Shown: in pieces, positions 1 to 64,000 of the stretch
Position numbering within the stretch: the first letter of the stretch is position 1
Layout of the letters: every line of letters begins with the position of its first letter
NCBI RefSeq assembly: GCF_963675165.1
Contig: NC_087385.1
Location: 82,501 to 146,500 of the forward strand
Length of the DNA: 64,000 nucleotides
From: Halichondria panicea
Lineage: Eukaryota; Porifera; Demospongiae; Suberitida; Halichondriidae
Direction: 5' to 3'
Program-made: the position numbers and the translations under genes
The notes under the pieces: generated by a model
What the model was told of the DNA's origin: nothing
Seen by the model: only the letters and a program-made list of their open reading frames with translations
The model's database searches: none

Positions 1-617
1 AAAAATGACCTGTACACCCCCAGAGTCAAGTAAGTTTACAATGCATTGTTTTCTTAATATTATTTACTTGTGTTTTTAGGAACATTCAAGAGTTGCGTGA
101 TGAGATTGTGAAGGCACGTGAGAGATACAAGTCCACCCACCTTCAACTAGAGCAATGCAAGGCCACCCTCTCCTGCTCTGAACTGAGCAAGCAGATCGAT
201 CAACTGGAGGATCAAACTCAAGTAAGAGTGGGTCAATACAGTGGGATGGTTAGTCACCCTAGCTGTTATTGACAATTCCTAGCCACACAATGTGTTTGTA
301 CACTGTCCACAATCACTCAGTTAGTTATCGTACCCCCCCCTCAATAATTACATTAGCGAGACTACGGTACACATGTGTGATAATATACTAGGCCACTGTT
401 ATGAGGCTAGCTTCATTGTGTGCAGAGACTGAGAGAGATGAACGAGTGTCTGCTGGGGAAGGTGTTGGACCACCCTCTCTTTGATGTGGTGAGGGAGGCT
501 GTACAGTACCTGGGATTAGATATCAACCACGAGGGGAGACTACATGAGGTGGAGGAGGGGCAGGCTGAGGCTGAGGCAGAGGGAGCTACAGAAGTGCTAG
601 ATGCACAGCCGGTCTAG
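1..617 (+). CDS. 3' end of unrecognised coiled-coil protein gene
   Basis: Three exons can be read: up to 29, 80-221 and 426-617. They join in phase with GT-AG signals and stop at TAG 615-617. The visible 121 or so residues are rich in Glu, Lys, Gln and Leu with heptad-like spacing (motifs NIQELRDEIVKARERY and LSKQIDQLEDQTQ), which indicates coiled coil. A short non-coiled segment (LDHPLFDVVREAVQYLGLD) and an acidic Glu/Ala-rich tail follow. The 5' part lies outside the window. I do not recognise the family; centrosomal, ciliary or trafficking coiled-coil proteins are all possible. The reading frame is secure because the three exons agree in phase, but function is not assigned. Confidence 0.75.
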
Positions 618-809
618 CCAGAGACTGAAAATTGAACTCAGTATAAATACGTTGACAATGTTGACAATGCTAAAAATTAATCTAATGTTATGCATAATAC
701 AGTTAGCTATTCATATAAAAGAGGCAAGGGTTTGGGCAAAAACTCATAACCTCAACTAAAGGCCGCTTTTTGTAGCGGCTTATAATGGAGGCTAGCGAGA
801 AGCAATTAA

Positions 810-822
810 AGGTCAAAGGTCA
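810..822 (+). promoter_or_regulatory. DR1-type nuclear receptor element
   Basis: AGGTCAAAGGTCA is two perfect AGGTCA half-sites spaced by one base, the DR1 arrangement bound by HNF4/RXR-type receptors. It lies about 80 bp upstream of the PPP4R1 start codon, within the 285-bp gap after the preceding gene. A small hairpin (GCCGCT...AGCGGC, about 763-780) precedes it. Binding is inferred from the motif only. Confidence 0.45.
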
Positions 823-902
823 TTGAACCGTTCGATCGACCATAAGAAAATTCATATTTGGCAAGCCATGGCGTGTGTGTATTAGCGTTGTGCGAGGACT
901 CC

Positions 903-3900
903 ATGATGGCAGGTGAGTGTGTGTGTGTGTGCCCCTCAGAGCTAGTACTGTGTAGGAGCCTTTAAATAAGTTATAAAGGTCATGATTTTATACACACACA
1001 ATTCATATTCACAGAATTGAGGTTGGACTTGTCAAAAATTGACAGTGATTTGGAAGCACAATATGGTGAGTGAGTGTGTGGATGCCCGGCTGGTTTAGGT
1101 GTGGTCACTAGGGCTCTGACTAATGGCGTGGCTACATGTTCATGATGGGGGAGGGGAGCAGTGCACAGTGTACATGTGTACTAGTAATGAAAGTTTGTGT
1201 TAGTCTTGTGTTAGCAGTAGATGCCTTCCTGTATCAATCATATCTGTGTTTGCCATTGGAAGAACTATTATTCATCACATTCACCTTTGTGTGTAGATGT
1301 ATATGTAGTGCGAATACTTAGTTGTTGATTATGTCATTGTGTGGGTGTGAGTGTGTGGGTATGTGGGTGTGTGAGGACCCACCCACTACACTATGCAATG
1401 GTCGGAGGTGGCATGTTTGCTAGCACTTGTTGTGATTGTGATTACATATCTTGTTAGATGTTATTGGCATGCCCACTTATATAGGACGTAGCCATCACCT
1501 TGGCAACTAGACTATTAGCGGCCAATGTATTGGCTGTACATGTGATGGCTGTACATGTGATGGCCATTGGCACAGACACTGTGTGTGGCATCCCTCACAC
1601 CACCCACACCACACACACACGCCCACACAGATGACCAGGACGATATACCCGATGATGACGAGGAGTGTGTGGAAGACCTGGACCCGCTAGTGGACAACCT
1701 CTCTCCTGATGACCTCCTCTCTCCTCTAGAGAAACTTCAGAAGTACTTCCAAAGCGATGATGTTGGGGAAAGGTTGGTCATCTGCCCTCTACTGTTATAG
1801 AGCTTGAGTACCGTATTATTACTAATTAACAAAGAGTAAACCTGACAATCTAACCTTTGCGTTCTAGCAAGGATCGTGATGTCATACAAATACTGGTATT
1901 TGCGAAATTTCATTATAATTATGTTTGATGCATTGCCTCCATGCAGGGACATAGCTCTGAGGATCATACCTGATGCAGTCCAGTGCGTGAGCAGCTTTGC
2001 AGAGTTTGATCTCCTATTAGACGTTGTGTTTGCCCTGGCCTCCGACTATGGTAGGAATATAATCCCATTATATAATCTAGTCTCAGTATTGTATTCCTTC
2101 ATTGCCTCATTGTGTTCAGAGCTTGCACATGACAATACTTTAATAGGAAGTATCCCCCCTCAGGCAATACACAGCATATAGCTATAAGCTAACTTACTTA
2201 GCTATAAATTATCGGTATAAAAGTTATTCTATCTCCCTAGGGGGCCCTCCCACCACCAGTGCAATTAAATGTACATAATTATTATTTACATAAGTATTCG
2301 CACAGTATAGCAGAGGTTTGCTCTCCCCTCCCTGTACACAGAGCCTTGTATTCGCACAGTATAGCAGAGGTTTGCTCTCCCCTCCCTGTACACAGAGCCT
2401 TGTATTCGTACAGTATAGCAGAGGTTTGCTCTCCCCTCCCTGTACACAGAGCCTTGTATTCGTACAGTATAGCAGAGGTTTGCTCTCCCCTCCCTGTACA
2501 CAGAGCCTTGTATTCGTACAGTATAGCAGAGGTTTGCTCTCCCCTCCCTGTACACAGAGCCTTGTATTCGTACAGTATAGCAGAGGTTTGTTCTCCCCTC
2601 CCTGTACACAGAGCCTTGTATTCGTACAGTATAGCAGAGGTTTGCTCTCCCCTCCCTGTACACAGAGCCTTGTATTCGTACAGTATAGCAGAGGTTTGCT
2701 CTCCCCTCCCTGTACACAGAGCCTTGTATTCGCACAGTATAGCAGAGGTTTGCTCTCCCCTCCCTGTACACAGAGCCTTGTATTCGCACAGTATAGCAGA
2801 GGTTTGCTCTCCCCTCCCTGTACACAGAGCCTTGTATTCGCACAGTATAGCAGAGGTTTGCTCTCCCCTCCCTGTACACAGAGCCTTGTATTCGCACAGT
2901 ATAGCAGAGGTTTGCTCTCCCCTCCCTGTACACAGAGCCTTGTATTCGCACAGTATAGCAGAGGTTTGCTCTCCCCTCCCTGTACACAGAGCCTTGTATT
3001 CGTACAGTATAGCAGAGGTTTGTTCTCCCCTCCCTGTACACAGAGCCTTGTATTCGTACAGTATAGCAGAGGTTTGCTCTCCCCTCCCTGTACACAGAGC
3101 CTTGTATTCGTACAGTATAGCACAGGTTTGTTCTCCCCTCCCTGTACACAGAGCCTTGTATTCGTATCAACGTGCTGGCCAACCTCTCACCTTTGCTGGA
3201 GCGCAACGCTGCCCTACGAGGTGATGGGGCTGAGTTTGCCCCAGAGAATGAGGAGAGATTGTTTGGGATACCAGTCAAGATGCTCGTGGACATCAACCTG
3301 CAGGTACAGTACCTGTAGCTCACGGGGTATTAGAATAACAGCTCCTCTGATTAGTGTTCTTGATGTGTGTTCTAGTTACCACAAGTCATAGTTCAATCGA
3401 TTCTTATATTATTAATTTTAATTTCAAGAGATTGTGTTTTTGTAAACTTTATCTCTAATGACAGGGTTTTCCCCTTCTCAGGTACGCAGGGCTAGCCAGA
3501 ACTTTGTAGTGAGTCTACTGGAGGACGAGAGAGGCAACAAAGGTAAAGTAGAGGAAGGTTTCTGTACACAAAACCTTTCATTGCTGTTAGAGGGCTTCAT
3601 TACTCGTGTGTGTGTGTGTGTGTGTGTGTAGGTAATCTGCTGAGTCAGCTGTGCCCGATGATCAAGCGCTGCCTTGGCAAGGACGAGAACTATGACCTCA
3701 GAATGGACACTGTCCTGGTGAGTTAGACCCCCCCCACCAAGGTCACATGATTATGTTGAGCTTGATTTCAATGATCCATTGTACACGTACACGTACTTGT
3801 ATAGTGTGGGCTACTCACTTGCAGTACATGTACATGTATAGTGTGTGCTGTGTAGTTTCAATTTGCACTGGCCAATTTCATTGTTTTTCTAAAGAGTTCT

Positions 3901-6900
3901 CTTTCATGTTGTACCAAATTGGGCAGATATTATAATTATATTTGATGAATGAGCCATTTGAACTGACTTGGCGTTGTTTATATTGGCGTCTCAGGCGTGG
4001 CTACTACAGCAATGACATTGTGTTGCGCTAATTTGCCAGGATCTTCAGTAAAATTCGCCAAATTGCCAAATTTCCCAGTTATACGATGCTCCTTGCCCCC
4101 TGTATAGATGCTTGGGCGTATTGCTGGTATCCTTGGTCGGGAGTTGATTGTGGAGCACTTTGTTCCCCTCCTTCCCTCTCTGGCACTGGACACCATGTTC
4201 CATGTACGCAAGGCCTACGTCATGAGTTGCAGGGAGCTGTGTCCTGTACTGGGAGAGGACGATGCAGAGGAACATCTGGTGAGATTATCTATAGTCACTG
4301 TGGTAGCTTTCTTTGAGAGCCTGTAGTTTGTGTTTAGAATGTCCTATTTCATGATTAAACCAAAGATGTACTATTTTGAGATTGCGGGATGTAGTTGAAC
4401 ATAATTATTAACAACCATAACTTTAGTATCGTTGATCCAATGTAAACAATTTCAGGATTTTCTGAAAGCTTAGAAAGAGACTTACTTTTTAAATAATCTA
4501 AAATTTCGTTGGGGCCATAATTTGTCATTTTTCCGCCTTGGACCATGGGCTATTATTATTCATGGTATGGACAATAATAATTGGCAAATACTTTTGTCTC
4601 TCAAATATAAATTTTGATGACATCATTTGAAAGGTCTCTGTCTAAGCTTTCAGAAAATCAGAAAAACATTGAAATTGGATCCACGGAATGCAAGTTATGA
4701 CAGATGAAAGAACCACTACTATAATATATCTATATAGCCTTGTGTTTTCATCTAGAATTCAGCTGTTTTGGCAGCTATAATCAGATTAACAACTCATCTT
4801 CTTGTTCTTTATTGCCCAGCTGCCGCTATTCTTTAAGCTGTGTAAGGACGAGGTGTGGGGAGTGCGTAAGGCGTGTGCCGATGTGTTCACTGATGTGTCT
4901 GCCTCGTGTAACCTTGGTACCCGTCACGACAAGCTCACTCCAGTCTATCTCAGCCTACTGCACGATGACTCAAGATGGGTAAGCCCCTGTAGTTAATAGG
5001 GCTAAAGGTAAAGCCCCCTCGTTAGCAGTTATCTAGATTTCACATGCATATAGCCATGCAGTAGATGGTTGTGGGCTAGGTTAAGATCATCTCTATACAA
5101 TGTATATCTCCACAGACTGTACTGATCTTATCACTATGCCCCTCAGGTCCGCAAGGCTGCATTTCAGTCGCTGGGTGCTTTTATCTCCACCTTCTATGTT
5201 CCCGGGACTTCCCCTGACCTAGACGATAGCCTACCCCCTCTCAGTGACTCGTTCCTAGACACTGAACAACTATCCACTAGTAGTACAGGGCAATCGACCT
5301 CTGACCCCTCCACCATCACCAGTACCGGGGGATCGACCTCTGACCCCACCACCAGTACCGAGCAATCGACTTCTGACTCCTCGACCACAAGCAGTATCGG
5401 GAAATCAACCTCTGACCCCTCCACTAGCAGCAGTACTGAGCAATCAACCTCTGACCCCACCACCAGTACTGGGCAATCGACCTCTGACCCCTCCATAGAG
5501 ACACGACACACAGAGTCCACACCGCCAGTGGTAGACGTTAATTCAAATTCCGAGGAATCAAAAGAGGTTGTGTTTGTTCCTAGTGAGATAGCGCGCACTA
5601 GTAGCCAAGAATCTCTCGAGAAGTCACTGCAAGACATGACAGTAGAGGATTTAGAACTGCTTGAAAGTACCCCCCTCGATAAAGGTCACGACCTTTGTGC
5701 TGACGAGAGCACCCCCCTCGATAAAGGTCATGATCTCTGTGCTGAGGAAAGCGAGGAGAACGACATTCTAGACAGTGCCATAAAGAAGATAGGTGTACAG
5801 TCACCTTTGACCCTTGACGAGCCGCTAGTCATACACCCACCACCAATCAAATCAGTCAAACTAGACGGAGAAGAGGAGGCAGCAAATAATAAAACTGACA
5901 ACTCCAAGAGAGATGATATGCACACACAATCTGACAATAATGGAAACAGAGGTCCAGCAGGGCAGACCCCCCGCCCTGATTACACCAGACCCCCCGGGGA
6001 GATATCCAAACACAGCCGATTGGCTGAGCTACTACAAGACGACAGTGCTCGGATACGAAGCAGCTCTGAAGGGTCGTCATTCAAGTCGTACTTTGACCCC
6101 GTGTTACGCGGTGAGATGGGTAGTACCTCTAAGAAGAGGAGGTGGTCCCTCGACAAGAACAACACCACCTCTCAGGTATAGCAACAGCACCACCTCTCAG
6201 GTATAGCTAGAACAACACCACCTCTCAGGTATAGCTAGAACAACACCACCTCTCAGGTATAGCTAGAACAACACCACCTCTCAGGTATAGCTAGAACAAC
6301 ACTACCTCTCAGGTATAGCTAGAACAACACCACCTCTCAGGCATAGCTAGAACAACACCACCTCTCAGGTATAGCTAGAACAACACCACGTCCAGGTATA
6401 GCTAGAACAACACCACCTCTCAGGCATAGCTAGAACAACACCACCTCTCAGGTATAGCTAGAACAACACCACGTCCAGGTATAGCTAGAACAACACCACC
6501 TCTCAGGCATAGCTAGAACAACACCACCTCTCAGGCATAGCTAGAACAACACCACCTCTCAGGCATAGCTAGAACAACACCACCTCTCAGGTAGAGCTAG
6601 AACAACACCACCTCTCAGGTATAGCTAGAACAACACCACCTCTCAGGTATAGCTAGAACAACACCACCTCTCAGGTATAGCTAGAACAACACCACCTCTC
6701 AGGTATAGCTATGAATAGCTGTGTGTGTGTAACATGTTCACTAGCGGCTTAATTGCAACATGAGTATTCTTATTGCTTAGTGATGTGATACAGCATTATA
6801 GGACCTTACGTCTATTTATATAATGTGTGCAATCTCCACTTGTTACTTACCTGTGTACTGCTGTAGTTTCTTCATGCAGTGTATGGCTACTTCAGTGTGC

Positions 6901-9900
6901 CTTTAGTTCACTAGGGACACCAATTGTGCATTTTACAATCTCGTTCTGTTGCAGTTTAGTTGTCTAATAATTATAATCGTTGCTCTGTTTTTATACGTCC
7001 CCTCCGTCCCTCCGTCCCTTAGGTTCGTGTGTTCATTCACTCTGTGTCTGGGAAGGTGATGGAACAGGATATGTCTGTAGTTGACCACGCCCCCTTATCA
7101 CCAGACACACCCACTGACCTCACACACAACGCCACGACAACCAACTCTGTTGCCATGGATATCACACTGGAGGGTATGGACAGCTTGCCCTCTGACCTCA
7201 ACATGTTCTCAGACCTCGGTCAGGTCAGTGCAGCTAGCTACCATATAGCGGGTGTCAAGGTATATAGTGGCACCTCTAACATCTAACTCTCATGGTTGCA
7301 TGTACAGTCCACTGTAGACAGACATGTTCATTGCATGTACAGTCCACTGTAGACAGACATGTTCATTGCATGTACAGTCCACTGTAGACAGACATGTTCA
7401 TTGCATGTACAGTCCACTGTAGACAGACATGTTCATTGCATGTACAGTCCACTGTAGACAGACATGTTCATTGCATGTACAGTCCACTGTAGACAGACAT
7501 GTTCATTGCAGGTACAGTCCACTGTAGACAGACATGTTCATTGCATGTACAGTCCACTGTAGACAGACATGTTCATTGCAGGTACAGTCCACTGTAGACA
7601 GACATGTTCATTGCATGTACAGTCCACTGTAGACAGACATGTTCATTGCATGTACAGTCCACTGTAGACAGACATGTTCATTGCATGTACAGTCCACTGT
7701 AGACAGACATGTTCATTGCATGTACAGTGGTGGTCTGCTGGGACTGGTGTTATTTGGCTTGTCACCACCTAGTGCATGTAATTTAATACTCTTTTTTGGC
7801 TTTCAATGTGTTAGCAACCTTTGTCCTGTTAAAACATCTTACACTTACAACATAGCCTTGTTGTCATGAATACCACTCCTTGTGCGCTATATTGCAGTAA
7901 CCATTTTGATATTGGAATTGTCATTAGTTGTGTAACTGAATTAGCATTTGACATTCTAACTGACAATGTATGACAGGAGGTGGTCCATTATTGTGCCTCA
8001 CAGGAGGTGGTCCATTATTGTGCCTCACAGGAGGTGGTCCATTATTGTGCCTCACAGGATGTGGTCCATTATTGTGCCTCACAGGAGGTGGTCCATTATT
8101 GTGCCTCACAGGAGGTGGTCCATTATTGTGCCTCACAGGAGGTGGTCCATTATTGTGCCTCACAGGAGGTGGTCCATTATTGTGCCTCACAGGAGGTGGT
8201 CCATTATTGTGCCTCACAGGAGGTGGTCCATTATTGTGCCTCACAGGATGTATGGTCCATTATTGTGCCTCACAGGAGGTGGTCCATTATTGTGCCTCAC
8301 AGGAGGTGGTCCATTATTGTGCCTCACAGGAGGTGGTCCATTATTGTGCCTCACAGGAGGTGGTCCATTATTGTGCCTCACAGGAGGTGGTCCATTATTG
8401 TGCCTCACAGGAGGTGGTCCATTATTGTGCCTCACAGGAGGTGGTCCATTATTGTGCCTCACAGGAGGTGGTCCATTATTGTGCCTCACAGGAGGTGGTC
8501 CATTATTGTGCCTCACAGGATGTATGGTCCATTATTGTGCCTCACAGGAGGTGGTCCCTGATGAGCTGATGGAGAGCTACCTGAGCATGACAGAGCAGGT
8601 GAAGGCCCAGGTGGTGGACACTGACCTACCCTACTACTGTGCCTACTCTCTGCCTGGTGTGGCCCTCACTCTAGGTCATGAGTACTGGGACATTGTCAGA
8701 CCAACCTTCTCACTGCTGGCCTCTGACATGCAGGTACACACACACACACCACATGCTGCTAATCATCAGCCACAACTATACTGTATTTGGCATGGTAATA
8801 AAAATACTTTAGGCCCAAATTTATTGCAAAGGTAATAATCCGAAAATTCCCAAGACTTGTAATATCTACTTTGTTGCCTGGAAAGCACTAAATCAACTAT
8901 TGTAGGCCCTCCTATCCTTTATGCAGTCTTACAAGCAATGTCATCTGTGTTTGGAATTGAATTAGGCCACCATACACCAGTCAGGCAATCTGTTGCCTAA
9001 AGTTGCCTGGTGTATGGTGGCCTTTAAGAGACTATATGCATAGCCCCACCCACTTGTTAGACCCACTCTCCAATTTATGTAACTTCTGTTTCAGTGGGCC
9101 ATAGTTGCGTGTGTGTTACTACTGGGGCTTCGGAGCGGGAGGTAGGTGGTCGGGAGGTAGGTGATCGGGAGGTAGGTGGTCAGGGACTCCGGCGTGCGCA
9201 CATTTATCTTTCGTTTCTGAAGTTCTCAGTATAAACACTGTAGTGGCTGAGACCTTCAGTTCACTGGCCTCATGAGACCTTCATTTCACTTTCCTCATGA
9301 GACCTTCAGTTCACTGGCTGAGACCTTCAGTCTGCACCGCGCTGATCACTGGCTGAGACTTCATGAAGTTGGCTGGGACTCCAGCCTAGGTCGGGACGCC
9401 GGCTGAACAACTTTTTTTTTACTTAGTTTTCATGATCATAGATAAAGGAAAGGAATTGGAAACAGAAGTCAAACGTCTAACTTAATTTGGACTCTGTGTT
9501 GCCAGCCCAAACAAGTTTTATGGCTGTTAAAAGCAAATCTAGACCGTTATAACCCTTTGATACATTTACAAAGTCTTGTTGTCCCTATTCTATCTCTAGA
9601 ACTGTCTGACTAAGTAGTGTACTGTGTCACATAATCATGGTCTCAAGTATTGTATGGAACTGCAAGCTAGGCAGTAGAATTCTTAAAGGCCACCATACAC
9701 CAGGCAACAAGTTGCATACAACAGATTGTAAGCAATTTTTACATACACGAGACAATTCATTGCTTACAACCATTGTAGGCAATGAATTGTCTCGTGCATG
9801 GTGGCCTTAACAAAAAGCGTTGTAAAAAAAAACAATCAGTGCAACAGTTGCTACCTGAAGTTAATCACTACCTGTCCCTTCCTTCCCTCTAGTGGCGCAT

Positions 9901-10777
9901 CCGTCGAGTGCTGTCCTTCTGTCTGCACGAGCTGGCCAAGGTGGTGGGAGAGGAGCGGATGGTGGGAGACATACTGCCAGTGTTTGAGGAATACTGCACC
10001 AAGGACATTGATGATGTGAAGATAGGAGCTCTCTCCCATCTGGCCGAGTTCTTCGAGGTGTGTGCATGATGTTGGGTAAAGAGCAGTAGACGAGCAAACC
10101 AATTATTGGTGACTGGTACCTGGTGAAGGGTCATTATATTAAAAAGCTCAAAAAGCTTTGCTAAGATCTTTGTGAATATTTCTTTTTCGCTGGTCATGTA
10201 GTAGTAGTTATATGTATTCTCCTCTGACGTAGTTGCTGCCCACTGGTCTGCGTAGCCGTCACCTCCCAGCAGTGTTGCACGGTCTGCAAGATATGGAGAA
10301 TGAAAAGAACTGGCGATATAGGAACCTCCTAGCAGAGTGAGCCCCCTCAATCCTTACCCCCTCAATTGTTACCCCCCCCCCCCATCTTAATCCCTACCCC
10401 TCAATCCTTAACCCCCTGTAGACAACTGGTGCTGCTCTGTGACCTGTTTGACTGTGACTATCTGGAACGCCACGTTTATCCTGTTGCATTAGCACTGGCC
10501 GAGGACAAGGTCGCAGAGGTCAGAGCCACGGCAACACTTGTGGTGAGTTGATGAGGATGAGACCTGTGGATTATGACCATGCTGGTTGATGTACCCACCA
10601 CCCACCCACACATACATGTGGATTATGACCATGCTGGTTGATGTACCCACCACCCACACACACATACATGTGGATTATGACCATGCTGGTTGATGTACCC
10701 ACCACCCACACATACATGTCATTGTGTACTTATGTTCGCTTACAAGGCCTTTAAATCTGTTACAAGCCCAATAGCAT

Positions 10778-10853
<76 letters not shown>

Positions 10854-13800
10854 CTGGGTGTGATCCTCCAGAAGCTGTCACAGATGGATCTAAACAAGTG
10901 CAGGGCTATTCTCAATCAGCTCAAGTCTTATGGCTCCAATGATAAGTGGCTCTACAGGTTAATGTAAGTCACTTGACCCTTAGTGAGGTAACCTAACACT
11001 GTAGGCATTGCTTGGATACAGTCTATAATCATGTGTGGGACAGATCATGAAATGTGTGCAGTGTTGATCACCTTTTCCTGTGTTGTATTTGTTGGTTAAT
11101 CTACTGTGTTCTGTGTTATCACGGGTCTGGCTGTTGGTGTGTGGGTCCCCTAGCCCTGTGTTATCACTGGTCTGGCTGTTGGTGTGTGGGTCCCCTAGTC
11201 CTGTGATAACAGTTTGTGTTGGACTGTATTCTTACCCTCCTACCAGCCAGCGACCCAGTCCTGCACACACACCACATGCTACCAGCCAGCGACCCAGTCC
11301 TGCACACACACCACATGCTACCAGCCAGCGACCCAGTCCTGCACACACACCACATGCTACCAGCAAGCGACCCAGTCCTGCACACACACCACATGCTACC
11401 AGCCAGCGACCCAGTCCTGCACACACACCACATGCAGTGTACAAGTGTACAGTAGTTACACGTAGCTTCATATCATAGCAGGAAGTGTTACAAGTATACA
11501 ATTCCCATGCATTACTTTAGGTAGCGTATTTCAACCCAACACCCCCCCCCCCCCAAACACAGGTATGTGAAACAGTGTGAGACGTTCCTATTGGACGGAC
11601 GGATATCATGTGAGCTGTTTGCCAGCGAGTGTCTCCCCATTCTCCTCCAGCTAGCCAGGGACAAAGTTCCCAATGTCAGAATAGCAGTGGCTAGGATGAT
11701 CAAGGAGTCAGTGCTCAAAATAGGTGAGACCTCGTTACCCTGTGTGTGTGTGAGCCCCTGCCCTGATTACCTCGTTACCCTGTGTGTGTGTGAGCCCCTG
11801 CCCTGATTACCTCGTTACCCTGTGTGTGTGTGAGCCCCTGCCCTGATTACCTCGTTACCTGTGTGTGTGTGAGCCCCTGCCCTGATTACCTTGTTACCCT
11901 CTGTGTGTGTGAGCCCCTGCCCTGATTACCTCGTTACCTGTGTGTGTGAGCCCCTGCCCTGATTACCTCGTTACCCTGTGTGTGTGTGAGCTCCTGCCCT
12001 GATTACCTCGTTACCTGTGTGTGTGTGAGCCCCTGCCCTGATTACCTCGTTACCCTGTGTGTGTGTGAGCCCCTGCCCTGATTACCTCGTTACCCTGTGT
12101 GTGTGTGAGCTCCTGCCCTGATTACCTTGTTACCCTCTGTGTGTGTGAGCCCCTGCCCTGATTACCTTGTTACCCTCTGTCCGTATAACTGGAAAGTTGG
12201 GCAAATTAGCCATTTGAAACGACTTGGGGTCTCAGTCGTGGCTACTACAATGACGTTGTGTCCACTGGAAAACCTTATTTTAAATTTGGCCATCAGTAAA
12301 ATTCGCCAAATCACCAAATTAAAACACCATGCAGCTATGCCCTGCTCTGGTTACCTCGTTAACTGTGTGCTGTATGTGTGTACAGTGACCTACAAGGCTG
12401 GGTACTTAGCAAATGATTACAATAACAGATTGCTCATAATTTTAAATAATTACAAAACGAATTGCTTCATTCACTTTAAGTTATGAACTCTTTAACCCCA
12501 ACTCAAGCTTTTGTCTGTCCCTGACAACCACCTCCCCCTCATTGTCCCTGTAGATTACTTCCAGACGGAGAACAAAGAGACCTTCTCCCTGGAGGAGCTG
12601 CAGATCACACTGGAGTGTCTCCAACACGACCAGGACAGGGACGTCAAGTTCTTTGCTGGGGGAGAGGTCAGCGACACCAGGAGGTACGCTGTGTGTGTGG
12701 TGTGGGTGTGTGGGGGGCATTGCGTGACACCAGGAGGTACGCTGTGTGTGTGGGTGTGTGAGTGTGGTGTGGGTGTGTGGGGGGCATTGCATGACACCAG
12801 GAGGTATACAGTGTACATGAGTAACCTTCAATGCCTTTGTGTACAGTATTATTTGCACCCACACCCCACACACACTCCACACATCACTCACACACCACCC
12901 ACACACAGGCTGATGATGCTCCCTGTGCAGTGGTATGCTCAGAGGCAGCGTTCTGAGTCCCACAACAGCAACGACCAATATCAGGACGCACTGGAGGACC
13001 AATCAGATAACAAGCCACGCCCACTTTCCCTCACAATGGCCGGGGTTCTCGCTATGTCTTTTCAGAATCATAAAAAGTCACCAACTACAAACTATGGAAG
13101 TTTGGATGCTCCCAAAATTCAAGACACCACCGTCAAATCTGAAGAAAGGTCTCAGGATACTACTGTAGAATCTCAGGATACTGCTATGGAAACTCAGGAT
13201 ACTATGACAGAGCCCGATACTACGACAGAGCACGATACTACTATCGAACCCACTGTAGAGCCTCAGGATACTACTATGGAATCTCAGGATACTACTGTGG
13301 AGCCTCAGGATACTACTGTGGAATCTCAGGATACTACTGTGGAGCCTCAGGATACTACTGTGGAGCCTCAGGATACTACTGTGGAATCTCAGGATACTAC
13401 TGTGAAATCTCAGGATACTACTGTGGAGCCTCAGGATACTACTGTTGAAATCACTGTGGATTGTAGAGACAATTTCGAAGCTGTCGCTAATAGTAACTAT
13501 GCAACAACAATGGATGGGACACAACTCGTGGACAACAATAATTTAGCAACAAATCAAAATACTAGTCTGGATAATAGTGAAGGTAGGTTTGTCTATTCTG
13601 CCCACCAGTGAGGGGACTGTGGTGAGGGGTTGAATAGGCTGCCCACCAGTAAGGGGACTGTGGTGAGGGGTTGAATAGGCTGCCCACCAGTAAGGGGACT
13701 GTGGTGAGGGGTTGAATAGGCTGCCCACCAGTGAGGGGCCGGTGGTGGGGGGTTGAATAGACTGCCCACCAGTAAGGGGACTGTGGTGGGGGGTTAAAAG

Positions 13801-14167
13801 GCTGCCCACCAATAAGGGGGACTGTGGTAGCAATGTGGTGAGGGGTTGAATAGGCTGCATTTGATGAGTGGGAAGTTACCTTTTGTCATGTACCCCACCA
13901 TTGTGTTGCTTGAATAGATACCTCCCCTCAGGGTTAGTAACTACTGTAGTCATGGCCTACCATTAACTAGCTGTTAATATTACATTTGCTTGCCAACTAA
14001 TAATACAGTCATTATATCTACTTCCAATGGTTGCTCAGACAACCATATCAAAGAAAGTTTAATTTTCTTAGAGCCAATGTTTTGTTTGCCAGTAACTTGA
14101 GTATGTGTGCATGTCAACTTATACTCTTTATGGTACTCCTATATCCTGTCTTGCAGAGCGAGTGTGA
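903..14167 (+). CDS. PPP4R1: Protein phosphatase 4 regulatory subunit 1 (HEAT-repeat)
   Basis: Exons: 903-912, 1015-1065, 1631-1772, 1947-2050, 3152-3303, 3482-3542, 3632-3717, 4108-4278, 4820-4978, 5147-6175, 7023-7223, 8548-8733, 9893-10057, 10233-10336, 10422-10542, 10854-10963, 11563-11723, 12554-12683, 12909-13582 and a short last exon from 14157. All phases agree, giving about 1,275 aa. HEAT motifs match animal PPP4R1: DEVWGVRKACADVF, VRKAAFQSLGAFISTF, YCAYSLPGVALTLG, WRIRRVLSFCLHELAKVVG, DKVPNVRIAVARMI. The family directs the PP4 catalytic subunit. The centre (exon 5147-6175) is a long disordered Ser/Thr/Asp linker with STSDP repeats and a duplicated TPLDKGHDLCA. The last long exon carries tandem TTVEPQD heptads (about 13,140-13,450), absent from the mammalian protein. 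The C-terminus is uncertain: the in-phase last exon gives only three codons, while reading through the donor at 13583 stops at 13611. Confidence 0.93.
2295..3166. repeat. 54-bp minisatellite carrying an intron 3' splice site, 16 copies
   Basis: Sixteen 54-bp units fill the end of the PPP4R1 intron 2051-3151. Each unit has a pyrimidine tract (CTCCCCTCCCTG), TACACAG and the bases AGCCTTGTATTCG, which in the last copy are the first bases of exon 3152-3303. Every unit is therefore a copy of the acceptor plus the exon start. Units differ mainly at one base (TTCGCAC or TTCGTAC), and the two types run in blocks. Long open frames on both strands here are by-products of the 54-bp period. Confidence 0.95.
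3925..4090. repeat. Dispersed intronic repeat, copy related to 12180-12335
   Basis: The segment shares ordered blocks with 12,180-12,335: GCCATTTGAA, GGCGT/GTCGTGGCTACTAC, AATGAC.TTGTG and CAGTAAAATTCGCCAAAT. Both lie in PPP4R1 introns. It looks like an old short transposon of unknown class. Confidence 0.5.
4415..4701. mobile_element. Fold-back MITE-like element, copy 1
   Basis: About 285 bp in a PPP4R1 intron. The left half (CCATAACTTTAGTATCGTTG ... TTTTCTGAAAGCTTAGAAA) is an imperfect reverse complement of the right half (TTTGAAAGGTCTCTGTCTAAG ... AAGTTATGACAG), around a centre with GGACCATGGGCTATTATTATTCATGGT. Two better copies sit in TOP3B at 57,878 and 58,212. No coding capacity. Confidence 0.65.
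6158..6713. repeat. 28-bp minisatellite carrying a 5' splice site, about 20 copies
   Basis: The unit is AACAACACCACCTCTCAG followed by GTATAGCTAG. The first 18 bases are the end of PPP4R1 exon 5147-6175 and the rest is the donor. The donor at 6175/6176 is thus repeated about 20 times into the intron. Keeping the first repeat in the message gives CAG GTA TAG, an immediate in-frame stop. Variants include a few GCATAG and CACGTCCAG units. Confidence 0.95.
7300..7730. repeat. 35-bp minisatellite, about 12 copies
   Basis: A nearly perfect 35-bp unit (TGTTCATTGCATGTACAGTC plus CACTGTAGACAGACA) in the PPP4R1 intron 7224-8547. Units contain TGTACAG and GTAGACAG, which resemble acceptors, but no exon sequence is copied. 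High identity between units points to recent homogenisation. Confidence 0.9.
7974..8556. repeat. 27-bp minisatellite carrying a 3' splice site, about 21 copies
   Basis: The unit GAGGTGGTCC ATTATTGTGCCTCACAG ends with an acceptor (CCTCACAG), and its first ten bases equal the start of PPP4R1 exon 8548-8733. About ten units, one 29-bp variant (GATGTATGGTCC...), nine more units and a second 29-bp variant lead to the real exon. The 27-bp period is open in the exon frame (EVVHYCASQ), but each 29-bp variant shifts phase. Confidence 0.95.
8963..9030. mobile_element. Short palindromic MITE
   Basis: An inverted repeat with arms AGGCCACCATACACCAG and CTGGTGTATGGTGGCCT closes around about 30 bp. A longer relative with the same ends sits at 9,684-9,811. 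The two could also be the ends of one larger element spanning the PPP4R1 intron. Confidence 0.6.
9684..9811. mobile_element. Palindromic MITE bounded by TTAA
   Basis: The ends are TTAAAGGCCACCATACAC on the left and TGCATGGTGGCCTTAA on the right. Inside is a second inverted pair (ACGAGACAATTCATTGC and GCAATGAATTGTCTCGTG). The flanking TTAA is compatible with a piggyBac-type target but could be part of the element ends. The stretch from 9,110 to 9,400 between this and the previous element holds short repeats of GGGAGGTAGGTGGTC and GAGACCTTCAGTTCACTGGC. Confidence 0.6.
10555..10853. repeat. 52-bp repeat (3 copies) and (CA)n microsatellite ending at an acceptor
   Basis: Three copies of a 52-bp unit (GATTATGACCATGCTGGTTG...) lie just after the PPP4R1 donor at 10542. 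At 10,779-10,850 a (CA)n run of about 36 repeats ends directly in the CAG acceptor of exon 10854-10963, so the microsatellite itself forms the intron end. Confidence 0.85.
11100..11434. repeat. Two minisatellites (about 54 bp x2 and 39 bp x5) in PPP4R1 intron
   Basis: A two-copy repeat containing TGGTCTGGCTGTTGGTGTGT is followed by five 39-bp units with CCAGCCAGCGACCCAGTCCT and GCACACACACCACATG. They lie in the intron between exons 10854-10963 and 11563-11723. No exon sequence is copied. Confidence 0.85.
11730..12335. repeat. About 41-bp minisatellite (11 copies) plus old dispersed repeat
   Basis: Starting a few bases after the donor at 11723, about eleven units of ATTACCTCGTTACCCTGTGT plus GTGTGTGAGCCCCTGCCCTG run to about 12,180. 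The segment 12,180-12,335 is the second copy of the dispersed repeat at 3,925-4,090. Both are within one PPP4R1 intron. Confidence 0.85.
12673..12810. repeat. Three-copy repeat duplicating a 5' splice site
   Basis: The end of PPP4R1 exon 12554-12683, GACACCAGGAG followed by the donor GTACGC, recurs twice in the intron (at about 12,728 and 12,793), separated by GT-rich sequence with GGGGGGCATTGC. Each copy keeps the exon end as well as the donor. Confidence 0.85.
13600..13860. repeat. About 42-bp minisatellite, 6 copies
   Basis: Units of AGGCTGCCCACCAGTAAGGG plus GACTGTGGTGAGGGGTTGAAT start about 20 bp after the donor-like site at 13582/13583, in or after the 3' end of PPP4R1. Confidence 0.85.
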
Positions 14168-14755
14168 GAGGCTCTACTCTTCTAGCATCAGTGAATCAAT
14201 GCAAGCAGCTCTCTATAGTGTTCTCTATAGTGGTGGACCTCTTTAGCTTTAAACACACACACACACACTCTAGGTATGTCTTTGCACGTATACAATTGTT
14301 ATTGTTGGCTATTTTGAAGTTTATAATTATATTTATGCTTCTGTGTTTTTAATGAAGCTAAAAGAAATTGAATTATGTACATGTCATGTGATTGTGTACA
14401 TGTCATGTGATTGTGTACGTGTGGGCAGCTCTGTGCATGGGAAGCTGGCTTGTGTACGTGTGGGCAGCTCTGTGCATGGGAAGCTGGCTTGTGTACGTGT
14501 GGGCAGCTCTGTGCATGGGAAGCTGGCTTGGAGTGACTGTTAAGTGTTAGGATTGTTTACTTTGTTTAATTAACTTGATTGTTTTCAGTGCCTATTCAGC
14601 AATTGTTGTTGGAAGCCTTCCATTGGACACACCGCAATGATGCAGCTGTGTGTGTATGTGTGTGTGTGTGTGTGTGAGGGGGTGTATCAGATAGTGTGCA
14701 TATGGGGGTGTGGGAGGTGTTGGTGGTGGTGTGTGTGTGAGGGGATGTTGGTGGC

Positions 14756-14800
<45 letters not shown>

Positions 14801-14934
14801 GGATGTTGGTGGCTTGTGTGGGGGTGTGAGGGGATGTTGGTGGCTTGTGTGTGGGGGTGTTGGTGCATGGCTTGTGTGTACTTCCACTTCATTAAGGTTT
14901 TCCTGTGACTCTATTAGCCTCCACCACTGGAAGC
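14168..14934. other. Spacer with three 34-bp repeats and GT-rich tract
   Basis: No gene is supported here. It contains CA repeats (14,250), three copies of a repeat with GTGTACGTGTGGGCAGCTCT (14,415-14,530) and GT-rich sequence from 14,645 to 14,880. If the PPP4R1 tail is spliced differently, its 3' UTR or last codons would lie in the first 100 bp. Confidence 0.6.
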
Positions 14935-15650
14935 TAACCTTATATCCACACACCCAAACACTCCTATATGTATATTCCCTGGTACAGAGGCTGCAGCTCT
15001 AATAAGCTTATCCACCACATCCACACACCCAAACACTCCTATATGTACATTCCCTGGTAGAGGCTGCAGCTCTAATAAGCTTATCCATCATCCACACACC
15101 CAAACACTCCTATATGTATATTCCCTGGTAGAGGCTGCAGCTCTAATAACCTTATCCATCATCCACACACCCAAACACTCCTATATGTACATTCCCTGGT
15201 AGAGGCTGCAGCTCTAATAAGCTTATCCATCATCCACACACCCAAACACTCCTATATGTACATTCCCTGGTAGAGGCTGCAGCTCTAATAACCTTATCCA
15301 TCATCCACACACCCAAACACTCCTATATGTACATTCCCTGGTAGAGGCTGCAGCTCTAATAACCTTATCCATCATCCACACACCCAAACACTCCTATATG
15401 TATATTCCCTGGTAGAGGCTGCAGCTCTAATAACCTTATCCATCATCCACACACCCAAACACTCCTATATGTACATTCCCTGATAGAGGCTGCAGCTCTA
15501 ATAACCTTATCCATCATCCACACACCCAAACACTCCTATATGTATATTCCCTGGTAGAGGCTGCAGCTCTAATAAGCTTATCCATCATCCACACACCCAA
15601 ACACTCCTATATGTATATTCCCTGGTAGAGGCTGCAGCTCTAATAAGATT
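14935..15650. repeat. 71-bp tandem repeat, about 10 copies
   Basis: The unit is ATCCACACACCCAAACACTC, CTATATGTACATTCCCTGGT, AGAGGCTGCAGCTCTAATAA, then GCTTATCCATC. The spacing is exactly 71 bp. Copies differ at a few positions (GTAC/GTAT, AAGC/AACC). The array is intergenic, between PPP4R1 and the ankyrin gene, with no coding capacity. Confidence 0.95.
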
Positions 15651-17286
15651 ATAATTAATTACCCAATTAGTGACAGTTTGTTTTAGGTCTAATACAATGG
15701 TGATAATGACATCATCAAAATGTGCTAATTTGCTAATGAGACTACAATACCTAGCTTGCTATCACTAGTGCTGGTCAATTGATTCATCACTATTCCTTTA
15801 TAGTTATAGGTAGCTAGGGCGAGTAACACCCCACCCTCCCCACACACACACTATTCCCACCCCCACACACACACCCTCACAGCATATATACATGTACACA
15901 CATACGTACATGACCCACCCTCTGCCAACAGCTGCCACGATGGCCCCACCCCACCCTTGTTAGCAATGTGATCAGTGCCAGAGATCTCCATTAGCTGTGT
16001 GTGTGGTGACCTCTCTTACGTTATCCAGGGTTAGTGTAAGTTATAATGATCTACACCTACAAGCTAACATTACGACAGCTGATGATGATACACGGTGTCT
16101 ATTTCCTCTCCATGTCACTAGTTGCATCAGTCAATGCCTTCTGGGGATATTTGTGCATTTATTATAGATACCATATATTCCTATTGCAATAACAGCCCCT
16201 CGTTATACTGACCACTAGCTGCCGATCGTTGAACCAAATAATGACATACAAGAATTATACTTCCTTTTTTAGTGATTTCTTGGAAGCACGTTACTTCTCT
16301 GATGTCACTTATTAGGTGTTAGACAATTGATGGCTGTCAACATTTGGCCATTGCCAGATAGTGCAGTACAGTGAGTGTACATGTGTGTATGATGGGTAAT
16401 TATGTTAGCAGTGGCGGTGGGAAAAAGGAAAAGCTTTGTACAAACATTGCAGCACCTAGTAGTTGCCAACATCAGCTATTATATATACTCCATCAAAACA
16501 GCAAAATCAAGAAAACTCACAAAACAGCTACAGACCATAAATTCCCCATGCAGCAGCTCATGAAATACAGTACTAGTTTATAATGTGCACATCTCTAGCT
16601 ACAAAGATAGTCAATAATGTTCTGATATGCTTTGCTTTGACCGACTGTATATTAGTAATAATGATGTTAGGATTGGGAGCAGCTGGTGGCTGGAGCGCGG
16701 TGACTGGACCATTGAGCAGCTGATGTGTGGGGAATTGTGGTACACAATAGGAGCTGATCACTATAGCCCATAGCAGCAACGGAGCAGCCCTCCCCTGGGG
16801 GTAGTACGGGGGTACGTCCCTCCCTGGGGGGTAGTGGTGTGGGGGGTTGCATGTACACTAATAACCTCTTAGCTATAGCCATAGCAGCAACGAGCATACA
16901 CATGTACCTCCCCTTGGGGTAGTACGGGGTACGTCCCTCCCTGGGGAGTTGTTTATAGAATGCATGAGCGAGCGAGTTGTTTTATTCCAGTGTGTACCTG
17001 ATGTATCTTAGCAACTGAATCGAATCAATATTTGGTTTTATGTTAATTGGGCGCTTGGCACTCAAAGATAAACAGTACAATCACGACCTGATAACTTGTT
17101 ATATGACCACTGCCTCCCTAGCTGTGTATGCCATGTATTAGCAGCCATCAAAGACAGAGGAATAGTTATTACTAGTCTTGTTAGCACTTGAACCAGCTGA
17201 GTTGCAAATGAGCATTAGTCTATGAAGTGTAGTATGTGTCAATGTATCACCTCACCTATTAGCACTGGTCTAATTCACAGCTAGTA

Positions 17287-17362
<76 letters not shown>

Positions 17363-17851
17363 TGTGTGTGTACCCACACAAAGGATTCCAATAGTAACTA
17401 GCTAATAATTATAGCACTTCTATAACAGTATCAAGTAGGTAAAAAATTATTATTCCATGGCTGCATAAAGAGTTGGTTGGTGTTGGTAGTAGATTCCTGA
17501 CGATGTGGGTATGTGTGTGGATGGTTTACACTGCCATTAGAGGTACAATAACACAACACATTCCTCCTCTACCCACATCCACTAAGTACATGCACCTGTA
17601 CAACTGGTCACATGAATTAATAGATTATTATCGCTTCAAATTTCATATAAATTGTATTCATAATTACAGAGAACTTGCACAACAGACAATGAGAATTTGA
17701 CCAGTGATTAATCAGAAGAGGTGTGCACAAATAAAGGATTGAAACACAATGATTAGAACAAGACAAGTACAATGACATAAAACCACAATGACATAAAGCC
17801 ACAATGAATGAATTAGTGATGCAGCAACACAAACAACACACACGTACAGTT
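15651..17851. other. Intergenic spacer, no gene seen
   Basis: No conserved reading frame was found. The stretch has CA-rich sequence at 15,835-15,900, a twice-repeated segment with GTAGTACGGGG and GTACGTCCCTCCCTGGGG (16,790-16,950), and a GT microsatellite at 17,287-17,371. The last few hundred bases are probably the 3' flank of the ankyrin gene on the minus strand. Confidence 0.6.
17287..17371. repeat. (GT)n microsatellite
   Basis: About 40 GT repeats interrupted by GGGTGGG near the start and a single TT near the end. Confidence 0.95.
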
Positions 17852-20572
17852 CTAACGAGTTAAAATGCCCGGGAACAAAGTGCCAACTCCAGGCCCTAAC
17901 ATAACGTTCTTAAGCAGCTTCTCTACAGCTTCGTCGCTGGCCACGTCGACTGGAAACTCACAACTGCTATTGAGGACTGATGCTTTAGCCCCATTGTCTA
18001 GTAATAACTGAGCAATCCTGAGGTCTCCCACAGCACTGGCAGCATGGAGGGGGGTCCAACCATCCGTGTCCTGGATCTGAACATTGGCATCAAAGTCAGT
18101 GATGAGGTGTTGAGCAAGGGCAAAGTTCTCCTCCAGGACGGCATGATGGAGCGCGGTGATTCCAGAGTTTTCGTTCACTCTGTTTACATTGATTTCGGTT
18201 TTGTGCTTGACAAGTTTTAGGACAGAGTCGACATTACCATCGAGGCAGGCTTCTTGGAATTTGTAGTCCAGGCTACCGGGGACAAGGTCACTGTCCAGCA
18301 CATCTCTTGTAGTCCCTTCGTCTTCTGATAATATTCGACTTCGATGGCTGCAATCGCTTGAACCATCCATTGTACATATTCCTTGATCTTCTGATATACC
18401 GTCACCATCGCTGTTTGGCTGATAGCCAGATTGTTCTTCGTGGCGTTTAACAACTAGTTCGTAACTTGAGTAGGAGGATGTGCTATCATTGAGATCTCTC
18501 TCTCGCTTGTATTGTGTGAGGCTCCTAGTTTTGTTGTCCCCCACAAACACACTATCAGCTGTCTCCATGTCAGGTGACGGGGAAATGGAGGTGTCCTGAG
18601 TGTTGGCCAGAGCTGTGCTGTGCTTGAGTCCTAATCGTTCTTTAAGGTTGGATTTACTAGTACCAAATAATTCTGCACTATTGACCTCATCGTCAGAATC
18701 AGACTCAGCGTGACTGTACTCGCGCTCTTCTTCGCTAAAACATTCTGTGTCTGAGAAATCGTTAGAATCTGGTGATTTTCCATTCATTGAGTGCAAGAGC
18801 ATCTTACGGACTTGTGGGTTCTTTGTGATATCGTATGGAGTCTCTTCTTTGTCGTTCTTCATGGTAGAGTCTGCCCCGGACAGTAGTAGATATCGCACAA
18901 ACACTTCCTGGCCAGTGACGGCTGCTGCGTGTAAAGGTGTCCATAGCTCACAGTCTATGCAGTTCACATTAGCTCCATTACATATGAGTGCCTTTGCACA
19001 CTCCAGATTACCATCAATGGCACTTTGATGCAGAGCAGTGAGCCCGGCAGGACTTATTCTGTTCACATCGCAAATCATACCAGACTCCAGCATCTCAGCC
19101 ACGGCCTTTGCATCTCCAGAGAGCACGTTTTCATGCAGCAACAGCTCTGGTTGGAATGTGACAGATCTTCGTCGACCATTTGAACTTCGTCTGCGTTGTG
19201 GAGACACGATACTCGACTTTCGTGGCTTTTTCCTGAGTGCTCTGATTCCAGCATTCTCCATTTCTTCGTCGGAACTAACTCCTTTTTCTCTATTACAGAT
19301 CTCAGTCAATTGCTGCATTGCACTGTCAGAGAGCAACAACTTTGCAGGAGACTCTACTGGTTCTTCCATTATAGTGCTAGAACTGTTGTTGACTGGTAGT
19401 TCCACCGAGGATAGTGTTGTCCCGGTCATAGGAGGGTTGGAGAAGCTGACTTTGCGACCTGGACGAGGGTTTTGGAAGTGTGCCTTGAGAGGGTTAGTAG
19501 TGGCAGGGTCACTTTGTGTTCTAATAGCCTGTCGATGGCTCTTGACTCTGGGAGAATTGATCACTCTCTGACTACCAAACTCAGTATCTAGGTCAGTAGC
19601 TTGAGACTCTAGGCTTAGTAGTGAGAGGCCTATCTGCAACTGGAAACCACTGTGCGTGTAGAGTGCATTTATAGCAGTGCCCTCCCTCGCCTTGAGGCAA
19701 TTAGCCTGATTAGATTCATAGGAAGTAGTGGTTGCAATTGATTCCGGCGTGGTTTGCACTTGAACAGTTTCATTGGTAGTGACTTGTTTGACTGGTTTAC
19801 TTGCTGTGTAATCAATATCGTCTGCACCTGGATGGGTTCCAGCCTCGGTTGGCATTAAGGTCGGGTTGTTGCTATTAGTCACCGAATGCTCTTTGTGGCT
19901 AGGGCTAGGGTGGAATTTCAGGGTCATTGCAGATCCTTTAGACAGCATACATTGACCACTATTGCTTGAGGCAATATTACAAGAGTTTGTCGAACGTGAA
20001 TAAAGAGCCGTTTTAGAGGTCGTCTTTTGTCCATTTTTGGCTGTTGTTTGTGGAGAACACAGGTTACCACGAGAACCCTTGGAGAACGAGTTATGAGCAT
20101 TGCTATGGCTGCCAGTCTGATTAAGCCCCAGGTACTTGTAATACTGTTTGGCTAATTCCACTTCACCCAATTTGCACATTTCTTCGCATAGCAACAGTTC
20201 TGTCTGAGTGCTCCCAGCCACGTCGATAACTAGCTCACTCTGATGTGTTGTCAACATTGGAGTCATTCCTTTCGATATCAGTTTCTTAACAATCACAATA
20301 TTGTCGACTAGCGCAGCATCGTGTAAAGCAGTCCAGCCTCTCACGTCACACTTGTAAATATCGGCACCTTTTTGAATTAAATATTCGGCTAATTTTGAGT
20401 GCTGATTCACAATGGCCAACTGTAGGGCAGACATTCCAGAGATATTCTCAGAGTTTACTTGTGCTCCATGTCTATCGATGAGTCTTCTAGCAGTAGGCAG
20501 ATCACCTCTCACCACTGCATTTAATAACAGTTCGTTCTTGAGGCTGAGTAAAGGACTGGATGATGGGTCCAT
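17852..20572 (-). CDS. Three-module ankyrin protein with PP1-docking motifs
   Basis: One uninterrupted 906-codon frame, unlike its many-exon neighbours. Ankyrin repeats form three separated modules: residues about 12-110 (GWTALHDAALVDN), 475-595 (GLTALHQSAIDGNLECAKAL, ELWTPLHAAAVTG) and 770-890 (GITALHHAVLEEN, GWTPLHAASAVGD). The linkers are Ser/Thr- and acid-rich. KVSF (about 374-377) and RRRSVTF (about 467-473) fit the PP1-binding RVxF pattern. The second sits just before the middle module, the layout seen in MYPT/PPP1R16/PPP1R27 regulators, and ELWTPLHAAA closely resembles PPP1R16. The third module resembles PPP1R12/ASPP ankyrins. A PP1-targeting scaffold is the best inference; the exact ortholog is unclear. 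The lack of introns suggests retroposition or intron loss. Confidence 0.85.
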   Translation of the reverse strand: MDPSSSPLLSLKNELLLNAVVRGDLPTARRLIDRHGAQVNSENISGMSALQLAIVNQHSKLAEYLIQKGADIYKCDVRGWTALHDAALVDNIVIVKKLISKGMTPMLTTHQSELVIDVAGSTQTELLLCEEMCKLGEVELAKQYYKYLGLNQTGSHSNAHNSFSKGSRGNLCSPQTTAKNGQKTTSKTALYSRSTNSCNIASSNSGQCMLSKGSAMTLKFHPSPSHKEHSVTNSNNPTLMPTEAGTHPGADDIDYTASKPVKQVTTNETVQVQTTPESIATTTSYESNQANCLKAREGTAINALYTHSGFQLQIGLSLLSLESQATDLDTEFGSQRVINSPRVKSHRQAIRTQSDPATTNPLKAHFQNPRPGRKVSFSNPPMTGTTLSSVELPVNNSSSTIMEEPVESPAKLLLSDSAMQQLTEICNREKGVSSDEEMENAGIRALRKKPRKSSIVSPQRRRSSNGRRRSVTFQPELLLHENVLSGDAKAVAEMLESGMICDVNRISPAGLTALHQSAIDGNLECAKALICNGANVNCIDCELWTPLHAAAVTGQEVFVRYLLLSGADSTMKNDKEETPYDITKNPQVRKMLLHSMNGKSPDSNDFSDTECFSEEEREYSHAESDSDDEVNSAELFGTSKSNLKERLGLKHSTALANTQDTSISPSPDMETADSVFVGDNKTRSLTQYKRERDLNDSTSSYSSYELVVKRHEEQSGYQPNSDGDGISEDQGICTMDGSSDCSHRSRILSEDEGTTRDVLDSDLVPGSLDYKFQEACLDGNVDSVLKLVKHKTEINVNRVNENSGITALHHAVLEENFALAQHLITDFDANVQIQDTDGWTPLHAASAVGDLRIAQLLLDNGAKASVLNSSCEFPVDVASDEAVEKLLKNVMLGPGVGTLFPGILTR

Positions 20573-21017
20573 TGCTGTTCTGCAAGGTTCAGTTGATACT
20601 GGTAATCCACTTAGGCTTAGTTAGGCTCCTCCTACGCGCTTGCTTGCTTGGTTGAATAGGACTTCTTACTGCAATTTGTAGGGAACAATAGATTGCTTTT
20701 GCTTGAAGAATACGAGTACGCTAAGGCTCGATGAATGTGTATGTACGTTATCTGCAGAGATCTGCCTACCGATTACTGTATGATTATTTTTATGCACATG
20801 CTGCTCGCTAGTGTGATTAGGCTAGAGATTATTCATACCTTGCTGTGTCCGTCTCTCTCTGCTGGTGGTCTGCGCTGGTGTTAGCTTGCCATGAATCTTG
20901 CAAGTAAGCTTATCTTGTTGAGTCTAAAGAAAGGGGGGTGGGGCATGTGCTGTTTGCAGGCCACGTTTTGCACTTTGACCTCAATAGCATAATGTAGGTT
21001 TCCCTTGACCACTAAAA
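20573..21017. promoter_or_regulatory. Divergent promoter region, ankyrin gene / DYNC1LI
   Basis: This 445-bp gap separates the start codons of two genes pointing away from each other, so it should contain both promoters. I see no TATA box at a convincing position. Confidence 0.5.
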
Positions 21018-24000
21018 ATGGCTACGAGTGAAGAAAAACAAAACGGTACAGAGAAGCAAGAGGACCTATGGTATGTCCACACGCACCACCTCACACCATA
21101 GTGGTCTCATTAGGCCACTGTATGACATGTGTTGAAGGCTTGTATCTAGTACTATACTAGTATGGTGTCAAGAACATGGTGTGTGTTTGTACGTGACTTT
21201 ATACCTTGTGTGTATTGCACAGGTCGGCCATTTTGAATGATGTGGCAGTGAGTAGCCGGAGGAGCAAGCAACACGTCACTAAGACACTACTAGTCCTAGG
21301 TACGAGGGGGCGTGTGGAGTGTTTATTTTGTATGGTGGGCTTTATTTAGACACACAAACAAATCTTATTGTGTTAGCATAGATATGCACGACTAGGTTAC
21401 GACTAGACATACGTATTGCCATGGTTACCATGTACCGGCTCATTAGGTTACCAAGGGGAGCTAGCCACAATGTCGATATACGATAATAATAATTATAAAT
21501 TGGGGGAATAACACAGCTGAATATGGCGTCCAATAAGATGTCTGGTGGTTCCAACAGTATGTATCATATCCCCTAGCTGCTCTTGTTACTATGGGACACG
21601 CCCCCTCCCTCCCTCCAGGTGATGTGAGCTCTGGTAAGAGCACGCTGGTGGATCAAATGTGTCGACTGTCCAAGTCCAGTGGTCTGGGGGCCAAGTTCCC
21701 TCTCAGTGGCTGCTCCCTGGAGTATCGGTTCATTGATATACAGGACGAAGAGACAGACGGTGAGTGGGTGTGTGAGGTGTGTGGGTGGTGATATGCCCAG
21801 TGGCACCTGTTTTCAATCATTTAAATGTGCCTCTTGTATGCAGTAAACTGCATCTCTAGTGGTGCTTATGTTTGTCTAGAGCCACCAACCAGTGGGCACA
21901 TCCCTGTACTAGTGTGAGGTATGGGTGTGTGGGGTGTGAGTGTGAGTACTGTGATGGTTGTAGTTTGTGTTTGGGGGATTGTATTGCAGTGTGGTCCCTG
22001 TATTATCTTGTTCCCAGGACATTAGCCACAGACTCTAGTTCACTTGTTCATAGCTCAGATAATTTAGTGATGTCAGGTAATGTTGGTCTGTGAGAACGAG
22101 TGTGTTCCCTACAATGTCTCTATTCAGAGTGCTCTGTGTATCACCACGATAGGAATGTGTAGCTGATCCACGGGTTGTCCTGTATTCACTTGTCCTCATC
22201 TCTACCTGTATATGATTTCAACAGACAGGAATCTTGTAACTCAGTCCTAGGTCACTGTCAGTGTGCTCAGTCTTAGGTCACTGTCTGTGTGTGTGTGTGC
22301 TCAGCCCTAGGTCACTGTCAATGTGTGTGTGTGTGTGTGTGTGTCTGTGAAATACATAAATAGTAATGAAAGTCTTTTAGCTACAGCAATGACCTTTAGT
22401 GATTCAGTTAGGATTTCCTGTAAACTAATTATTGGGAGTTGCGTGTTTTCCACACACATCATACTAGTCATAGCTAAGTACACTGTCATAGCTGGTCATA
22501 ACTAGTCATAGCTAAGTGCTCTGACACAGAAGACCATTTGGCCAGCTTCCCTTGTAGTGCACTGTGAGGTTGTCTTCCCTGAAGCCTGACTAGTACAGTA
22601 CATTCAGATTGATTCCTTCCTTGATTCCTTCCAGTTATAGGAAAATCATTTTTAATCTTTCAATACGAATTTCATTATACCCTGAATAGTGTAGATCAAC
22701 TCTCCTGGTAGGAACACCTTCCTGTGGACATTCCAATGAACTGGTACAATTGAAATGAACCCTGTGTATAGTTACCGTGTGTGTAGTGTGTTGCAACGTA
22801 CACTGATTTGTTTGTAATCTGAACACACACAGTTACAAACAGAAGTCAACTGTTAATGTGTGTCACTGTCTTCCGAGGCTTCTCCATAAATTACTGGCCT
22901 CACAGTTTAATAATATGATCAGCCATTTCAAGGCTTGTCTGAATTCCGAATTGAGTGAGATTGGTTGCACAATAACAAGCACTAATAGAGCGTATGGCTT
23001 GCACTAGCTAGTGTGCTGGTGTTAGTGTGTTTCTGTGGCTATTGCTGCAATTTATCCGTTGCCCTAAACCATCCATAGAATGCAGTCTCTCTACTAAAAC
23101 CGGATCATTGTCTGATGAAGATTAACTGCTCCAGCCCTCAGGGCTATAGCTGAGGCAGGGTTTCACTGCGTATATAGCTGGAGGGCATAATTATATCATT
23201 GTTTGTGTATAACTGAAAGTACTGCACAATGCAGTGTGCTGGGTGATTGCCCACACCTCATGCCAGACACACACACACCTGCAGTGCTAGTCTAAACTGA
23301 AATGTGTTTAATTACAGTTGAGGTAGTGATTAGAATGTGGTATTAATAGCCTGTATGGTAGGGCCTCCAGTGCTGACACAGGTGGGGTATTGTGGGTCAT
23401 TGTGTTGGTCACTGCAGAACCTATTGTCCAGTGTGCATTGTCAGTGTGTGTGAGAGTCATCTGCCTCACAATGATGCCCTTTAGTGGAGGCCTTGCTGTA
23501 GACTAGTCTTCCGCTGTTTGTGTGTGTGTGTGTGTGTGCAGTAGATGCTCCAGTGTGACCTGTATACATAACATGCACTCTTAAAACATAAACACTTGTA
23601 ACACTTGTAGTAAGAGGGCTTGAAACTAGAGTACCTAACCTGTGTGTGTGATAGACCTGTGTGTGTGATAGACCTGTGTGTACACCAAGCCTTCATGTTG
23701 CAAGAGGTGGTGGGAAGTTAGGGGGGGTGAGCCGGATATTATGGAAATTTAAACTGCCTGATCATGCAATTGCCTCACATCTGTGTGTGGCCTTCACCAA
23801 CTCTCCCATACTCCCATACATGCATGCATATACACTCTCTTTGTTCTCTTTGTTTTAAGTACTTCAATAGTAGAATCCTTTATTAGAGATATTTGTTAGA
23901 TGGCCTCCAGTAGCTGCATTCCAGTGGCCGACACTCTGGCTCTAGGGGTGAGAGGTCAATTGATTTTCTGGTCAAAACGTGTTTTTTTTATCTGTCTTCA

Positions 24001-27000
24001 ACCCTCGTCCTCCCTCCCCCCCAGACCTGCTGGATCGTATGAGTGTGTGGATCCTCGATGGCGTGGTGTGGCACTCTCAATTGCTCCCCTTTGTCCTCAC
24101 CAGGGAGACCCTCCCACATACTACAGTGCTCCTGGTGGCAGACCTCTCTCAGCCATGGGGGATATTAGAGAGTCTAGAGAGATGGGCCCAAGTGGTAAGG
24201 AAGCATGTCTCCACTCTCAACATTCCCCCCAAAGAGCTCAAGGATATGGAGGACAAGAGTGAGTCACTGTGTACCCTACTGTTGCTATGCTGCTTCCTAG
24301 TGGCTACTACCAGAGGAGGTACGACACGCGTGCCTCGATTTAGCAATTAGCCTCTGCAATAACGTTGAGCATGGGTGGATAATCGAGGCATACTTCCGCC
24401 CACGCTCAACATTATTGCAGAGACTAATTGCTAAATCGAGGCACGCGTGTCGTACCTCTTCTTGGTTACTATGTAGTGTGTTTGTTGTTTTTAAAAGGTT
24501 AATATTGTGTGTTTAATGTTAGTACATTCTTCTGATGTCATCACAAAGACTAAGCTCTGCTGTATACCACACATTGGCTGTTACAGCATTAGACACTGCT
24601 AGGGTCTGTGTTGTCTTGTAGAGCATTAGACACTGCTAGGGTCTGTGTTGTCTTGTAGCTATTTCCTGTGTGTAACTATGTAACTGTACGACCAATCAGT
24701 GAAGACCTTAGTGACGTGCCCTCCAAAGCATGACCCTCTTTCCCCTGTACTGTTCTGTACTGTTTTATACTCCCTAAGAACGTTTCAGGATCCCTAGTCA
24801 TACTCCAGTGTCAGTGGATGTTGTGTCTTCTGTTTATCAAAACAAACATGTGTTGGGAGATCATTACTGTAATATTAGATTATCAAAAATAATATTATAT
24901 TGAAAGCAACAATTCCTGCATCCCTTCAGTAACTACCTTCCGTGTGTGATGATGGGGATACTGAAACCTTGGGTTGTGTTGTTGCATCACTCCACTTTGT
25001 TTCTGTGGCAGCCAGTGACCCAGTTCATTGCTGTACATGTGTATACTGTATATAATATCTAGCTGCTGCTGTGTTTACTAGTGCAGTCAGTGTGTGGCTT
25101 TCAACAAGGACACAGTACAAGTGGATGCTGTTGCTATTTGCTTCTGTTGATACAAACAGCCCATGCTTAACATAGTGAATCCACCACTGGTAGGCATAGC
25201 GTATGTATAGTCTGTGTGCAATAATCTGCATGTATTAGCAAGCCCATACTGACTGACCTCTGTTATTCATAGCGTACCCCTACTCAGAGGCTAAGTTGCC
25301 ATTACCTTGTTAGTACATACAGCCTGGTCTATGGACTAGCGTACATGAATAGTGTACTGCAGTGTGTTCATTCACTGTGTATTGTGTTCATTCACTGTGT
25401 ATTGTGTTCATTGATCTATAATTGGGTAATTTGAAAATGGGCAATGCTTGTTTGTCAGTCATGTTTGTGATCATGTGTTCTTGTCATTGTAAACCATGCT
25501 CTATGTTTATACACTGTGAGGTACACACGCATGCCTGGGGTAGCATGTGTCATGTCCCTCCTCTGGTACACACACATACCTGGGGTAGCATGTGTCATGT
25601 CCCTCCTCTGGACACACACACATGCCTGGGGTAGCATGTGTCATGTCCCTCCTCTGGTACACACACATACCTGGGGTAGCATGTGTCATGTCCCTCCTCT
25701 GGACACACACACATGCCTGGGGTAGCATGTGTCATGACCCTCCTCTGGACACACACACATGCCTGGGGTAGCATGTGTCATGTCCCTCCTCTGGACACAC
25801 ACACATGCCTGGGGTAGCATGTGTCATGTTCCTCCTCTGGACACACACACATGCCTGGGGTAGCATGTGTCATGTCCCTCCTCTGGACACACACACATGC
25901 CTGGGGTAGCATGTGTCATGTTCCTCCTCTGGTACACACACACATACCTGGGGTAGCATGTGTCATGTCCCTCCTCTGGTACACACACACATACCTGGGG
26001 TAGCATGTGTCATGACCCTCCTCTGGTACACACACACATACCTGGGGTAGCATGTGTCATGTCCCTCCTCTGGTACACACACACATACCTGGGGTAGCAT
26101 GTGTCATGTCCCTCCTCTGGACACACACACATACCTGGGGTAGCATGTGTCATGTCCCTCCTCTGGACACACACATACCTGGGGTAGCATGTGTCATGTC
26201 CCTCCTCTGGTACACACACATGCCTGGGGTAGCATGTGTCATGTCCCTCCTCTGGTACACACACATGCCTGGGGTAGCATGTGTCATGTCCCTCCTCTGG
26301 TACACACACACATACCTGGGGTAGCATGTGTCATGTCCCTCCTCTGGACACACACATACCTGGGGTAGCATGTGTCATGTCCCTCCTACTGGACACACAC
26401 ACATACCTGGGGTAGCATGTGTCATGTCCCTCCTCTGGACACACACACATGCCTGGGGTAGCATGTGTCATGTCCCTCCTCTGGACACACACACATGCCT
26501 GGGGTAGCATGTGTCATGTCCCTCCTCTGGACACACACACATGCCTGGGGTAGCATGTGTCATGTCCCTCCTCTGGACACACACACATGCCTGGGGTAGC
26601 ATGTGTCATGTCCCTCCTCTGGACACACACACATGCCTGGGGTAGCATGTGTCATGTCCCTCCTCTGGTACACACACACATACCTGGGGTAGCATTGTCA
26701 TGACCCTCCTCTGGTACACACACACATACCTGGGGTAGCATGTGTCATGACCCTCCTCTGGTACACACACACATACCTGGGGTAGCATGTGTCATGTCCC
26801 TCCTCTGGTACACACACACATACCTGGGGTAGCATGTGTCATGTCCCTCCTCTGGTACACACACACATACCTGGGGTAGCATGTGTCATGTCCCTCCTCT
26901 ATAGAACCTCAGTGCAAAGCATGCATACACACCAAAGGCCACCCCCCTGGGTACAATATAGCACCTCAATGATAAAGAGATATCTAATCCCAGCAATGAT

Positions 27001-28431
27001 CCCTCTGCTTCCTCCCTCAAGCCTCATTAGCCCTCCATTAGATGACCTAGCCCAGCATCACTCACTGTATCCTGTACTGGCCATTGCCCTCAATTAGCCT
27101 CATTGGTGATGTCACTGAGTTTAGTCAGTGGGGACCACACTTAAACACGATCATGTTACAATAATCATCTTGAACCACATGTGAAGTAGTTGCAATAAAT
27201 TACACTTTACCAAGAATATTTAAATGTCTTTACTTTATCCTGTCAATATTTGGTTCCTCTGTACACATTGTTACTGCACCAGTTCATTGTATCAGATGAG
27301 GTCTACATTCTCTATTAATGGTTTATGATGATTCTATTGTAGCTAGCCTATGTTTGTTGCTGTGAGTCATGGTGAGTCATGGTGACTAGTGTGACTGGTA
27401 TGCACAGATGGTGGGAGGTTAATTTGAACTTAACGATAAGTGAAACACTCCAATCAGTATATGCAATAATGTACGCAAGAGCTCTTTAATCTTTAATCTT
27501 TAATCTTTAAGCTACAATTAATCGCTTCTGTAGCTCTCAGAATTACCTTTCCATTGATATGTTTAGATACAAGTGCTCAGTGATTAGTGTGTTACCTAAT
27601 GGTCTACCTATTGCACATGATAACCCTCCCCCCTCATTGTACAGTGGTGTCACTGTTCCAGGGGTACATGGACCCAGAGGACCCACCAGTGGTGACTGAG
27701 GGGGAGAGTGTCACACTGCCACTAGGAGAGACCACTCTCACTTGTAACCTCGGGCTACCAGTCGTTGTGGTCTGTTGTAAGGTACAGTCTAGTGTGGTGT
27801 TGAGATTGTGCACATCTGTATGAACATTATATAGGAGCCCTACATGTAATCCCCCCCACCTCACACACACACCCACCCACCCCCACACCTCACACCCACC
27901 CACCCCACACCTCACACACACATACATACAGTCTGACTCAATAGTGGACCTAGAGAAGACACACGGATACAGAGATGACCACTTTGATTTTATACAGCAG
28001 TCCATCCGCAAGTTCTGTCTCAACTGTATCCTCCCATCCACACCACCATATATGGGCATCCTTGTCCCGTTCCTAGATATATATTTTTACCTGTAAGTAC
28101 ACCCAATGGCTGTTCTCCCTAACCTCTCCTCAGATGGGGCAGCATTGTTCTATATCTCCTCTAAAGAAGATAAAAACGTGTCCCTACTACTCCAGTACCT
28201 CATGCACAGAGGCTACTCTCTCCCCTTCAAGACTGGGGCATCAGTGGTGGACAAGGACACTGTCTTCATGTAAGCAACCACTGCTGTATTGATACCACCT
28301 CATACACTGTCCATACATTGTAACAGGTTTACTCTACTGGCCTTAAACATTAACATTATACACACTGTATCATTAATGTTTACCGCTCAACCATACCCCC
28401 CCCCCCCCACACACACACACACACACACACA

Positions 28432-28484
<53 letters not shown>

Positions 28485-29312
28485 CGTCTGGTTGGGACAA
28501 TGAGAACAAGATTGGCATATTGTATGAGCACATGAAAGACATCTCCCCTACTGCCCCCTACGAGACTGTCATCATACCACCAAAGACATCACAGGTAATG
28601 CCTCTAGGACTTATACCAATACATCTTTGAAATAGCATTAATCAACACATCCCCACCAGCTTAAGTATAGTCATGCCCTGGTACACTGAGAGGAGGTCGT
28701 GTTTCAGCTCTAAGATAACAAGTCAGAAATGATACAGTTTAAGAATTGTTGTCATTCCATTAAGCCACTAATTGCCCTCAACACAATAGAGCTAGTTTGA
28801 ATGTGTTTGCTCAGTCCACCACACTAGTACGCATATGCACATGAATATGCTCCTGCATATCATTAACTGAGGCTATGAATATCATTAACTGCCCCCCCTA
28901 CCTGTACCTGGCAGGTCCCCTCTTGTGTTTGTGTGTGGACTTGTTTGTTGTTTTGTTTCTTGTAGCAAATAATATGATATCACTATTGTTTGTAGTAACT
29001 CTTTGAATGTCCTATATATCAAATAGTGTGCTTAAATTAGCGATTCCTTTGGGCTCTAAATTTTCTGTTTTCCTTTGGAAAATGCGTGGGCTATTGCCTT
29101 TATGATTTCTCTGAACATGACCTAGCTAGCTTTGATGGTGACAGGTTAAGTGGAGGAATGTCTAGTTTCAAAGTGAGCACTTGCTAACAATTAGTTGTAT
29201 GTTTATGAAGCAAGTGGCTTCTGGGACAATATTGTGATTGCTTGAGTGTAGGAGGCTGTTTGTTTGTTTGTTAGCGTGTTTCCATCATCCACTGTAGCGG
29301 TGGAAAGCGCGC

Positions 29313-29347
<35 letters not shown>

Positions 29348-32300
29348 AGGGGGGGGGTGATGGAGTCACCATTTATAGTAACCTCTTATTAATAACTGGT
29401 AGGAAGAGATGACGCGTGTGGCCACTGCTAATATAGCTTGATTAGTGTGCTTGTGCTTATAGAGTGAATGTGCTTATAGAGTGAATGTGCTTATAGAGTG
29501 AATGTGCTTATAGAGTGCTTGTGCTGTAATTGACCATTAACGACCATCATCTATTTCTATCCGTTTTGCAAAACTGCTTATCCTCTTGCTACCTAATAGG
29601 ACCTCCCCTCTCATTGCTTGCTGTGTGTGTCCTCTTGCTACCTAATTAGGACCTCCCCTCTCATTGCTTGCTGTGTGTGTGTGCCTATTTCCTTGGTTGT
29701 CTTATAAGTGTTCTGTTGTTGTGTGTATGTGTACAGATCAAGGTCAAGTACTGACATTTGATGTGTGGGAATATTAATACAGCAACTAAGAGAATCACCC
29801 ACTCTTGCTAGTGTGTGTGTTGAAGCACTATGTTCCTATAGCAGCCATTCAGTACTAGTCTGTATTGAGTACTGTGTGTGTGTTCTTATAGAGCTGGTCA
29901 TTAATGTTCTGGCTATTCAGTATCCTAGGAAGGTGGGCAGTACTGGTGGATTATGACCATTAGAAGGCATCGAGGGTCTTGTTTTATCACGGTGGGGTGG
30001 AGGCTGTGTCTTGTTTGTATCACGGGGGGGGGGAGGTTGTGTCTTGTTTGTATCACGGTGGGGGGGGGGGGAGGCTGTGTCTTGTTTGTATCACGGTGGG
30101 GGGGGGGGAGGCTGTGTCTTGTTTGTATCACGGTGGGGGGGGGGGGGAGGTTGTGTCTTGTTTGTATCACGGTAGGGGGGAGGTTGTGTCTTGTTGTATT
30201 GTGTAGTATCATTGGTATCCTGGTATGCTCACACACCACAGCCTGAGACTCACCTGGGAGAGGTGACTGCTGAGGAAGATCAAGTGTTTCTCATGGCACA
30301 GCAAGTTAGTACCATGATGTTTAACATAATAGCACAGGGCAGAACTATAATTATACGCTGTGTACTGTGTGTGCCTCTCATTACCCACTCCCCCTAGGCC
30401 CACCTCGTCCGGAGTCCTAAACCAGCCGGAGGAGCACCAGTGAGTACCTGTGTGTGCGTGTGTGTGTGTGTCTCGAGAAAATAGCATTTTTTGAGCAAAC
30501 AAGAATTTCTAAAGTCTAGCGTGTCCATATTTTGTTTGATGGCTATTAATACCAGTTGTTACTATCTCCCCAGCCCCCCAGCAAAGAGAAGGGTTCCCCA
30601 ACACAGCGACCCACTAGCTCTCCCAGGAGCTCATTACCCACTCCCTCTGACACGGTGAGTGTTGCCATGTGGTAGGGATCATCTCAGGCATTTGTCATAT
30701 ATGTAATTATAACTGTCTTTAGCTTATTGAGTCAGCTTTTAGGATTCTGACAGTCTGATTTCTGTAGCTTAGAAGGTGCTCTTTCAGATGGTACACTCTT
30801 AAATTGCAAATTTAGAACAGGCCATAGTTTTTTATTTTCGGGAAAAGACCATGGGCTGTAGCTATATACAGACCACGGTATTTTGTTAAAACAGGCTGCC
30901 CAATTGATTTTAACACATCATCTAAAAGTGACATATTTTTGCGTGTATTAATTTCTGCTATTTCTGCGAATGAGAGTAAAATCGCAAAAATTAATACTCG
31001 CAAATAATTGGCCGCCCTCTTGTTTAATGTATCCAGATCGACATTTCGCAAAATATTATACCGTAAAATGTACAAAACTGTAAAAACGCAAACAAATCTA
31101 CCTGTGAAAATATGTCACCTTAACCCTTTCCCCGCTTTAGCCGACTATAGTCGGCATGGCTACTGATAAATTTCAAAAAATCGTTGTGCACGCTGTGTTG
31201 GAGCTATGCGCACGCTGCAGGTACCAGCACATGCGCATTGAGCTGCTCTTCCACGTGGTATTTTTAATATTTTGCTTGGAGGTACGGTTCGATCAGAATT
31301 GTCGAAAGAAAAGTGACCGTTTTATAATTGCTACAAGATCTTCGTAGTACAACCTCAGGGAGGTTCTAGGGAAGCTAGAGAGTGAGAATATCGATGCCTA
31401 TGGCCTTGTAGAGTGAGAGGACAGTGACTGGGATCATAGCTAGGTAGGAAGCTTCCTTTCAGAGGTCAAGCTAAAAAGAAAGAGCCTGAGAATCCTGAGG
31501 AAGACGCACTTGAGGTGGACCATCTTCCTGAACCTGGTAAGTCACTATAGAGTAGCATTTGTAGTCTTGATAGCTTCACTATAGGTTTGTTTAGGCTAGT
31601 TAGTACAACAGTGAACATCATGAGCCACCATTAAACTTGTAAACCTGTGTGTAGGTGAAGAAAATATTTCCCGGGAAAAGGGCGTCTGCCGATGAACCTC
31701 AAATACAAGTTTCTGCAGATCCTGATTGAGTCCTGAGTCAGCCATGTCACCGTGAGAACATTCTGAACACTTATATCATGTGTTCAGTCACTTCGTAACA
31801 TCACACAATATTGTTTGTGTACATAATTATGAATTTTTGTTAACAATTGTTATTTGTGGGGTGGTGGTTGGTTGCTAGGCAACAATGATGATTCCATGAA
31901 TGCGACAGGTCCGGTTCTACCTGTGGAACTTTGTTACAAGTGTTTTTAATATACGGTTCATGAGTTATAAATTTTTTAAACAAAATATGCGAATATTCAC
32001 TTTTAATTAAAGCAGGGAAAGGGTTAAGGTATCATAAAAAAAAATTTTTTTAGCAATAAAGTTATTACCAATTTGACCATACCATGGTCCAAGGCCGAAA
32101 AATGACAAATTAGGGCTCTGAATTTTTGGATTGAAACACATCATTTGAAAGGTCTCTTCAGAACATTTAAAAAAATTTGACATTAGACCAACAAAACAAG
32201 TTAAGGCCATTCCAAGATCCTTTATTTAACGCAAGCCACTGCATTTTTAGAGTGCTAATTTGTACTGAAGGTAGTCATTTTGTTTTAATAAAGTTTGTTT

Positions 32301-32476
32301 GACCCCTACAGGGAGACGTGAAGCCACCAGCCAATGAGACAGTACTGGCCACATTCTTCAACAGTCTACTGAGCAACAAGAAGCAGTCTGGTGGGAGGAG
32401 TGGGGCTGGCAGGCAAAGCCAGACAAGAGCTGATGTGGAGGCAGAAATCGATAGAATGCAGATCAAGAAATCATAA
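21018..32476 (+). CDS. DYNC1LI: Cytoplasmic dynein 1 light intermediate chain
   Basis: Twelve exons: 21018-21070, 21223-21299, 21619-21759, 24025-24258, 27645-27781, 27932-28025, 28134-28269, 28483-28594, 30242-30304, 30398-30439, 30574-30654, 32312-32476. They total 1,335 nt, 444 aa, all in phase. The Ras-like domain has a P-loop (GDVSSGKST, spanning an exon junction), VWILDG, LVADLSQPW and CNLGLPVVVVC; then PSGWDNENKIGIL matches the family. The C-terminal adaptor-binding part is Pro/Ser-rich, with the conserved helix ATFFNSLLSNKK and EIDRMQ near the end. The family links dynein to cargo adaptors. The gene is single-copy here, so LI1 versus LI2 cannot be chosen. AATAAA (32475-32480) overlaps the stop codon. 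Introns hold large repeats and transposons. Confidence 0.95.
24312..24462. mobile_element. Hairpin MITE with about 60-bp arms
   Basis: Near-perfect inverted arms (AGAGGAGGTACGACACGCGT..., ending ...ACGCGTGTCGTACCTCTTCT) surround a 25-bp centre in the DYNC1LI intron 24259-27644. It would fold into one long hairpin. No coding capacity; superfamily unknown. Confidence 0.85.
25521..26900. repeat. About 46-bp minisatellite, about 30 copies (1.4 kb)
   Basis: The unit is ACACACACATGCCTGGGGTA plus GCATGTGTCATGTCCCTCCTCTGG. Unit length varies by two to four bases with the number of CA steps and an optional T after CTGG. It lies in the DYNC1LI intron 24259-27644, far from both splice sites. Apparent proteins in all frames (for example VACVMSLLW) are artefacts. 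Confidence 0.95.
28380..28482. repeat. C-tract and (CA)n forming an intron 3' end
   Basis: A run of C and about 40 CA repeats ends in CACACAG, the acceptor of DYNC1LI exon 28483-28594. Confidence 0.9.
29300..29520. repeat. GT microsatellite and 17-bp repeats
   Basis: A (GC)n(GT)n run at 29,308-29,345 is followed by four copies of TGCTTATAGAGTGAATG at 29,455-29,515, within the DYNC1LI intron 28595-30241. Confidence 0.8.
29975..30195. repeat. G-rich minisatellite, 6 copies
   Basis: Units of TGTGTCTTGTTTGTATCACGG followed by G8-G12 tracts and AGGCT or AGGTT. The G runs on the + strand are regularly spaced and could form G-quadruplex structures. They lie about 50 bp upstream of DYNC1LI exon 30242-30304. 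Confidence 0.85.
31124..32023. mobile_element. Non-autonomous piggyBac-like element (900 bp, TTAA flanks)
   Basis: The element is exactly flanked by TTAA (31120-31123 and 32024-32027). Its ends are CCCTTTCCCCGCTTTA and, on the other strand, CCCTTTCCCTGCTTTA, 16-bp inverted repeats with one mismatch. A TTAA target and termini starting with CCC are piggyBac hallmarks. A small inner palindrome (CCGACTATAGTCGG, about 31,141) sits next to the left end. No transposase frame is visible; a short acid-rich stretch near 31,480-31,540 may be a remnant. It is inside the last DYNC1LI intron. Confidence 0.8.
32040..32215. mobile_element. Fragment of the fold-back MITE family
   Basis: Shares ACCATGGTCCAAGGCCGAAA, ATGACAAATTAGGGC and CATCATTTGAAAGGTCTCTT with the elements at 4,415, 57,878 and 58,212, in opposite orientation for the central part. 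Directly next to the piggyBac-like element; a stub with GACCATGGGCT on the other side (about 30,848) suggests the older repeat may have been a landing site. Confidence 0.5.
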
Positions 32477-32480
32477 TAAA
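32475..32480 (+). terminator. Poly(A) signal of DYNC1LI overlapping its stop codon
   Basis: AATAAA starts inside the TAA stop (32474-32476). If used, the 3' UTR would be about 20 bases. The next gene is convergent. Confidence 0.5.
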
Positions 32481-32730
32481 TTATGTGTTCAGTTTTATGC
32501 TCACAGACGTTTTTTCAACTTCCAGAAATTTATATAATTATATAGCAGTCAGTTATTAGTTGACTCTGCAGTCTGTACATTTGTGTGATTCTCTGTGCAC
32601 GTAACGACCAGGTGTGCAGCTCTGCATGTTTTATGTGATAATGATCTATATTGAACAATTCAGTGAAATAGATTATTATATCAACATTATAGGCCCTTGG
32701 TACGGTCATAGGTAAACAAAAGAATCAAAA

Positions 32731-32736
32731 TTTATT
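32731..32736 (-). terminator. Poly(A) signal of the MDP1-like gene
   Basis: TTTATT on + reads AATAAA on -, 30 bp after the stop codon at 32766. Confidence 0.5.
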
Positions 32737-32765
32737 ATTATACCACATGACTGGTACAGCATGAA

Positions 32766-33790
32766 TTATTGGGAATGTTTGTGGCTAAATTGTTCCAGTC
32801 CTGTCTTGAATCTGTCCATGGTGAGGCCGCCGGCTTGATCTTCAATATAGAAGCATGTCACACCTACAGAGAAGGCACAGAGAATGTCTTACATACACTA
32901 GAGCCTATAATTATAGCATGCAGAATCAGCCATGGCTTCACAGAACAATGTATGTGTACCGCTCAACAACAAAGGCCAATACTTGTTGGTTCCACTGACT
33001 ATACTCGCCTAGTGTTGTGATGTCACTAATATTGTCTTCCATGTTATCAAAGAAGAGCATGTCCTTGTACTCTACACCAGACGCACTCTGTATACTGTAT
33101 GAGAGGCTAGTCATGTGACTATCACATGTAAGGGAAGGACTTACTTTTTAAAGTGCTTAAACTTTTTCGTTGGAAATATTTGAAAGTGTGAGAAAAATTT
33201 ATCAATTTTTAACACAGCCATTAGTTGCCGTGATGTTTGGGGGTCTGTGGTACTGTGTGGGGGGTAAGATTAGACGAATAATCAGAAGTGAGTATTACCT
33301 CGAGGCAGCTGCTAATTTGATCCCCTTCTCTTGTAGAGCGGTCATGATGGTCCTCACATCAGGGAACAGTGCCAACTTGTGTCCATGCCAATCCACTGCA
33401 CCACCTTTCCTGAGAGGGGGGGAAGGGGCATTCAGTACATGCAGTGCATGGGTGAACAGATATTGAGTATATAGCTTAGCCAGAGCTAAAAAAAATCACA
33501 TGGAGAAATAATCAAGTACTGATCCATGGAAGGCTTGAGGAGATGGTTCTAAGTGTGTGTTAGTGTTTTGACTTACTTGTCTGATCGGAATGGTTGAATG
33601 GTCATGTCCACATGTAGCTCCCACACTGTGTAGTCTGTGTGAGGAGGTGGACATGTCAATTCAGGTCAGTTACAACAATTTGGGGTTAGCACTCACCCAA
33701 ATTAAGTACCACCATCTTTGGCAGTACCTTCATAGACTGCATGAACTCAGACAGACCATCTCCCTCGCACTCAGCTCTAGTGGAGGACAT
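32766..33790 (-). CDS. MDP1: MDP1-like HAD protein with altered active site
   Basis: Six exons in transcript order: 33790-33697, 33634-33577, 33409-33299, 33252-33145, 33094-33009, 32863-32766; 184 aa in phase. The order of motifs matches magnesium-dependent phosphatase 1: DYTVWELHVD, LFPDVRTIMTAL, IKLAAASR, MLFFDNMEDNI, GVTCFYIEDQAGGLT. MDP1 is a cytosolic HAD enzyme proposed to act on phosphotyrosine and fructosamine-phosphate substrates. The catalytic DxDxT motif reads NLDYT: the codon for the nucleophilic Asp is AAT (Asn), at the end of the first exon. The later DD of the family is DN. The intron after 33009 appears to begin with GC (GCGAGT). Either an inactive paralog or a locus under decay; the other exons look intact. 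Its start faces DHODH across 244 bp. Confidence 0.85.
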
Positions 33791-34034
33791 CTCCAGCTCC
33801 AGGGACGGACGGACAGGGGAGTCTAGTCAGTGTACACGTAAGTAAGTAGGTACACGAGTGCAGTGTACAGCATAATGCATGCCAGAGTAGGCATGCACAG
33901 GTGGATGGTAACTAATATTGTGGCATGGTCTCTCTAGCCGGCCTGTGCATCAAAGAGGGGTGGAGCTCGCGGTGCACGCTAATTAGAACAACCCACATGG
34001 ACCAGAGAGCTAGGGTGAGAGTGAGAGTGAGAGA
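33791..34034. promoter_or_regulatory. Divergent promoter region, MDP1-like / DHODH
   Basis: The 244-bp gap between two diverging start codons must serve both genes. It ends in GAGAGTGAGAGTGAGAG just before the DHODH ATG. No clear TATA box is seen. Confidence 0.5.
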
Positions 34035-36440
34035 ATGCCTTCACTGGGAGGTCTCCTGAGGGCGGGTAGTGTGGCTGTGCTGAGTATGAGTGGTGGACTC
34101 TGCTATGGCTACTTCACCTTCCATCAGTGGATGTTTGATACCGTGTTTATGCCAATAACAAGGCAACTGGACCCTGAGACAGCACACTTGTCTGCAGTGG
34201 CTCTGGCTGCAAGAGGATGGCTCCCTCGAGACAAGAGCAAGGATCCTGACATTCTGGTGAACCTGCAGTATAGCGCTGGTGTCTATTAATATAGAGAAAC
34301 TGATCTTGTGGGTACTACCGTATAGCGGGTTATTTTCGAGCACTAAATTTTCAGATTTATACCCAAACAAAACATTTCTATTTTTGAGAACAGAGGTTCA
34401 AATGACCACACCCCTACAGTAGAGTTTCAATAAACTGTATTTCTGAGTCAATCCTTGAATAACCCACTATACGCTATCATAGATGGCTTGTAGTGTATTG
34501 ACTTGCCCCCCCCCCCCCCTCCAGCGTACTAGTGTGTGGGGTCTGTCTCTCTCCAACCCCCTCGGGCTGGCAGCTGGGTTTGACAAACATGCTGAGGGCT
34601 ACCAGGCTCTATTAGAGATGGGGTTTGGGCTGGTTGAGGTGGGGAGTGTGACCCCTCATCCCCAGGCTGGGAACAATAGGCCCAGAGTATTCAGGCTGGA
34701 GGAGGACAGAGCTGTCATCAACAGGTCAGCTAGCTGTGGTGGTGTGTGTACTGTTGTGGGGCTTAGTTCCAGGTCAGCTAGCTGTGGTGGTGTCTGTAGT
34801 GCTGTGGGGCTTAGTTCCAGGTCAGCTAGCTGTGGTGGTGTGTGTAGTGTTGTGGGGCTTAGTTCCATAGATTATAGGTTGCAAGTAAGTATGAGGTACA
34901 CCTTACCTGAATTAATATTTGATGTACAAACGGTTATCTGCGTTTGTGTGTGTGCATTTCTTATTATCAGTAGCAGAATTTAATTTTCAATTCAAGATTT
35001 TCTCTCTTTGCAGATATGGATTCAACAGTCACGGCCATGCTGTGGTCAAGGATCGACTGAGAGGCTGGAAGCAAGCCAAAGAGAGGCCCTCCCTGCAACA
35101 CAAGCTGTTGGGGGTCAACCTTGGTAAGAACAAGAGCAGCCCTTCACCAGAGCAGGACTATGTGAGAGGAGTGAGGGAACTGGGGGCATCTGCTGACTAT
35201 GTGGTGATCAATGTGTCCTCTCCCAACACTCCCGGGCTAAGAGACATGCAAGGCAGGCAGGCACTAGAGACACTACTGGATAAGGTGATCACTCCACTGC
35301 TGTATTATAGCTAGATTTTATCTCTTTTCCCCACCTTTCAGTCAGTGAAGTCATTGAGTACATAAGTAACATTCTTACTTTACTGCATAATATTATTTGG
35401 ATCTGAACTACTTTTAAATACAATTTCTATACTTTTCTTGCTTGTCTGTAGCTCCTAGGGCATAGTCTTGTTATGTTTATACCTGTGTCTTACCTGTTGC
35501 ATATTCCATATATAATTATATGACGTGCAGGTGCTTGCAGAGAGGGACAGTCTCCCTCACCCACTGCCCCTGCTCGTTAAGATTGCACCTGACCTCAGTC
35601 AAGAGGACAAACGAGACATTGCCATCGTGGTAACAAGAGAGAAGGTCAGTGCAGACTTGATTGTAGAGCTGAAATGACAATTTTTTGTATACATGTAGGG
35701 TGGTGTTGATGGGTTGATTGTCTCCAATACCACAGTATCGCGACCTTTGACCCTTACTAGCAGCTACCAGGGAGAGGGGGGTGGTCTCAGTGGAGAGCCT
35801 CTCAAGGAACTGGCCACACAGACCATCAGGGACATGTACTCTCTCACTCAAGGTGAGGAGGGCACCAATGGAAAGCTTCCCACACCCGTATAGTACTAGG
35901 TACTTGAATTTTGTGGAATGGCCTCTAAAAAATGTTGTTGAATACATTTTGCGCTATTCATAGCTAAGCATTTTGTGGCCCTACATTTCGTGGAGGATTG
36001 CTAACCCATGGAAATTAAGTACCTCGAAAATGTTTCAGTATACGGTAGATAGTTGTTTGTAGTTGGATAGAACTAGTAAAGAGCACATGATTAATATGGT
36101 GTAAACCATGCATCGCCATTTTACAGTTTCTAAACAATAATTATATACATTTTGTGTTTGGCTGCTTTTTGCCGTAGGTGAGGCTGTTCTAATGTGTACA
36201 CCATCTCTTCGTGCAGGGGAAATCCCCATCATTGGTGTTGGGGGTGTGTCTAGTGGTCAAGATGCCTACAACAAGATAGTGGCTGGTGCTAGTCTGGTGC
36301 AGCTCTACACGTCACTGTCCTACGAGGGTCCCCCTGTCATTGGGAGGGTTAAGAGAGAACTGGCGTCCATTCTCAAGGAGAAGGGATTCACCAGCGTCAC
36401 ACAAGCAGTCGGATGTGAACACACAAACACAATCAAATGA
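34035..36440 (+). CDS. DHODH: Dihydroorotate dehydrogenase (quinone), mitochondrial
   Basis: Six exons: 34035-34256, 34525-34724, 35014-35284, 35531-35644, 35699-35852, 36217-36440; 394 aa, the usual class 2 length. It oxidises dihydroorotate to orotate in pyrimidine synthesis, passing electrons to ubiquinone at the inner mitochondrial membrane. The N-terminus has a basic start and a hydrophobic segment ([16 protein letters not shown]), as expected for an anchored class 2 enzyme. Family motifs: [48 protein letters not shown] with the catalytic Ser, [36 protein letters not shown]. The last exon was duplicated 5.2 kb downstream as a dead copy. Confidence 0.96.
34720..34868. repeat. 48-bp repeat carrying a 5' splice site, 3 copies
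   Basis: The DHODH donor AG/GTCAGCTAGC at 34724/34725 opens a 48-bp unit (GTCAGCTAGCTGTGGTGGTG... ending AGTTCCAG) present three times. Units are open in the DHODH frame, so using donor 2 or 3 would insert 16 or 32 residues ([16 protein letters not shown] type) between NR and YGFNSHG. Confidence 0.9.
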
Positions 36441-36728
36441 TAGCGTATTCTACTATGTCCTTATTTGTGTTCTGTACCACAGCATTAGTGAGCTTCAGTT
36501 TCGCTCATCGCTATTAAAAATTATATATCTCTCAGCTGTTAGACGTAGGTATGGCCAGCTACCCTCCTATCTTCCAACCATAGATTGGCCACGGGTAAGC
36601 TTGAAAATTGGGGTTTCATCAATAATTATTGTGGTTGGCATAATTAAAACGCAACACATTCCATCACCAAATTCATTGACATAAGGCTCCCTCGGGGTCT
36701 GGCCACGGATTTCACTACAAGAGGTTAG
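36441..36728. other. DHODH to AIRIM-like intergenic gap
   Basis: The 288-bp gap has no coding signal. A similar sequence lies before the second AIRIM-like gene, which shows it is part of the duplicated block. Confidence 0.6.
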
Positions 36729-37648
36729 ATGGTGGATGAAGTACTGTTGAGAGCTTATGATGAGGTACTGCTGTGGGAGGATTGCAGGGACAAGGCCAGT
36801 CGTCTCCTCTCCTCTCTGGCTAATCTAGTGGAGCAGTTGAACACAGTACACTCCTGTATGAGTCAGCCTGGCAAGCTGGGAGTGTTGTGTCAGCATTCCC
36901 AGGCTCTGTACTGTCTGCAAGGCAAACTGGTGGAGGCCATGGAGAGAGCACTTGTCTCTGTGCAGGCTGAGAGGTGGGTGTGTTTGTCCGTGTGTGTGTG
37001 TGTGTGTGTGTGGGAGGTCATTGCTCTCAATGGTAGTGTTTGTTACACAGATGCAAGATGCTTGAGATCGTGTGTTTACTGAAGAAATGCTCAAGGGAAG
37101 CAGAAACAAAGCTGAAGCACATAACAGGTTAGCACTATTAATTTGTATTTGCGACCTAAATTATCAGCTCCATAATTGACCCAAAATAGTACCCGTATGT
37201 TGTAGCTTTTCTATTTCTCAAAGCATTGTTTAGTCGACTTATAGATCTCAATAATTAGTACATTAATACAGTGTATGGTTGAGTTGCCCTGTCTGATGCA
37301 TGCAGGGAGATGCAGTGTTGAGAGTGTGTGCTGCAGGACTAGTCAGACCTTCTCCCCTGCTGAGCAATGTGGTTGGTTGAGACTCATCCATGCTGCCTAC
37401 ACTGCTGACACTGAGGACAAGGCTCTGGCTGTGGATACTGTACAGTACACTGTCCATGGGGTGGAGGAGGCCCTCACTGTGTGGGCAAGAGATCCTGTGG
37501 AGAGCAGTGGTGAGTACTGCAGTACACGAGTTTGGATAGTTTATTATCAATTAATTTTACAGAGGCAGTGAATTTGCTGAGGTACTCCATTGGTGCAAGG
37601 GAACAGTTTCGACCAGATTTAGCTGCTAAAACTCAAAGAACAATATAG
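36729..37648 (+). CDS. AIRIM: AIRIM/C1orf109-like protein, copy 1
   Basis: Four exons, 36729-36973, 37051-37127, 37306-37509 and 37563-37648, give 203 aa, the same length as human AIRIM as I recall it. Resemblance: LLSSLANLVEQLNTV against the human LLSSLSNLAEQL region, a helical middle (MERALVSVQAERCKMLEIV) and a later helix (CGWLRLIHAAYTADTEDKAL). AIRIM works with AFG2 ATPases in cytoplasmic maturation of the pre-60S ribosome. Similarity is modest, so the assignment is probable only. A second intact copy lies at 41,959. Confidence 0.6.
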
Positions 37649-37850
37649 ACAAATTCATATAATTTTTTATATTATAATTATTATAATATAATTATATATT
37701 TTTTGTATTTGTATTTGCATCTTTTGTTGTGCCAAAAAACCCTTGACATAATTATGCATGAGCTATACAAGATACGCCCACTTTCTTAGCTAGCCTGGCT
37801 ACCAGTCTAGGGCTGAGACAACAAACCACAACAACACCCATCTTATAACA

Positions 37851-39861
37851 ATGGCGGATGTTCCTGCAGCGTTTCGAGATCAACTCAAAGCTTTCGAACT
37901 TGATGTTGTCCATTTCACTGGTGAGGAACTAGGAAAAGGCTCTTATGGAAGTGTAGAAATTGTAGAAGTGACCGGAGAACGCTGTGCAGCAAAAATTCTC
38001 CATGAAGCTTTAGTGGAATCTAACTCAAGGTTGCCCAACCAGAGGGCTAGAGGCCGTGGATACCAGCCAAGATCTCTCATAGAAGCCTTCACGACTGAAT
38101 GTACGCTAATGAGTGAAGTTCGCCATCCTAACATTGTGAGGTTTCTGGGTATTTGCTATCATAGGCCGGGGGAAAGCATTCCAGTCATTGTTATGGAGCT
38201 GCTCAAAACCTGCTTACACGAGTTACTTGAGTCCGAGACGAGAAAAAGCCAAGTTATACCGCTTTCAGTAAAGCTGTGTATCTTGTTGGATGTCTCTAAA
38301 GGCTTGGTACATTTGCATAGCCTGGATATTGTTCATCGTGATCTGACCGCTCGCAATGTTTTGTTGAGTCAATCTCTCACTGCTAAAATAGCTGATCTGG
38401 GTATGGCTCGTTTGATTGAGTTGAAACCTGGCCGACAAGAAGCGACGATGACAAAAGGTCCTGGAAATGCCAACTACATGCCACCAGAGGCCAGAGATGG
38501 TGGTCCAATGACAGCCCAGTATGGCAAACCAATCGACTGCTTCTCCATGGGCCACCTCATTCTGTTCACTACCACACAGGAATTTCCTGAGCCACTGTAT
38601 CCAACTTACTTCGACAGTCAATCAAAGACAACCAAAGTTCGTACAGAGATTGAGCGACGTGAAGATAGTTTCCAAGCTGCCGTCACAGAAGTTGGGCAGG
38701 ATCATCCGCTGCTGCAGGTGGCCTCACAATGCTTACAGAACAACCCTCAGGTTAGGCCAATAGTTTCTGAGATAATGATGCAAATTCAAGAAGAAGCTGT
38801 AGGTGAACTACGACAGAAAAATTTAAAACTTGAGTCAGATTTGAATGAACATCAACGTCAATCTCAACAAGTTATCGATGAACTTACACGCGATGTTGAG
38901 GATCTCCAGAGCAAACACGTTGAGGCAGTCAAGGAAAAGGAAGCTCTGTTGAAGAAACTGGAGCAACAACAAGAGGTAAGATGACATTCATGTTTATACC
39001 GGGGGTGAGGTATACTGTAAAGCGGAAATGTATTATAGTGTTGTATTTGTGTCATGCATGCTGATCAATTGTAAATTGTTGCAGGTTCACAAGCCCAAAC
39101 CAGTCATACGGAATGAAGTTAGCTACCCACCTAAGACGCCATTTTCACAAGAACAAACACCTCCTAATACTGCCATTGCCAACACTGTGCCTTATGATGC
39201 AGTGGGTGAAATATCCGAAGAACATATTGTTGATCCTGAAGCCAATAAAGAAGAACACAGAGGTGATACAAGAGATGATAATTTGGTGACACCAGAATGG
39301 TTGAACGAAATTGCTTCTGAAGATCGTTATGGCTATGATAACTTAAGGCAATCTAAGGGCTTCAAAAATTACGTCAAAGCAGCCCCTGACTTGAAGCAGA
39401 AGACGGCGGTATCTGAGACCCTTGGCCACCAACAAACCAATGAACCATCACCTAACCTACCTAACCTGGACACTCCCGAACCTGATACTACTCGAGTACA
39501 AGCTTACGGCTGGCAACACAATGATTTTGAAAATAGACCAGCTGGACATAAACCAATAGCTAAGCGTCGAAATAAACTTGGTGTAGAAAAATCTGCCACT
39601 GATTCACATGTACCTACACTCACTATCGAGACTCCCTGCAAACCTTACACAAGCCCACTGAGCAGCTTGGAACATCAATCAGTGTCATCGAGTGATTCTG
39701 AAGACTTACCTAACCCACCTATCCTGGACACTCAAGAGCCTGATACTACTCGAGTACAATCAGTGTCATCGAGTGATTCTGAAGACTTACCTAACCCACC
39801 TATCCTGGACACTCAAGAGCCTGATACTACTCGAGTACTTTATAGAGATACAGCGTTTTGA
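37851..39861 (+). CDS. Tandem-array protein kinase 1 (TK/TKL-like), no zinc finger
   Basis: Two exons, 37851-38975 and 39085-39861, give 633 aa. The kinase domain covers about residues 18-290: Gly loop GKGSYGSV (28-35), Lys48 in CAAK, Glu83, HRDLTARN (162-169), DLG instead of DFG (182-184), PPE (211-213), distal Arg in QVRP. All catalytic residues are present. A predicted coiled coil (about 305-375, Glu/Gln/Lys-rich with heptads) follows, then a disordered tail with repeats of LDTPEPDTTRVQ and SVSSSDSEDLPNPPILDTQE. The tail stops at YRDTAF without the Cys4 finger of the other copies, so the 3' end looks truncated. Upstream ATACGCCCACTTTCTTA is shared with the second copy (ATACGCCCA). Confidence 0.88.
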
Positions 39862-40276
39862 AGAACACTAGTCAGGGAAAAATTCGTACAAAAATTTACC
39901 GCATTTTAATGTACTTGGGCGGGACTTATGAAATTTGTTGGTAAGGTTAGGGTATTGTGATCACTCATGAATATTCATGAGTTTAATTCTGTCAGCTTTT
40001 TCTCTTTTGCACCGGGTCCAACATCTCTAGCTCAGCATGCCCACGCTCATTTTTCACCCTTCTACCTTTTTTTATTTTTTATAATTATAATAGGAAAAAG
40101 AGCATGTATACATGTACATAATAATTTATTGGGAACAGTTACAGTTAATTAAATTTGAATTCTACCCTCCTAACTCTACGTCTATTTCTTTCTTTATTCC
40201 TCCAATTAATACCGTATTTTATCTCATTGAACGATTATACAGTATTTTATCTTATTTAACGATGTGATAAAGAACA
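39862..40276. other. AT-rich spacer after kinase 1
   Basis: No gene is seen. Contains T-rich stretches and AATTAATACCGTATTTTATC-type sequence common in old short transposons. Confidence 0.5.
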
Positions 40277-40285
40277 GAAAAGGAG

Positions 40286-41055
40286 TAGACTCGCAAGCCA
40301 CTCCCTTTTCTCTGATTGGACGGGGGCGGGAGAAAAGGGACTGGTGACTCTGGGCTACATTTTGTGTCTCTACCAGAATTTGGGTAGAGATTATTCATTG
40401 ATTTTTCCACGTGATCCAAAAATTGCGTGAGGTTAAGTAGAATTGCGTAGCCTGCAAAAGTGATCGCGGGCTTCTTAGCTACAGTTTAAGAATGGATGCT
40501 AGTGCTAGAAAAGAGAAGATGATGGAGTAATAACATCATCAGGCATTCAGCTAGGATATAGTCATCTAAGACACCAGCAGAGATTAGCTTGTTTTAGTTT
40601 TACGTGATGAGAACTGGCAGCCGAAAGTCATTGGTTACCTAAAGCTTTTAATAACCTGTACAATACAAGACAGATAATGGCAGAGGGCAGCAGTTGAATT
40701 GAGAGTAGTCAGACTTGTACAAGCTGTCTTAAACCGCTGCCACTCCTCGGTTCAAAGAAGGACTGCCAAGATTTCTACGTTCATCAGCTGTTCCATGCTA
40801 ATCCACAAGTTGTGGCACAACAGACACTGGTACAAGGATCTATAATATCAAAAGGCTGGCTAGATAGATCTGTATACTTGTCTTCTCTGAGCTGTGTGTC
40901 TTTAGCTTTTGACGCATCAGAATAAATTGGATAATTTGCACGTGACATTAATATTTAATAGCATTCCTGATTTACACAAAATGTAGCCCAGAGTCACCAG
41001 TCCCTTTTCTCTCGCCCCCGTCCAATCAGAGAAAAGGGAGTGGCTTGCGAGGCTA
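40286..41055. mobile_element. 770-bp DNA transposon with about 80-bp TIRs, non-autonomous
   Basis: The ends are long inverted repeats: left TAGACTCGCAAGCCACTCCC... to GGGCTACATTTTGTGT (about 40,286-40,371), right ACACAAAATGTAGCCC... to GGGAGTGGCTTGCGAGGCTA. They differ at only a few bases. A 9-bp direct repeat GAAAAGGAG flanks it (40277-40285 and 41056-41064). Long TIRs with a 9-bp target duplication fit Mutator-like elements; a hAT-type element is the alternative. No transposase is encoded. Confidence 0.8.
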
Positions 41056-41064
41056 GAAAAGGAG

Positions 41065-41350
41065 AGGCACAGCCAGCCCCGGATATTTTCTATTTGAACG
41101 CTAGGTCAATAAGCGAAAACTTGGCCTGGGAGCTATGGCGCAATATTTAGTGCCAAAATTAGAGTATATACGTATTTGTATCTGGGCCAGGGTGAACTGG
41201 GGTAGACACTAGATGATAGTGATACACTTTTTAGTGTAGACTATCACTTGGGGTACTCTTTATCACTTTAGGTACACAAATAATTCTTTTGAGGGTACCT
41301 GCTCTTCCATATTATAATGACCTGAAGAGTACCCTCAAATATATTATTTT
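41065..41350. other. Spacer with two small fold-back sequences
   Basis: Between the transposon and the DHODH relic lie a small imperfect hairpin (41,215-41,245, GATAGTGATACACT with AGTGTAGACTATC) and a fold-back (about 41,285-41,348, TTTTGAGGGTAC with GTACCCTCAAA). No gene. Confidence 0.5.
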
Positions 41351-41627
41351 CCGTAGGTGAGGATGTTCTAATGTGCTGTGTACACCATCTCTTCGTGCAG
41401 GGGAAATCCCCATCATTGGTGTTGGGGGTGTGTCCAGTGGTCAAGATGCCTATGACAAGATATAGCGGCTGGTGCTAGTCTGGTGCAGCTCTACACATCA
41501 CTGTCCTACGAGGGTCCCCCTGTCATTAGGAGGGTTAAGAGAGAACTGGCGTCCATTCTCAAGGAGAAGGGATTCACCAGCGTCACACAAGCAGTCGGAT
41601 GTGAACACACAAACACAATCAAATGAT
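41351..41627 (+). pseudogene. Dead copy of the DHODH last exon
   Basis: From CCGTAGGTGAGGATG onward the sequence matches 36,171-36,440 almost base for base, including the acceptor GTGCAG. In the copy the stretch after GCCTATGACAAGATA has a two-base insertion that creates TAG and shifts the frame. No other DHODH exon is present. It is the left edge of the duplicated block that also carries AIRIM-like copy 2 and kinase 2. Confidence 0.9.
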
Positions 41628-41958
41628 AGCTAGTTAAAGTCTACTATATCCTTAATATTTCATAAGTTGTGTCTGCACCACAGCATCAGTGAGCTACAGT
41701 TCCGCTCATCGCTATATATTATTTCGTTAAAATTATATATCTCTCAGCTGTTAGACGTAGGTATAGCTAGCTCCCTCCTATCTTCCACCCATAGATTGGC
41801 CATGGATAAGCTCAAAAATTGAGGTTTCAATCTATCTTTCTTTTTCGGTTTTCAATGTTGTGGCTGGCATAGTTAAAACACAACACATTCCCATCACCAA
41901 AATTAATTCATAGTTCAATAAGGCTCACTCGAGGTCTGGCCGCGGATTCGAGAGCTAG

Positions 41959-42871
41959 ATGGATATGGATGAAGTACTGTTGAGAGCTTATGAGGAGGTA
42001 CTGCTGTGGGAGGGTTGCAGGGACAAGGCCAGTCGTCTCCTCTCCTCTCTGGCTAATCTAGTGGAGCAGTTGAACACAGTACAGTCCTGTATGAGTCAGC
42101 CTGACAAGCTGGGAGTGTTGTGTCAGCATTCCCAGGCTCTGTACTGCCTGCAAGGCAAACTGGTGGAGGCCATGGAGAGAGCACTTGTCTCTGTGCAGGC
42201 TGAGAGGTAGGTGTGTTTGTCCGTATGTGCGTGTGTATGTGTGTGTGTGTGTGGGAGGTCATTGCTCTCAATGGTGGTGTTTGTTACACAGATGCAAGAT
42301 GCTTGAGATTGTGTGTTTACTGAAGAAATGCTCAAGGGAAGCAGAAACAAAGCTGAAGCACATAACGGGTCAGCAGTATTAATTTTATATTTGCGACCTA
42401 AATTATCAGCTCCATAATTGATCCAGATCCAAAATAGTACCTATGTTGTAGCTTTTCTATTTCTCAAAGCATTGTTTAGTCGACTTATAGATCTCTGTTG
42501 TATGGTTGAGTTGCCCTGTCTGATGCATGCAGGGAGATGCAGTGTTGAGAGTGTGTGCTGCAGGACTAGTCAGACCTTCTCCCCAGTTGAGCAATGTGGT
42601 TGGTTGAGACTCATCCATGCTGCCTACACTGCTGACACTGAGGACAAGGATCTGGCTCTGGAGGTTGTACAGTACACTGTCCAGGGGGTGGAGGAGGCCA
42701 TCACTGTGTGGGCAAGAGATCCTGTGGAGAGCAGTGGTGAGTTAACATTTCTCAGTAATAATTACATGTATAATATGACAATTTCTTGCAGAGGCAGTGA
42801 ATTTGCTGAGGTACTCTGTTCATGCAAGGGAGAATTTATTACTAGCGTCTAAAACTCAAAGAACAATTTAA
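41959..42871 (+). CDS. AIRIM: AIRIM/C1orf109-like protein, copy 2
   Basis: Exons 41959-42206, 42292-42368, 42533-42736 and 42792-42871 give 202 aa in phase, with all splice sites intact. It differs from copy 1 by scattered substitutions (DMDEVLLRAYEEVLLWEGC at the start; SVHARENLLLASK near the end), so both may be functional. Duplicated together with the DHODH last exon upstream and a kinase gene downstream. Function as for copy 1, with the same reservations. Confidence 0.6.
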
Positions 42872-43486
42872 TGCTCCGTTCCCACTCATATTTCCCTGTT
42901 TAGAATATGTATGGTACAATACAATGTATATACTACTAACATTTTCACCTGGTACTTGGTGCTGTATGAGGTTATAATTTATAGCGGATTTGTTTCTAAT
43001 GTAATGCTGTGCATGGACTAGCCTCGAGACCACGCCGATTAATCAGCCTGGATTCGAGGCTATGCATGGACTACCCTCGATTCCAGGCGCGGTGCAGCCA
43101 TAATTATCTATGGTGCAGCTAAAGTAATTAGCCTCTGATTACTCTCAGCAAGAGTCTCCTAATGAACTCTTGCTCTCAGCAAAAACATACGGCGGGGCGT
43201 GGGCTTATTATAAATTTTTTGCGGGGGGGGGGGCGTGAAAGCTCTCCATCTAGCTCGGGGCTAAGAAAAATTACAGGAAGTGGTGATAATTATGTTTAAT
43301 ACTGTAGCACAATTAACAGTTAAAAGTTGAGGATGGGGGCAGGGGGGAACATGCCCCTCTTGAGGGGATATGATTATCCACCCACGCACCGCCCATGTCG
43401 TATGTTTACCGGTACGCATGCGCGTGTCTCAACCCCTACAAGATACGCCCATTATTTTCCCATGTGTCAAAAGAGATCTTAATTAA
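42872..43486. promoter_or_regulatory. Kinase 2 upstream region with NRF1-like site and hairpin insertion
   Basis: A 43-bp palindrome (43021-43063, GCCTCGAGACCACGCC ... GGATTCGAGGC) is flanked by the direct repeat GCATGGACTA (43011-43020, 43064-43073), so it looks like a tiny transposon. Nearer the gene, ACGCATGCGCG (43,414-43,424) is a near-perfect NRF1-type palindrome, followed by ACAAGATACGCCCA, also found before kinase 1. A G-rich tract lies at 43,222. Confidence 0.55.
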
Positions 43487-46301
43487 ATGGCAACCCAAAT
43501 TTATAGTACAAGAGAAAAAGTTCAAGCTGAGTTTTATCAACAACTTAAAACATTCGAGCTCCTCAATGTTAAACTTACTGGTGAAGAGCTAGGTGGTGGC
43601 TCATTTGGGTATGTAGTTGTTGTCGAAGTACCTGGAGCACGACCGGATACACGATGTGCAGCCAAGATTCTCCATAGCCAGTTGGTACAAGAAGTTCTTA
43701 ATCTTGAAGACAGAGAAAAATTACAACCAAGAGGTAATTATCGCCGTAGATCTCTGATTGAATCGTTTAAGAATGAGTGCATATTGTTGAGTGAGATTAG
43801 GCACCCCAATGTTGTTGAGTTCTTTGGTATTTGCTACCCTACTGGAGTGACCTTACCTGCTCTTGTTATGGAGCTACTGATGACAAATTTGCACGATTAT
43901 CTTGAGGACAATACCAAAAAGAAAGTACTTATTCCATTATCAATGAAGAATGACATTCTGCTTGATATATCGAAAGGTCTTGTATACTTGCACAGAAAAA
44001 GCATAATACATCGCGACCTCACAGCAGCCAATATCTTGCTCACTAAATCTCTCACTGCTAAAATAGCTGACCTAGGCATGGCTCGTCTAATAGCTGAGCA
44101 GCATGAGGCCAAAATGAGTGTACTTCCTGGAAATCCGAATTACATGCCACCAGAAGCAATTACTGGTGATCAGTATTCTGCCATCTATGGAAAGCCGATT
44201 GACTCCTTTTCCATGGGACACATCCTTCTGTTCACTCTCACTCAAATGTATCCAGAGCTTTTATCTGCAAAGTATCTTGATTCAGCATCTGGAAAAAATG
44301 TTGCTCGCTCTGAGGTTGAACGACGTGAATATAGTTTTCAAGCTCTGTATGCATTCATTGAAAAAGGTCATCCTCTGGCTCAACTTGCTAGAATGTGTCT
44401 TCACGATAATCCCGAAATTCGGCCATCAGCTGATGAGATAATGCAACAGTTTCTTGAGCTGCAGAATGAAATAATAAAGCAAGAAAACCATCGACTTGTA
44501 TATGATATTCAAACATGGGAACATACGACTGGTGCACTAGAGAAAGAAAACGCTGAATTACGAAGAGAAAGAGATAGCGTTTTACTGGGATTGTCTCACT
44601 TTAAGCATCTTGTCGAAGAATTACAACAAACAAACACAGAACTTAATAGTGACTTAGAATATTTTCAAAACTTCAGTAGAGACTTAAAAAAAGCAAATGC
44701 AATCCTTTCACAAAAAGTAGTCGAAAATCAACAAGCATTGTCCGATCTTCAGAACAAATATTTTAAGATGCTGATTGAAAAGAAGGTAAGTGGAAATGTT
44801 TCATAATTATATCTGACTGTTGCTTAATTTCAATGAAACTGTACAATGCTTACATGTGTATTATTTGCAGGTCGATAAAGTATGTAGCCCTGTGCCTAAT
44901 GATGCAATGGGTGAAGCCTTCGAAGGACTTAGTCTGATTGGAGGAGATGACGGACCTTGTAGCATGGTTAATGCTCGCTCTAAACACAATAATGATTCGT
45001 ACTTGAATAGTCTAGCATCAAATAACGCTGAGTTCAACAAACAGGCCGAAAATGCTTGGAAAGTGGACACACCAACTCAGGAACAAACACTTTCTAATAC
45101 TGCCATTGCTGTCCCTTGTCTTAATGGCTATGATAAGGGATTTAAAAAGTATGTCACACCTAACCTACCTAACCTGGACACTCCCGAGCCTGATGCTACT
45201 CGAGTACAAGCTAATCACTGGCAACACAATACGTGTGATTATGAAAATAGACCAGCTGGATATAAACCAGCTCCTGAAGTAAAACAGAAGACGGAGGTAC
45301 CTGAGACTTCTGGCCACCAACAAACCAATGAACCATCACTTAACCTACCTAACCTGGACACTCCCGAGCCTGATACTACTCGAGTACAAGCTTACGACTG
45401 GAAACACAATACGTGTGATCATGAAAATAGACCAGCTGGAAATAAACCAATAGCTAAACGTCGAAACAAACTTGATGTGGAAAAATCCTCCACTGGTTCA
45501 CACCTACCCACACCTAGTATTGAGACTCCCTACAAACCTCACACAAGTCCACTGAGCAGCTTATTGTTATCGAATGATTCCGGTGACTTTCGTAGTGCAC
45601 GCAGTCAACAGCCTACAACTCTCAATAACACAACAGATGATCATTTGTATCTAAAACAAGATGATTTTGTAGTTGTGAGTAGTCCAGAATCTTCAACACA
45701 GCCTACCACTACTGATAATATCGGGAGTCAAGAACGTGAGCACACAGGAGAATATGAATATGTTAGCATAGATTCTTCAACCACTACTGGGAGTCAAGAA
45801 CGTGAGCACACAGGAGAATATAAAGATGTTAGAATAGATTCTTCAACACAAGAACTGATTAATACCATCATCAATTTAGATTCAAGTGAGCAGCCTCCCT
45901 CACGTCCTCCTGGTAGCTTGTCTCCACAGCCTGCCTCACGTCCTCCTGGTAGCTTGTCTCCACGTACACGCCCGAGATTAGCAGCAGTGTCTAAAGGAAG
46001 CCCTACCACATCTGGATCGTCCATCGTTGCGACACCACACTCGGCTACTGCTACTGCTCTGTCTCCACTGTCACCAGATGTGGCAGTGTCTAAGAAGCAT
46101 CTTGGTGCAATGTTGTCTAATGCTGTGGGTCGTGAACAATCAACCACACATACTAATTTAGATAAAGGTCCTCGATCTCCAGTTAAGTCTCCGCTGCCTA
46201 CCAATGTGGATGGAGCATGGACTTGTGATTATTGTACTAATCTTGTGTTTGATGGTAACATTTGTGATGTTTGCTCTCATGCACGTACCACTCTAGTATA
46301 A
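43487..46301 (+). CDS. Tandem-array protein kinase 2 with C-terminal zinc finger
   Basis: Exons 43487-44785 and 44871-46301 give 909 aa. Kinase domain: GGGSFGYV, CAAK, HRDLTAAN, DLG, MPPEA, EIRP; all catalytic residues present. Next is a long coiled coil (about 325-432, motifs LEKENAELRRERDSVL and LQQTNTELNSDLEYF). The disordered tail repeats LPNLDTPEPDTTRVQA three times or nearly so and GSQEREHTGEY twice. The end is a Cys4 finger of RanBP2-like layout (WTCDYC ... ICDVC). The tail has few YxN motifs. Position in the block shows it arose with AIRIM-like copy 2 from the 36.2-40 kb segment. It is less like kinases 3 and 4 than those are to each other. Confidence 0.88.
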
Positions 46302-46481
46302 CTTTTTTTGCTCATGTGATTCATTCGTTTTGAAGTGATAAATGTCATATAATAATTATTCATGTGATCAGTGTTATTAATTTTATATACATAGTAGCAA
46401 TTAATTGATGCTCCGATGGATAGTTAACTTATTAGCAACTAAAATTTACTGCCATGTTGCATGATTAATTGCTCTCCACAG

Positions 46482-46586
46482 CGTTTGTTGGATGAATCAT
46501 GGACTTGTAGCTATTGTACTAATATTGTGTTTGATAGTATTGACATTTGTGATGTTTGTTCTCATGCCCGCACCACACTTGTATAA
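46482..46586 (+). pseudogene. Orphan zinc-finger terminal exon
   Basis: After a good acceptor (CTCTCCACAG) comes a 34-codon open stretch ending in TAA at 46584-46586. It contains SWTCSYCTN, ICDVC and SHARTTLV, nearly the same as the C-terminus of kinase 2 just upstream. It could be an alternative last exon of kinase 2 or a relic of a deleted kinase copy. Confidence 0.6.
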
Positions 46587-46651
46587 CTGTGCTGTTATCA
46601 TTGTTTTGTTTGTGTGTGCTCATCAAACATGTTGTTGTCTTAAAAATTAAA

Positions 46652-46887
46652 GCCTCGAGACCATGAACGGCCTGGCCTTATCTCGGGCTACAAATAATCG
46701 TGCGATTACTGTTATATAACCATGCATGGCATTGTGATGTTTAGTAGCTACGTGTGGTATATAGTTATTAGTAACCAATTTGCAGTATAATTATATAAAA
46801 TTATACCCAGCGTTAAATAATTAATTAACTTTGTTGAGGTTTTGGTTTTGGTGATTAGTAGCCTCGAATCAGGCCTGGTCTCGAGGC
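46652..46887. mobile_element. 236-bp element with GCCTCGAGACC inverted ends
   Basis: The left end GCCTCGAGACC is inverted at the right end (GGTCTCGAGGC). The right part is itself palindromic (GCCTCGAATCAGGCCTGGTC...). The same ends occur in the 43-bp hairpin at 43,021. Located in the kinase 2 to kinase 3 gap. Confidence 0.5.
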
Positions 46888-46900
46888 TAGGTGATTAGAC

Positions 46901-46927
46901 GTATAAATACCACATTTGCGCATGCCC
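46901..46927 (+). promoter_or_regulatory. Kinase 3 promoter motifs: TATA-like and NRF1-like
   Basis: GTATAAATAC (46901-46910) and TTGCGCATGCCC (46916-46927) lie 33-59 bp before the kinase 3 ATG. The same TGCGCATGCCC precedes kinase 4. Confidence 0.5.
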
Positions 46928-46959
46928 AAGGTTGAGCGAGATACACCCACTTTCTCACA

Positions 46960-49201
46960 ATGGCAGAACATCAACAAACCTTTGTACAACAGCTAAAAGA
47001 GTTTGAGCTACCTAATGTGGAGTTCACTGGAGAGAAGCTCCGCGGAGGCAGTGGTTCTTATGGCTATGTCGAGGTGGTCCTGATAGCAGGAACACGTTGT
47101 GCAGCAAAGTTCTCTCATCAAGTCTTTGAAGAGTATCAATGGAAGAAATCTCCAGCAGACTATTTCAGAAAAGAATGCACTCTCATGAGCCGGCTCAGGC
47201 ATCCACATATTGTCCAGTTCCTGGGTGTCTGCTGCCGCCACCAAGAAGCCCTGTTACCTGCACTAGTCATGGAGCTACTCATGACCTGCCTGCACAACTA
47301 CCTAGAGGCAGCAAAGACAGCATCTCTCCCTATGGCCATCAAGCATAACATACTCCTGGGTGTCTCCAAAGGCCTGGTGTACCTGCACAGCATGGATATT
47401 GTCCATCGCGATCTCACTGCTAGGAACATTCTTTTATCAGATTCCCTCACCCCCAAGATCGCAGACTTGGGTATGGCGCACCTGCAAGCTGGTAGAGAAG
47501 CTACTACTATGACTAATACCCCAGGTAATGCCAATTACATGCCACCAGAGGCTAAGGACAATGACATCACTCGCTACGGGAAACCAATCGATTGCTTTTC
47601 AATAGGTCATCTCATTCTCTTCACTATCACTCAAGTAGTTCCTATTGTGTTGGGTTCAACTTACTTCAACGAAACAACTGGTCTTCTGATGGCCCGCACT
47701 GAGATGGAACGACGTGAACAAGGCTTCAAAATATCCAGGGAAATAGTTGGCCTTGACCACCCTCTGGTCCTGCTAGCCTGTGACTGTCTGGCAGTTAGGC
47801 CAAGTCTGCGACCAACAGCACCTCAAATTATGCAGAAACTTCAGACAATGTCAATCATCCCGTATCGAAGTTGGGAACTGACAAAACACGAAATGATGCA
47901 GGTTGTGATCAAGCATGAAGATACCATTCACAAGTTGCAGGAAAGCTTGGCTTCGAAGCAGACAGTGACTGAGCAAAACACAGCGGCACAAGAAGAGCCT
48001 ATATTGAGTGAACTCTACCAACAAGCACAGGTATACATGGGTATCAGTATTCAACTAACAATAATATTATAATACTTGCTATATAGTTTAACCTATTCTA
48101 TCTCCGATAATTATAATATTATTACAGGCTGATGACCAACCGTTGGAAAGTTCGTACGTCAATGTCCCACAATCACCAACCACACTGCAGTGGAGCTCTG
48201 ATGAGTCAGAACATGATTATGTGAACGATATGCATGTGAAAAAGCCATCACCTGGTTGCAAGCAAAACACTCCCATACAGCATGCCAAAAGCTTTCCTCA
48301 ATTACTGCTGCAGGATGATGATCGAACATTGAAACGTCCGTACGTCAATGTCCCACAATCACCAACCACACTGCAGTGTAGCTCTGATGAGTCAGAACAT
48401 GATTATGTGAACGATATGCAGCCATCACCTGGTTGCAAGCAAAACACTCCCAAACAGCATGCCAAAAGCTTTCCTCGATTACTGCTGCAGGATAATGACC
48501 GAACATTGGAGGATCCATACGTTAATGTCCCACAATCACCAACCACACTGCAGTGGAGCTCTGATGATGATTCAGAAGATGATTATGTCAACCAGCCGAT
48601 GTACACGAATAGGAATATTGAGTCACCAGTGGTGTACGACGACGTACCCCCCAAATTTCAATTAACGTTTAAGTCCCGGCCTAAGACTAGTAAGCCGTCA
48701 ACCTTGCCTCCAGTAGCCATCGCTCCTAACAACAGCACAATAAAGAGCCCACTAGTCAGTAGACTATACCGCAAAGAAGTACCACCATCTCCCAACAATC
48801 AGTCAATGGCAAGAAGAAAAATCGAATCGTTGCAATTGAAAAAGCAGTCATCACTGTCCTCTCTAGTGACCTTCCCCAACTCTCCCGTTCTCTCTCCTCA
48901 CAAGACAACCTTCCAATCTGGGTACCGGTCAAGAGTAAGTGCTATGACTGGACTAGAGAGCCCTAAACTCTCACGCACTAAATCCTTGCAAAGCACAAAG
49001 GCACCCACAAACAGAGAGCCTGGATCACTGACTGAAGTAGTGGCTAAAATGACACCAGTGACCAACAAAGAAAGTCGCTCTTTTAAGGGTGAACGGTTCC
49101 GCAAGAGATCCATCAGTGCAGAGGCAGTGCTTGGATCCTGGACTTGTAGGCACTGCGGTAAACTGAGGTCTGTGGGGACTGTGTGTGATGTATGCACGTA
49201 G
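46960..49201 (+). CDS. Tandem-array protein kinase 3 with YVNV tail repeats and zinc finger
   Basis: Exons 46960-48030 and 48128-49201 give 714 aa. Kinase domain: GGSGSYGYV, CAAK, IVHRDLTARNILL, DLG, MPPEA, SLRP. A short coiled segment follows (about 310-350). The tail has three repeats of about 57-60 residues, each with YVNVPQSP and then DYVND or DYVNQ, plus VYDDVPP. YVNV is the classical GRB2-SH2 docking sequence when phosphorylated, and YxN in general fits GRB2. A basic Ser/Pro-rich stretch follows, then a Cys4 finger (WTCRHC ... VCDVC) at the very end. AATAAA at 49257-49262. Closely related to kinase 4. Substrates and partners are inferred. Confidence 0.88.
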
Positions 49202-49307
49202 TACTGCAAACACATTTAGTTATACTAGTGAACTGTTTGTTTTTACTCGTGTTTTTAATAAAACCACAAAACTTATCAGTAACATGCAACTTAGTTATGT
49301 ATACAGT

Positions 49308-49430
49308 TCTCCAAGAGGGGGTGGAGTCAGTGGCGGACAGTGAAGCCAATGAGCTAATGTTTACACGGAAACTATAGGGGGCTGCCAGATATAGGCGTGG
49401 GCTCGATCAGGCTTACTACTGTACTACTAT
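49308..49430 (-). pseudogene. Relic of the BLOC1S4 last exon
   Basis: CCAAGAGGGGGTGGAGTC, GACAGTGAAGCCAATGAGCT, TAGGGGGCTGCCAG and GCGTGGGCTC match the last exon of BLOC1S4 at 52,340-52,445 in the same order and orientation, with indels that break the frame. It sits after kinase 3 just as BLOC1S4 sits after kinase 4, so the kinase 3/4 duplication unit included the end of BLOC1S4. Confidence 0.8.
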
Positions 49431-49657
49431 ATATGTTTCGACAATGAGTCAATTATAGATCTATACGATTGACAACAATGGGTGCAGTAAATGTCAGTGA
49501 CTTCAACCGAAGCTCAGGAAATAATAGGCAACAATCAACCACATTCATAGTTATAGCATGGTTACAGTATCTATGGTGACTTCATGCAAATTACCAAATA
49601 GATCCAGTGCGCATGCCCAAATTAGGTGCACAACAGCGAGACGCCTCCAGGTATGCT
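49431..49657 (+). promoter_or_regulatory. Kinase 4 upstream region with NRF1-like site
   Basis: TGCGCATGCCC (49608-49618) is 40 bp before the chosen ATG, matching kinase 3. An upstream in-frame ATG lies inside this motif, but the downstream ATG aligns with the start of kinase 3. Confidence 0.5.
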
Positions 49658-52159
49658 ATGGCAGACATCATCAGTGAACAGACCTTTGTAGAACAGCTAA
49701 AAGAGTTTGAGCTACCTAATGTGGAGTTCACTGGAGAGAAGCTCCGCGGAGGCAGTGGTTCTTATGGTTACGTTGAAGTTGTCCTGATAGCAGGAACACG
49801 TTGTGCAGCAAAGTTCTCTCATCAAGTCTTTGAAGAGTATCAATGGAAAACATCTCCAGCGGACTATTTCAGAAAAGAATGCACTCTCATGAGCCAGCTC
49901 AGGCATCCACACATTGTCCAGTTCCTGGGTGTCTGCTGCCACCACCAAGAGGCCATGTTACCTGCAATAGTCATGGAGCTACTCATGACCTGCCTGCACA
50001 ACTACCTAGAAGTAGCAAAGACAGCATCTCTCCCTATAGCCATCAAGCATAACATACTCCTGGGTGTCTCCAAAGGCCTGGTGTACCTGCACAGCATGGA
50101 TATTGTCCATCGCGATCTCACTGCTAGGAACATTCTTTTATCAGATTCCCTCACCCCCAAGATCGCAGACTTGGGTATGGCGCGCCTGCAAGCTGGTAGA
50201 GAAGCTGCTACTATGACCAATACCCCAGGCAATGCCAATTACATGCCACCAGAGGCTAAGGACAATGACATCACTCGCTACGGGAAACCAATCGATTGCT
50301 TTTCAATAGGTCATCTCATTCTCTTCACTATCATTCAAGTATTTCCTATTGTGTTGGGTTCAACTTACTTCAACGAAACAACTGGTCTTCTGATGGCCCG
50401 TACTGAAATAGAACGACGTGAACAAGGCTTCAAAATAACCAGGGAAATAGTTGGCCTTGACCACCCCCTTGTCCTGCTAGCCTGTGACTGTCTGGCAGTT
50501 AGGCCAAGTCTGCGACCAACAGCACCTCAAATTATGCAGAAACTTCAGACAATGTCAATCATCCCGTATCGAAGTTGGGAACTGACAAAACACGAAATGA
50601 TGCAGGTTGTGATCAAGCATGAAGATACCATTCACAAGTTGCAGGACAAATTGGCTTCGAAGCAGACAGTGACTGAGCAAAACACAGCGGCACAAGAAGA
50701 GCCTGTATTGAGTGAACTCTACCAACAAGCACAGGTATTGGGTATCAGTATTCAACCAACAATAGTTACTAATTTAACCTATATTCTATATCTACTGCAG
50801 GCTGATGACCAACTGTCGGAAGGTTTGTACGTCAATGTCCCACAATCACCAACCACACTGCAGTGGAGCTCTGATGAGTCAGAATATGATTATGTCAACG
50901 ATATGCAGCCATCACCTGGTTGCAAACAAAACACTCCCAAACAGCATGCCAAAAGCTTTCCTCGATTACTACTACATGATGATGACCGAACATTGAAACG
51001 TCCGTACATCAATGTCCCACAATCACCAACCATACTGCAGAGCTCTGATGAGTCAGAAGATGATTATGTGAACGATATGCATTTGAAAAAGCCATCACCT
51101 GGTTGCAAGCAAAACACTCCCAAACAGCATGCCAAAAGCTTTCCTCGATTACTACTACATGATGATGACCGAACATTGAAACGCCCGTACGTCAATGTCC
51201 CACAATCACCAACCACACTGCAGAGCTCTGATGAGTCAGAATATGATTATGTAAACGATATGCATTTGAAAAAGCCATCACCTGGTTGCAAACAATTGCA
51301 AAACACTCCCAAACAGCATGCCAAAAGCTTTCCTCGATTACTACTACATGATGATGGCCAACTGTTGGAAGGTTCGTACGTTAATGTCCCACAATCACCA
51401 ACCATACTGCAGTGGAGCTCTGATGAGTCGGAAGATGATTATGTCAACCAGCCGATGTATATGCACCAGTCATCACCTGATTGCGAGCAAGACACTCGCA
51501 AACAGCATGCCAATACCCTTCCCCAGTACGTGAACGTCCAATCACCAAAACTAGATGTGGATTACGATGAAGTACCCCCAAAATTCCAATTTTTTTCGGA
51601 GTCTCCTAAAGCTAAGAAGCCGTTAGCCTTGCCTCGGCGCACTCGGGAAAATCCAGTAGCCATTGCTCTTAACAACAGCACAACAAAGAGCCCACTAGTC
51701 AGTAGACTATACCGCAAACAAGTACCACCATCTCACAACAATCAGTCAATGGCAAAAAGGAAAATCGAATGTAAAAGGCAGTCATCACTGTCCTCTCTAG
51801 TGACCTTCCCCAACTCTCCCGTTCTCTCTCCTCACAAGACAACCTTCCAATATGGGTACCGATCAAGGGTGAGCGCTATGACTGGACTAGAGAGCCCTAA
51901 ACTCACACGGACTAAATCCTTGCAAAATATAGAAGCACCTCAGAACAAAAATCCTGAACCATGGGCTGAAGTAGTTGCGACACCAGTGACCAACAAAGAA
52001 AGTCGCTCTTTTAAGGGTGAACGGTTCCGCAAGAGATCACTCAGTGCAGATGCAGTGCTTGGATCGTGGACTTGTAGGCACTGCGGCAAAAAACTGAAAT
52101 TTGTGTCTGGAACTGTGTGTTACGTATGTTGTACTGCACACACATTAAATTTTAGTTAG
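49658..52159 (+). CDS. Tandem-array protein kinase 4 with expanded YVNV tail and zinc finger
   Basis: Exons 49658-50734 and 50801-52159 (811 aa) by analogy with kinase 3. The 66-bp intron has no stop and is a multiple of three, so the unspliced message is also open and would add 22 residues. Kinase domain nearly identical to kinase 3 (GGSGSYGYV, CAAK, HRDLTARN, DLG, MPPEA). The tail has four full repeats (YVNV, YINV, YVNV, YVNV, each followed by DYVND or DYVNQ) and an extra QYVNVQSP, giving nine YxN motifs against six in kinase 3, plus DYDEVPP. The end is a Cys4 finger (WTCRHC ... VCYVC), with a longer loop than in kinase 3. The start was chosen at the ATG matching kinase 3; an upstream in-frame ATG could add 15 residues. 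Confidence 0.88.
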   Translation: MADIISEQTFVEQLKEFELPNVEFTGEKLRGGSGSYGYVEVVLIAGTRCAAKFSHQVFEEYQWKTSPADYFRKECTLMSQLRHPHIVQFLGVCCHHQEAMLPAIVMELLMTCLHNYLEVAKTASLPIAIKHNILLGVSKGLVYLHSMDIVHRDLTARNILLSDSLTPKIADLGMARLQAGREAATMTNTPGNANYMPPEAKDNDITRYGKPIDCFSIGHLILFTIIQVFPIVLGSTYFNETTGLLMARTEIERREQGFKITREIVGLDHPLVLLACDCLAVRPSLRPTAPQIMQKLQTMSIIPYRSWELTKHEMMQVVIKHEDTIHKLQDKLASKQTVTEQNTAAQEEPVLSELYQQAQVLGISIQPTIVTNLTYILYLLQADDQLSEGLYVNVPQSPTTLQWSSDESEYDYVNDMQPSPGCKQNTPKQHAKSFPRLLLHDDDRTLKRPYINVPQSPTILQSSDESEDDYVNDMHLKKPSPGCKQNTPKQHAKSFPRLLLHDDDRTLKRPYVNVPQSPTTLQSSDESEYDYVNDMHLKKPSPGCKQLQNTPKQHAKSFPRLLLHDDGQLLEGSYVNVPQSPTILQWSSDESEDDYVNQPMYMHQSSPDCEQDTRKQHANTLPQYVNVQSPKLDVDYDEVPPKFQFFSESPKAKKPLALPRRTRENPVAIALNNSTTKSPLVSRLYRKQVPPSHNNQSMAKRKIECKRQSSLSSLVTFPNSPVLSPHKTTFQYGYRSRVSAMTGLESPKLTRTKSLQNIEAPQNKNPEPWAEVVATPVTNKESRSFKGERFRKRSLSADAVLGSWTCRHCGKKLKFVSGTVCYVCCTAHTLNFS

Positions 52160-52282
52160 TTTACTATTCGTGTATTTTATAGAACCGTAATTTTTATCCA
52201 TTGAACTTTAATTTCAAAAATACAAAACTGTTTATTATCACAAAACCACAAAATGTAAACTTGCGTACACAATCAGTCTAAA

Positions 52283-52718
52283 CTACGTAACAGTTGCATG
52301 TTCATTAACAAGTTCTCCTGGACTTGACGACCTCTGACCTCCAAGAGGGGGTGGGGTGGCAGACAGTGAGGCCGATGAGCTGGTGAAGTAGTCTCTAGTC
52401 CGGAACACTCTAGGGGGCTGCCAGGTGGGCGTGGGCTCAGGCTTACTACGTCTCTGAGAGGGGTACAATACATGACAATGGGTGATAGTATTGCGTAGTT
52501 TGACCTATCCTTAATATGACTATTCTCATGAATCAATGTCAGACATACAATGTACACTAACATTTTCAACAATGTATAACTATGACAATAGCTGTAGAAT
52601 CAGTGACTTACAAAAGCTGAGAACATCTTTCTCAGTTTGCTTGGGTCCAATTCTTTCTCTGCCTTAGAAATGGCTTCCTCCATCTGGTCGACATTATGAC
52701 CCACCAAGCTCACAAAGG

Positions 52719-52813
<95 letters not shown>

Positions 52814-53890
52814 ATGATGTGTGGATGTGTGTGTGTGTGTGTGTGTGTGGATGATGTGTGGATGTGTGTGTGTGTGTGTGGATGATGTGTGGATGTGTGT
52901 GTGTGTGTGTGTGCGCGTGTGTGTGGGTGTGCGTGGGTGTGTGTGTGTGTGCAGATGTGTGTGTGCGGGTGTGTATGTGTGTGTGGGTGTGTGCATGATG
53001 CCATTGTACCTAGCTAGTATTAGCAAGTTAGAAGACAAACTAATTACAGTGGGCTGCCAGGAAGCTACTAGTACACTGTACATGTACACACAGTGTGCAT
53101 ATCCACACACACACTCTGCTATTCTGTTAGGAATATCTTAAGCCTTAAATACTGTCAAAGATGTGGCTATTCTCAGTCACACAAACTTGCTTCGTTTACT
53201 ATATAAAACAGGCCTCCTCAGAAGTGGCTACTCTTGCCTACTATCCTATTTTATCCTCCCACTGTCCACCTCACCTCCACTTGGTCTATTCTGGTGTACA
53301 GGGTTTTGAGTTGCTCGCTGTTGTCATGGAGATGACGCATCTTGTCCGAGGTGCTGGAGATGTTAGTATGCATGTGAGCCAACTGCGCTTTGAACTCTTC
53401 CACACGAAACACAACATTCTCAATACGTTCGTCCAATTGCTGCGTCTGTGAGTGTGGTGTGGGTGTATGTGAGGGGTGTGGGTGTGTGGGTACATGAGGT
53501 GTTGTGGAGATATAATGTACTTTCTACAATTCTTAGCATTGAACTGGTAAACTTGTGCGTGTGTGTGCATTTCACGTACATCCTGCTTGCTGTTGATGAC
53601 AAGATAGCTAGCATAGTCCTCAGCCATTTTTTTTAGATCCACTCCTTCTTCCTCCTCTCCCCCTGAGTCTACACCACCATCCTCTGTATATAGAGTGAGG
53701 ATGATATGAGGGGGGAGTGGCACACACACACACACACACTTGTCTCACCATCTCCTGACATGTCTCTCTCCTCCTCTGTCTCGGGGGCGGATGCAGGGGG
53801 GCTAGTGGTGGCAGCTGGTGGCTCTGATGTGTCCATAGTCTCCTCTCCGTCGCTGTGAGGCACCTCACTCTGTTCACTAGGGTCAGCCAT
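52283..53890 (-). CDS. BLOC1S4: BLOC-1 complex subunit 4 (cappuccino)
   Basis: Five exons in transcript order: 53890-53749, 53683-53580, 53445-53275, 52719-52612, 52453-52283; 231 aa. The N-terminus is acidic and disordered, as in the family. The core is helical: [60 protein letters not shown]. The C-terminal [10 protein letters not shown] matches human FRTEDYF. BLOC-1 sorts cargo to lysosome-related organelles. TTTATT (52231-52236) is AATAAA on the minus strand, 47 bp after the stop. The gene converges with kinase 4, with only 123 bp between stop codons. The intron before the fourth exon is a GT/CA repeat up to its splice site. Confidence 0.92.
52721..52990. repeat. (GT)n microsatellite and GT-rich repeats in BLOC1S4 intron
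   Basis: About 46 uninterrupted GT units (52,721-52,812) are followed by GTGGATGATGTGTGGAT repeats. On the minus strand the CA run ends directly in the acceptor of the exon starting at 52719. Histidine/threonine-rich frames seen here are artefacts. Confidence 0.95.
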
Positions 53891-54115
53891 GATCAAAGCC
53901 AGTCACAAGACGCGGCCAAACCTCGAAAAACGAGGGCAATATCTGCGACTAATTTTCGAGGCATGAGCTAAGTCAATCCATAAAGTAGCAAGGTTGATGA
54001 GATGTATAGCAGAGATCAGAGATGTACAGTAACATAACAAATGTAGTGGTATAATGAATATAAAAACAAGTGACACCAATAGTGATTGAGACAATACAGA
54101 CAGACACAGAGGGAG

Positions 54116-55072
54116 TCAAGTCTTAGCCTCCCCAGTCACTGGAATGGCCGCTAGCTCTGATCTCATGCACAGGAACTCCCCCACCACCACTGTGATCACT
54201 AGTGAGGCGGTGTTGGTGATCCACCAGGCCCACGAGTGAGGGAGGCCTCCGTACAACACTGAGAGGAGGAGGTGGAGCAGGTACACTGTGATACTGAAGT
54301 CAAGGCACTGCAAGGAAGAGGGGCAATGAATGATGGAGGGGCTGTATTGTCAATACCTACCAGTTTTGCTCTCCTCACAATCCACCACATTGCCAGTGCA
54401 CTGTACAGGGAGAGGACAGTAAAGTCTCACACATTAGCCACAACAATGTTTGACTGCAAATTAGGAAAGCTTGTTTGGTAATCTTTGCCCACCCCAATAC
54501 CTGTCTAGAAACACACACACACAATACTGGAACTACATTACCTTAATTTACTTACGTAGAGAATGCATTAAGAGCGACTGCCCCCATCACCAACCAGCCA
54601 TCATGAGGCCCCTCAAACTCCTGCACATTTAAACATTACATCATTATTACATCATCACCTACATATTGGGAGTATACGTACACAAGAGAGGCTGTGTATA
54701 ATGAACTGTGTGAGCTGTTACTACCACATGACCCAAGGCTTAGAGACGGTGGCCCTGAGAGTGTCACAGACTGTCATAATGACAGTACGTTACTATAGCA
54801 CCAGGTGGTGTGGGTGAGGGACACACACGTCCATCACCACACGATGAAGATACCCACAGTGCAAGCGTACTATTGTTCTAATACAGTGTGGGTGTGTGGG
54901 TGTGGCTTACTTTGTAGTCGAATAGTTGGTCTACAGAAAGTTGTATGCCTGCTATCATGTCTGCCAGGACCAGCCACAAACCCATAGTCACATAGAAACA
55001 GCACTGGAGGGCCAGAATCTGACTGCCTACCAGGAGTGGGTCAAATATGTTCGATCTGAAACCCATTGCCAT
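54116..55072 (-). CDS. SYS1: SYS1 Golgi trafficking membrane protein
   Basis: Four exons: 55072-54911, 54620-54556, 54400-54361, 54307-54116; 152 aa (human 156). Four hydrophobic segments: ILALQCCFYVTMGLWLVLAD; VMGAVALNAFSTALAMWWIV; ITVYLLHLLLSVLYG; ITNTASLVITVVVGEFLCM. Family landmarks: FRSNIFDPLL at the start, QLFDYK, then CLDFSITV and GEFLCMRSELAAIP near the end. SYS1 recruits ARFRP1 to the trans-Golgi and supports vesicle tethering. It shares a 157-bp divergent promoter with TOP3B. BLOC1S4 starts 226 bp after its stop, on the same strand. Confidence 0.94.
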
Positions 55073-55229
55073 CGCTGAGCTGAGAACTTCACTTCTTTTG
55101 TTGATTTGTCTTTTGTCTTCACTGAAACGGCTGACTAATTAAAAACCAGTAATGTGTTTGTTTCACCGACCACCATTACCTAGTAGGCTAGTTTACTTAG
55201 ACGACCTTTCCCCTACTTTCTTTGTTAAG
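55073..55229. promoter_or_regulatory. Divergent promoter region, SYS1 / TOP3B
   Basis: Only 157 bp separate the two start codons. AT-rich with no TATA box at a standard position. Confidence 0.55.
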
Positions 55230-58200
55230 ATGAGCTCTGTACTGATGGTGGCTGAGAAGCCTTCGTTGGCGCGATCACTGGCAGAGATATTGTCCAAGAA
55301 GTCCTGCAATCGGAGGAAGACCATGTGCAGTGCATGTGACGTGTATGAGTGGACTGGACACTTTCCTGCCCTCAGAGGAGCCGCTAGGTTCAAGATGACG
55401 TCTGTGTGTGGTCATGTGATGGGTCTTGACTTCCCGGCAAAGTACAACCGATGGGATCAAGTCGATCCAGTGAGCGCACACTTACGTACTTAATAAAATC
55501 ACACACACACACACACACACATGCCCACACATGTCACAGATTGAATTATTTGATGTGGAGACTGAGAAGAAGGAATCCATCCCTAACCTCAGAATGAGAG
55601 ATTTCCTTCGCAGTGAGGTACGTGGTACACCCACACACTCCTCACACCTCACACACGCCCACACACACACAGGGACAGGGAGTGGACTCTCTGGTCCTGT
55701 GGTTGGACTGTGACAAGGAAGGGGAGAACATATGCTTCGAGGTAACCATAGTAACTATAGAGCAAGCTGTGGCATGCCCTGTACTTTTACTGTATAACTT
55801 CATATTCTCATTGCCTAGGTGATTGACGAGGTGAAGCCTGTAATGAGGAGGGGCCTACCTGACTCCCAGGTGAGAGAGTGACGAGAGTATTAGCTGGAGA
55901 CACTATGCCATTCAATGTACGAGGCAAATTTAGTTAATGGCGATTTTAATTGGAGGATCATGCTGCATCATGTGCGATATCATTATGTACTAATCTTGTA
56001 GACATTTAATTTGCAGCATTTGATATCATTATTCTACTATTCTCCTCACTGCAGGTGATATGGAGGGCAAAGTTCTCTGCCATCACAGAAGGTGCCATCT
56101 CTCAGGCATTCAACTCTCTGGGCAGCCCTAACTGGGACCAAGCACGCTCAGTGGATGGACGTATGGAACTGGACCTGAGGGTCGGCTGTGCATTCACAAG
56201 GTTCCAAACCAAAGCTTTCCAGGTGAACATCACGATCAGCATGATATCACGATCAGCATGATATCAAAGATGCAAATTTGTGTAGAATTGAGATTTAGAA
56301 TTTAAATAGCCACCGTTTAGAACATGCTGATTACATCACCCCGCCCCCACACACACACATGCTGGTTACATCACCCCCCCCACACACACACATGCTGATT
56401 ACATCACCCCGCCCCCACACACACACATGCTGGTTACATCACCCCCCCCCACACACACACATGCTGGTTACATCACCCCCCCCACATGCTGATTACATCA
56501 CCCCCCCCCACACAGAACATGCTGATTACATCACCCCGCCCCCACACACAGTCATCACCCCCCCCACACACACACACATGCTGGTTACATCACCCCTCCC
56601 CACACACACATGCTGATTACATCACCCCCCCCCACACACACACACATGCTGGTTACATCACCCCGCCCCCACACACAGTCATCACCCCCCCACACACACA
56701 CACATGCTGGTTACATCACCCCCCCCCCACACACACACACACATGCTGGTTACATCACCCCCCCCCACACACACATGCTGATTACATCACCCCCCCCCCC
56801 CACACACAGTCCAAGTACACAGGCCTGAACAACAGTGTGATATCATACGGGCCATGTCAGACACCCACTCTGGGGTTCTGTGTACAGAGGCACGATGAGA
56901 TCATGGCATTCAAGTCTGAGAAGTACTGGAAACTGTCCCTCAAAGTGAGCTAGTTCATTGTCATCAGTCGGGGCCAAATGTTCCATAAAGTAGCTCCAGA
57001 GGTTGTTTTTTTAAAGAATCAGGCCTGTTTTCAGAGCTACCGTAGAGCGGGTTATTTTTATGATGGACATTTTCTCAGAAAATTAGTAATCATTAATGCT
57101 CAGTACAATCTATGTCACTCCCAGGTGAAGCATGGCTCGGCTGTGGTGACTCTGGATTGGTCAGCGGATGGAGTGTTTGATCATGAGGTTGGCCACCTCC
57201 TCCTGAGTCTAGTGCGAGACCACACCCACGCCCTGGTAGTGGGCGTGGCTGAGAAACCTCGTTCCAAGGCCCCGCCCATTGCCCTCAATACTGTAGAGCT
57301 GCTCCGAGTGGCGTCGTCACGGTTACACATCGGACCCAAGTCCACTATGGACATGGCAGAGCGACTATACATTGAGGTGAACCCTATCATACATTAACCC
57401 CTTGTAACCCTGTGTACGCATTAACCCCTTGTAACCCCACACATATAGGGCTTCATCAGCTACCCTCGTACGGAGACCACTTCTTATCCCGAGGGTTTTG
57501 ATTTCCAGACCATTCTGAACGATCTCAAGAGGCACACTGAGTTTGCAGAGTACACCTCCTCCCTCCTCAGCATAGGGGTAAAAGTACCAAGGTACAAAGG
57601 TCATGTTGGTCATGTGTGCTTGGTGTTTGACCTTTGCCCCCTCCCAGCTCAGGGCGTGATGTTGGGGACCACCCCCCCATCACTCCAATGAGGAGTGCTA
57701 CCCGAGCACAAATGAGGGATTCTGATTGGAGGCTTTATGATTACATTACACGACACTTCCTAGCCACTGTGAGTGCATGTGTGTGTAAACATGTGTACTC
57801 AGTACATATTGCTAATAATGTAAGTGATTCAATAGCTCTCAGAATTACCAATATTTAACACGGGAGGGTTGAAACAGCCATAACTTTCCTACCGTTGATC
57901 CGATGTCAAAAATATTAGGATTTTCTGGAAGCTTAGAAAAATACCTTTCAAATGATGTGTTTCAACACAACATTTTGTTGGGACCATAATTTGTCATTTT
58001 TCGGCCTTTGACCATGGGCTATTATTCATGGTACGACCAAATTGGCAAATACTTTTATCTCAAGTTTGATGACATCATTTGAAAGGTCTCTTTCTAAGCA
58101 TTCAGAAAATCATAAAATTGTTGACATTGGATCAACGGTACTAAAGTTATGGCAGCTGAAAGAGCCCAAGATTGAGATTATGAGGGTGATTGTTTGAATA

Positions 58201-61200
58201 TCTTTCAACAGCCATAACTTTAGTACCGTTGATCCAACGTCAAAAATGTTATGATTTTCTGAAAGCTTAGAAAAATACCTTTCAAATAAAGTGTTTCAAT
58301 CCAAAATTTTGTCGGTGCCCTAATTTGCCATTTTCGACCTTGGACCATGGATAATAATCCATGGTGTGGACAAATAATTGGCAAATGGCTCAAATATGAA
58401 CTTTGATGGCTCATTTGAAAGGTCTCTTTCTAAGCTTTCAGAAAATCGTAAAATTGTTGAAATTGGATCCATTGAATTCAAGTTATGGCAGTGAGAGAGT
58501 TCCTAAACCATTGATTAAACGGGAGGGGGGTAGCCTTGCGTTTGTTTCTAGAATACAGCTGTTTTGGCAGCTATCTTTGAGAGCCTGTAATTTGTAATAA
58601 TGCATTCAATAGCTCTCAGAATTACCTTTCCAGCAAAATTCAGGATTTAACCATCCGTGCATACAGTGTGAGTTTGTCTGTTGCCTTCCCCCAGCTCTCT
58701 CCTGACTGCAAGTACAAGCAGACACAAGTGGACTTTGCCCTCGGACGTGAGGCATTCTCCTGGTCTGGTTTAACCCCTGTGTCACCAGGTTACACGGCCA
58801 TCTACAGCTGGCATGCCATAGAGAGTTCGGAATCCACAGTCAAGTTTGAGAAAGGGCAGTGCTTGGAAGTAGCTCAGGTGATATTATTATGACCCTTTAG
58901 AATACATTTGAAAACTTTCCTGGGCTTCAAGTGTACCTGTCTTATTGTATTAATTTTATGCTGTACATTAGGTATCTTTTTGTAGCTCTTTACTAGTGTT
59001 ACAATATAACTATTGTGTGTGCTTAGATTAGTGAGTGGGTCGAATCAATTCTGTTTTCGGAGCTATAATTATTCGAGAGGCCATAACTTGTGTTGTGAAC
59101 GTCGATTTCACTGTTTTATAGTGTTGCAAGTTTTAGGGTGTGGTGATTTTTTACATACAAATTTATGTGGAGCAACTATTTTACTATTATAGTGTTCATG
59201 TCGTGTGTGTGTGTTGCTCCCCCTCAGCTGAAGCTGGCGGAGCACCAGACCACACCCCCTGGTTACCTCACTGAGAGTGAGCTCATCTCACTCATGGAGA
59301 AGCACGCCATTGGAACAGTGAGTGGGCAGGACTGGGGACTGAGTGGGCGGGACTGGCGTGTGTTCATTTATGTACTAACATGTTGGTACGCATTTTATGC
59401 TTGGTTAGTACTAGCGTTGTAAATCACCGGTTTTGATTTATTTATTACATCATAATTATTTTATGATAGACCTCCCGATAGAGCTGCAGGCATGTTTTAC
59501 CGTTACCTTCTGAACACAAGTTATGGCCGATTATTATAGTTCACATGATACAGTGATCAGTACATCTACAATGACCTATGACCTATGACCTATGACCTAT
59601 GTGCTCTACAGGATGCCAGTATTGCTGTACACATTGAGAACATCACCACACGTAACTATGTCCATGTGGACAGTGGGCGGAGACTCATCCCCACTAAGCT
59701 AGGTATTGTCCTAGTCCACGGATACCAGAAGATTGACCCTGAGTTAGTACTGCCCACCATACGAGCGGCTGTGGAGGAACAACTGGAGCAGATTGCACTA
59801 GGAAAGGTATAATAATTATTAGCATAGTTCCAATACTTATTTTTCAGGCACTCAAAATATTGCTACAAAGACACTTTTTGTATGAAGTGTACAGCACACA
59901 CACCTCTATCTCCTATAGCCACACCTACTACCCCCCCCCCTCTCTTGTAGGCTGATTACTCAGTGGTGGTGACTCATGCTCTGGACATCTTCAGACGAAA
60001 GTTTGCTTATTTTGAGTCGAATATTGATGCCATGGATGAGCTGTTTGAGGCATCCTTCTCCTCCGTGGCTGAGTCAGGGCGGCCCCTCTCCAAGTGTGGG
60101 CTGTGTAGGAGGTATCTCAAGTACATATCATCACGACCACAGCGCCTCTACTGTGCGCAGTGTGATCAGACGTATAGTTTACCTCAGGGGGGAAGCATCA
60201 AGTTGTACAAGGTGTGTGTGTGGGTGGGATCTGTTTGTGAGGGTGTGAGTGTTGTGTGTGGGTGTGAGAGGAGTGTAGTGTGTGATGGTGTGTGTTGTAT
60301 GCAGGAGATCAAGTGTCCGCTGGATGAGTTTGAACTGCTACTATTCACTTCTGTCAATGGGAGAAAGGTTTGAACATACACACATACTTTCAGAACTTAC
60401 ATTTTAATTTTATCATAATTTAATACTGCCCCCCCCACACACCGCACACCCACGCACACCCACACACACAGTCGTACCTTGTGTGTCCCTACTGCTACAA
60501 TGAGCCACCATTCAAGGCTGTGAGTGGAGGGATGAGTTGCAGTGTGTGTCCTCACGAGAGCTGCCCTCATGCTAAGCCACAGCACAGAGTGGAGAGATGC
60601 TCCGAGTGTGAGAATGGAGTGCTAGTGCTGGAGCCTCACTGGCAAACTGGGGGAACACCAAAGTGGAAGATCTCTTGCAACAGCAGCAAGTAAGAGAATA
60701 ATAATTATATTACAGTGTTGAAATGTTGTAGCCAGTCAGTCTATTAAAATTTTATTGGAGTTTGCATGTACAGCATTTTTAGTTAAACAATGTGTATTTT
60801 CTCACTCTAAGTTTAGAGCATTTTCCATGATGTTAGAGAGTGTCCTGATAGTGTTCCTCTGTGTGTGTGCAGGTGTAAGGAAGTGTATGTGTGCTTTGCT
60901 GGCAGTACTGATGTCTCCAGCTCCCCTGAAGTGTGTCCTCACTGTGACTCCAACCTCCTCTCTGTAGACCTCACCAAGGTGAACCATCATAGCTCACCAG
61001 TTATATGTACGTAGCAGGCCTGTGTTTTCTCAATGCTACCCCCCCCACACACACGCACACATTATAGCCCCTCCCCTCACACACACGCACATACACACAT
61101 TATAGTCCCTCCCCCCTCACACACACGCACATACATTATAGCCCCTCATAGCTCAGGGTCTAGAGCAGCCAGTTGCTTTCTGTACTTAACAGCGAGACGT

Positions 61201-61254
61201 AGCATGTAATCTCATCATGAAATGAATGTGTTTTCTCAATGCTACCCCCCCCCC

Positions 61255-61295
<41 letters not shown>

Positions 61296-61470
61296 ACAGG
61301 TGCCTAATCTCCCTGAGGCTGAGGGCAAGCACACTGGCTGCTGGCAATGTGACCCACTACTCTCTGAACTGGTGACACCATTTGATGCTCGTACTGATAG
61401 ACCACGCCCCCGGCACACTGGAGGGAGGCGTGGCAGGGGACGAAGGGGGAGGGACAGGGGACGAAGATAA
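55230..61470 (+). CDS. TOP3B: DNA topoisomerase 3-beta
   Basis: Seventeen exons: 55230-55469, 55540-55617, 55673-55741, 55819-55869, 56055-56222, 56810-56944, 57125-57376, 57449-57591, 57658-57778, 58695-58877, 59228-59317, 59612-59806, 59951-60211, 60305-60367, 60472-60689, 60873-60978, 61300-61470. They total 847 aa in phase (human 862). Type IA enzyme acting on single-stranded DNA and, in animals, RNA. Toprim domain: [21 protein letters not shown]. The active-site Tyr is residue 336 in [10 protein letters not shown], the same number as in human. The C-terminal part has several CxxC zinc-binding pairs (KCGLC, YCAQC, CPYC, CVC, CPHC, CWQC) and ends in an Arg/Gly-rich tail ([16 protein letters not shown]), the likely RNA-binding RGG box. 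The tail-to-tail neighbour is GAS8. Confidence 0.96.
56323..56808. repeat. About 37-bp minisatellite, 11 or more copies, ending at an acceptor
   Basis: Units of CATGCTGATTACATCACCCC, then C runs and (CA)n, fill the TOP3B intron before exon 56810-56944. Two units contain CACACAGTCATCACC, similar to the true junction CACACAG/TCCAAG, so the array partly copies the acceptor. Confidence 0.85.
57878..58152. mobile_element. Fold-back MITE-like element, copy 2
   Basis: Left arm CCATAACTTTCCTACCGTTG and right arm CAACGGTACTAAAGTTATGG are inverted, and inner sections (TTTTCTGGAAGCTTAG, CATTTGAAAGGTCTC) also pair. In TOP3B intron 57779-58694. Confidence 0.75.
58212..58498. mobile_element. Fold-back MITE-like element, copy 3
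   Basis: Second member in the same TOP3B intron, 60 bp after copy 2 and in the same orientation: CCATAACTTTAGTACCGTTG ... TTCAAGTTATGG, centre GGACCATGGATAATAATCCA. CAGCTGTTTTGGCAGCTAT follows it (58,558) and also follows copy 1 (about 4,760), so the true element may be longer. Confidence 0.75.
61020..61298. repeat. C/CA-rich repeats ending at the last TOP3B acceptor
   Basis: Three diverged units with CACACACGCACATACA and TTATAGCCCCTC (61,035-61,145) and a C-run plus (CA)n (61,245-61,292) that leads into GTACAG, the acceptor of exon 61300-61470. Confidence 0.8.
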
Positions 61471-61664
61471 CATTGAACTATAAACTCTGACTTCTATTAT
61501 ACCAATCTTATATTTATAGCAATCTTTTTTTCTTACAATTATGTTCCTGTGATGGACGTATAAATTTTTAATGTTTACTGACGATTGTTCATTGGCAATA
61601 ATTCACTCTGCATGATGACAGTACAACAAATATTAATGGTGGGTGTGTTAGAGTCCCTAGCTAG

Positions 61665-63259
61665 CTAGGATGGTGATGCTACTAGCCCAGCAGGTCCCTG
61701 CCCCAGGCTCTGTCCAGCCACTGTGCTTCTTAGAGGCCTGAACCCTAGCTCTTCAGTGGGCACACGAAAGGTGGCTAGTTTAGCCTCATACGTCTTGATG
61801 AGGTCGTTATGGGCCTGCAGGAAAGGAGGTTATAATAGTGTATATAATTATAGTGACAGGGGCTCTACCTTGCAGACTCTGGCTAGCTCATATTGGAGGT
61901 CTCTGATGGCACTATTCTTAGAATCCAGCACATCCTGTGAGAGCAAACACAATGTAAATTATTACAACTATCTTGAAATGCAACCGAAAATTAAAGTCAA
62001 CCAGTATATACAGTGGGACGGCACTGACTATAGGCTCTGTACACTTGAGAGTAGCGTTGCGAATGTCAAAATAGTAGCTCTTTGATAGTGCTGCAATAAT
62101 CGGGCCCAAAGTCTACACACTGGAGGAGGTCGATTAGAGTAGTAGTTTTACCCAAGTGAGGGTTGTACCATTTAGTAGAACATACCTCCAGTTTCCTGGT
62201 TACCATGGTGAGAGCGGAGGGGTCAAGGTTCGAGGCTGAGAGGACCTCATTGAGTTGTGCCTCCTTCTTCTCCAGTGAGTCAGCTAGTGCAGTGAGCTTC
62301 TTCTCCAGTAGCAGGTTCTTGAACCCTGTCTTCTGTTGGACCTCGTGAATGGCCTTCACAAACTTGCTGTATAAATCATCACGCTCCTTCTGAATCTGAA
62401 CAGAAACAACATGATATGATTTGGTATGTTACGATGGCATTGGTTGTGTATGGTTGACACTATGGTGCGATTGTGTAGACGAGTGTACACATGTTACTGT
62501 GTGTGTGTGTACCTGAGCAAATCTCTGTTCCAGTACTTCGTGTTCCCATATCAGACTCTTGAGTTCTGATTCCTGTACCTTCAGACGAGCCTTGGCATTC
62601 TAATAAAGTAATGACAACATTATTATTATTTGAAGTACTAACTGTGAAGTTTGGGGCAAGTGAAAATTTCCAAATCTTACTTGAGATAAGTATAACAATT
62701 TACCCATTGCCCCAAACTTCCAAGTGACTGCAGTACACATTATAGAGAGCTACACTCACAGCCAGTGAGACTTTGTCCCTCTCATAGTTAGCTAGCTGCC
62801 TCTGTAGTTCAGCCACCTCCTCCCGTGCTCTGGCCAGGGGGTCTTGGAGGCGTCTGTTCTCAGCCTGGGTCTCAGCTAGCTGCTTCTCGAGACGCTCCGA
62901 GTCTTTCTTCATCTTCTCCACCGTGTCCTTGAGTGAGTTGATGAGAGCCAGGTTGTTGAGAGTGATGTCATTGTAATAGTTCTTGATGTCACTGAAGGCC
63001 TTCTCGTGATTCTTCATAAGAGCATTGATCTGACCATTCTTACGCTGGAAAATACAACACACAAATAATAATTATACAAGGCATTGCTAATACATGTACA
63101 CAATCCTCACCTCTTCAACCTCATGGACCTCTGTCTTCCTGCGTAGCTCTAACTCATCTCTCTGAGCAGCCATCTTGGCCTCGTGTTTAGACTGGAGCTC
63201 TGTATGGAGAGGGTGTGGAGTGTGTGTGTGGTGAGTGTGTGGAGGGTGGTGGTGATGTA

Positions 63260-63300
<41 letters not shown>

Positions 63301-63516
63301 CTTACCAGCGGCCAGTCTCTCAAAGTCCTCCCTTGCTTTAGTTGTCAATTGATCGTGCCCCTAATACACACACACAGAGGAGTGTAGTGAGCATACAAAC
63401 ACAGATCCATGCATGGACAACATACCATTTTGAGAGTTTTCACAGCTTCCTGATGAGCTAGTTCCATCTCCTTGAGCTCAACCTACACACACACACACAC
63501 AGTGAACACACACCAC

Positions 63517-63567
<51 letters not shown>

Positions 63568-64000
63568 GATAACACACACCACTAACACACAATCCCTGTA
63601 CACACCTTGAGAGACCTCTTCTCCTTAATGAGGCCTCCCTCCCTGTCCTGGTGGTCACTCTGTTCCAGTGTCACCGCCACGCTACCATCTCTCTTCAGCT
63701 CAGTGATGTTGTTCTGATGCTCATACAGTAAGTGCTTCACCTTCTGCTTGTACACCTACCAACACAAACAACACGGGAAAGAAAGATTAGCTAAGAAAGT
63801 AAGTTGATAGTACAAAGCAGAAATTCTAAATGGATATTAGAAGACAAAGAAGGCTCTAAGCACACAATGTTGGTTTGTACCTTGATCTCAACCTGGTGCC
63901 TTTCCTCTGAGTCCTCTAACTCTCTCTCTTTGTTCCTCACAGTGGCCTTGTTCTCATCCAACTGTTGCTTAGTGATCTCCCAGAATGAATTGACCTTGTC
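61665..64000 (-). CDS. GAS8: GAS8 / dynein regulatory complex subunit 4, 3' part
   Basis: Ten exons of the 3' part in transcript order: beyond 64000 to 63893, 63755-63606, 63482-63426, 63360-63306, 63199-63111, 63044-62760, 62599-62513, 62395-62186, 61934-61869, 61814-61665. All phases agree. The product is almost entirely coiled coil. The C-terminus [16 protein letters not shown] ... EELGFRPL ... [12 protein letters not shown] matches GAS8/DRC4 very closely. DRC4 is a core subunit of the nexin-dynein regulatory complex that links outer doublets in motile cilia. The 5' end lies outside the window. The stop is 194 bp from that of TOP3B, in convergent orientation. Two introns contain long CA/GT repeats (about 63,260 and 63,520). 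Confidence 0.95.

Follow-up and report, generated by a model that had tools for sequence, protein, structure and literature searches.

Can a kinase that lies outside the tyrosine kinase (TK) group carry in its own tail an array of docking sites for the adaptor GRB2, and be both an enzyme and a signalling scaffold? This question is raised by a cluster of kinase genes in a 64-kb stretch of the Halichondria panicea genome (the window, meaning the whole stretch of DNA that was analysed). Gene models for the window place four intact kinase genes, here called K1-K4, in tandem on the + strand at 37851-52159, each with one phase-0 GT-AG intron located between a coiled-coil-like segment and the tail. 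K1 (37851..39861; exons 37851-38975 and 39085-39861) encodes a kinase domain, a coiled-coil-like segment and a tail that contains a perfect 81-bp (27-residue) duplication at 39676-39838 and a single YxN motif. K2 (43487..46301; exons 43487-44785 and 44871-46301) encodes a kinase domain, a long coiled-coil-like segment, a tail with two YxN motifs and a C-terminal finger, while in K3 (46960..49201; exons 46960-48030 and 48128-49201) the order is kinase domain, short coiled-coil-like segment, YVN-repeat tail and finger. The intron of K4 (49658..52159; exons 49658-50734 and 50801-52159) is 66 bp long and open in frame. K3 and K4 arose by a recent tandem duplication, and their kinase domains are 95% identical. 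The original prediction had described an array of four kinases with repeated tyrosine motifs, beginning at 36729; there are indeed four tandem kinase genes, but the motif repeats occur in K3 and K4 only, and K1 begins at 37851. The ORF at 36729 belongs to a C1orf109-like gene, 36729-37016 of which matches PF15011 in Pfam (E 9.7e-7). Hence 36729-37602 was rejected as an N-terminal part of K1: it is copy A of this gene (36729..37602, + strand), separate from the kinases and duplicated at 41959, where copy B (41959..42831, + strand) lies in a duplication of 36167-37602 with 87.6% DNA identity. The window is also rich in tandem arrays, with 88 TRF rows, some of them overlapping.

As to descent, the kinase domains of K1-K4 score 104-113 bits against PF07714 and 114-124 bits against PF00069, while five TK controls from the same genome score 281-335 and 119-162 bits, respectively. 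In a 37-row tree, seven TKs of this genome group with SRC in a clade (100/99) to which K1-K4 do not belong, and the 24 rows of the K1-K4 kinase family form a branch of their own at 97/92. This branch does not group with TNNI3K, and among the few references included it sits apart from the four TKL ones, beside a very long STK11 branch. Typical of TK group members are HRDL[AR]A[RA]N as the catalytic loop and P-[IV]-[KR]-W as the P+1 motif. The P+1 loops of K1-K4 read PGNANYMPPE or PGNPNYMPPE, as against KFPIKWTAPE, MLPIRWMPPE and VLPIRWMSPE in the TK controls, a comparison in which the pattern gave no match for controls L007 and L008. The profile scores, the TK clade and the P+1 loop rule out K1-K4 as members of the TK group, so that the tyrosine kinase descent originally supposed is not borne out. 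The PDB matches of the family include many TKL kinases, mixed with EGFR, STK11, WNK, JAK, CDK and PLK4; its members have some of their best matches in TNNI3K, IRAK4, RIPK2, TAK1 and plant receptor kinases, and a search with K4 returned first an EGFR chain, as two joined domains of 42 bits each, and second TNNI3K at 73 bits. The family has 126 matches in the genome, K1-K4 included, and many of them are clustered; the genome also encodes many TKs, Src-type kinases among them, and its 10 Wnt matches mark it as that of an animal. In viral contigs, 25 pattern matches were found, none of which was confirmed, and in bacterial and archaeal genomes at least 581 stretches gave 483 relatives, the best 80 of which are 24-35% identical, with no close relative among the matches listed. 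Judged from these sequence comparisons, K1-K4 belong to a large, lineage-expanded family that probably neighbours TKL and lies outside the TK group.

The active site is nevertheless of an unusual kind. The tyrosine-kinase-like catalytic loop of the original prediction is confirmed, since HRDLTARN in K1, K3 and K4 (50108..50131, + strand, in K4) and HRDLTAAN in K2 are similar to the TK motif. The glycine loop, the VAIK Lys, the alpha-C Glu, the HRD Asp and the DFG Asp are all present, with DLG replacing DFG, and G8, G10, V15, K28, E50, H127-R128-D129, N134 and D147-L148-G149 are invariant in an alignment of seven sequences; K3 and K4 are thus probably catalytically active. K1-K4 also have an active site of the dual-specificity type: Thr takes the place of Lys at HRD+2, and Asn that of Ser/Thr at the position equivalent to PKA Thr201 (T201), which in K4 lies in the P+1 loop PGNANYMPPE (50225..50254, + strand). 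Asn is likewise found at the T201 position of TNNI3K (PGNLRWMAPE), whose family is that of HH498, and of LIMK1 (VGNPYWMAPE). It has been proposed that kinases able to accept tyrosine can be recognised by the absence of Ser/Thr at T201, an ability predicted for HH498 among others, and three of six tyrosine-phosphorylating TKL kinases of Dictyostelium have Cys or Asn there (PMC1420674); tyrosine phosphorylation by TNNI3K and LIMK has been measured (PMC11136658). According to a study of Nek10 (PMC6570481), tyrosine phosphorylation by this kinase requires the HRD+2 Thr, shared within the dual-specificity kinome only by TESK, and a change at this position abolishes tyrosine activity and confers serine activity, but in Nek1 the same Thr is insufficient for tyrosine activity. 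Nek10 retains Thr at APE-5 (PMC6570481), and the dual-specificity residue pair is therefore usual rather than obligatory. The APE-4 Ile of Nek10 and TKs is absent from K1-K4, which have Ala (K1, K3 and K4) or Pro (K2, the usual residue of Ser/Thr kinases); LIMK1 has Pro and TNNI3K has Leu. Among the 34 distinct family segments read from the fetched loci, none has the HRD+2 lysine, and nine (K1-K4, the C17 paralogue and four others) have both Thr at HRD+2 and Asn at the T201 position. As far as it has been read, the lysine-free loop is thus common to the family and did not arise with the tails; and, as K1, K2 and the C17 paralogue have the same active site and no YVN repeats, enzyme and tail are not coupled.

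The tails are where K3 and K4 stand out. The K3 repeat array (48125..48592, + strand) has a 177-bp period and 2.6 copies, and the tail contains seven YxN motifs: three YVNV-PQSP, three DYVN and one YTN. The repeat tail of K4 (50801..51547, + strand), within which TRF called a tandem repeat at 50907-51513, consists of four units and a degenerate one ending in YVNVQSP (51527-51547), and holds nine YxN motifs: four YVNV/YINV-PQSP, one YVNV-QSP and four DYVN. The nine motifs of K4 and the four of them followed by PQSP agree with what had been predicted, but K3 has seven motifs, not six, and the unit spacing is 59-63 rather than 57-60 residues. Both counts exceed chance: in 10,000 shuffles per tail, the expected number of YxN was 0.51 on average (maximum 4) for K3 and 0.90 (maximum 7) for K4, although the copies are not independent because of their origin by tandem duplication. 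The tails of K1 and K2 are at chance, their one and two YxN being reached by 40% and 21% of the shuffles. A YVN tail as a trait of the whole family was ruled out: in one protein search of the 131-Mb genome the K4 tail matched only K4 and K3, and a degenerate DNA pattern for YVNVPQSP has seven sites genome-wide, all of them in K3 and K4 (control, 0). The tails are of low complexity, and from their composition we infer that they are disordered.

A potential reader of these motifs is encoded in the same genome. The GRB2 gene lies at C17:2774418-2777876, with five exon matches covering GRB2 1-151 and 156-211; its two SH2 exons are 77% identical to human, and KYFLWVVKFNSLN and the specificity tryptophan W121, the residue that imposes +2 Asn selectivity, are kept. 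The specificity of the Grb2 SH2 domain is dominated by Asn at +2 (PMC10065799). The GRB2-type nature of the motifs thus holds up, and the GRB2-docking half of the explanation that we prefer, as predicted from sequence, is well motivated. In full, this explanation takes K3 and K4 for kinases of dual-specificity type, each recruiting several GRB2 molecules through its tail, a reading that we favour tentatively, at somewhat less than an even chance. The K1-K4 proteins begin directly with the kinase domain, and K3 and K4 would be cytoplasmic. The coiled-coil-like segment would hold two molecules together, and the paired kinases, possibly helped by a Src-type kinase, would phosphorylate the tyrosines of the tail YVN motifs, each of which could then bind one conserved GRB2 by its SH2 domain, with at most 6-7 such molecules on K3 and 9 on K4. 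The result would be an enzyme and a multivalent GRB2/SOS scaffold in a single chain; with GRB2-motif-rich tails on kinases, each of the two may therefore be an enzyme with its own docking platform. Dimerisation, tyrosine activity, GRB2 binding, self-phosphorylation of the tails and signalling output are all postulated here.

The same tails could also be docking platforms for GRB2 whose tyrosines are phosphorylated in trans by Src-type TKs of the genome, K3 and K4 then being Ser/Thr kinases and scaffolds like FRS2, SHC or GAB. About half of the tail YxN sites are in an acidic context (e.g. SEDDYVND), which speaks for this reading, and beside the repeats a conserved YDEVPPK in K4 (51563..51583, + strand), with the counterpart YDDVPPK in K3 (48635-48655), is a possible Src-SH2-type site, with its acidic +1 and aliphatic +3 residues. 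The Src SH2 domain prefers Asp/Glu at +1 and Ile at +3 (PMC10065799). The better fit of the general Pkinase profile than of PF07714 points the same way, but both signatures of a Ser/Thr kinase, Lys at HRD+2 and Ser/Thr at T201, are missing, and we regard trans-phosphorylation of this kind as unlikely, though a serious contender.

Alternatively, the repeats might be a minisatellite by-product, in which an ancestral YVN pair was multiplied in a tolerant low-complexity tail with no role in phosphotyrosine signalling. Besides the many tandem-repeat rows of the window, unrelated tail repeats follow the same intron in the sister genes (duplications of 81 bp in K1 and 66 bp in K2, and DPRDQW repeats in the C17 paralogue), and the YVN tail is confined to two recent duplicates. 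Thus the claim that valency is evolving stands as a count (7 in K3, 9 in K4), but the repeat turnover may be mutational. Furthermore, 17 of the 20 invariant columns of the unit, motif tyrosines included, are also codon-invariant, and dN/dS between K3 and K4 climbs from 0.31 in the kinase domain to 0.56 in the distal tail. On the other hand, it is still 0.40 in the repeats, a value that, like those of the kinase domain and the finger, speaks for coding constraint, and the YVN motif is found in three different sequence surroundings, each with its own codons (TAC GTC AAT GTC, TAT GTG AAC GAT and TAC GTG AAC GTC). A tyrosine found in some units two residues upstream of DYVN is variable (the series is H, H, D, Y, D, Y, D), and the YVN tyrosine is constant. 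In the degenerate fifth unit of K4, whose YVNV is absent from K3 in the K3/K4 alignment, changes affect 8 of 20 flanking positions and none of the seven of YVNV and QSP, a contrast that is not significant (Fisher p 0.068), and the codons of the first V and the N of YVNV are changed silently. Repeat identity thus stems largely from recent copying and not from proven selection; a tail without a phosphotyrosine role is, in our judgement, improbable to a similar degree as the Ser/Thr scaffold.

In the 62 codons of the coiled-coil-like segment, K3 and K4 differ by four non-silent changes and not a single silent one, which counts against the explanation that we prefer. The zinc finger attributed to the kinases is present in K2 (46218-46274), K3 (49139-49195) and K4 (52067..52129, + strand) as a C-terminal W-x-C-x2-C-x9-11-C-x2-C motif, but K1 has none. 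A spare finger segment (LLDESWTCSYC...CDVCSHARTTLV) lies at 46485..46583 on the + strand downstream of K2, and the C17 locus has a finger remnant 5' of its kinase paralogue. The Trp and the Cys spacing fit the RanBP2/NZF pattern (W-x-C-x2-C-x10-C-x2-C), but the three fingers gave no RanBP2 match at E <=1; as no Pfam family scored above the cut-off, assignment to a recognised one was discarded. An AlphaFold model of the K4 reading frame including the intron, from six aligned sequences, was unusable (mean pLDDT 35.8). An expansion resembling innate-immunity kinases of the RIPK/IRAK/TAK1 type, in which coiled coil and finger serve oligomerisation and the binding of a ligand or of ubiquitin, with the YVN motifs secondary, could account for the TNNI3K, IRAK4, RIPK2, TAK1 and plant receptor kinase matches, for the fast expansion suggested by 126 often clustered matches, and for the lowest dN/dS being that of the finger (0.16, only 23 codons), but is quite improbable, given a finger without a Pfam family and a Pfam scan of eight window stretches that listed neither death nor TIR nor any other immune domain.

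A further claim goes beyond GRB2 recruitment by K3 and K4, namely that a non-TK lineage independently became a self-phosphorylating tyrosine scaffold, with a dual-specificity-type site, up to nine GRB2 sites, an RTK-like cytoplasmic output and a valency altered by tandem duplication; we consider this doubtful. If true, it would mean that phosphotyrosine scaffolding in animals arose beyond the TK-group kinases, and that a neighbouring kinase lineage joined the same GRB2 adaptor through a docking array which it evolved itself. The analysis also brings to attention a kinase family of very large size whose active sites resemble those of dual-specificity kinases.

Among known systems, TNNI3K, LIMK1/2 and TESK, which are TKL kinases reported to phosphorylate tyrosine, resemble K1-K4 in lacking the HRD+2 Lys, and TNNI3K, LIMK1 and K4 share the Asn at the T201 position. 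LIM and PDZ domains and ankyrin repeats belong to the domain content of LIMK and TNNI3K, and K1-K4 differ in their partners, with no LIM, PDZ or ankyrin matches in the Pfam scan of eight window stretches. The HRD+2 residue is Asn in TNNI3K and LIMK1, and Thr in K1-K4, as it is in Nek10 and TESK (PMC6570481). SplA, Shk1, Dpyk2-4 and ZakA of Dictyostelium are similarly non-TK, lineage-specific TKL kinases that phosphorylate tyrosine, and the section that describes them mentions no multi-GRB2 tail (PMC1420674). Dictyostelium, however, is without the TK group, whereas many TKs coexist with K1-K4. The K1-K4 family also differs from the expansions in the kinome of the sponge Amphimedon in not being TK by descent. 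In titles and abstract openings of the literature outside most subscription journals, we found no kinase with a comparable multi-GRB2 tail. LAT, FRS2, GAB and SHC, all of them non-kinases, are like K3 and K4 in carrying several sites of the pYxN type per chain, if K3 and K4 are indeed phosphorylated. For LAT, multivalent GRB2-SOS networks have been modelled with Grb2 valences of zero to three (PMC3291652), as compared with seven and nine sites, and a kinase domain in the same chain, in K3 and K4. If our reading is true, this pair, with 7 versus 9 sites, would be a natural valency experiment for models of GRB2-SOS assembly. The likeness to EGFR and MET, receptor tyrosine kinases whose tails contain GRB2 sites, lies in the union of a kinase with its own docking tail; K3 and K4 differ from them in having the kinase domain at the very N-terminus, and in that this domain stands outside the TK clade.

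Judged from sequence, the joining of a kinase outside the tyrosine-kinase (TK) group, bearing dual-specificity-type residues, to a GRB2-type docking array is a real and unusual architecture, and within this genome it appears confined to one recent gene pair. The pair, K3 (46960-49201) and K4 (49658-52159), belongs to four tandem kinase genes on the forward strand, the other two being K1 (37851-39861) and K2 (43487-46301), and each gene has two exons separated by a phase-0 GT-AG intron. In all four, the kinase domain is followed by a coiled-coil-like segment (assigned by eye) and a low-complexity tail in exon 2; K2, K3 and K4 end in a small C-terminal cysteine finger, which K1 lacks, and a spare finger segment can be read at 46485-46583. 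The K4 intron (50735-50800, 66 bp) is stop-free and in frame, so its retention would insert 22 residues between the coiled coil and the tail.

The original prediction had started the array at 36729; the stretch 36729-37602 is instead a C1orf109-like gene (PF15011 match), repeated at 41959 through a segmental duplication (36167-37602 vs 41347-42831, 87.6% DNA identity). An ORF at 34483-34983 and the sequence preceding the C1orf109-like copies presumably resemble dihydroorotate dehydrogenase. Inverted repeats at 40286-41055 (82-nt arms, 98% complementary, 606 nt apart), lying downstream of K1 and ahead of the second C1orf109-like copy, look like a terminal-inverted-repeat element. Tandem repeats are abundant across the window (88 TRF rows, some overlapping); at 25523-26900, for instance, a 46-bp unit is repeated 30 times, and at 2294-3166 a 54-bp unit 16 times.

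The K3 and K4 tails contain seven and nine YxN motifs, respectively, while 10,000 shuffles of each tail gave a mean of 0.51 (maximum 4) and 0.90 (maximum 7); K1, with one, and K2, with two, are at chance level. The repeat units of K3 and K4 span 59-63 residues, each with one YVNV-PQSP and one acidic DYVN, and the two genes share 92% DNA identity across 1.6 kb. A protein search of the genome with the tail matched only K4 itself and K3, and all seven genomic occurrences of the degenerate DNA pattern for Y[V/I/M]NVPQSP fell in these genes (control zero); thus neither search found a tail match elsewhere in the genome. The sister tails carry repeats of their own, namely a perfect 81-bp duplication in K1, a 66-bp duplication in K2 and an acidic DPRDQW x 3 in a K1-like paralogue on contig C17, which marks this part of the tail as prone to repeats whatever the gene.

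A candidate reader of the motif is encoded at C17:2774418-2777876, where a GRB2 gene has two SH2 exons 77% identical to the human query. These exons retain KYFLWVVKFNSLN, including the tryptophan that we take to be the specificity residue. Conserved YDEVPPK/YDDVPPK sequences adjoin the arrays, with an acidic +1 and an aliphatic +3 residue. This form is close to the Src SH2 preference, and a +2 Asn is the dominant determinant of Grb2 SH2 binding (PMC10065799). We hypothesize that the K3 and K4 tails are GRB2 docking arrays; for LAT, multivalent GRB2-SOS aggregation has been modelled (PMC3291652).

Comparison of K3 with K4 shows coding constraint overall, with a dN/dS of 0.31 for the 295 codons of the kinase domain, 0.40 for the 167 of the repeats, 0.56 for the 159 of the distal tail and 0.16 for the 23 of the finger; the coiled-coil segment (62 codons) has four non-silent and no silent changes. 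Within the arrays, 20 of the 29 unit columns represented in six units or more are amino-acid invariant, and since 17 of these 20, motif tyrosines included, are also codon-invariant, the units are too young to give more than a scant selection signal. The tyrosine two residues before DYVN varies freely (H, H, D, Y, D, Y, D), in contrast to the constant tyrosine of the motif, and the degenerate fifth unit of K4 has changed at 8/20 flank residues vs 0/7 in YVNV+QSP, a non-significant contrast (Fisher p 0.068), with silent changes in the first V and N codons of its YVNV. The variable tyrosine and the fifth-unit contrast hint that selection may favour the motif; the absence of this YVNV from K3 counts against it.

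Searching the genome, which Wnt matches mark as an animal's, with the K4 domain gave 126 matches including K1-K4, all scored, from 849 first-look candidates, with many clustered on contigs C11 (4.4-6.5 Mb), C3 (0.87-1.7 Mb), C10, C1 and C13. Many C11 matches begin only at query residue 69-71, so that their N-lobe either lies on a separate exon or is absent, and they are followed by a coiled-coil-like stretch; two C11 loci have nominal open frames of 1914 and 1941 aa, lengths owed to a blank stretch 3'. The closest relative outside the array is the C17 paralogue (C17:4229712-4230638, minus strand, 58%). On its 5' side lie tail-like sequence and a finger whose frame is lost after the first cysteine pair, apparently the remnant of a broken, perhaps decaying, neighbouring copy.

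Descent from the TK group is implausible for K1-K4, as 24 family rows group at 97/92 in the tree, apart from the genome's TKs and SRC at 100/99, and PF07714 scores are 104-113 bits against 281-335 for all five TK controls. Membership in the tyrosine-kinase-like (TKL) group is no more than likely. The best PDB matches include the TKL kinases TNNI3K, IRAK4, CTR1, BRI1 and RIPK2, but also STK11, WNK, JAK, CDK and PLK4, and the K4 and K2 lists are topped by a chain that joins two EGFR domains and owes its rank to their summed score. In the tree, the family stands apart from the four TKL references. A C-lobe motif, [RV][ST]ExERR, marks the family (19/24 rows, 0/13 others).

The catalytic residues are all present, with DLG in place of DFG. 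The Ser/Thr-kinase lysine at HRD+2, the second residue after the catalytic HRD, occurs in none of the 34 distinct family segments read, whose pairs at HRD+2 and the P+1-loop position equivalent to PKA Thr201 (T201) are S/T in 17, T/N in nine, T/T in five, S/N in two and T/A in one. K1-K4 and the C17 paralogue have T/N. Asn at T201 is likewise found in TNNI3K (PGNLRWMAPE), which is of the same family as HH498, and in LIMK1 (VGNPYWMAPE). A T201 position without Ser/Thr has been proposed as a mark of tyrosine-accepting kinases, HH498 being among those predicted (PMC1420674), and tyrosine phosphorylation has since been measured for TNNI3K and LIMK (PMC11136658). Tyrosine phosphorylation by Nek10 requires the HRD+2 Thr, which did not suffice to convert Nek1, and a second determinant is Ile at APE-4 (PMC6570481), where K1-K4 have Ala or Pro. 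Dual specificity of K1-K4 is plausible on these residues and the TNNI3K/LIMK precedents, and the tyrosine idea of the original prediction is thus retained in a weaker form, by residue type and not by descent.

Self-phosphorylation of the K3 and K4 tails, like their docking of GRB2, is a hypothesis. No description of a kinase with such a tail was found in the literature searched by title and abstract start, with few subscription journals covered. Large kinomes and kinase expansions are already known in sponges (PMC3538665, PMC3777111); what looks new is the GRB2-type tail on such a kinase.
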